IMG/VR virus record: IMGVR_UViG_3300042902_000085
Coordinates: 1-22,868 of that record
Direction: 5' to 3' (one strand)
DNA: 22,868 nt
From: a virus
Shown: positions 1-22,868 of the stretch, in pieces
Position numbering within the stretch: the first letter of the stretch is position 1
Layout of the letters: the number at the start of each line of letters is the position of its first letter
Made by a program: the position numbers and the translations under genes
The notes under the pieces: generated by a model
The model's database searches: none
What the model saw: the letters and a program-made list of their open reading frames with translations, nothing else
What the model was told of the DNA's origin: nothing

Positions 1-63
1 ATTATTTTCTTTAGACGGATCTGGTCCGTCTAGATTTCCTCTATGTGAAATGAGTTCCATCAT
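1..63 (-). CDS. Glycerophosphodiester phosphodiesterase-like protein, N-terminus only (3' end outside window)
   Basis: The last gene of the glycan module runs off the left edge. It starts with two adjacent ATG codons (63-61 and 60-58); the first overlaps the methyltransferase stop as ATGA, the junction style used across this window. The visible peptide reads MMELISHRGNLDGPDPSKEN. A hydrophobic strand followed by SHRGN and a short Gly/Pro-rich loop is the N-terminal signature of TIM-barrel glycerophosphodiester phosphodiesterases (His-Arg-Gly at the active site). Only about 21 codons are present, so the other catalytic residues cannot be seen. A role in trimming or modifying lipid- or glycan-linked phosphodiesters is inferred from the family and from the neighbouring glycosyltransferases. 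A perfect 8-bp inverted repeat lies inside this coding start. Confidence 0.6.
   Translation of the reverse strand, partial: MMELISHRGNLDGPDPSKENN
12..32 (-). repeat. Perfect 8-bp inverted repeat (hairpin) in the start of the GDPD-like gene
   Basis: On the sense (minus) strand the arms TAGACGGA and TCCGTCTA are exact reverse complements separated by the loop CCAGA. It lies about 30 nt downstream of the start codons and codes for the L-D-G-P-D-P-S part of the protein. There is no T-run after it, so it is not a convincing intrinsic terminator. It may be coincidental, or it may slow initiation or end transcripts. Confidence 0.6.
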
Positions 64-746
64 TTCTCCACTTGAAACCAGATCCATTGTTTATGCAAAT
101 CTTTACATGGAGTTCTGAAGTCTGCTTTATAATTTGTGAAACCAATTTTCGATAGATCATCTCTTAAAAATTGTTCATCTTCAATCGAAACGTCACACAT
201 TCCATTTGTTCCCTGAGCATCGTGATTGTTGTCATAATACTTCACAGAACCATCTCTTCCTCCGAATCCCATCTGTGCGCAGAATTTGCCACCAGGTTTA
301 AGAACACGATAAATTTCCTGCATGATCTTATATCGAATTTCGTGAACGCAAATGTGTTGCAAGCATATTACAGCAAAGACAACATCATATGAAGAATCTT
401 CAGTTGGAATATTATCTCCATCATTCACATACAAATTTGGAATATTGACACCGGCATCTTTAAGGTTGATTTTTGCTTTATCAATATTTGTTTGAGAGAT
501 GTCAACGCCATCAACTCGTTCAAATCTATTAGCAAACCTAATCAAGTTTCTACCTGGACCACAACCATATTCTAACGCAACAAGATTTTTGGTATCAAAG
601 TCTTTGAACAAAAACTCATCATAATCAGAAAACTTTTCATGATCATGATACCAACCAACTACTGGATTTTTATTGTTCAGTGACCATTTTGATGCTTCCA
701 CATCATAATATCCTTTTTGCATTTCTAAATATTTTTGTGAACTCAT
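60..746 (-). CDS. Class I SAM-dependent methyltransferase (Methyltransf_11-like)
   Basis: A 228-residue cytosolic protein with the class I Rossmann signature. Motif I is LEYGCGPGRNL (residues about 58-68), the glycine-rich SAM-binding loop, followed by the acidic ribose-binding position in VDGVDIS (about residue 82). A later DVVFAVICLQHI stretch and IYRVLKPGGKF match motifs III/IV and post-IV of methyltransferase_11 enzymes. The substrate is unknown; next to sugar enzymes, O-methylation of a glycan or of a sugar intermediate is the best guess. The start ATG overlaps the stop of the preceding gene by 4 nt (ATGA), which supports the start. There is no transmembrane segment or signal peptide. 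Confidence 0.85.
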   Translation of the reverse strand: MSSQKYLEMQKGYYDVEASKWSLNNKNPVVGWYHDHEKFSDYDEFLFKDFDTKNLVALEYGCGPGRNLIRFANRFERVDGVDISQTNIDKAKINLKDAGVNIPNLYVNDGDNIPTEDSSYDVVFAVICLQHICVHEIRYKIMQEIYRVLKPGGKFCAQMGFGGRDGSVKYYDNNHDAQGTNGMCDVSIEDEQFLRDDLSKIGFTNYKADFRTPCKDLHKQWIWFQVEK

Positions 747-1456
747 AGCATTTCCTGGTAAGGTCCTTTTGGTGTATGTTGCAATGTCTTGTTAATGTTA
801 ATTTCTTTCCATGGTAAACCAACATTATCTATATATTTCGTTGACAACACATGAGGACATAACAACTCTGTCTGCATGTATAACTGATTTATGAAGCAAG
901 AAATCTTCGAAAACATAATCATATTAACCATGTTTCCGACTTGCATCATATCGCCAGTTCCTTGTCCTAGATGGTTTCTGTGTGCGAGTGTGTAAAACTT
1001 GTCAACATCAAATTCAGGCAAATCTTCATGGAATAGCATATCTGGTCGCATACGAATGACTAGATCATACATAATTCCAGTTTGGGATACATAATCTTCC
1101 ATTAAACTTATGCCACGATTTAACTTGTAAAACATAGACAATATGTTCTTGGGTCGATGTGCAAAGTTTTTAAATGTTTCTCCACGATGTGTGAAGATCT
1201 TGTTATACATATCCCAAGATTCTACACAAATTCCGATTGGTTTATAAACACCACTAATTTCTTTCATATCAACCATAGGTGTCGATTCGTGATATCCTTT
1301 TTCGTTTTGTTTATCACCAGGAATCCACCAACCTTCTTCGTCCCACGTATGTATATAGATGTGTGGATTATATCTATCAATGATTCGTTCTTTGAAGTTT
1401 GGAAAAACATCTTTCCAACATCTCATGTGACCAGTCAATATGACAGCAACATTCAT
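743..1456 (-). CDS. Putative glycosyltransferase-like protein of the phage glycan module
   Basis: A 237-residue protein starting MNVAVILTGHMRCWKD, a beta strand then a loop typical of the start of nucleotide-sugar-binding folds. Other landmarks are IYIHTWDEEGWW (about residues 33-44) and YDLVIRMRPDMLF (about 129-142). The RMRPD type of motif is found in viral and bacterial proteins annotated as putative glycosyltransferases or capsular polysaccharide synthesis proteins. No canonical DxD is evident, although RPD may take its place. It overlaps both neighbours by 4 nt (ATGA), so it is expressed with the fusion enzyme upstream and the methyltransferase downstream. Assignment rests on motif shape and context; donor and acceptor cannot be named. 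Confidence 0.55.
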   Translation of the reverse strand: MNVAVILTGHMRCWKDVFPNFKERIIDRYNPHIYIHTWDEEGWWIPGDKQNEKGYHESTPMVDMKEISGVYKPIGICVESWDMYNKIFTHRGETFKNFAHRPKNILSMFYKLNRGISLMEDYVSQTGIMYDLVIRMRPDMLFHEDLPEFDVDKFYTLAHRNHLGQGTGDMMQVGNMVNMIMFSKISCFINQLYMQTELLCPHVLSTKYIDNVGLPWKEININKTLQHTPKGPYQEML

Positions 1457-2826
1457 AATTTATAGTTCTCCAAAAAGTAATTCAAATCTTCAGGTGTCCC
1501 GATACCCCACATCTTCTCAATATCTTTTACACGAATTTTCTTATTGTCACCAATAGCTTCATTGAATACTGGACAGGTGTAAAACTCTCCATTTGTTCTA
1601 ATATTCTTATCGATCATTTGTTCAGCATACTTAACATAGTCTGAACCTTTTTTCCAATAATAGATTCCAACTGTTGCGTTATCTGAAATAGGATTCTTCT
1701 CTGCTACTTCTGAAACAAGACCATCATCTCCGATCTTTGCGAAGGACCATTTTGGATGGGTTGCCTTGAAGGTGACAATACCACCATCAATACCATCAGC
1801 AGTAAAGGCATATAAACATTCATTTGAGTTCCATTCTACGTATTGATCTGAGTTCGCCATCAATAATGGCATATCATTATCTATGAGACTCTTAGCAAGC
1901 AATGTCGTACATGCCGCACCTTCAGTTATACCATCAACTTGAATGATATCACAATTTGGTGCAATCAGATTTAGTAATTGCTTCAAATTATATTTCTCAT
2001 AGTGTTCTTTTTGAACTAGAAATATAAAATGCGCATCAACATTGAGATTCTCAACAACTACTTGAATCATTGGTTTGCCATTAACTTCGATCAATGGCTT
2101 TGGAAAAGTGTAACCTGCTTTAGCAAATCTAGAACCTGCTCCAGCCATAGGAATTAACACATTCATCTTCTTATCTCTCCATGGTATAGACTTTTTTGTG
2201 ATTCCGTTTAAAATGTCCATCACATCATCAATCTTATCTGTTGTCAAATCATCAGGATCTTTTATAGGTATCAAATGTGCACCAGAATCTGTAGCCGCTT
2301 GTCTACCAATATGGCTATCTTCGAGAATTGCAGTATTTTTAGGCAAACAATTCAGTTTTGTCATTGCTTGCCAATACATTTCAGGATAAGGTTTTGGTTT
2401 AGAAACATCTTCATTACTCACGAAAACATCAACATACTCAATAACACCAATTGAAATCAGTGCAATTTTAACAGTCTCTCTAATAGAATTACTAGCAACT
2501 GCAATCTTGATACCACTATCTTTCAACCTCTTAAAGAATGAAATCAATTTTTCATCTTTAGGAAATTTTCGAATTAAATCGAATGTTGAATTTTGCTTGT
2601 CTTGCCAAACTTGATTGTAGTATTCTGGTGGTAATCCTTTATCGACAGTCAACATCTCAAGTTTTCTTGTCGTATTTAAACCATCATATCTGGACAGATG
2701 TTCATCTCTAGTAACCACATATTTTGCGTCAACTTTTTCTAGAGCGTTGTTAAATGAGTAGAAATGTAATTCTCTAGAATTAATCAATACTCCATCAAGA
2801 TCAAAAATTGCTAATTTATTATGCAT
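1453..2826 (-). CDS. Fusion: HAD-family phosphatase + sugar-phosphate nucleotidyltransferase
   Basis: A two-domain protein of 457 residues. Residues 1-210 form a HAD hydrolase: DLDGV nucleophile loop (D9, D11), a cap region, SNS (112-114, motif II), KPKP (143-146, motif III) and EDS (169-171, motif IV), as in beta-phosphoglucomutase-like phosphatases. Residues about 221-457 form a GT-A-like nucleotidyltransferase: MNVLIPMAGAGSRF with the glycine-rich loop at 229-234, FPKPLIEVNGKPMI from 241, and later MANSDQY and WGIGTPEDL near the C-terminus. It probably removes a phosphate from one sugar phosphate and activates another with a nucleotide, supplying the adjacent transferases. An upstream in-frame GTG (2829) is possible, but ATG at 2826 gives MHNKLAIFDLDG and is preferred. 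It overlaps the upstream glycosyltransferase by 8 nt. Confidence 0.85.
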   Translation of the reverse strand: MHNKLAIFDLDGVLINSRELHFYSFNNALEKVDAKYVVTRDEHLSRYDGLNTTRKLEMLTVDKGLPPEYYNQVWQDKQNSTFDLIRKFPKDEKLISFFKRLKDSGIKIAVASNSIRETVKIALISIGVIEYVDVFVSNEDVSKPKPYPEMYWQAMTKLNCLPKNTAILEDSHIGRQAATDSGAHLIPIKDPDDLTTDKIDDVMDILNGITKKSIPWRDKKMNVLIPMAGAGSRFAKAGYTFPKPLIEVNGKPMIQVVVENLNVDAHFIFLVQKEHYEKYNLKQLLNLIAPNCDIIQVDGITEGAACTTLLAKSLIDNDMPLLMANSDQYVEWNSNECLYAFTADGIDGGIVTFKATHPKWSFAKIGDDGLVSEVAEKNPISDNATVGIYYWKKGSDYVKYAEQMIDKNIRTNGEFYTCPVFNEAIGDNKKIRVKDIEKMWGIGTPEDLNYFLENYKL

Positions 2827-3436
2827 CACGGTGTCTCTTATTATGTTTAACTATTGCTTTTCCATTACATTTAATTTTATACTTATCTCTAACTCTTAAC
2901 GACCATTCAACATCTTCTGCTTGACCGTGGGCCAAACTCTCATTGAATGGTTCAGACATCACGACATGTTTCTTAACTAAAAAATATCCACCAGAAATAT
3001 ACATATATCTAGTTCTTGTCCATTCATCATATGGAAGACATGTGTATCTAGGAAATATAGGATCGTTCCAAACAACCCAATCAGTGAAATGTCTTTTTCC
3101 TGTTATCAACAACTGTTGATTTGAACATATGTCCCATTCACCAAAATTTAAAAATGATTCGTACCAATCAGTATCAAAAATATAGTAATCATGCAGATAT
3201 ACTAGATTATCATATTGTGAATGTTGCGCCAAGATATTCTTTTTTCTAGTTATCCATCCCGACCTCTGTGTTTCATCAAACTGCATGAAATTTACAGAAT
3301 TATCCGAATATGAATCACTACTTCCAATCACATTGATTTCATAGTTTGGAATATTCAATTGGTGTATAGATTTGGTAACTTGGTTCAATTGTTCCAAATT
3401 ACTGAAATCAGTCGTTATACAAAAAGAAAAGTTCAT
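2819..3436 (-). CDS. GT-A type glycosyltransferase (family 2-like)
   Basis: A 205-residue protein resembling compact GT2 enzymes. It opens with FSFCITTDFSN and a helix, then has INVIGSS, the YLHDYYIF stretch where a DxD-like metal/nucleotide-sugar site would lie (about residues 98-106), and a C-terminal GQAEDVEWSLRVRDKY with the ED dipeptide typical of the catalytic base region of GT2 enzymes. SGGYFLVKKHV just before it matches the acceptor-side region. Its start overlaps the GT4 gene stop by 4 nt. It is likely cytosolic, adding one sugar to a phage or host glycan; donor unknown. The fold assignment is fairly safe, the specificity is not. Confidence 0.75.
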   Translation of the reverse strand: MNFSFCITTDFSNLEQLNQVTKSIHQLNIPNYEINVIGSSDSYSDNSVNFMQFDETQRSGWITRKKNILAQHSQYDNLVYLHDYYIFDTDWYESFLNFGEWDICSNQQLLITGKRHFTDWVVWNDPIFPRYTCLPYDEWTRTRYMYISGGYFLVKKHVVMSEPFNESLAHGQAEDVEWSLRVRDKYKIKCNGKAIVKHNKRHRDA

Positions 3437-4392
3437 ACTAATTTCAAAATATCATCAACGGTCTTACTTATCATATGATTCATAGTAACATATTCATAAG
3501 ATTTTTCAATATGATCTTCTGAAACTGGTTTAAATTCTTTCATATAAGTCAACAGTTCATCGTCATTGTCGTATGTGAATCCAAACTCATTCATTAATTT
3601 TGCACCCGCCATGTTTGTTGCCGCCCACGGAGTTTTATTCAACATTGATTCCAATAATACGAGACCAAATCCCTCACGATTTGAATGCATGACATATAAA
3701 TCTGCTTCACGAATTGCAGACATAACATCTTCACGATTATCTAACATCAAATTCTTAACATACTTAGAATCTTCAGGTTTAATATTAAATCTATTATCAT
3801 AACCAGTCGTGACTAACGTGACATCATCTCTTCCCACTTGATTAAACAAATCAACAAGTTCTTTCATTCGTTTGTTTTGCCAATAACCACCGCAAGATAA
3901 GAACATATATTCAGTTTCGATATTAAACTTCTCACGAAAACCAATTGTGCCCATCGATATCTTTGGATCAATACCATGCCGAACTTTAGTAGACTTACTG
4001 AATGCTCCTGGTATTTGGCAGACATATACCCAATCCTCATTTGTTGAACATGCAATATATTTGCAATTTCTGACAGCATGAAAATATGTTTTAGACACTG
4101 AAGGTATAATCAACATGAATAAAATTGGTGATTTAATTTTATCAGAATTAGATAGAACAAAATCTTGAAGGCCGACATCACCACCATGAACAACAATCAA
4201 ATCCCAGTCTTCATTTAAAATATTAGGATCACTAGAAACACGAACGCCGTTCCAATCACCGTTATGTTCGCCAGTAAATACAGCAACTTCATTTCCACGA
4301 CTTAACGTTTCTTCTGCCATATCACGAACATAGTTCTCAGATCCACCAGGAAATGGAGCGTAACGATGAACAACATATAATAACTTAGACAT
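3433..4392 (-). CDS. Glycosyltransferase group 1 (GT4-like, GT-B fold)
   Basis: A protein of 319 residues from the ATG at 4392 (or 323 from the in-frame ATG at 4404). The N-terminus MSKLLYVVHRYAPFPGGSENYVRDMAEE is the classic GT4 start with the Gly-Gly loop and helix. The middle has YMFLSCGGYWQNKRMKELVDLF, the usual start of the second Rossmann domain. The C-terminal REGFGLVLLESML carries the E-x7-E catalytic motif that binds the nucleotide-sugar. The 4392 start is preferred because conserved GT4 sequence begins there; both starts overlap the previous gene. It probably adds a hexose or similar residue to the glycan built by this module. It is slightly short for GT4 (often 350-400 residues), in the N-terminal domain. 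Confidence 0.88.
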   Translation of the reverse strand: MSKLLYVVHRYAPFPGGSENYVRDMAEETLSRGNEVAVFTGEHNGDWNGVRVSSDPNILNEDWDLIVVHGGDVGLQDFVLSNSDKIKSPILFMLIIPSVSKTYFHAVRNCKYIACSTNEDWVYVCQIPGAFSKSTKVRHGIDPKISMGTIGFREKFNIETEYMFLSCGGYWQNKRMKELVDLFNQVGRDDVTLVTTGYDNRFNIKPEDSKYVKNLMLDNREDVMSAIREADLYVMHSNREGFGLVLLESMLNKTPWAATNMAGAKLMNEFGFTYDNDDELLTYMKEFKPVSEDHIEKSYEYVTMNHMISKTVDDILKLV

Positions 4393-5224
4393 ATTTTTTC
4401 TCAATCAATTTACGCCATTCGGGCACACGATCATACTGATGAACTATAGTATACTCTATTCCAGTGGAAGTTGCAACCATATCACCATCTAATTTAGGTA
4501 AAGGTTCTAACAAAAATTCTTTAAATTGTTCTTGCTTAGATGGATCAGCAGTAGTTCCCAACTGACAAGCCCAACCCTGTTCAGATTTTGCATATAAACA
4601 AAGATCAGTGTATGGGTGTTGTGAAATTAAGAAATTAAATGTTGATTGATCGCATATTGGAATATTTGCATTTATGCATGATACGAAAATGTTCATACAC
4701 AAATCTCTAATGTATTCTGCTCTTCCCGCTAAAACTCCAACATTGAAGATTTCATTTTCTTTAAAGATATTGTGAATGAATGGGCCATATGTGTCCATGA
4801 GATTCTGATTTCCCCACGACTCATCTTTATATCTAATACTTTCAGATGAAAAGATCATTGCTCGATCACCCAAACTATTTTCAATCCATTCAACTGGATT
4901 TTTCTGAAACACAACATCACGAACATCTGTCGTGATGACGTAACGATAGTTTGTTTTTGATAGGTAGTTGTAAAGATGTAAGAATCGTTCGACATGAACC
5001 ATCATTTGTGATTCATGAACTAGATTGCCCTCATCATCTTGTTTAAAACCAATAATCTTAAATCCTGCTTCAGTTACTTTTTGACAGGTTTCTCTGTTGG
5101 CGTTCATCAAAATTAATACTTTGTCGCCCTCAAAACCAGATTGATTGATCGAGTTAACCCAATACTTTAGTTTATCCCAATCATAGTTGTTGGCACAGCC
5201 AATAATCAAATCACGTTGTTCCAT
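4385..5224 (-). CDS. Putative glycosyltransferase (GT-A fold)
   Basis: A 279-residue protein beginning MEQRDLIIGCANNYDWDKL. The segment YRYVITTDVRDVVFQKNP (about residues 93-110) contains a DxRD pattern in the position where GT-A transferases of the GT8/GMA12-like type hold their metal-binding DxD. EIFNVGVLAGRAEYI is the usual acceptor/sugar-site strand, and VHQYDRVPEWRKLIEKKY closes the protein with a conserved His and Tyr-Asp. A good Shine-Dalgarno (GGAGATATT before ATG) precedes the start, and a 21-bp gap separates it from the small gene upstream. It is the first gene of the glycan module. I see no separate promoter, so it may be read from the late promoter at 9075-9082. Confidence 0.7.
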   Translation of the reverse strand: MEQRDLIIGCANNYDWDKLKYWVNSINQSGFEGDKVLILMNANRETCQKVTEAGFKIIGFKQDDEGNLVHESQMMVHVERFLHLYNYLSKTNYRYVITTDVRDVVFQKNPVEWIENSLGDRAMIFSSESIRYKDESWGNQNLMDTYGPFIHNIFKENEIFNVGVLAGRAEYIRDLCMNIFVSCINANIPICDQSTFNFLISQHPYTDLCLYAKSEQGWACQLGTTADPSKQEQFKEFLLEPLPKLDGDMVATSTGIEYTIVHQYDRVPEWRKLIEKKYV

Positions 5225-5245
5225 AATATCTCCAATGTTTACTGC

Positions 5246-5575
5246 TTACTTATTCTTCGTATATTCCTTGAAAGATTTTAAACTTTGTCCAGGAGTATCA
5301 TTGATATACGATTTTACTAATTCATCTGTGCCCTCTTGACCACCACCAGATTTTGGAAGAATATCTTTCTTCACTTCTTCATACACACTTTTATGTAGTT
5401 TAGTGTTGGTAACAGATTGAACGATATCCCAAACACCCTTATGATTCTTTTTATCTAGATGTGTTTGGAATTTCTTTTTCTGTTCAGGAGTAGCAACTTT
5501 ATGAAACTTAATTAATTCCATAAGTCCAATGTTTCCTTCATAAGATGCTTCGATCAATTCTTTAAACTTTAACAT
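5246..5575 (-). CDS. Conserved small phage protein with capsid-targeting-like N-terminus; function unknown
   Basis: A 109-residue basic protein starting MLKFKELIEASYEGNIGLMELIKFH. I recognise the NIG-x-x-E-(L/M)-(I/V)-KF pattern from uncharacterised proteins of marine T4-like phages but know no function. Residues about 20-60 are predicted to be helical and Lys-rich (PEQKKKFQTHLDKK), followed by VWDIVQSVTN. The first nine residues end in L-I-E, matching the hydrophobic-x-Glu cleavage motif of T4 prohead protease gp21. There is no transmembrane segment. It begins two nt after the stop of the gene upstream, so it is probably translationally coupled. If packaged in the head, it would be a small basic internal protein. 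Confidence 0.75.
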   Translation of the reverse strand: MLKFKELIEASYEGNIGLMELIKFHKVATPEQKKKFQTHLDKKNHKGVWDIVQSVTNTKLHKSVYEEVKKDILPKSGGGQEGTDELVKSYINDTPGQSLKSFKEYTKNK

Positions 5576-5576
5576 T

Positions 5577-5849
5577 CTAGTCTCTCGTTAGGGATAAGAT
5601 TTTTTCAATTTGCTTTTCAATAACTGGTCCTCTATTGGGCCAACGAATCAACTCTTGATCTCTTGTTTTATATAGATTTGTCAGAAATGGCATAATAATT
5701 TTTTCTACTTGTCGAAGTCTTTCTTTATATTCTTCAACTGTCTCATCTTTCTCAGCAATAACTGCTTGAAATTCTTCTTCAGATTCTGTGGAAAATCCAA
5801 AGTCTGAATCTCCATATTCTTCCATTAGTTTAGAGATGTCGTATTTCAT
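5577..5849 (-). CDS. Small acidic/coiled phage protein of unknown function
   Basis: A 90-residue protein: MKYDISKLMEEYGDSDFGFSTESEEEF at the N-terminus, an acidic Glu-rich helix (about residues 25-55, ETVEEYKERLRQVEKII) that could form a coiled coil, then PFLTNLYKTRDQELIRWPNRGPVIEKQIEKIL. The F-G-F-S acidic start and the W-P-N-R motif with the helix after it are features I associate with small uncharacterised proteins common in marine T4-like phages. No catalytic motif is visible. ATG at 5849 immediately follows the TAG of the His-rich gene (5852-5850). The acidic charge contrasts with the basic proteins on either side, so it could be a binding partner; that is only a suggestion. Confidence 0.75.
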   Translation of the reverse strand: MKYDISKLMEEYGDSDFGFSTESEEEFQAVIAEKDETVEEYKERLRQVEKIIMPFLTNLYKTRDQELIRWPNRGPVIEKQIEKILSLTRD

Positions 5850-6593
5850 CTATTTTTTATTCCTCATGTTTCCAAGAACATAATTTAAATGGTGTTTATT
5901 CATTATATCATGTGTGGATTTTTCAACACTTTTGGGGTGAGCCCTGAAATTTACTTGCATTCCAGTTCCATTTTCATTTTGTCCTCCACCACTTCTTTCA
6001 GTTGAAACCTGAAAATGTCCCGTTCCTTTAAGTGCAGGAAGACCTGTCGAATGCACATCTTTAAGATGACTTTTGCCTGCCCGATATGTTCCTCTATCAT
6101 GTATATGTATTACATGAACATCATGATCTTTCATATAAGCGTGAGCTGGCTTCATATCAGTATGATCGGCTTTAAAACCTGGTAGTATTTTTCCTGGTCC
6201 AGGTTTTCCCCAATGTTTATTTAAATGTTTGAAGAGAGGAACTCCATTGACCGTACTTTTCTCAACTTCGCTTGCTAGATTTGGTTTTTCTTTTTTAGTT
6301 TTTTCGCTTACATGCCAACCATGTTCGTGATGATATCTAATAGCGACAGATCCTAGTTTTGCTCCAGAGATACTTTTTTTCGTTTCTCCGTGAATAGTTT
6401 TTCTAAAAACTCCACCCACTTTATCCGCACCACTAGAATGCATAAGGTGAAAATCGTGGCCGCCAGTTGATCCCGCAGCCGCAGAATTTTTATCCATGGC
6501 TCCATGCTGTTTCAGGTGATCAACTAATTTTTTTTCCAAACTAAAAGCATGTGATGTGTCGGATTCTGTTATAAAATTTAAAAAGGATTTCAT
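5850..6593 (-). CDS. His-rich basic protein with capsid-targeting-like N-terminus; function unknown
   Basis: A protein of 247 residues from ATG 6593, which overlaps the upstream stop as TAATG; an in-frame ATG at 6605 is less likely because it lies deeper in the upstream gene. Its start MKSFLNFITE is strikingly like the T4 internal-protein leader (from memory, MKTYQEFIAE), matching at M, K, the aromatic, F, I and E. About 26 of 247 residues are His, many in HxH or HH pairs (YHHEHGWH, HVIHIHD, KHHLNY), and Lys and Gly are also abundant. The Gly/Ser-rich stretch near residues 39-57 and GGGQNENGTG near 205-215 look flexible. Metal- or nucleic-acid-binding is plausible from composition. I know no functional homologue. 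It sits directly after the ligase-like gene. Confidence 0.8.
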   Translation of the reverse strand: MKSFLNFITESDTSHAFSLEKKLVDHLKQHGAMDKNSAAAGSTGGHDFHLMHSSGADKVGGVFRKTIHGETKKSISGAKLGSVAIRYHHEHGWHVSEKTKKEKPNLASEVEKSTVNGVPLFKHLNKHWGKPGPGKILPGFKADHTDMKPAHAYMKDHDVHVIHIHDRGTYRAGKSHLKDVHSTGLPALKGTGHFQVSTERSGGGQNENGTGMQVNFRAHPKSVEKSTHDIMNKHHLNYVLGNMRNKK

Positions 6594-7825
6594 TATTTGT
6601 CCCAAGCCTTTGCGGCATTAAAGTTCTGTTGAGAGAACTCCATTCTGTCCACTAATTTTAAAGCACCGCCAGATATTCTATCAACTGCCACGAAACCTTC
6701 CGGACCAGTAACTTTGAATCCTTCAGGTGTTCTCACAAATGTATCCATTGATGATTTGATGACTTCCAATTTACGAATAATAAAATCTTTCGCTTCAACA
6801 ATAAGATTCATCAAATCAAAAATCAACTTCAATTGATTAATATTGTTTTTATAAAATCGCATCACCTCAGTTTTTTCGGCTTGACGATTCTTTTTTGTGT
6901 CTGCCCGTTTCGCCTCAATAATTGATTTGTTGAGTTTATCTTCGACCCACTTAATCAATTCGACAGTATGTCTTCCAGTATCACGTATTTGTTCACCAGC
7001 ACGAACTTTAGTGTTGTTAAATGTTTTTATCTGAATCAATATTTTATCGACACTTGATATTCTATTCAAACTTGTTGCACTGATGGATTGAAAAACTCTA
7101 CCCGCTTCAGATAAAATTGAATTTAATCTTTTTGTTTCATTTTCTGTGAAAGTAGATGTTCCTGAAGCATCAACAAAAGATGCATCTCTAAACCATACAT
7201 CACGAGTCTGTTTGAGATGTCCAATGTCTATGTTGAAAGATGCTTTTAACGTATCTATTGTTCTGCCAGAATATGCTGTATGGAATACAATTCCCAATTG
7301 TGCGGAAAGAATGCTCTTTGATAATTTTGTATCAGTAGGAACAGCATACACAATCGTATTTGGTTGAAATGTGATATACGAAACGCCATCAATGGTTTGT
7401 TTTTTTGTATCACCTTTAGTGAAAAGAAGATCACCTTGAAGTATTCCAGTTATTCCAAGTTTAGGAAGAAACGCAAGTGCATATTTCAACTTATCATTTA
7501 AACCAGGATTTGGATGATTTCTGTCTATGTCATCATTTGTGTAATTAATCTTACCTTCTTTATTGAAAACAGACTTTGTTCCAACAAAGAATTTCCCAGT
7601 CTCAGGATTGATTCCACATATGACAGCAGGTGCACCATCCCATTTCGTGGTAACATTGACTTTAGATTTAGATTGACCAGAAAACATATCACGTAATGAA
7701 CGTAAAAAGTTGATAGATTCTCTAGCACCTTGGACACCTCGATTTAAAACATTATCTTCCAAATGTTCTAGATGGAGATTCGCTCCAGTATTTTTTGATT
7801 CGTTTAAGTATTGTTTAAAGTTCAT
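6593..7825 (-). CDS. DUF6267-like protein with ligase/nucleotidyltransferase motifs
   Basis: A 410-residue protein. It resembles a family of marine T4-like phage proteins that I know as DUF6267 (recall, not a search). The sequence shows the ordered motifs of the covalent nucleotidyltransferase (DNA/RNA ligase, capping enzyme) superfamily: KWDG at 61-64 (motif I, K61 as the AMP-accepting lysine), GKFFVGTKS and EGKINYT just after (position of motif Ia), QGDLLF at 130-135 (motif III-like), EGFV at 376-379 (motif IV-like) and LKLVDR at 389-394 (motif V). A long helical, Lys/Arg-rich insert (about 290-360) separates motifs III and IV, which is unusual. The N-terminus MNFKQYLNE ends in hydrophobic-x-Glu, like T4 head-targeting leaders. 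It starts one nt after the previous stop. An enzyme joining or adenylylating nucleic-acid ends is inferred. Confidence 0.72.
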   Translation of the reverse strand: MNFKQYLNESKNTGANLHLEHLEDNVLNRGVQGARESINFLRSLRDMFSGQSKSKVNVTTKWDGAPAVICGINPETGKFFVGTKSVFNKEGKINYTNDDIDRNHPNPGLNDKLKYALAFLPKLGITGILQGDLLFTKGDTKKQTIDGVSYITFQPNTIVYAVPTDTKLSKSILSAQLGIVFHTAYSGRTIDTLKASFNIDIGHLKQTRDVWFRDASFVDASGTSTFTENETKRLNSILSEAGRVFQSISATSLNRISSVDKILIQIKTFNNTKVRAGEQIRDTGRHTVELIKWVEDKLNKSIIEAKRADTKKNRQAEKTEVMRFYKNNINQLKLIFDLMNLIVEAKDFIIRKLEVIKSSMDTFVRTPEGFKVTGPEGFVAVDRISGGALKLVDRMEFSQQNFNAAKAWDK

Positions 7826-7826
7826 G

Positions 7827-9053
7827 TTAGTATATTTTCACAAAAGGTCCGTTAGTGTCTCTAAATTCTTTCTTAGCGCCATAGTAAAGAGTTTTCAACC
7901 ATTCTTCAATCAATTCATTTTTTTCTATTAATGCCCAAGCATATGCCCAACGCATACAAGTTAATTTCGATGAAAGTCGTCCAGCTGCATATCTACTTGA
8001 AGATTCGTTCATTATACAATAATCCAAAACTTGATCAAATGAACCTTTAGAAACTTCTTTGTTTTTATAAAAAACTTTCATGTCACCAAAATATATATTC
8101 ATTTTGTTAACTTTGAGTTTAGAAAGTTCTTTTTGGAAACTTATCCAATATTTTTTATCTTCTTCTTTCCATTGTCCTGGCGCAGGAATATGTGGATCTT
8201 TACCTGCGTTGACAGGTCTAATGATTCTTAACTTATTATAATACTTTGAGAAGAAATCGTCAATAGCATCAGCTGAAGATTTACCTATTTTAGCGCCAGC
8301 ATCTTTACCTGTTGGAGTAAGATCAGTTTGAACACCGCCTCTAGGAGAAGATATGTTAAAATTTCTAGTTTGCCAGTTTACATCAGTTTCTCCAACTTTA
8401 AATTGACCCGAAATTTCACCATTGTCTATTTCTGTTGGAGTTTTACTATTTGTACCAAAATTTAAAAAACATTTAAGTGGTCCATTGATGGAGAATTGCA
8501 ATTCTTTTTGTTTACCTTTACCCATATTTGACAATTCAAGGTCAGCTTTAACTTTAGATTTAGATATAGCTTTCAAAGATACCGGTACCAAATCATATGA
8601 CTGTATCAGTTCTCTCATGTAGGCATTCAAAGAATATAGATTCGCCATCTGATCAGGATTTTTTGTTATCTGGTCTATATTTTTTTTGATTGCATTCTCT
8701 TTTGATTTCTTTACAATATATATGTCAGCTGGATTCCAATTATCTTTAGTCTTAACACCGCAACGACTCTTAGCAATATCTTCTATGTAAGTCATGAATC
8801 CCGAATTCTCATCTCTTGAATATGAATAACCCTTATTATTCTTTAAATAAGATTTAAGTGCTGCAGCCTGTTTCACATATGTTGACATCCAAATTTCTCG
8901 CAAAAGTTTGTTCTTTGCTAAATCCGGATAAACAGAAGATACTACAGAAAATAATTCCGATTCCGAAGGAATTTTAGAACTTTCTATATATTTTTGAAAA
9001 AAAACTTTAGAACCATTTTCCTGTTTCGCAGTTTCAATAGCATTTCCAGCCAT
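7827..9053 (-). CDS. Putative PD-(D/E)xK-like nuclease, first gene of the late cluster
   Basis: A 408-residue protein from ATG 9053; the GTG at 9059 is in frame but a GGAG Shine-Dalgarno is correctly spaced for 9053. I do not recognise the family by name. Landmarks are a helical N-terminal part (1-95), then KDNWNPADIYIV (residues 103-114), a helical segment NLYSLNAYMRELI and DLVPVSLKA (154-162). An Asp at the end of a P-A-D strand followed some 45-50 residues later by hydrophobic-S-L-K is the layout of PD-(D/E)xK nucleases, with Ser in place of the usual acidic residue. Residues about 165-260 appear beta-rich (KADLELSNMGKG, CFLNFGTNSK). The C-terminus has RWAYAWALIEKNELIEEWL. It follows the late promoter and directly precedes the ligase-like gene. 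Confidence 0.55.
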   Translation of the reverse strand: MAGNAIETAKQENGSKVFFQKYIESSKIPSESELFSVVSSVYPDLAKNKLLREIWMSTYVKQAAALKSYLKNNKGYSYSRDENSGFMTYIEDIAKSRCGVKTKDNWNPADIYIVKKSKENAIKKNIDQITKNPDQMANLYSLNAYMRELIQSYDLVPVSLKAISKSKVKADLELSNMGKGKQKELQFSINGPLKCFLNFGTNSKTPTEIDNGEISGQFKVGETDVNWQTRNFNISSPRGGVQTDLTPTGKDAGAKIGKSSADAIDDFFSKYYNKLRIIRPVNAGKDPHIPAPGQWKEEDKKYWISFQKELSKLKVNKMNIYFGDMKVFYKNKEVSKGSFDQVLDYCIMNESSSRYAAGRLSSKLTCMRWAYAWALIEKNELIEEWLKTLYYGAKKEFRDTNGPFVKIY

Positions 9054-9074
9054 AAACACTCCATTTTTATAGAG

Positions 9075-9082
9075 TATTTATA
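9075..9082 (-). promoter_or_regulatory. T4-type late promoter (TATAAATA)
   Basis: The intergenic gap 9054-9091 contains on the sense strand TATAAATACTC, an exact match to the T4 late promoter box TATAAATA recognised by RNA polymerase with gp55 and the gp45 clamp coactivator. It lies about 20 nt upstream of the ATG at 9053, leaving room for a short leader with the GGAG Shine-Dalgarno. There is no -35 element, as expected for this class. It divides the replication operons from the cluster at 9053-5246 and implies that cluster is expressed at the virion-assembly stage. Confidence 0.75.
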
Positions 9083-9091
9083 ATACTATGT

Positions 9092-10204
9092 TTACCGGAT
9101 AATGTCAATCTCAGTGTTGTTTGTCCAAACCTCAATTTCAGTGCGAAGTCTGTTCTCAGATTTCAAAGACTCATAACGGTTCGTTGCCTTTTTCTTCCAC
9201 CAATCAATCAGATTATTAAGATTATGTTTATCATAGTTCTCATCTTTTACAATCTTGTCTTCTTTTCCAGCAACTATTTCACGGAAGTTTTTTATACCAT
9301 AGTTGCAATAGTAGTATCTTTTCTTTTCGGTCAATTGCTTAGTTTTATCAATAAATGAACAGAATTCTTCATATTCATTTCCACCTTTCAATCCACTCTT
9401 GATCAGAGACACAGCAGTATTCATGATCCTAAGTTTTCTATTAGAAACATCTTCATCAACTATCGGTGATCCATTAATTTCATCAAGATATTGTTTCAAA
9501 TTTTCATAAGGTTCACCATGCATCATAGGAAGAAAATCTGAAACCGTGACACCACTAAATCGCAGGAATGGTTTCATACCATCATATTGAGACACACTCT
9601 TAGTTGTTCCGTATAAACTTGTTGTTTCAAACAGACACATGTTCATGTCATATTTCTTATTGATCATATCACGAACTTCATGTGAACAACAAATTGCAGC
9701 AAGTAGTTTACCACCAATGTAATTGAATCCGAAAGGTTGAGTTGGAACAATAACGAATCCCATCAATGAAGATTTATTGAATGATTTGATCAAATCTGTT
9801 TCACTCGCCATATTATATCCCAACATATCATTTCTTGGTTTCATCATAATTGTGGGAGATCCAAATCGAATAAATCCAACCCATTTCTGAGTTGTCTTTT
9901 CAAAAACAGCCAGTTTTATATTTCTTCCAGGATTAGATGTATTGATGTGTGATGAAGTGATATCAAGATAATTCTGCCAACGATTCGAATCTAGATCAAC
10001 AATCTCAAAATCCATATCGTTGGGTGTAATATCAAAATTGGAAAATAAATCTTCTTCTGGTCCACATCCAGGCAATGCAGTAGTTACATTGGATAAAGAT
10101 TTCAACTTCTGATCTCGCATATATTCATCAATTCGTTCAAACTTATCAAAGTAGTCTGTAAAAATCTTTGCACAATGCAGAGACTGTTCTTTAGTCAATT
10201 TCAT
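9092..10204 (-). CDS. DUF4338/DruA-like protein downstream of the replicative helicase
   Basis: A 370-residue cytosolic protein overlapping the helicase stop by 4 nt (ATGA). The middle third resembles DUF4338, the domain of the Druantia defence protein DruA and of some transposon-associated proteins: KLAVFEKTTQKWVGFIRFGSP (97-116), the conserved KPRNDMLGYN region (122-131, compare family K-x-R-D-x-x-I-G-W), then a strand before a loop and helix (GFVIVPTQPFGFNYIGGKLLAAI, 149-171) and YDMNMCLFETTSLYGTTK (185-202), where the family has L-L-E-T-F-V and a G-T pattern. The C-terminal third is basic and Trp/Tyr-containing (RYYYCNYGI, LIDWWKKKATNRYESL). Position behind gene 41 suggests a role in replication, recombination or counter-defence. 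The family link is by pattern recall and should be tested. Confidence 0.65.
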   Translation of the reverse strand: MKLTKEQSLHCAKIFTDYFDKFERIDEYMRDQKLKSLSNVTTALPGCGPEEDLFSNFDITPNDMDFEIVDLDSNRWQNYLDITSSHINTSNPGRNIKLAVFEKTTQKWVGFIRFGSPTIMMKPRNDMLGYNMASETDLIKSFNKSSLMGFVIVPTQPFGFNYIGGKLLAAICCSHEVRDMINKKYDMNMCLFETTSLYGTTKSVSQYDGMKPFLRFSGVTVSDFLPMMHGEPYENLKQYLDEINGSPIVDEDVSNRKLRIMNTAVSLIKSGLKGGNEYEEFCSFIDKTKQLTEKKRYYYCNYGIKNFREIVAGKEDKIVKDENYDKHNLNNLIDWWKKKATNRYESLKSENRLRTEIEVWTNNTEIDIIR

Positions 10205-11604
10205 ACACGCATACCTTCAAATTTTGTGTTAAATTTACGTTCTCTGCTACCAAAAGTATTGATTGGACCAGTATCAACATTTTGACCAGAATCTGATAAA
10301 CCTTTCTGAGCAGAATCTTCGGCATCATATAGTTTCATTTTAGCACGATCAACACCAATAACAAACTTCTTATTGAAGTTGGGATCACCGTAACGATTCT
10401 TCAATTGCTTAACCATAATTTGATTCAACTGTTCAAGTTCTTCAGTACTAATCAATGCGAACATAAAATCAGCAGTGGCAGGCAATCCAAATGATTCAGA
10501 AGTATCCTCTAAACCAACGTCTGTATTCGAGAAACCACTTCGAGTTGTTTGTGTAGCAGAAACAACAGGTACACCAAATTCCACAGCAAGACCACGAAGT
10601 TCTTCGGCAATTGCTTTGATGTAAGAATATGAATTCACAGAAGCGCCCATCTTGATTCTAGATGAACTACAAATATTCAAATAATCGATAAAGATGATTT
10701 CTGGAACAAAATTCTTCTTCAATCGCAATTCATTCAGTAGTGAACGAAAGTGACTAGCATTAGCACTTGCAGTAGGATATTCTTTGATGATCAATTTGCC
10801 TTGAGTCTTATTTTTCAATACAGAAAATCTACGATCATAATCATCTTTTGAAACTGTGTGTAAATCATCAATCGTGATATTCAATAAGTTCGCATCAATA
10901 CGTTCTGCAATTTTCTCTTCTGCCATCTCAAGTGTGATATAAAGAACATTATGACCTTGACTGATACTCGATGCGGCAACATGGCACATGAATAATGACT
11001 TACCAACACCAGTTCCTGCAAGTGCAATATTCAAAGTCTTTGCTGGTATTCCACCCTTTGTAATTTTATTGAAATAATCTAAGTCAAATTTAATCTTCTT
11101 TTCTTTTCTATGATAGAAGTCGAAACGGGATTCAGAATCATTCAAGTAATCATGACCAACATTAGAATCAAAAGAAACACCGAGCGCATCAGATAACAGT
11201 TCAGGAATAGAACCTTTACTTTTATTTCCTGAACTGTTATCTAGAATCTGAACTGATTCCATGATTGCATTGTATATTGCTTTGTCTTGACAAAACTTCT
11301 CTGTCTGATTTGTCAACCATTGCATCTCGGATTTTTCATTCTTATTTTCACACAACTTATTCAATAAATCGATTGAAGATTTAACTTGATTTTCTGTAAA
11401 ACTCTTGGATTCCATAATATTAATCACAAGGGCTTCGTGTGTTGGAAGAGTTTTGTATTGTGTTACAAAACTTTCAACCTCATTGAATAATAAAGACTCG
11501 GCAACATCTGAAAAATAATCTGTACGAATAAACGGTAATACTTTCCTTGTAAACTCATCATTGTAAATCAAATTTTTCAGTATTGTCGTTTCTATGCGAT
11601 CCAT
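10201..11604 (-). CDS. 41: DnaB-like replicative helicase (T4 gp41)
   Basis: A 467-residue hexameric 5'-3' helicase of the replisome, driving unwinding on the lagging-strand template. The N-terminal domain (1-165) has the DnaB-type helical pattern. The RecA-like core begins near 170: ITKGGIPAKTLNIALAGTGVGKS with Walker A at 197-203 (K202, S203), ITLEMAEEKIAERID (223-236, motif H1a with its Glu), PEIIFIDYLN (301-310, Walker B, D307), and VPVVSATQTTRSG (motif H3). RFSVLKN and NRYGDPN fit the later arginine-finger region. The length is close to T4 gp41 (475). The ATG lies 47 nt inside the upstream gene and its stop overlaps the DUF4338-like gene, so the set is translationally coupled under the uvsX promoter. 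Confidence 0.95.
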   Translation of the reverse strand: MDRIETTILKNLIYNDEFTRKVLPFIRTDYFSDVAESLLFNEVESFVTQYKTLPTHEALVINIMESKSFTENQVKSSIDLLNKLCENKNEKSEMQWLTNQTEKFCQDKAIYNAIMESVQILDNSSGNKSKGSIPELLSDALGVSFDSNVGHDYLNDSESRFDFYHRKEKKIKFDLDYFNKITKGGIPAKTLNIALAGTGVGKSLFMCHVAASSISQGHNVLYITLEMAEEKIAERIDANLLNITIDDLHTVSKDDYDRRFSVLKNKTQGKLIIKEYPTASANASHFRSLLNELRLKKNFVPEIIFIDYLNICSSSRIKMGASVNSYSYIKAIAEELRGLAVEFGVPVVSATQTTRSGFSNTDVGLEDTSESFGLPATADFMFALISTEELEQLNQIMVKQLKNRYGDPNFNKKFVIGVDRAKMKLYDAEDSAQKGLSDSGQNVDTGPINTFGSRERKFNTKFEGMRV

Positions 11605-11932
11605 GTTTTGCTTCTTCCGATAATAAAATTTCAGTCAATATATCACCAATTATTGTAACAAAATCTGAACTAGAATTCAAGTCATCTTCACTATAACTAC
11701 CTGTATCGATTACTTTATATTCAAATTTTAAATTGGCAAATTCCATTTGTTCTTGTACTTGGAGTGTTCCGTAGTAGTAAGTGACTCCACTATATTTACC
11801 ACTCAAAAGAGTGATACCTGTGTAGTCACTTTCTGGAATACTGTAAAATGTATAATCTTTACCGTATTCAGGCTTCTTCGGCTTTTTCCAAAACAGGAGT
11901 TTGTCCCATAATGCTTCCATAAGAAATCCCAT
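11558..11932 (-). CDS. Unknown small protein overlapping uvsX and gene 41
   Basis: Up to 124 residues from ATG 11932, or 120 from ATG 11920, which has a GGGA spaced six nt upstream; the 11932 ATG has an AGAGG too close to it. The N-terminus MEALWDKLLFWKKPKKPEYG is amphipathic and basic. Then comes DYTFYSIPESDYTGITLLSGKYSGVTYYYGTLQVQEQ, a beta-rich stretch, and an acidic tail (YSEDDLNSSSDFVTIIGDILTEILLSEE). It resembles an unassigned protein that follows uvsX in marine T4-like phages. The 65-nt overlap with uvsX and the 47-nt overlap with gene 41 make it a dual-coded bridge. A replisome or recombination accessory role is only suggested by position. Confidence 0.8.
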   Translation of the reverse strand: MGFLMEALWDKLLFWKKPKKPEYGKDYTFYSIPESDYTGITLLSGKYSGVTYYYGTLQVQEQMEFANLKFEYKVIDTGSYSEDDLNSSSDFVTIIGDILTEILLSEEAKHGSHRNDNTEKFDLQ

Positions 11933-12923
11933 ACCTCTTTGTAATAAAGTTTTTAAATTTATCAGTTTCTAAAATTGGTTCCCAGAAACTAGCGTTGTCT
12001 GTATCCGCTAATCGTTTCTTATCTCCAATCTCACCAGTTTCCTGATCAACCTTTGCATACCAACCATTTGAAGGTTTAACAACAAAATTGCCTTCAATCG
12101 CAACGTCCATTAATCCAGAATACTTATGTATTCCACCTTCGAATGAAACTGTGATGGGAATCTTAGACTTCTCACGAACATATCTAGACTTCTCAACATT
12201 GATGATGAAATTGTAACCAGTAATATCTGCTCCAGTTTTTTCTTGTTGACGACCTAAGATGTAGATATTATCTGCTGAATAATAAGAACCTGTACCACCA
12301 CCAACAATATCTTTCGGAAACATTCCAATTTCTTTGTATGTGTGATTAACAACAATCATAGGAATATCTTTCATCGTCAAGTGTGGTGTTACCATTCTGA
12401 ACAGAGACTTGACTTGTTTAGCCCGAGACATATCTGCAACAGATTTGCCATCAAGTGCATCATCAACTTCTTTCTTTGATGCTAAGTTACCGATTGAATC
12501 AAGAATGATGATAAGTTTATCACCACGTTCCAAATTCTGCAACTGTTGCATAATATCAAATTTCAATTGTTCAATATCAGTAAGTGGCGTGTGTAGCACA
12601 CGATCCATATCAATATCAAATGTTTCAAAGTATTTGGCTGGCGTACCAAACTCAGAATCATAAAACAACAAAATTGATTCAGGATATTGCTTCATATATG
12701 CATTTGCCATCAATAGACTGAATGCTGTCTTGAAGTGTTTACTTGGACCAGCCCACATGGTGAGACCTGGTGTTAAACCACCATCAAGTTTTCCAGACAA
12801 AGCAACATTGACCATGGGTACAGATGTTGATACCATATCCTTTTCTGTAAAGAATTTGGAGTCTGAAAGTATGGAACTATCTTTAATTGTACTATTTTTC
12901 TTCAACTTATCAAGTAGAGACAT
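11868..12923 (-). CDS. uvsX: UvsX RecA-like recombinase
   Basis: A 351-residue strand-exchange protein of the RecA/Rad51 superfamily, forming filaments on ssDNA for recombination-dependent replication and repair. Walker A is GPSKHFKT (59-66; the T4 form is GPSKSFKS). FYDSEFGTP (88-96) carries the catalytic Glu region. KLIIILDSIGNLASK (137-151) is Walker B with D143. MIVVNHTYKE is the L2-proximal strand, and VGGGTGSYYSADNI matches the DNA-binding loop region. The length is near T4 UvsX (391). The start has AGGAG seven nt upstream and a perfect sigma70 promoter just before it. The 3' end overlaps the next gene by up to 65 nt. Confidence 0.95.
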   Translation of the reverse strand: MSLLDKLKKNSTIKDSSILSDSKFFTEKDMVSTSVPMVNVALSGKLDGGLTPGLTMWAGPSKHFKTAFSLLMANAYMKQYPESILLFYDSEFGTPAKYFETFDIDMDRVLHTPLTDIEQLKFDIMQQLQNLERGDKLIIILDSIGNLASKKEVDDALDGKSVADMSRAKQVKSLFRMVTPHLTMKDIPMIVVNHTYKEIGMFPKDIVGGGTGSYYSADNIYILGRQQEKTGADITGYNFIINVEKSRYVREKSKIPITVSFEGGIHKYSGLMDVAIEGNFVVKPSNGWYAKVDQETGEIGDKKRLADTDNASFWEPILETDKFKNFITKRYGISYGSIMGQTPVLEKAEEA

Positions 12924-12949
12924 AATAACTCCTGTGTTATATTCTATCT

Positions 12950-12977
12950 ATTATACACTATCCAAAGAAATTGTCAA
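12950..12977 (-). promoter_or_regulatory. Consensus sigma70 promoter for uvsX-41 operon
   Basis: On the sense strand TTGACA (12977-12972), a 16-bp spacer, then TATAAT (12955-12950): both hexamers match the bacterial consensus exactly. The -35 box lies inside the last codons of the polymerase gene. The -10 box is about 27 nt upstream of the uvsX ATG, leaving a short leader that contains CAGGAG as Shine-Dalgarno. It should be read by unmodified host RNA polymerase, giving early expression of uvsX, the bridge gene, 41 and the DUF4338-like gene. Confidence 0.85.
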
Positions 12978-15489
12978 GCGAATTAATTTTCTCTGGACTC
13001 CAACCGATACATTTCATAATGAATCCAACAGGATCAAGATATGCCTTCTCGAACTGCATGTCATAATTAACGAAATCTTGAAGACCAAATTCTGGAGGCA
13101 ATCTACCTGGATATGAAATAACTGTATCTTTGAAGGGATTAGGTTGTTTCAAATAAGTAAATTTCAACTTCTCACCTTCTTGAATCAGTGGATACTTCTT
13201 TGTCAATTTCATTTCTTTTAGGTAATGATTATAAAGAATTGCGCCCTTTACATGAATTGGTGTACCTTTCTTGTACATCATCACAGTATCTGAATATTGA
13301 GCAAGACCATTGACTCCTCTCGGAAAAGAAATCTCTTCGGGTGGAAGGGTTTTAAACTCTTTCCTAAAATCAGCAATGAACTCTTGCACATCAGATTCTG
13401 TATCAGTTATGATCATTTTGATGGTTTCTTTCATCTTCTTACGAATTGCAGAAGGTGTTGATGACTTGACCATTTCAAGACCCATAACTTTCAGATGAGG
13501 TTCTTTGTACTGAACACCTTCATTGTTATATACGTTTAGAATATATCGTTTCTTTGCTGTCCAGATACCCTTATTAGAAAGACCCTCTCTCTTCATACGC
13601 ATCTTTTGTTTGAATGCATGGACATATTCAGCAAGTTCAACATAAGACTCATCAATGTATGGTTGAATCTTTTCTTCACAAACTTTATCCATAAACTCAA
13701 TAATCTTTTGAGTATCACTTGTGTCTGTGTAGACTTTATCAACAAGTTCACTCATGCGTAAATAAATCGAATCAGTATCTGAAGCAATAACATAGTCAGA
13801 ATCAGTCTTCAACAACTTATTCATAAAAAGATTGATCTTTTTTTCAATCCAACGAATCGAAAGTTGACCAGCAGTCGTTACGGCCAATGCCTGACGCAAA
13901 TCATAGAATCTAAAATACTTTGAACCCATCGCACCATATGCAGAGTTTAATGAAACTTTCTTTGCCAATTGAAGATTGTCGTATCGAGAAACAAGTTTAC
14001 TCAACTCGAACTTCTTGTCTGGATCACTCTCATTTTCATACTGTTGTTTTGCTTCAAGCATCTTTTTCTTAAAAGTTTTACGATCCGCATACATATCTTC
14101 AAGCATCTTTGGAAGAAATCCCTGACGATCTGTTCGAAAAAACTGACCATTTGGTGTTATTGTTACACCAGATAATTTACTCGTATCGATCTCTTTATTG
14201 ATAAATTTATCAACATTAATCGATTGAGAAATCACTTTACGCATCTCTTCAGTATAATCAGATGGATCAACGATCATCTCGGGTGAAAGATTATATTGCA
14301 TCATTAAATGTGGATACAAAGAATCTAAGTCAAAAGATGCAACCCAATCATGCATTCCAATCTGAGGTTCTTTTACATATGCACCCTCAAATGCTTCAGA
14401 TTTTTCACCAACATTCTTTGGAGGAACAATGATTTTTTTATCTAGAAGATTGTTGTATATGATGGCATCCCACATTCTTGTTTGTGCAAAAATGTCTTCA
14501 TAGTTTGATTTTGTATCATAAGCAAGAGTTAGACCGAGATCAAACAATTTCAACTTTTCTTCCATTTTCAAAATCAAATCTACGTCTTTGATGTTGTATT
14601 CAATAAATTTTTGATAATTCAATCGATACAGATCATTCAAGTTATCATATTCGTCAAATGACAACTTTTTCTCACCAATTTCAACGTTGGCAATGTTATC
14701 AAGTTTGTAAGATTCTTGTGATTTACCGCCTGGTGCATACCATCTATACATTTCAATATAGTCCCAAGTGGCAACACCGAGAAGAACATATGCAATATTC
14801 TCTCGACCCATACTTGTTACCTTCCTCTCATTGATGATACCCCATGGAGAAAGTTTTTTCGCATATTCTGGACCAAGAATTCGGTCGAATCTATTGACAA
14901 GATAAGGAATATCAAAAAACTTAATATTCCAACCAGAGAGAATGTCTGGACAGTTTTCTTCCCAATCAACTAGGAACTTTTTACATAAAGACCACTCATC
15001 TTTACACTTGATGTATTTCTCATCACCTTGGATTTCATATTCACCACAACCATAAACGATTGTGTCACCACCAAGATATCGAATACAAATAGCAGTAATA
15101 GGTTCATTGGCATCATAAGGATTTGGAAAACCATTCTCTGATCCAACTTCAATATCAATTACAGCAATTGAAATTTTATCTTGGTCGTGTTCAATCACAC
15201 CACTGTGTACTTCAGCAATGAAAGCATACTCATATTGAGTGTTGCCATAGATCTTGAAATTTCTGATGTCATCATAGTTCTTCACAAAATCTCTGGCATC
15301 ACGAATAGATTGAAATAATTTCCTCTCTAAAAATTCACCATCGAGAGTCTTGTATTCAGTCTCACTTTTTGATGGCAGATAAAGACTTGGTTTATATGCA
15401 ATTTTGAGTTTTATGTTACGACCATCTTTTACTCCTCGATAAAGAATGTTATTGCCAACAGTTATCACACTAGTGTAAAAGTTATTCAT
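12958..15489 (-). CDS. 43: Family B DNA polymerase (T4 gp43)
   Basis: An 843-residue replicative polymerase with 3'-5' proofreading. Exonuclease motifs: DIE at 112-114 (Exo I), NIKFFD at 188-193 (Exo II), YNIKD at 298-302 (Exo III). Polymerase motifs: SFDLDSLYPHLM at 385-396 (motif A, D387), KKVSLNSAYGAMGS at 510-523 (motif B) and ASDTDSIYL at 569-577 (motif C, D571 and D573). The C-terminal tail (PEKINSLDNFFG) ends in a LDNFF segment like the clamp-binding peptides of T4 polymerases. It is somewhat shorter than T4 gp43 (898), and is unbroken: no intron or split as seen in some relatives. ATG overlaps the Sm-like gene stop (TAATG). It is the last gene of the operon from the 18265-18293 promoter. 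Confidence 0.97.
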   Translation of the reverse strand: MNNFYTSVITVGNNILYRGVKDGRNIKLKIAYKPSLYLPSKSETEYKTLDGEFLERKLFQSIRDARDFVKNYDDIRNFKIYGNTQYEYAFIAEVHSGVIEHDQDKISIAVIDIEVGSENGFPNPYDANEPITAICIRYLGGDTIVYGCGEYEIQGDEKYIKCKDEWSLCKKFLVDWEENCPDILSGWNIKFFDIPYLVNRFDRILGPEYAKKLSPWGIINERKVTSMGRENIAYVLLGVATWDYIEMYRWYAPGGKSQESYKLDNIANVEIGEKKLSFDEYDNLNDLYRLNYQKFIEYNIKDVDLILKMEEKLKLFDLGLTLAYDTKSNYEDIFAQTRMWDAIIYNNLLDKKIIVPPKNVGEKSEAFEGAYVKEPQIGMHDWVASFDLDSLYPHLMMQYNLSPEMIVDPSDYTEEMRKVISQSINVDKFINKEIDTSKLSGVTITPNGQFFRTDRQGFLPKMLEDMYADRKTFKKKMLEAKQQYENESDPDKKFELSKLVSRYDNLQLAKKVSLNSAYGAMGSKYFRFYDLRQALAVTTAGQLSIRWIEKKINLFMNKLLKTDSDYVIASDTDSIYLRMSELVDKVYTDTSDTQKIIEFMDKVCEEKIQPYIDESYVELAEYVHAFKQKMRMKREGLSNKGIWTAKKRYILNVYNNEGVQYKEPHLKVMGLEMVKSSTPSAIRKKMKETIKMIITDTESDVQEFIADFRKEFKTLPPEEISFPRGVNGLAQYSDTVMMYKKGTPIHVKGAILYNHYLKEMKLTKKYPLIQEGEKLKFTYLKQPNPFKDTVISYPGRLPPEFGLQDFVNYDMQFEKAYLDPVGFIMKCIGWSPEKINSLDNFFG

Positions 15490-15797
15490 TATACCTTTGG
15501 TAAAGTTTTTACAATTTGAATGCCTGCACCGAAAACCTGATTGTATTGATTTTCCAATTGGTTAACAGGATTATTAATCATTAAAATATCTTCGTACTTG
15601 ATTTTAAATCCCGTGACGAATTCACTAGCATACTCTACAAACGGAGAAAAAGCAACCCCACCCTGAGGATTATCTGGTGAAGGTGGTACAGAAACTACCT
15701 GCACAGGTTTCTTCAACAACACATAATTGTTCTCAGATTTCTCTTCAACCTCACCCATAAGAGTGTGGTTTGTTTTTAACGTAATCAATTTAATCAT
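15489..15797 (-). CDS. Sm/LSm-like small protein of marine T4-like phages
   Basis: A 102-residue protein. The N-terminal MIKLITLKTNHTLMGEVEEKSENNYVLLKKPVQVV gives the strand-turn-strand pattern of an Sm barrel (a G-x-V strand after a variable loop, then a L-K-P-V strand). GVAFSPFVEYASE follows, then VTGFKIKYEDILMINNPV as the last barrel strands. The tail NQLENQYNQVFGAGIQIV is a hallmark I associate with a large ocean-phage family for which a structural-genomics study reported an Sm-like fold; I recall this but have not checked it. RNA or ssDNA binding as an oligomeric ring is possible. It overlaps the upstream gene by ATGA and the polymerase start by one base, which ties its synthesis to gp43. 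Confidence 0.7.
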   Translation of the reverse strand: MIKLITLKTNHTLMGEVEEKSENNYVLLKKPVQVVSVPPSPDNPQGGVAFSPFVEYASEFVTGFKIKYEDILMINNPVNQLENQYNQVFGAGIQIVKTLPKV

Positions 15798-16018
15798 ACT
15801 TTCACCTCATAATTTGAATCTAATACATCTAAAGTTACCCATTTTTTGGGAAATAACATCTCACGACCTTGGAAATCTTTTATATCCAAAGTTGGATCAT
15901 CAACTAATCCAATAAGTTCTACCATACCATCAAACTCACGATAGAAAAAGTCATAAGAATACGCCTTAACTAAATTAAGTTTTTCGGCAGTTTGTTTAGC
16001 AAGAAATTTAAAGTTCAT
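15794..16018 (-). CDS. Small protein of unknown function upstream of the Sm-like gene
   Basis: A 74-residue protein from ATG 16018: MNFKFLAKQTAEKLNLVKAYSYDFFYREFDGMVELIGLVDDPTLDIKDFQGREMLFPKKWVTLDVLDSNYEVKV when pieced together, written here in landmarks only: an N-terminal helix, a central hydrophobic VELIGLV strand, and a FPKKWVTLDVL strand near the end. An upstream in-frame ATG (16060) would add 14 residues inside the MazG-like gene, but AAGG seven nt before 16018 favours the shorter form. It overlaps the Sm-like gene by 4 nt. No family is recognised; it is small, probably soluble and co-expressed with the polymerase. Confidence 0.75.
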   Translation of the reverse strand: MNFKFLAKQTAEKLNLVKAYSYDFFYREFDGMVELIGLVDDPTLDIKDFQGREMLFPKKWVTLDVLDSNYEVKV

Positions 16019-16026
16019 AATATACC

Positions 16027-16377
16027 TTATATAAAAGAAGTTAAGTTTGGTGGAGTCCAATGTTCGGGTTTCAAAATTTTACCGTCATCACGTTTGAAAA
16101 CTTTTAAAGTTATTGGATCGATTTTACATAGATTGGATCTAGCAACTTCATTCCAAGCACCATCAACATTGTAACCTTTAAGATAACAATAACCAAGAAT
16201 TACCCAAATCATATCCATACATGCATCAAGTTGTTCAACATTGTCTTCTTGATCGAATGCAACATTAAATTCTTGAAACTCTTCTTCAATCAACTTCGAA
16301 TAAAGTTTAAATGTATCATCTGAAGGTTTCTGATCACAAGCATCAATAAAATTAACTACGTCATTATACATATTCAT
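16027..16377 (-). CDS. MazG-like / PRA-PH-like nucleoside triphosphate pyrophosphohydrolase
   Basis: A 116-residue all-alpha NTP-PPase-type protein. The metal-binding helices show LIEEEFQEF (29-37, the E-E-x-x-E motif) and QLDACMDMIWVILGYCYLKGYN (49-70), with D51 and D55 as the second acidic pair; the usual Glu one position later is absent. EVARSNLCKI (77-86) gives the S-N-x-x-K motif, and FKRDDGKILKPEHWTPPNL closes the protein as in phage MazG-like and phosphoribosyl-ATP pyrophosphohydrolase-like proteins. Hydrolysis of a (d)NTP or (p)ppGpp-like nucleotide to the monophosphate is the family role; which substrate applies here is unknown. ATGA overlap with the peptidase gene. It probably works with dCMP deaminase on the nucleotide pool. 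Confidence 0.8.
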   Translation of the reverse strand: MNMYNDVVNFIDACDQKPSDDTFKLYSKLIEEEFQEFNVAFDQEDNVEQLDACMDMIWVILGYCYLKGYNVDGAWNEVARSNLCKIDPITLKVFKRDDGKILKPEHWTPPNLTSFI

Positions 16378-16829
16378 TCGAAAACCTCAAAATGTGGACC
16401 ATCAATAAAAGGACGTTTACCTTGACTGCGGCGAACATTGATATAATCGTCCATCGCATCTTGCATAGTTCCATCCCAATCTCTAATATCATCAAGTTGC
16501 CATGCGGCACCCCAACGAATAGGAACACCGACTTCAGTTGCCGCCAACTTCATCGCATCAGCAATATCATCATACAGATTTAATTCCCAAGATACACGTT
16601 TGCCAATGTATGCAACCAAATCTACGGCTTTACCTTCGATATGTTTAGATTTCATAGTTTGACTTGCACCAGAAGCAACAAGTTCACGTTGTCTCTGTGT
16701 TGTTCTCAAACCCTCGGTAACACCAAAATCGATTCTAGATAATTCAATTGCATACTGAACTACTTCCACTAGTCTAGAATCTACGCCTTCGAGATTCTTT
16801 AGTGATCTACTAGATAATTTAAAAGCCAT
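16374..16829 (-). CDS. M15-type peptidase (VanY / L-alanyl-D-glutamate endopeptidase-like endolysin)
   Basis: A 151-residue zinc peptidase that would cut peptidoglycan cross-bridge peptides. Landmarks: RIDFGVTEGLRTTQRQRELVASG (32-54, the G-x-R-T/S and Q-x-x-L region), SKHIEGKAVDLV (61-72, with zinc ligands H63 and D70) and DGPHFEVF (143-150, third zinc ligand H146). The length and motif spacing fit compact phage endolysins such as that of T5. No signal peptide or transmembrane helix is seen, so release would depend on a holin not visible here. ATG at 16829 overlaps the AbrB-like stop (TAATG). It is odd that it lies in an early-type replication operon rather than among late lysis genes. Confidence 0.88.
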   Translation of the reverse strand: MAFKLSSRSLKNLEGVDSRLVEVVQYAIELSRIDFGVTEGLRTTQRQRELVASGASQTMKSKHIEGKAVDLVAYIGKRVSWELNLYDDIADAMKLAATEVGVPIRWGAAWQLDDIRDWDGTMQDAMDDYINVRRSQGKRPFIDGPHFEVFE

Positions 16830-17002
16830 TATTTGCCTTCTTTAGTTTTATTAATAACAACGATACGACCTTGTAATTCGACAATATCAAGGGTATCCCC
16901 AACTTCCCACTTCATTTCAACCATCAATTCCAGAGGTAACTCTATAATGGCATCACCATTATCACAGATTTCTAAAACTTGTGATTCATACTTTTTCGAC
17001 AT
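16829..17002 (-). CDS. AbrB/SpoVT-like mini-protein
   Basis: A 57-residue protein, too short for most gene finders' cut-offs. It reads MSKKYESQVLEICDNGD, then AIIELPLELMVEMKWEVGDTLDIVELQGRIVVINK in landmarks: a strand, a short helix (LPLELMVEMKW) after a proline, then the V-G-D-x-L-x-I turn and a final strand. This is the swapped-hairpin AbrB/MazE layout of small DNA-binding transition regulators and antitoxins, where two chains make the DNA-binding barrel. No toxin gene lies beside it. It starts 17 nt inside the dCMP deaminase gene and ends in a TAATG overlap with the peptidase gene, so it must be co-translated. It could regulate host or phage promoters. Confidence 0.75.
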   Translation of the reverse strand: MSKKYESQVLEICDNGDAIIELPLELMVEMKWEVGDTLDIVELQGRIVVINKTKEGK

Positions 17003-17390
17003 TTATATTACACCTCAATAAAAATTTCAAACCATCTTCACTACGATATGTATTCCGATAATAAACAGAATTGATTCCAGACTGGTGAATTATCTTCGCA
17101 CAATCTATACATGGTGAATGAGTCACAAATAAGTGTGCACCTTCACTTGAATTAGTTGATCGTGCGATTTTTGCAAGACAATTCGTCTCTGCGTGAAGAA
17201 CCTCTGGTTTAGTTTTATAGTTTTCATCTTCACAAACATTATCCCAACCAGAAGGCATTCCATTATAACCTATGCCAATGATAGTGTTGTCCTTGACAAC
17301 CACACATCCAACTTGAAGTCTCTTCGCTGTTGAAAGATTAGCATAAACTTCGGCTACACTCATATGTGCATCAATATATTTCTGTTTCAT
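16986..17390 (-). CDS. cd: dCMP deaminase
   Basis: A 134-residue zinc-dependent deaminase converting dCMP to dUMP, which feeds dTMP synthesis. The catalytic motif HAETNCLAKI (about residues 66-75) provides the zinc ligand His and the proton-shuttling Glu. SPCIDCAKII (about 92-101) provides the two zinc Cys. LSTAKRLQVGCVVVKDNTIIGIGYNGMPSGWDN is the standard substrate-binding N-terminal half. T4 Cd is longer (193); the compact form is like bacterial and marine phage enzymes. It overlaps the phosphoesterase stop by 4 nt. A dTTP/dCTP allosteric loop is not obvious. Confidence 0.93.
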   Translation of the reverse strand: MKQKYIDAHMSVAEVYANLSTAKRLQVGCVVVKDNTIIGIGYNGMPSGWDNVCEDENYKTKPEVLHAETNCLAKIARSTNSSEGAHLFVTHSPCIDCAKIIHQSGINSVYYRNTYRSEDGLKFLLRCNINVEKV

Positions 17391-18241
17391 ACGTCAACAA
17401 ATTTCAATACAAAGTCTTCAGCACGATTTTCATAATTAATATAACCTCTAGGATTACAAACAACTCGTGTGTTTCCTATCTTGTAATCAAAAGTTTCGTG
17501 TGTGTGTCCATGTGTCCATAAAACAATTTCTGGAACGTTTTCAATAAAGAAATCTAGTGAAGAACTATAACCACCATTCATCATTGTATCATTCTGATAT
17601 CTAGGGTGTGTAGACAATTTACTTGGTGCATGATGACCAACAACAACAATTTTCTTTCCTTTGTTCTCAGATAAAACAAGTGTGAGGTATTGAAGAAATT
17701 GTTCATGTTCAGTTATCGCATTTTCTGGAGAAAAAGTAGAAACTACTTCTTTCATTTTCATACCAATCTGAACTTGTTCATCATCTTTTTTACCATACAC
17801 TGGAACTTTACGATATGTCATATGATTTGAATTTTTAATAAGTCTGAAATCATTCATCAAATCTTTAATAGTTAGTAATGTTGATATATCACCACAATTC
17901 ATATCAGTCCACAGTGTTCCACCCACGAAAATATAATCATCTAGTTTGAATGATTCTTTTTCTAGGATATGTAGATTTTTTAAATGTGAGAGATGATCTT
18001 GTAATATTGTTTTACTTTTCGCAAAATCGCCGTGATAATGCTCGTGATTACCCATGACATATAATACATTATTAAATTCTCCACAAACTTGTTCAAAAAA
18101 TTTCAAATATTCAGGCTTTTCGCTGAAGTTGAAGGCAACACAAATATCACCAGATAGAATCAACACCTCAGCATTCTCGGTGTTTTTCAGTTCGATTGTA
18201 CCAAACTCCAAATGCAAGTCTGAACAAATAGCAATTTTCAT
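17387..18241 (-). CDS. Calcineurin-like metallophosphoesterase
   Basis: A 284-residue protein from ATG 18241, chosen because AGGAG lies about seven nt upstream and MKIAICSDLHLEFG starts the fold; an ATG six codons earlier lies before the Shine-Dalgarno. All five metal-binding motifs are visible: SDLH (7-10), GD (31-32), GNHEH (64-68), GHH (202-204) and GHTH (245-248). These are the two-metal phosphoesterase sites of the calcineurin superfamily, members of which hydrolyse phosphoprotein, cyclic nucleotide, Ap4A or nucleic-acid phosphodiesters. The substrate cannot be named. It is the first gene after a perfect sigma70 promoter, so it should be strongly expressed early with dCMP deaminase and DNA polymerase downstream. 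Confidence 0.9.
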   Translation of the reverse strand: MKIAICSDLHLEFGTIELKNTENAEVLILSGDICVAFNFSEKPEYLKFFEQVCGEFNNVLYVMGNHEHYHGDFAKSKTILQDHLSHLKNLHILEKESFKLDDYIFVGGTLWTDMNCGDISTLLTIKDLMNDFRLIKNSNHMTYRKVPVYGKKDDEQVQIGMKMKEVVSTFSPENAITEHEQFLQYLTLVLSENKGKKIVVVGHHAPSKLSTHPRYQNDTMMNGGYSSSLDFFIENVPEIVLWTHGHTHETFDYKIGNTRVVCNPRGYINYENRAEDFVLKFVDV

Positions 18242-18264
18242 AACAAATCTCCTAATCAATACAT

Positions 18265-18293
18265 ATTATACATAGAAAAACACCGATTGTCAA
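18265..18293 (-). promoter_or_regulatory. Perfect consensus sigma70 promoter for the polymerase operon
   Basis: On the sense strand TTGACA (18293-18288), exactly 17 bp, then TATAAT (18270-18265). Both hexamers and the spacer are ideal. It sits in the short gap between hsp20 and the phosphoesterase gene; the -10 box is about 24 nt before the ATG at 18241, leaving a leader with the AGGAG Shine-Dalgarno. It should direct strong early transcription of eight genes down to the DNA polymerase. Confidence 0.9.
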
Positions 18294-18299
18294 GCACTT

Positions 18300-18743
18300 T
18301 TATTCAGTTAAAAATTGTTTACCTAAATTAGTTTTGATTGGTATTTTTTTAGGCAACTGTTGTTCTGGAACAACATTTTTCAAGTTTATCGATAAAATAC
18401 CATTATAAAGTTCTGCACTAACAACTTCAACTGTATCCATAACACTAATTGATTTATGGAAAGATCGAGTTGCGATTCCCCTATGTAAATAGTTTTTAGA
18501 ATCATCTTTATCCATTTTACCAAGGATACTTAAGATATTGTTTGCAAGTTCAATGTTAATATCAGTTTCTGAAAATCCAGCGACAGCAAGTTCTACCGAA
18601 TATTCATTTTCGGAAGTTTTTATGATGTTGTGATGTGGGAATGTTGGTGTTGTTGAAGATGTTGATCGAAAGATATCGTCAAACCTATCAAATCCAACCA
18701 GATATGGATTATTTAAAATATCATTGATGCGATTAAGCGTCAT
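18300..18743 (-). CDS. hsp20: Hsp20 / alpha-crystallin small heat shock protein
   Basis: A 147-residue small chaperone. The short N-terminal arm contains GFDRFDDIF (17-25), then the alpha-crystallin domain begins at IIKTSENEYSVELAVAGFSETDINIEL and ends with the family signature ELYNGILSINLKN (A-x-x-x-N-G-x-L-x-I-x-L type). The C-terminal tail KKIPIKTN carries the I-x-I motif used for oligomer assembly. Phage Hsp20 proteins are common in T4-like cyanophages and related marine phages, where they are thought to aid folding or capsid assembly. AAGGAG is seven nt before the start. It is the last gene before the strong promoter of the next operon. Confidence 0.95.
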   Translation of the reverse strand: MTLNRINDILNNPYLVGFDRFDDIFRSTSSTTPTFPHHNIIKTSENEYSVELAVAGFSETDINIELANNILSILGKMDKDDSKNYLHRGIATRSFHKSISVMDTVEVVSAELYNGILSINLKNVVPEQQLPKKIPIKTNLGKQFLTE

Positions 18744-18869
18744 ATAATTCTCCTTTTAAGCGAGTTAACAAAATGTGATATCCATTAGGCATATCAGTTC
18801 CTGCGTACCGAATACAGGGACACCATATCGTTGTGCCGGCAAACGTTTCCTAAGGTAGTAAGAAATCTA
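18744..18869 (-). other. Compositionally distinct intergenic stretch upstream of hsp20
   Basis: These 126 bp between the 56-residue gene and hsp20 hold no ATG-started gene of normal size. They are visibly richer in G and C (for example 18801-18846) than the surroundings. One frame is open for 38 codons, from just after a TAG to a TAA that overlaps the hsp20 ATG, and ends in MPNGYHILLTRLKGELYDA; only its last 19 codons follow an ATG. Another frame has a TTG five nt after AGGA with 24 further codons. Neither is convincing as a gene. A regulatory leader or a decayed gene is equally possible. Confidence 0.5.
18776..18796 (-). promoter_or_regulatory. Hairpin in the hsp20 leader
   Basis: On the sense strand TGATAT, a bulged G, CC, loop TAAT, GG, ATATCA: an 8-bp stem with one bulge. 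It ends about 33 nt before the hsp20 ATG and does not cover the AAGGAG. It may be an mRNA stability or processing element, and a thermosensor role is not supported by its position. Confidence 0.5.
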
Positions 18870-19040
18870 TTATTGTGTAAGTATTTTGAATGATTCTCTG
18901 TTTACGAGAAAAGTTCTTTCAGGATTATCCTTATTAAATACTCTCACAAAAATTATTCCATCATTTTCTATAACATCATTTAGATCTTTACAGAAAACAA
19001 TATCTCCAGTATACAAATTCTTCAGTTCCGAAAGTTTCAT
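18870..19040 (-). CDS. Small protein of unknown function downstream of regA
   Basis: A 56-residue protein that begins MKLSELKNLYTGDIVFCKDL and continues with VIENDGIIFVRVFNKDNPERTFLVNRESFKIL. The pattern of short beta strands separated by turns (GDIVFC, GIIFVRVF, RTFLVN) suggests a small SH3-like or OB-like barrel, but I recognise no family. The start is well supported: TAGGAG lies 12-17 nt upstream, with its TAG forming the regA stop codon, so translation is coupled to regA. The gene ends with TAA followed immediately by TAG. It is likely co-transcribed with 45-44-62-regA. Confidence 0.8.
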   Translation of the reverse strand: MKLSELKNLYTGDIVFCKDLNDVIENDGIIFVRVFNKDNPERTFLVNRESFKILTQ

Positions 19041-19054
19041 AATAAAATAATCTC

Positions 19055-19456
19055 CTAGTCAAATCTTTTTTTACCCATACTATATTTACTAACTAGTTCC
19101 CATTGATCCTTTTCTTTGTGAGAAATAATTTTGATCTGTTGAATGGGAGCAATGTTATTTATCATCAATTGCGAATTTAGTATCTCTACTAATCCCCACT
19201 CCTCAAGCAATTTAGCAATAGCATTCCGTCTCTGAATATCATTCTCTGAAATGGTTGATGGTTTACCATCTAACGCAAACATCTCTTTGAAGTGAACCAA
19301 ATAGTATCTACCTTGTTTATGTAATATGTGACAAGATTGATATAGTATTTTTTCCTTTCTGGAAGAAACGCCTATTCTAGTAAGCGTTTCCCTAACTTTG
19401 AGGAAATCGTCCTGTTCCGTTAAAGCAACTTCAATAAATTTAGATAAATCAAACAT
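19055..19456 (-). CDS. regA: RegA translational repressor
   Basis: A 133-residue RNA-binding protein that blocks ribosome access at start sites of early mRNAs, including clamp and clamp-loader genes in T4. Strong similarity to T4 RegA can be read directly: DDFLKVRETLTRIGVSSRKEKILYQSCHILHKQGRYYLVHFKEMFALDG (16-64) corresponds to the T4 run of the same motifs (FLKVKETLTR, LYQSCHIL, YYIVHFKEM). RRNAIAKLLEEWGLVEI follows, and WELVSKYSMGKK ends it. It is 11 residues longer than T4 RegA (122). The start lies just behind the gp62 stop with AGGAAATGAA before ATG. Its own leader shares a 10-nt stretch with a T4 RegA target as I remember it. Confidence 0.93.
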   Translation of the reverse strand: MFDLSKFIEVALTEQDDFLKVRETLTRIGVSSRKEKILYQSCHILHKQGRYYLVHFKEMFALDGKPSTISENDIQRRNAIAKLLEEWGLVEILNSQLMINNIAPIQQIKIISHKEKDQWELVSKYSMGKKRFD

Positions 19457-19457
19457 T

Positions 19458-19844
19458 TCATTTCCTCATGCCACCAATATCGGTTTTTTCTTTTATTGTT
19501 TTGATATCTTCTTCACTTAGTAGTTTAATTACTTCACGAGCCTTAGACTCAGATAAATCAAAATATGATTTGATACAATCTAAGTCTTCACTGGTTTCAT
19601 TTTTAATCCACTTAGAGAAAGGTCGTTTCATGGACCTGACAGTATTTATAAGAAAATCATATTGAAGTTTATTATCAAGATGATGTCTACGATTCATCTC
19701 ATTTGAAAACCAAACACAATCTTTATAATATGAAAGCGATCTATTTGTCAAAAATGCTTTATAGTCGTTTTCACTGATATCATCAACGATTAGATTCTTT
19801 TTACTTTGAAGAATTGATGTTACATATTCAAATGGTTTCGTCAT
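19458..19844 (-). CDS. 62: Clamp loader small subunit (T4 gp62)
   Basis: A 128-residue protein in the invariant position between gene 44 and regA, with an ATGA overlap on the gene 44 stop. Sequence features are weak, as usual for gp62: TKPFEYVTSILQSKKNLI at the start, DYKAFLTNRSLSYYKDCVWFSNEMNRRHHLDNKLQYDFLINTVRSMKRPFSKWIK in the middle (marine gp62 family pattern, with NRR-HLD and Y-D-F-L), and a helical C-terminus. One gp62 joins four gp44 subunits to open and load the gp45 clamp. It is clearly shorter than T4 gp62 (187). Identification rests on position plus the middle motif. Confidence 0.88.
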   Translation of the reverse strand: MTKPFEYVTSILQSKKNLIVDDISENDYKAFLTNRSLSYYKDCVWFSNEMNRRHHLDNKLQYDFLINTVRSMKRPFSKWIKNETSEDLDCIKSYFDLSESKAREVIKLLSEEDIKTIKEKTDIGGMRK

Positions 19845-20773
19845 TTGAACTCCACGCTACCCATCAATTCAACTAAACATGCAACGATATTGATTTCTTG
19901 GTCAGCAACAAATGCTGATTTATACGAATAATCTGCTACAATGACTACGGCATGAGGAATACTGCCGGGTATCAAATAATTATACATCTCATCATATAGT
20001 TTTCTGAACAAAGATGTTGGATCGATATCATTAGTTGCAACCCATTTACGCACTGAAGAAAAATCTTTTTCTCTCAAAAACTTGATAAGATCCGTAATTC
20101 CAACATCACTAATCTGTGAAAGAACACCAACATCAATCTTTCCAAATTTCGAATATCGTTGGAGTTCATTGATAACTCTACGAAAATCTGGAAAGTGTTT
20201 CTTGATTAATTCAGCAATAACTTTATCATCATACTCAACATTTTCTGTTTTCAGAACCATTTGGAGTCGTTTGAAAAACTGACCTGCCATTTGAGTCTTT
20301 TCAACATTCTTCAGTGAAAAATCGACAACAGCACATCTACTGTGTAACGGATCAATGATTCTATTTTTAAAATTGCATGTGAAAATGAATGAACAGTTTA
20401 CAGAAAATTCTTCAATGGCATTACGCAATGCTGGTTGTGTAGAATTGGGATTCAAATAATCTGCTTCATCAATAATGATCACTTTGCGACCACCAGATAA
20501 CGAAATAGATGATGCATATGTTTTGATTTTATTTCGAAACACATCAATACCAGATTCATCTGAACCATTGATTACGATATAATCGCAACCAATCTCTTCA
20601 CACATTGCTTTCGCAACAGTAGTCTTACCTACACCAGCACCACCAGTCAAAAGAAGATTTGGAATACTTTTCTGATTAACATACTCCTGAAAAGGTTTTT
20701 TAAGCCTTTCAGGAAGAATGCAATCATCGATAGTTTTTGGACGATATCGTTCGGTCCAAATTAATTGTTTCAT
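19841..20773 (-). CDS. 44: Clamp loader ATPase subunit (T4 gp44)
   Basis: A 310-residue AAA+ ATPase that loads the sliding clamp. It starts WTERYRPKTIDDCILPE (6-22), the RFC box region. Walker A is GGAGVGKT (44-51), Walker B is VIIIDEADYL (98-107, DEAD at 102-105), sensor 1 is FIFTCNFKNRI (129-139) and the arginine finger motif is SRC (145-147). The collar domain follows. The length is close to T4 gp44 (319). The gene lies 28 bp behind gene 45 with a GGAG before ATG and overlaps gene 62 by 4 nt, giving coupled synthesis. Confidence 0.96.
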   Translation of the reverse strand: MKQLIWTERYRPKTIDDCILPERLKKPFQEYVNQKSIPNLLLTGGAGVGKTTVAKAMCEEIGCDYIVINGSDESGIDVFRNKIKTYASSISLSGGRKVIIIDEADYLNPNSTQPALRNAIEEFSVNCSFIFTCNFKNRIIDPLHSRCAVVDFSLKNVEKTQMAGQFFKRLQMVLKTENVEYDDKVIAELIKKHFPDFRRVINELQRYSKFGKIDVGVLSQISDVGITDLIKFLREKDFSSVRKWVATNDIDPTSLFRKLYDEMYNYLIPGSIPHAVVIVADYSYKSAFVADQEINIVACLVELMGSVEFK

Positions 20774-20801
20774 TCACAAACTCCATAATATAAAATTAAG
20801 A

Positions 20802-21482
20802 TCAAGATTTAGTAAACTTCGAACCTTGTTCTGTAGCGATCCAATATTGAATCTTCACTTTGGCATTTTTAAAATTAGAAATACCAGATGATGAAATCGT
20901 AACATCATAATCACCAGGAATCATTTTAAGATTTTCTGTCCTGAATATCATTTTATAATTATCACCGTTACCCTCTTGGACTTCTAATGAATCTGTGTGT
21001 GCAGAATCATTACTCACATCAAATGTGACCAAGTTGATTTTTGAACCATCAGACTGGACTGCGATCTGAGGAGAACCTAATATTGATGCCGCACGGAGAA
21101 CCCAATCAAGATCAGATTCTTTCAGTGTAAATGAAATATCAACACTTGGCAAAGTAAGTTCTTTTTCTGGCGGTACAGTAATAAGTTTAGGATCACAAAA
21201 ACGATATTGAATTTTAGAACGACCACCATTACCAGCAATGATAACATGATTAGAATCAAAATCAAATGTTGTCGTGTCTTTATGTAACGAAACAACTGAA
21301 AGAAAATTGTTCAGATCATACACGCCAAAATTGATTGGAACTTCTTCAGTAATTGTTGCTTCAGCAAGAATTGTTTTCTGTTGAGAAATTGTCCTGATGG
21401 TATTACCTTGTTTAAAATAAATGCCCTGATTAATACTCGCAAAGTTTTTTAAGATACCGATAGTATCATTAGAAAGTTTCAT
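20802..21482 (-). CDS. 45: Sliding clamp, processivity factor (T4 gp45)
   Basis: A 226-residue clamp protein that forms a trimeric ring, tethers the polymerase and in T4 also activates late transcription. It begins MKLSNDTIGILKNFASINQGIYFKQGN, the T4-type start, and contains the paired PCNA-like folds: VYDLNNFLSVVSLHKDTTTFDFDSN (51-75) and SFTLKESDLDWVLRAASILGSPQIAVQSDG (about 111-140). The length matches T4 gp45 (228). A GGAG Shine-Dalgarno and a sigma70-like promoter precede it. If it also coactivates late promoters here, it links this operon to the TATAAATA-driven cluster. Confidence 0.96.
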   Translation of the reverse strand: MKLSNDTIGILKNFASINQGIYFKQGNTIRTISQQKTILAEATITEEVPINFGVYDLNNFLSVVSLHKDTTTFDFDSNHVIIAGNGGRSKIQYRFCDPKLITVPPEKELTLPSVDISFTLKESDLDWVLRAASILGSPQIAVQSDGSKINLVTFDVSNDSAHTDSLEVQEGNGDNYKMIFRTENLKMIPGDYDVTISSSGISNFKNAKVKIQYWIATEQGSKFTKS

Positions 21483-21502
21483 AATAACTCCATAAAAAAT
21501 AA

Positions 21503-21531
21503 ATTATAACACACTATTTGATTTGTTGCAA
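21503..21531 (-). promoter_or_regulatory. Sigma70-like promoter for the clamp operon
   Basis: On the sense strand TTGCAA (21531-21526), 17 bp, TATAAT (21508-21503). The -10 is perfect and the -35 matches at four of six positions. The -35 lies in the last codons of the dNMP kinase gene. The -10 is about 21 nt before the gp45 ATG, with TGGAG as Shine-Dalgarno. Likely early promoter of 45-44-62-regA-hsp20. Confidence 0.75.
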
Positions 21532-22122
21532 GACATATTCAATCTTTTGCCTAAGTTGTATTATTGATGCATCATTATCTATAACATAATCAAAATCACA
21601 ACCTACCCAATCCCACTCAGATCTATGTACTCCACGACCCTTCATCATCTGTTCACGAAAGAATTCGCTTGGTTCGTCCGACATATCATCAAACCATTCA
21701 GGATCTTCACCACGTTTAACTCTAATAACTATACCATCGTTCTTTTGGATATAATCGATTTCATTTTTAAATCGAACATCTGTAACAACAACATCTTTAC
21801 CTTTTGCACGATTCAACAATGATATCACCCATAAATCTTTATGAAAAACATCTCTGCCAGCTTCAGTTCCCATCAACTGCAATGCTTCCCTTGGAGTAAA
21901 CTCTCTTCCGAATTTCTCACTCCAAAAAGCATCAGGTTCTTCACGCCACTTTCTTGAGTATTCAGTATCACCCTCAAGTAGTTCACGTTGCCAACCAAAA
22001 ACTGATGACACAGCATCTTTCAATGGTTTAGCGAAACTGTCTTTTACAAATCCGTTTTCAGCAAAAATGTCTCCGACAGTTCCTTTTCCGCTAGATATGA
22101 ATCCAACAACACCCACAAGCAT
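21514..22122 (-). CDS. 1: Deoxynucleoside monophosphate kinase (T4 gp1)
   Basis: A 202-residue P-loop kinase that phosphorylates dNMPs to dNDPs. Near the N-terminus MLVGVVGFISSGKGTVGDIF holds the P-loop (GFISSGKGT, 7-15). KDSFAKPLKDAVSSVFGW (28-45) and FTPREALQLMGTEAGRDVFHKDLWV (about 76-100) are the characteristic dNMP-kinase segments, and VVTDVRFKNEIDYI (about 112-125) contains the Walker B-like Asp and arginine region. Length is a little under T4 gp1 (241). ATG overlaps the upstream stop as TAATG. With dCMP deaminase and the MazG-like enzyme it indicates active management of the dNTP pool. Confidence 0.92.
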   Translation of the reverse strand: MLVGVVGFISSGKGTVGDIFAENGFVKDSFAKPLKDAVSSVFGWQRELLEGDTEYSRKWREEPDAFWSEKFGREFTPREALQLMGTEAGRDVFHKDLWVISLLNRAKGKDVVVTDVRFKNEIDYIQKNDGIVIRVKRGEDPEWFDDMSDEPSEFFREQMMKGRGVHRSEWDWVGCDFDYVIDNDASIIQLRQKIEYVLQQIK

Positions 22123-22868
22123 TATAATTTTCCCATGTATTGTGCGATAGCAGGCATATTACCTGTAAACGCATACGTTCCAATATGTTGAGTTTTCATC
22201 CATGGACATAAGAAGATTTGTCCGCCAATCTTGCGCCACATCTGACAAAACATATAGTCTTCAGAAAGATATCGATCACTACCACCACCAGTGATACTAT
22301 CTACACTATCAATAACAGTATCGAAATATGCATGAATGTATCGTGAACCATCAAAATTAGATTGTCCAACATGATCGGGTTTATATCGAATGAGTGGATA
22401 TGCTTCTGCCATTTTACTAAAAACTTCACGTTTAACCATCATGAATCCTGTTCCAATCTCCAAAACTTCAAGTGGTTCTGTAACAGTAAACTTTTTAGTT
22501 CCCTTGACAACATTGAAAACATATTCGCCAACTAGAGATTCGAGTTCACGTGGTTCCATGTCTGGATGGTTTCGTGCGGCTGCGGCTATGCTGTTCCAAT
22601 TAATTGACTTTTTAGGATAAGGACCACCAACAACTTCTTTATCAAGGGCTAAAAGAGCAACAACATCTTGAGGATTGTAATGTATATCTGAATCGATAAA
22701 CAACAAGTGTGTACATTCTGATCGTAAAAATTCATCAACAAGGTAATTTCGGGCACGAGTAATGAGAGATTCGTTAAAAAGAAACGAAAACTTCACTTCC
22801 ACACCATATCGAGAAAGTAGTCCTTGCAAATCCAAACACGATTTCACATACATTCCATGTGACATGCC
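22122..22868 (-). CDS. GT-A glycosyltransferase, 5' end cut by window edge
   Basis: At least 247 residues, and the frame is open to the right edge. The first visible ATG (22865) is probably internal because members usually have a short strand (I-A-M/T-P-x-Y-G-G) before this point. Landmarks: FLFNESLITRARNYLVDEFL (28-47), THLLFIDSDIHYNP (52-65) with DSD as the metal-binding DxD, and VVGGPYPKKSINW (77-89). EIGTGFMMVKREVF precedes the acceptor region, and EDYMFCQMWRKIGGQIFLCPWMKTQHIGT gives the ED catalytic base and C-terminal His. This type is common in marine T4-like phages and may glycosylate virion proteins or DNA-linked groups; the acceptor is unknown. Confidence 0.82.
   Translation of the reverse strand, partial: GMSHGMYVKSCLDLQGLLSRYGVEVKFSFLFNESLITRARNYLVDEFLRSECTHLLFIDSDIHYNPQDVVALLALDKEVVGGPYPKKSINWNSIAAAARNHPDMEPRELESLVGEYVFNVVKGTKKFTVTEPLEVLEIGTGFMMVKREVFSKMAEAYPLIRYKPDHVGQSNFDGSRYIHAYFDTVIDSVDSITGGGSDRYLSEDYMFCQMWRKIGGQIFLCPWMKTQHIGTYAFTGNMPAIAQYMGKL

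What the first reader, a model, noticed from the sequence alone, without database searches (positions are those of the whole stretch)
5246..7825. Three late-cluster proteins start with T4 capsid-targeting-like leaders
Seen: the proteins starting at 6593, 7825 and 5575 begin MKSFLNFITE, MNFKQYLNE and MLKFKELIE. Each is a short aromatic/Lys stretch ending in hydrophobic-x-Glu. Known: T4 internal proteins carry a roughly 10-residue capsid-targeting sequence (I recall MKTYQEFIAE for IPIII), cleaved by prohead protease gp21 after (I/L)-x-E. The first leader matches it at six of ten positions with conservative changes elsewhere. Inference: these proteins, behind a late promoter, are packaged in the head and injected into the host. 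A whole enzyme cargo of this type in marine T4-like phages would be new to me.
Basis: partly seen in the sequence, partly recalled or inferred. Interest (0 to 1): 0.8.

Follow-up and report, generated by a model that had tools for sequence, protein, structure and literature searches.

The report
Capsid-packaging tags on marine phage enzymes
Two, probably three, proteins of a marine T4-like virus of bacteria start with a short cut-off tag like the one phage T4 uses to pack proteins into its head, and in related phages the same tag sits on enzymes that were found in purified virus particles, so these phages probably carry ready-made enzymes in the head for use at the start of infection.

Summary
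The leaders are real. MKSFLNFITE (6593) and MNFKQYLNE (7825) fit the T4 capsid-targeting/gp21-cleavage pattern exactly (2 observed, 0.06 expected by chance). MLKFKELIE (5575) is a weaker variant. The 7825 protein is DUF6267. Its leader is conserved in every IMG/VR homologue with an intact N-terminus, at the residues that matter in T4 IPIII, and it lies outside the Pfam domain. Some relatives start exactly at the predicted mature end. Unrelated families in the same genome slot carry the same leader.

The strongest test is external. A leader pattern fixed beforehand hits three genes in cyanophage S-CREM2, and all three products are enzymes found by mass spectrometry in its virion: SAM hydrolase, a kinase and a cytidylyltransferase. 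S-CREM2's leaderless DUF6267 is absent from that virion. Virion-detected cytidylyltransferases of S-SM1 and S-SCSM1 begin MKKFSAFLNEA and MKSFLQFLKEA. Relatives' major capsid proteins carry the same cleavage motif.

Best reading: prohead-protease-cleaved targeting propeptides load enzyme cargo into marine T4-like heads. Virion enzymes in cyanophages were already known; I found no report linking them to a targeting leader. Packaging of these particular proteins and their ejection into the host remain inferred. The leader is not necessary: some leaderless proteins are also virion-detected.

The parts
9075..9082 (-). T4-type late promoter TATAAATA ahead of the five-gene late cluster
   Evidence: exact consensus just upstream of ATG 9053; same place in L004, L013, L016, L020, L022 and others, and in Melnitz-3 at 12156
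7827..9053 (-). phrog_1462 protein, no leader; first gene of the cluster in a hypervariable slot
   Evidence: phrog_1462; the S-SCSM1 member gp282 is annotated as a virion protein
6593..7825 (-). DUF6267 protein (410 aa) with KWDGAP motif, leader-bearing
   Evidence: PF19782, E 9.8e-116, residues 16-406
7799..7825 (-). leader MNFKQYLNE, predicted cleavage E9|S10
   Evidence: F at -6 in 19/22, F/Y/L at -3 in 22/22, L/I at -2 in 22/22, E in 22/22 distinct leaders
5850..6593 (-). 247-aa His-rich protein of unknown fold, leader-bearing
   Evidence: relatives in only two other contigs, both with the leader
6564..6593 (-). leader MKSFLNFITE, predicted cleavage E10|S11
   Evidence: MKRFITFLYES and MKSFLNFLKES in the relatives; 48% identity to the first 31 residues of the S-SCSM1 virion NMNAT (MKSFLQFLKEA), a weak match (E 0.04)
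5577..5849 (-). 90-aa conserved protein; start YDI..[IL][LM].E is only loosely leader-like
5246..5575 (-). 109-aa protein with variant leader
5549..5575 (-). variant leader MLKFKELIE, predicted cleavage E9|A10
   Evidence: junction [ILV]-x-E|A[AS]Y.GNIG kept in L004, L005, L016, L018 and L023, upstream aromatic register not kept

Best explanation
The N-terminal 9-10 residues of the DUF6267 protein and of the 6593 protein, and probably of the 5575 protein, are capsid-targeting propeptides of the T4 type. Expressed late, the leader (aromatic at -6, aromatic/aliphatic at -3) binds the prohead core; when the prohead matures, the gp21-type protease cuts after [IL]-x-E and leaves the mature protein in the head. 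It is then presumably delivered with the DNA. The leader is a portable tag: in marine T4-like phages it is found on unrelated enzymes encoded mostly in one late cluster near the replication genes. Shown: motif, conservation, recurrence, matching gp23 cleavage motif in relatives, association with virion-detected enzymes in related phages. Inferred: core binding, cleavage and packaging of these particular proteins, and ejection.
For: Motif above chance in window. DUF6267 leader present in all 31 IMG/VR homologues whose N-terminus is held, invariant E and conserved -6/-3/-2 with variable positions between; these are the residues that T4 amber-suppressor work assigned to targeting (4, 7) and processing (8, 10) (PMC9026906). 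The leader precedes the Pfam domain (residue 16). Leaderless homologues in S-CAM9 and S-PRM1 start M-AKNTHLEH, the predicted mature end of leader-bearing ones such as ISE|AKNVHMEH. The same leader occurs on unrelated families: 6593 family, a HAD-like protein MKSFRNFLTEE, cytidylyltransferase, RimK-type ligase in Melnitz-3. Leaders cluster near DUF6267 in five Kyanoviridae genomes (4/95 genes against 3/885, Fisher P 0.0023). gp23 of a close relative reads GGILQE|ASPTN, Melnitz-3 AFLSE|AAPTN. Proteomics: in S-CREM2 the pattern fixed hits 3 of 236 genes, all virion-detected enzymes (3/52 against 0/184, P 0.010); S-SM1 cytidyltransferase, virion-detected (PMC3037559), starts MKKFSAFLNEA; S-SCSM1 NMNAT, virion-detected (PMC9602691), starts MKSFLQFLKEA; S-CRM01 kinase, reported in virions (cited in PMC10665884), starts MISFDQFLSEK. 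S-CREM2 DUF6267 has no leader and is not in the virion list.
Against: No proteomics exists for the window's own phage, and its contig holds no gp21 or gp23. The leader is not necessary for virion association: S-SCSM1 gp282, gp280, gp279 and gp089 are annotated as virion proteins without it. Most cyanophage DUF6267 proteins lack it. Virion detection in the papers cannot exclude co-purified cytosolic protein, as their authors say. The S-CREM2 test rests on three hits. The 5575 leader departs from the core spacing. No cleaved (semi-tryptic) N-terminus has been seen for any of these proteins.
Confidence: 0.8

Rival explanations
1. The leaders are small amphipathic helices that belong to the folded protein or to a complex with a partner (for example a clamp- or replisome-binding peptide), with no targeting or cleavage.
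For: The AlphaFold model of the DUF6267 protein shows a short helix at residues 3-9; F-x-x-F-L peptides could bind other partners; the genes lie next to replication genes.
Against: The helix is low-confidence (block mean pLDDT 56). The leader is missing in homologues that start at the predicted mature end. It recurs on unrelated enzymes. The invariant Glu with a small residue often following it fits a protease site. Leader-bearing enzymes are virion-detected.
Confidence: 0.1
2. The leaders target proteins to the prohead core and are cleaved, but the proteins act in head assembly (scaffold or internal structural parts) and are not injected.
For: Nothing here tests ejection; several leaderless neighbours in the cluster are also virion proteins.
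Against: The leader-bearing families are enzyme-like (cytidylyltransferase, kinase, SAM hydrolase, RimK ligase, HAD), which fits cargo better than structure. T4 CTS cargo is delivered into the cell (PMC9026906).
Confidence: 0.15
3. The similarity is a coincidence of short, low-complexity N-termini.
For: The motif is short; the 5575 variant taken alone is common at internal positions (about 1.2% for the relaxed pattern).
Against: Conservation across 31 diverged homologues, the internal-position control (38 leaders against 2.2 expected in 39 sequences, though 32 are one family), and the virion association in S-CREM2, S-SM1 and S-SCSM1.
Confidence: 0.04

Closest known systems
T4 internal proteins IPII/IPIII capsid-targeting sequence (MKTYQEFIAE)
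   Same: Length, position, aromatic at 4 and 7, aliphatic at 8, Glu at 10, late expression, cleavage motif of the capsid protein in relatives
   Different: Mature proteins are unrelated to IPs; cargo here is enzyme-like; leaders of DUF6267 are one residue shorter (same spacing from the Glu); targeting and cleavage not shown
Virion-associated enzymes of cyanophages (S-SM1 citidylyltransferase T4-GC190; S-SCSM1 NMNAT; S-CREM2 SAM hydrolase, kinase, cytidylyltransferase)
   Same: Same family of phages (Kyanoviridae), overlapping genome slot, same leader on the leader-bearing ones
   Different: The window carries DUF6267, the 6593 family and the 5575 family as the tagged proteins; no cytidylyltransferase in this window; those papers did not describe a leader
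phiKZ/SPN3US ejection-protein propeptides
   Same: N-terminal propeptides of packaged proteins cut by a prohead protease after x-x-E
   Different: Mostly far longer propeptides (over 100 residues) and different motifs (PMC5694885)

Membership tests
T4-type capsid-targeting sequence | About 10-residue N-terminal leader with hydrophobic/aromatic residues at IPIII positions 4 and 7 | tested here: met
   6593 and 7825 meet it exactly; 5575 only in a one-residue-shorter variant
T4-type capsid-targeting sequence | Prohead protease site, hydrophobic-x-Glu, at the leader's end | tested here: met
   Invariant Glu and I/L at -2 in 22/22 distinct DUF6267 leaders; same motif in gp23 of relatives. Cleavage itself not observed
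T4-type capsid-targeting sequence | Leader portable between unrelated proteins | tested here: met
   Found on DUF6267, 6593 family, HAD-like, cytidylyltransferase, RimK ligase, kinase, SAM hydrolase
T4-type capsid-targeting sequence | Tagged proteins occur inside virions | tested here: inconclusive
   Met for tagged enzymes of S-CREM2, S-SM1, S-SCSM1 in published proteomes; no data for the window's phage
T4-type capsid-targeting sequence | Leader is removed in mature heads | not testable with these tools
   Needs semi-tryptic peptides or N-terminal sequencing
T4-type capsid-targeting sequence | Cargo enters the host at infection | not testable with these tools
   Needs a delivery assay
T4-type capsid-targeting sequence | Genome encodes a gp21-type protease | tested here: inconclusive
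   Peptidase S77 found in Melnitz-3, HTVC008M, Syn9, S-SM1, S-CAM9 and T4; not in the window or in the five partial contigs tested, which are fragments
KxDG nucleotidyltransferase / RNA-DNA ligase superfamily (for DUF6267) | Motif I KxDG plus a ligase-like fold | tested here: inconclusive
   KWDGAP near-invariant, with EGFV and KLVDR later; no PDB match by sequence or fold, no link to T4 proteins by hhalign; model is poor exactly at the late motifs

The most novel reading that the evidence does not exclude
Marine T4-like phages (Kyanoviridae and relatives) have a general, sequence-readable system in which a 9-10-residue capsid-targeting leader loads a changing set of enzymes (nucleotidyltransferase-like DUF6267, NMNAT/cytidylyltransferase, kinases, SAM hydrolase, Cas9-like nuclease, HAD-like protein) into the head for delivery at infection, so that cargo can be predicted from N-termini alone.
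Probability: 0.6. Interest if true: 0.8.

Novelty: new variant of a known kind. Interest (0 to 1): 0.7.

Why it matters
Cyanophage virion proteomes keep turning up metabolic and regulatory enzymes, and their authors could not say whether these are cargo or contamination. A conserved, cleavable targeting leader on those same enzymes is a mechanism that separates the two and can be tested directly. It would mean that some of the most abundant viruses in the sea deliver pre-made enzymes into the cell before any phage gene is expressed, and it gives a simple rule for listing the cargo of uncultured phages. It also offers a first place of action for DUF6267, a widespread family of unknown function.

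Tried and rejected
tblastn of the 6593 protein against annotated phages found nothing, so its function was not reached; its AlphaFold model from three sequences is useless (mean pLDDT 35). DUF6267 as a ligase: motif-level only, not confirmed by PDB sequence search, Foldseek or hhalign against T4 ORFs. A first genome-wide scan with a loose pattern gave weak enrichment, mostly noise, and was replaced by the stricter core pattern. lambda and the T7-like P-SSP7 have no leaders, but only 0.1-0.2 were expected, so they are not informative controls. Per-genome enrichment of the core pattern is modest or absent in most cyanophages (S-SM1 P 0.34, S-CAM9 P 0.22, HTVC008M P 0.37): the leader marks only a few proteins per genome. 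The idea that the leader is required for virion entry was rejected (S-SCSM1 leaderless virion proteins). The idea that the leader is fixed to a protein family was rejected (leaderless DUF6267 in cyanophages).

Full report
What is there. The window is a 22.9-kb IMG/VR virus record, a fragment of a T4-like phage with genes all on the minus strand: clamp, clamp loader, polymerase, UvsX, gp41-type helicase, then a DruA-like gene, a TATAAATA late promoter at 9075-9082 and a five-gene cluster (9053 to 5246), followed by glycosyltransferase-like genes. The three leaders are at the stated starts. ATG 6593 overlaps the DUF6267 stop codon and ATG 7825 follows the previous stop closely, so translation is probably coupled. 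Starts are supported by relatives, which keep Met at the same place.

More than chance. With a core pattern of aromatic at -6, aromatic or aliphatic at -3, I/L/V/M at -2 and Glu at 0, two of 31 gene starts match against 0.063 expected from internal positions of the same proteins. In 38 related contigs plus the window, 38 leaders were found against 2.2 expected, though 32 belong to one family. MKSFLNFITE shares five, not six, of ten residues with T4 IPIII.

DUF6267 leader. The 7825 protein matches Pfam DUF6267 from residue 16 on. Every IMG/VR homologue with a held N-terminus has a leader; in 22 distinct leaders Glu is invariant, I/L at -2 is invariant as a class, F/Y/L at -3 likewise, F at -6 in 19, while -5, -1 and +1 vary. 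The two L038/L039 leaders (MRARELLTE, MRARELLAE) lack the aromatic at -6. In T4 the targeting residues are 4 and 7 and the processing residues 8 and 10 of IPIII (PMC9026906); these are the conserved positions here. S-CAM9 and S-PRM1 homologues begin M-AKNTHLEH, that is, at the predicted cleaved end of the leader-bearing proteins. This looks like gain or loss of a whole propeptide.

Other tagged families. The 6593 family has three members in all (window, L002/L023 which are one contig, L003), each with the leader. In L025/L026 a HAD-like protein carries MKSFRNFLTEE. In Melnitz-3 the leader is on a RimK-type ATP-grasp protein (MTQKFSQFITEE, TTG start), on the gene before DUF6267 (MQGFKTFLSEA), on DUF6267 (MINFSKYITED) and, in the shorter variant, on a cytidylyltransferase fusion (MKKFSEIIEA) and a P-loop kinase-like protein (MKTFAELQEG). 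Leaders cluster near DUF6267 in five Kyanoviridae genomes (Fisher P 0.0023).

Link to virions. T4-GC190 cytidyltransferase, next to DUF6267 (T4-GC71) in S-SM1, was found in S-SM1 virions (PMC3037559; numbering from the record) and starts MKKFSAFLNEA. Homologues read MKKFSTFISEA, VKSFGQFLTEA, MKNFFQFLTEA, MKSLFQFLNEA and MKSFTSFFTEA, while distant members in jumbo phages (CBB, Deifobo) start without it. S-SCSM1 NMNAT, found in virions (PMC9602691), starts MKSFLQFLKEA. In S-CREM2 (PMC10665884, Table 3) the pattern fixed hits SAM hydrolase MKDFDSFLEE, APH-like kinase (V)KRFDAFLTEE and cytidylyltransferase MKNFSSFLTEA and nothing else among 236 called genes; all three are in the virion list (P 0.010). 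gp13 (MKDLHSFLTE), also in the virion list, fits if Leu is allowed at -6; with that looser rule one non-virion gene also fits. The fourth non-lysis virion enzyme, annotated as Cas9-like, has the same core at residues 19-25 (RFASFMAEA), conserved in S-N03, MA01 and S-CRM01 counterparts. S-CREM2 DUF6267 (gp87) has no leader and is not in the virion list, a matched control of one protein.

Protease side. A Peptidase S77 (gp21) gene is in all the complete T4-like relatives tested. gp23 of contig G002, whose DUF6267 is 65% identical to the window's, reads GGILQE|ASPTN; Melnitz-3 AFLSE|AAPTN; S-CREM2 GLLTE|APTQ. These boundaries are predicted by analogy with T4 (SFLTE|AEIG), not measured.

The 5575 leader. 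Its homologues keep [ILV]-x-E|A(A/S)Y.GNIG, but the upstream residues vary (MLKFKELLE, MFKSKVDE, MNNFKEQAKINE). A cleavable propeptide is plausible; the classic targeting register is not kept. I put it near 50%.

Caveats. The leader is not needed for virion association: S-SCSM1 gp282, a phrog_1462 protein like the first gene of the window's cluster, is annotated as a virion protein without it, and so are three neighbours. The papers' authors allow that enzymes may be co-purified. The S-CREM2 result rests on three hits. No ejection evidence exists.

Function of the cargo. DUF6267 has near-invariant KWDGAP, then EGFV and KLVDR, which resemble ligase/nucleotidyltransferase motifs I, IV and V; this is a motif-level guess that fold and profile searches did not confirm. 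The 6593 protein has no detectable relatives outside three contigs.

Literature. In the held library, searches joining capsid targeting with cyanophage or Synechococcus found no paper that describes such leaders in marine phages. The library lacks most subscription journals, so novelty of the leader-enzyme link is provisional. The T4 review does suggest that CTSs let T4-like phages package various proteins.

Noticed in passing
window 9092-10204 (-): Protein with a DruA (PF14236, E 1e-10) match between the helicase gene and the late cluster, conserved in many related contigs (phrog_19197): a Druantia-related domain in a phage.
   Followed up: no
window 7827-9053 (-) and the gene before DUF6267 in L009, L013, L016, L020, L025, L028: Hypervariable slot just behind the late promoter: at least six different PHROG families (1462, 13937, 22045, 26930, 2496, 3560) occupy the same position.
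   Followed up: partly
L132 7704-10313 (S-CREM2 gp12), L144 4922-5473, L145 3743 on, L146 3716 on: Virion-detected protein annotated as Cas9-like carries the leader core about 16-20 residues inside a conserved [SR]RW..W N-terminus, suggesting a longer propeptide.
   Followed up: partly
L038 and L039: More distant relatives have several adjacent genes starting MNEMRKIMEA, MRAFELLE, MRARELLTEA, MNDMRKLMEA: leader-like with hydrophobic-x-E but few aromatics.
   Followed up: no
L022 6283-6924, L028 7399-7938, L123 1866-2423 (reverse strand): GIY-YIG-like and HNH-like endonuclease genes inserted in or near the cluster and behind gp23 in related contigs.
   Followed up: no
L034 1734-3785: Leader-bearing fusion of a cytidylyltransferase domain, a RimK-type ATP-grasp domain and a putative zinc protease domain in one protein.
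   Followed up: no
window 5577-5849 (-): Highly conserved 90-aa protein between the tagged genes; its start (YDI..IL.EYG) loosely resembles the Alt-type leader.
   Followed up: partly

What the first reader, a model, noticed from the sequence alone, without database searches (positions are those of the whole stretch)
6593..7825. Ligase-like nucleotidyltransferase motif set in a DUF6267-like protein
Seen: KWDG (61-64), QGDLLF (130-135), EGFV (376-379) and LKLVDR (389-394) occur in the order of motifs I, III, IV and V of covalent nucleotidyltransferases, with a 240-residue helical basic insert between III and IV. Known: such enzymes adenylylate or guanylylate a lysine and join or cap nucleic-acid ends. 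Inference: this family, usually left unannotated, is an active polynucleotide ligase or RNA/DNA end-modifying enzyme, perhaps injected with the genome to seal nicks or repair host RNA.
Basis: partly seen in the sequence, partly recalled or inferred. Interest (0 to 1): 0.7.

Follow-up and report, generated by a model that had tools for sequence, protein, structure and literature searches.

The report
Likely missing ligase of marine phages
A phage protein of unknown function looks like a working nucleic-acid ligase, the kind of enzyme that marine T4-like phages seemed to lack, and it may work as one half of a DNA ligase split over two genes.

Summary
In 119 relatives under 90% identity plus the window, K61, D63, G64, K84, E376, G377 and K390 are invariant (120 of 120); position 132 is D (117) or E (3). 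AlphaFold models of the window protein and of a 292-aa short relative (pLDDT 87 each) have the ligase nucleotidyltransferase core: all 50 PDB entries listed for each are ligases, best Naegleria RNA ligase (Z 8.9 and 8.3). The insert is about 130 residues, not 240, and much reduced in short relatives. No sequence method links the family to ligases.

Going further: T4-like cyanophages are reported to lack the T4 DNA ligase; 19 of 21 DUF6267 carriers tested lack a DNA_ligase_A_M match. 20 of 21 carry DUF6433, a small protein whose profile picks out the N-terminus of four T4-type DNA ligases above every decoy. I propose a split DNA ligase: DUF6433 (DNA-binding part) plus DUF6267 (catalytic part). 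Most long forms also carry a capsid-targeting-like N-terminus, so some may be packaged. No activity is shown; there is no OB domain; two carriers also have a recognisable ligase.

The parts
6593..7825 (-). DUF6267 / phrog_455 gene, 410 aa: predicted ligase-type nucleotidyltransferase with helical insert
7796..7825 (-). N-terminal residues 1-10 (MNFKQYLNES), capsid-targeting-like peptide; low confidence (pLDDT about 34) in the model
7754..7774 (-). HLEHLED (18-24): HxxHxED signature, invariant wherever present (118-119 of 120, the rest gaps)
7634..7645 (-). motif I KWDG (61-64); K61 = predicted adenylylated lysine
   Evidence: K, D, G 120 of 120; strand 56-61 in model
7565..7591 (-). FFVGTKSVF (79-87), motif Ia candidate with K84, 23 residues after K61
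   Evidence: K84 120 of 120; T4 Rnl2 K35 to R55 is 20,
7430..7438 (-). motif III QGD (130-132); D132 is D in 117 and E in 3 of 120
7346..7360 (-). NTIVY (156-160), motif IIIa candidate; N156 and Y160 invariant
   Evidence: strand 158-163
7271..7282 (-). HTAY (182-185), family-specific invariant H, T, Y
6761..7144 (-). helical insert between IIIa and IV (residues 228-355), with N271 and K346 invariant; much reduced in short relatives
6689..6700 (-). motif IV EGFV (376-379)
   Evidence: E, G 120 of 120; strand 377-382
6644..6658 (-). motif V KLVDR (390-394); E376 to K390 is 14 residues, as E312 to K326 in Naegleria ligase (mutant names)
   Evidence: K390, R394 120 of 120
7827..9059 (-). upstream neighbour, phrog_1462, 410 aa: PD-(D/E)XK-like motif by eye (PADIY...VPVSLK); occupant of a hypervariable slot
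5850..6605 (-). 251-aa ORF; its internal ATG gives MKSFLNFITES, a capsid-targeting-like start; absent from the close relative L001

Best explanation
DUF6267 is a catalytically intact nucleotidyltransferase of the DNA/RNA ligase superfamily. K61 would be adenylylated by ATP; D132 and E376 would hold metal and ribose; K390 would contact the alpha-phosphate; the AMP would then be passed to a 5'-phosphate for sealing. In cyanophage-type T4-like phages it most likely seals DNA nicks in replication or recombination. It has no DNA-binding or OB domain of its own, so I propose that DUF6433, a separate protein resembling the N-terminal domain of T4-type DNA ligases, supplies DNA binding in trans: a split DNA ligase. 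Shown by calls: motifs, invariance, predicted fold, position, distribution, DUF6433-ligase profile similarity. Inferred: adenylylation, ligation, DNA as substrate, pairing with DUF6433. Rough odds: ligase-type core with intact site 0.93; polynucleotide ligase 0.8; DNA nick sealing with DUF6433 0.45.
For: Conservation: 120 of 120 for K61, D63, G64, K84, N156, Y160, H182, T183, E376, G377, K390, R394. Fold: two models; VIA-align: all 50 listed entries are ligases or ligase-containing repair complexes in both lists (6vt3: Z 8.9, rmsd 3.6, 185 aligned; Z 8.3, rmsd 3.8, 176 aligned). Spacing: E376 to K390 is 14, as E312 to K326 in Naegleria ligase. Context: within a few genes of the gp41 helicase in 10 of the 16 isolate records viewed around this gene before S-CREM2. 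Missing ligase: a review passage says g30 homologues are not found in cyanomyoviruses (PMC2984593). PF01068 is missing in 19 of 21 carriers; PF09414, PF01653 and PF09511 are missing in 20 of 20; T4 as control has PF01068, PF09414 and PF09511. DUF6433 is in 20 of 21 carriers. Record counts agree: DUF6267 Synechococcus 368, Cyanophage 61, Prochlorococcus 24, Methylophilales 4; DUF6433 374, 61, 24, 4. DUF6433 profile on 9 ligases and 380 other ORFs: after two true DUF6433 proteins the next four hits are ligase N-termini (7.4e-6, 1.9e-5, 1.3e-4, 2.8e-3); first non-ligase 0.11. An RNase H-like gene lies within about 1.5 kb of DUF6433 in 10 of 20 loci.
Against: No sequence method finds ligases: Pfam, PHROGs, PDB profile search, and hhalign against narrow T4 Rnl2 and gp30 profiles. 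Foldseek alone is not significant (best E 0.13 and 0.037), and a best Z of 7-8 is common for models without a clear match (tool note). No OB domain, no motif VI. Stenotrophomonas phage DLP6 and Synechococcus phage S-CRM01 carry DUF6267 and DUF6433 but also a DNA_ligase_A_M match. DUF6433 occurs without a DUF6267 match in some record groups (Sinorhizobium 7), and DUF6267 without DUF6433 in others (Vibrio 2, Pseudoalteromonas 1). T4 gp30 itself scores only E 2; hhalign P is 0.024; Pfam's DUF6433 hit only 1 of 5 ligases. Four isolates and S-CREM2 hold a form of about 295 aa in an accessory region. The clade-wide pattern could be ancestry alone.
Confidence: 0.5

Rival explanations
1. A packaged, injected RNA ligase or RNA-end enzyme that repairs host or phage RNA at the start of infection.
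For: Closest solved folds are RNA ligases (Naegleria, T4 Rnl1 and Rnl2, TbREL1, Trl1). Capsid-targeting-like N-terminus in 75 of 92 long forms against 5.2 expected. The neighbouring cytidylyltransferase is reported in S-SM1 and S-CREM2 virions.
Against: 0 of 17 short forms have the peptide; S-CREM2 gp87 is not in Table 3 of its virion paper. Position in the DNA replication cluster. No RNA kinase or phosphatase partner was identified.
Confidence: 0.25
2. The catalytic part of a packaged nucleic-acid module with a rapidly exchanged nuclease in the slot directly upstream and the cytidylyltransferase downstream: the nuclease cuts (competitor, host or trapped DNA), the ligase seals the phage's own ends.
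For: 75 upstream genes fall into 15 blastp clusters while the DUF6267 proteins of the same loci form one; 259 of 346 pairs with DUF6267 of 65% identity or more have unrelated upstream genes. PD-(D/E)XK-like pattern in 31 of 74 upstream genes against 3.25 expected, 6 of 304 downstream genes against 7.3. In Melnitz-3 the upstream gene, DUF6267 and the cytidylyltransferase are 3 of 8 genome-wide capsid-targeting-like starts. All 20 carriers searched have the cytidylyltransferase.
Against: The nuclease call rests on a regular expression; Pfam found nothing in 10 upstream proteins at E 0.05 save one irrelevant match. Loci are related, so counts are not independent. Some short forms lie elsewhere in the genome.
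Confidence: 0.15
3. A capping-type, protein-modifying or inactive nucleotidyltransferase of the same fold.
For: mRNA capping enzymes also appear in the Foldseek list; no OB domain.
Against: All catalytic positions invariant across 120 sequences, so not a decayed enzyme; ligases fill both VIA-align lists.
Confidence: 0.08
4. Chance resemblance: the motifs and middling Z are coincidence and the fold is different.
For: No significant sequence or Foldseek score.
Against: Independent agreement of predicted motif residues, invariance, motif order, spacing and two models of distant members.
Confidence: 0.02

Closest known systems
Naegleria gruberi RNA ligase (the recalled Rnl5 type), PDB 6vt3 and 5cot
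   Same: nucleotidyltransferase core (Z 8.9 and 8.3), KxD at motif I, motif IV to V spacing of 14
   Different: the aligned part is only its catalytic domain (about 140-339); DUF6267 has no other domain but a helical insert between IIIa and IV; about 10-14% identity
T4 RNA ligases 1 and 2 (PDB 5tt6, 1s68, 2hvq; PF09511, PF09414)
   Same: same core and motif order (Z 7.4-7.8 for the window model)
   Different: no sequence or profile match (for Rnl2); they have C-terminal domains (recalled)
T4 gp30-type DNA ligase (PF01068)
   Same: same core superfamily; largely complementary distribution; its N-terminal domain resembles DUF6433
   Different: one chain with DNA-binding, catalytic and OB parts (recalled); DUF6267 has the catalytic part alone
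DUF6267 (PF19782), phrog_455, cyanophage T4-GC 71
   Same: the family itself; all members scanned match
   Different: annotated as unknown function or hypothetical in the records opened

Membership tests
PF19782 DUF6267 | profile match above the curated cut-off | tested here: met
   E 9.8e-116, 387.6 bits, cut-off 27; 76 of 76 aligned members match
Covalent nucleotidyltransferase (ligase/capping) superfamily | motif I KxDG or KxNG with invariant lysine | tested here: met
   K61, D63, G64 in 120 of 120
Covalent nucleotidyltransferase (ligase/capping) superfamily | acidic motif III, motif IV EG, motif V lysine, in order | tested here: met
   D/E132 120 of 120, E376 and G377 120 of 120, K390 120 of 120
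Covalent nucleotidyltransferase (ligase/capping) superfamily | nucleotidyltransferase core fold | tested here: met
   models at pLDDT 87; top 50 rows ligases in both lists; predicted models, middling Z
Covalent nucleotidyltransferase (ligase/capping) superfamily | lysyl-NMP intermediate | not testable with these tools
   needs biochemistry
ATP-dependent DNA ligase, T4 gp30 type (PF01068) | PF01068 profile match | tested here: not met
   no such match for the window protein at E up to 10
ATP-dependent DNA ligase, T4 gp30 type (PF01068) | OB domain with motif VI after motif V in the same chain | tested here: not met
   only 16 residues follow R394, with one helix at 394-403
Rnl1/Rnl2 RNA ligases (PF09511, PF09414) | profile similarity | tested here: not met
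   no Pfam match for the window protein; hhalign against Rnl2 finds nothing
Prohead-protease-processed, packaged proteins | N-terminal capsid-targeting peptide | tested here: inconclusive
   75 of 92 long forms, 0 of 17 short; no virion data for a long form seen

The most novel reading that the evidence does not exclude
The 'missing' DNA ligase of cyanophage-type T4-like phages exists as two separately encoded halves: DUF6433 (the gp30 N-terminal DNA-binding part, in half the loci beside RNase H) and DUF6267 (the catalytic part, mostly near gp41), with no OB domain. In many lineages the catalytic half is also carried into the cell in the capsid.
Probability: 0.38. Interest if true: 0.87.

Novelty: new variant of a known kind. 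Interest (0 to 1): 0.72.

Why it matters
T4-like cyanophages are abundant ocean viruses, and a review (PMC2984593, passage read) left open how they seal Okazaki fragments, favouring reliance on the host ligase. This names a concrete candidate gene, found in 468 phage records and called hypothetical in the records opened, with a one-residue control (K61) and a partner to test. An OB-less, two-piece DNA ligase would be a new architecture for an essential enzyme and perhaps a new reagent.

Tried and rejected
Led nowhere: phmmer and profile search of PDB sequences; hhalign against T4 Rnl2 and gp30; Pfam and PHROGs scans of 76 and 36 members (only the first 25 of 61 Pfam families were shown); Foldseek alone. 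Literature: 'DUF6267' 0 papers, phrog_455/T4-GC71 0 papers, 'DUF6433' 0 papers, cyanophage plus RNA ligase 32 papers of which 15 listings were seen, cyanophage plus DNA ligase plus gp30 plus lack 7 listings (passages of one, PMC2993671); open-access library only, so not proof of absence in print.

Considered and rejected: a 240-residue insert (mostly core strands plus about 130 helical residues); the S-CREM2 'DNA ligase' gp190 as a whole ligase (it is DUF6433, 167 aa); S-CREM2 as a phage without DUF6267 (my script over two stretches found none; the family search of the whole record found gp87).

Limits: 263 loci gave proteins, 248 were complete enough, 119 kept under 90% identity; 10 of 102 long forms were left out of the N-terminus count, their starts being cut or not found; the upstream gene was found for 74 of 119. 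The S-CREM2 check used 13 of 52 detected virion proteins against 64 other genes of the same two stretches, some of the smallest left out: 4 of 13 against 2 of 64, Fisher p 0.006. Expectations come from residue shuffles; related sequences are not independent. The decoys include T4 gp30 a second time.

Full report
What is there. The stretch 6593-7825 read on the plus strand is full of stops; the gene is on the minus strand, 410 aa. It is DUF6267/PF19782 (E 9.8e-116) and phrog_455, with no solved relative by sequence.

Family. tblastn finds 468 of 50,697 phage records, mostly Synechococcus (368), 'Cyanophage' (61) and Prochlorococcus (24) phages, with Methylophilales, Pelagibacter, Stenotrophomonas, Vibrio and others. 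IMG/VR scans gave more than 200 loci. Of 263 loci yielding a protein, 119 were kept below 90% identity. Aligned with the window, K61, D63, G64, G71, P74, F79, F80, K84, N156, Y160, H182, T183, Y185, N271, K346, E376, G377, K390, R394, F397 and N401 are the same in 120 of 120; D132 is D in 117 and E in 3; G131 is A in 8. There is a long form (about 400 aa, 102 of 119) and a short form (290-335 aa, 17 of 119) in which much of the helical insert is gone and the motifs remain.

Fold. The model from 76 sequences has mean pLDDT 87.2 and pTM 0.81; that of a 292-aa short member has 87.0 and 0.81. Foldseek alone gives nothing significant. Re-alignment of its top 1000 chains puts ligases in all 50 listed rows for both models: Naegleria RNA ligase first (Z 8.9, rmsd 3.6, 185 aligned; Z 8.3, rmsd 3.8, 176 aligned), then in varying order RNA editing ligase, T4 Rnl2, Trl1, T4 Rnl1, archaeal RNA ligases and DNA ligases; a few rows are repair complexes whose chain I take to be DNA ligase IV. 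The tool warns that Z 7-8 is common; what persuades is the uniform list, the invariance, and spacing. IV to V is 14 residues in both DUF6267 and the Naegleria enzyme. K61 to K84 (23) and, in the short form, motif III to Y119 (17) compare with K35 to R55 (20) and E99 to F119 (20) in the T4 Rnl2 alignment. Assignments of Ia and IIIa are mine. Roles of the residues are recalled ligase chemistry, not shown here. Profile comparison with T4 Rnl2 and gp30 found nothing.

Context. In syn9, S-PM2, Syn19, P-HM2, S-CAM9, S-CRM01, P-RSM4, Syn1, HTVC008M and Melnitz-3 (10 of the 16 isolate records first viewed) the gene follows the gp41 helicase within a few genes, and a cytidyltransferase follows it directly or within a few genes (in Melnitz-3 it is called hypothetical and identified). 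DLP6 and C48C1 have the cytidyltransferase but not gp41 in the stretch viewed. In S-T4, S-CAM7, S-SCSM1, S-N03 and also S-CREM2 a form of about 295 aa lies among small accessory genes. In the window I assign gp41 (10201-11604), UvsX (11868-12923) and gp43 (12958-15489) by eye and synteny only. All 20 carriers searched have the cytidyltransferase-like protein. phrog_455's profile (764 positions) holds DUF6267 at about 1-341 and the cytidyltransferase at about 343-764, which suggests fused members; I saw none.

The missing ligase. A review says T4 g30 homologues are not found in cyanomyoviruses and thinks true absence more probable than distant homologues (PMC2984593, passage). I searched 20 carriers and T4: PF01068 in 2 of 20 (DLP6, S-CRM01), PF09414, PF01653 and PF09511 in 0 of 20; T4 has three of the four. 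Four of the 20 are metagenomic contigs that may be incomplete. S-CREM2, a 21st carrier, lacks PF01068. T4-type polymerase is found in 2498 records, 376 Synechococcus and 61 Cyanophage, close to the DUF6267 counts, though I did not check record by record; T4 gp30 tblastn finds 2520 records with neither group in the ten listed names.

DUF6433. S-CREM2 gp190 is annotated 'DNA ligase' but is 167 aa and DUF6433/PF20025, beside an RNase H. Its record counts mirror those of DUF6267, and it is in 20 of 21 carriers (one of them, G002, below the curated cut-off), not in G004 (119-kb contig) and, as a check, not in T4. In that search it also hit the N-terminus of DLP6's own DNA ligase (E 6.5e-4). My profile of DUF6433 proteins, run on 9 ligases and 380 other ORFs, ranks four ligase N-termini next after the two true members: DLP6 7.4e-6, ICP1 1.9e-5, VH7D 1.3e-4 (residues 4-115), IME13 2.8e-3; the best non-ligase is 0.11; the five closest to T4, T4 included, are weak (0.15 to 2) but align at the same end. 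Pfam's own model reports it for 1 of 5 ligases (E 0.027). hhalign with T4 gp30 aligns residues 3-46, P 0.024, against 0.22 and 0.3 for two controls. RNase H-like genes lie within about 1.5 kb in 10 of 20 loci.

Packaging. Most long forms start with a peptide like T4 Alt's start: 75 of 92 against 5.2 expected, 0 of 17 short. That such peptides go with virion proteins is supported by S-CREM2: 4 of 13 detected virion proteins outside the structural list against 2 of 64 others (Table 3 read in PMC10665884, section 18). The authors caution that co-purification is possible (section 19). T4-GC190, the neighbour, is reported in S-SM1 virions (PMC3037559, passages). The S-CREM2 DUF6267 protein gp87, a short form, is not in Table 3; I did not examine its N-terminus.

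Slot. The gene directly upstream is exchanged wholesale: window and L001 share DUF6267 (85% DNA identity) and both flanks (91%), but 7829-10204 has been replaced and 5856-6587 is absent. Across 75 upstream genes there are 15 blastp clusters; 31 of 74 carry a PD-(D/E)XK-like pattern.

Verdict. A ligase-type enzyme with an intact active site, very probably; the catalytic half of a split DNA ligase, a good and testable bet; injection, likely for some long forms only.

Noticed in passing
window 7827-10204, and upstream genes of 74 loci: Hypervariable slot directly 5' of DUF6267: 15 unrelated families, many with a PD-(D/E)XK-like pattern, exchanged while DUF6267 and flanks stay nearly constant.
   Followed up: partly
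window 9092-10204: 370-aa protein with a Druantia DruA match (PF14236, E 1.1e-10) next to the replication genes, inside the exchanged stretch.
   Followed up: no
L318:4930-5433 (S-CREM2 gp190): DUF6433 resembles the N-terminal domain of T4-type DNA ligases; nearly the same distribution as DUF6267.
   Followed up: yes
L316:3837-13331 (S-CREM2 gp6-gp15): Virion-detected SAM hydrolase, kinase and a small protein share the MKxFxxFLxE-like start; the virion-detected Cas9-like protein has RFASFMAEA at about residue 18, perhaps near the true start.
   Followed up: partly
L038:5989-7192: In the old S-PM2 record DUF6267 is broken into two pieces (gene S-PM2p141, 192 aa); the other S-PM2 record LN828717 matches as one piece.
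   Followed up: no
S-T4 record MH412654, 5481-6383 and 177050-177952: Two DUF6267 matches of equal score, one towards each end of the linear record, perhaps a terminal repeat.
   Followed up: no
window 60-5224 and 22122-22865: ORFs that look by eye like glycosyltransferase and methyltransferase genes flank the replication block.
   Followed up: no
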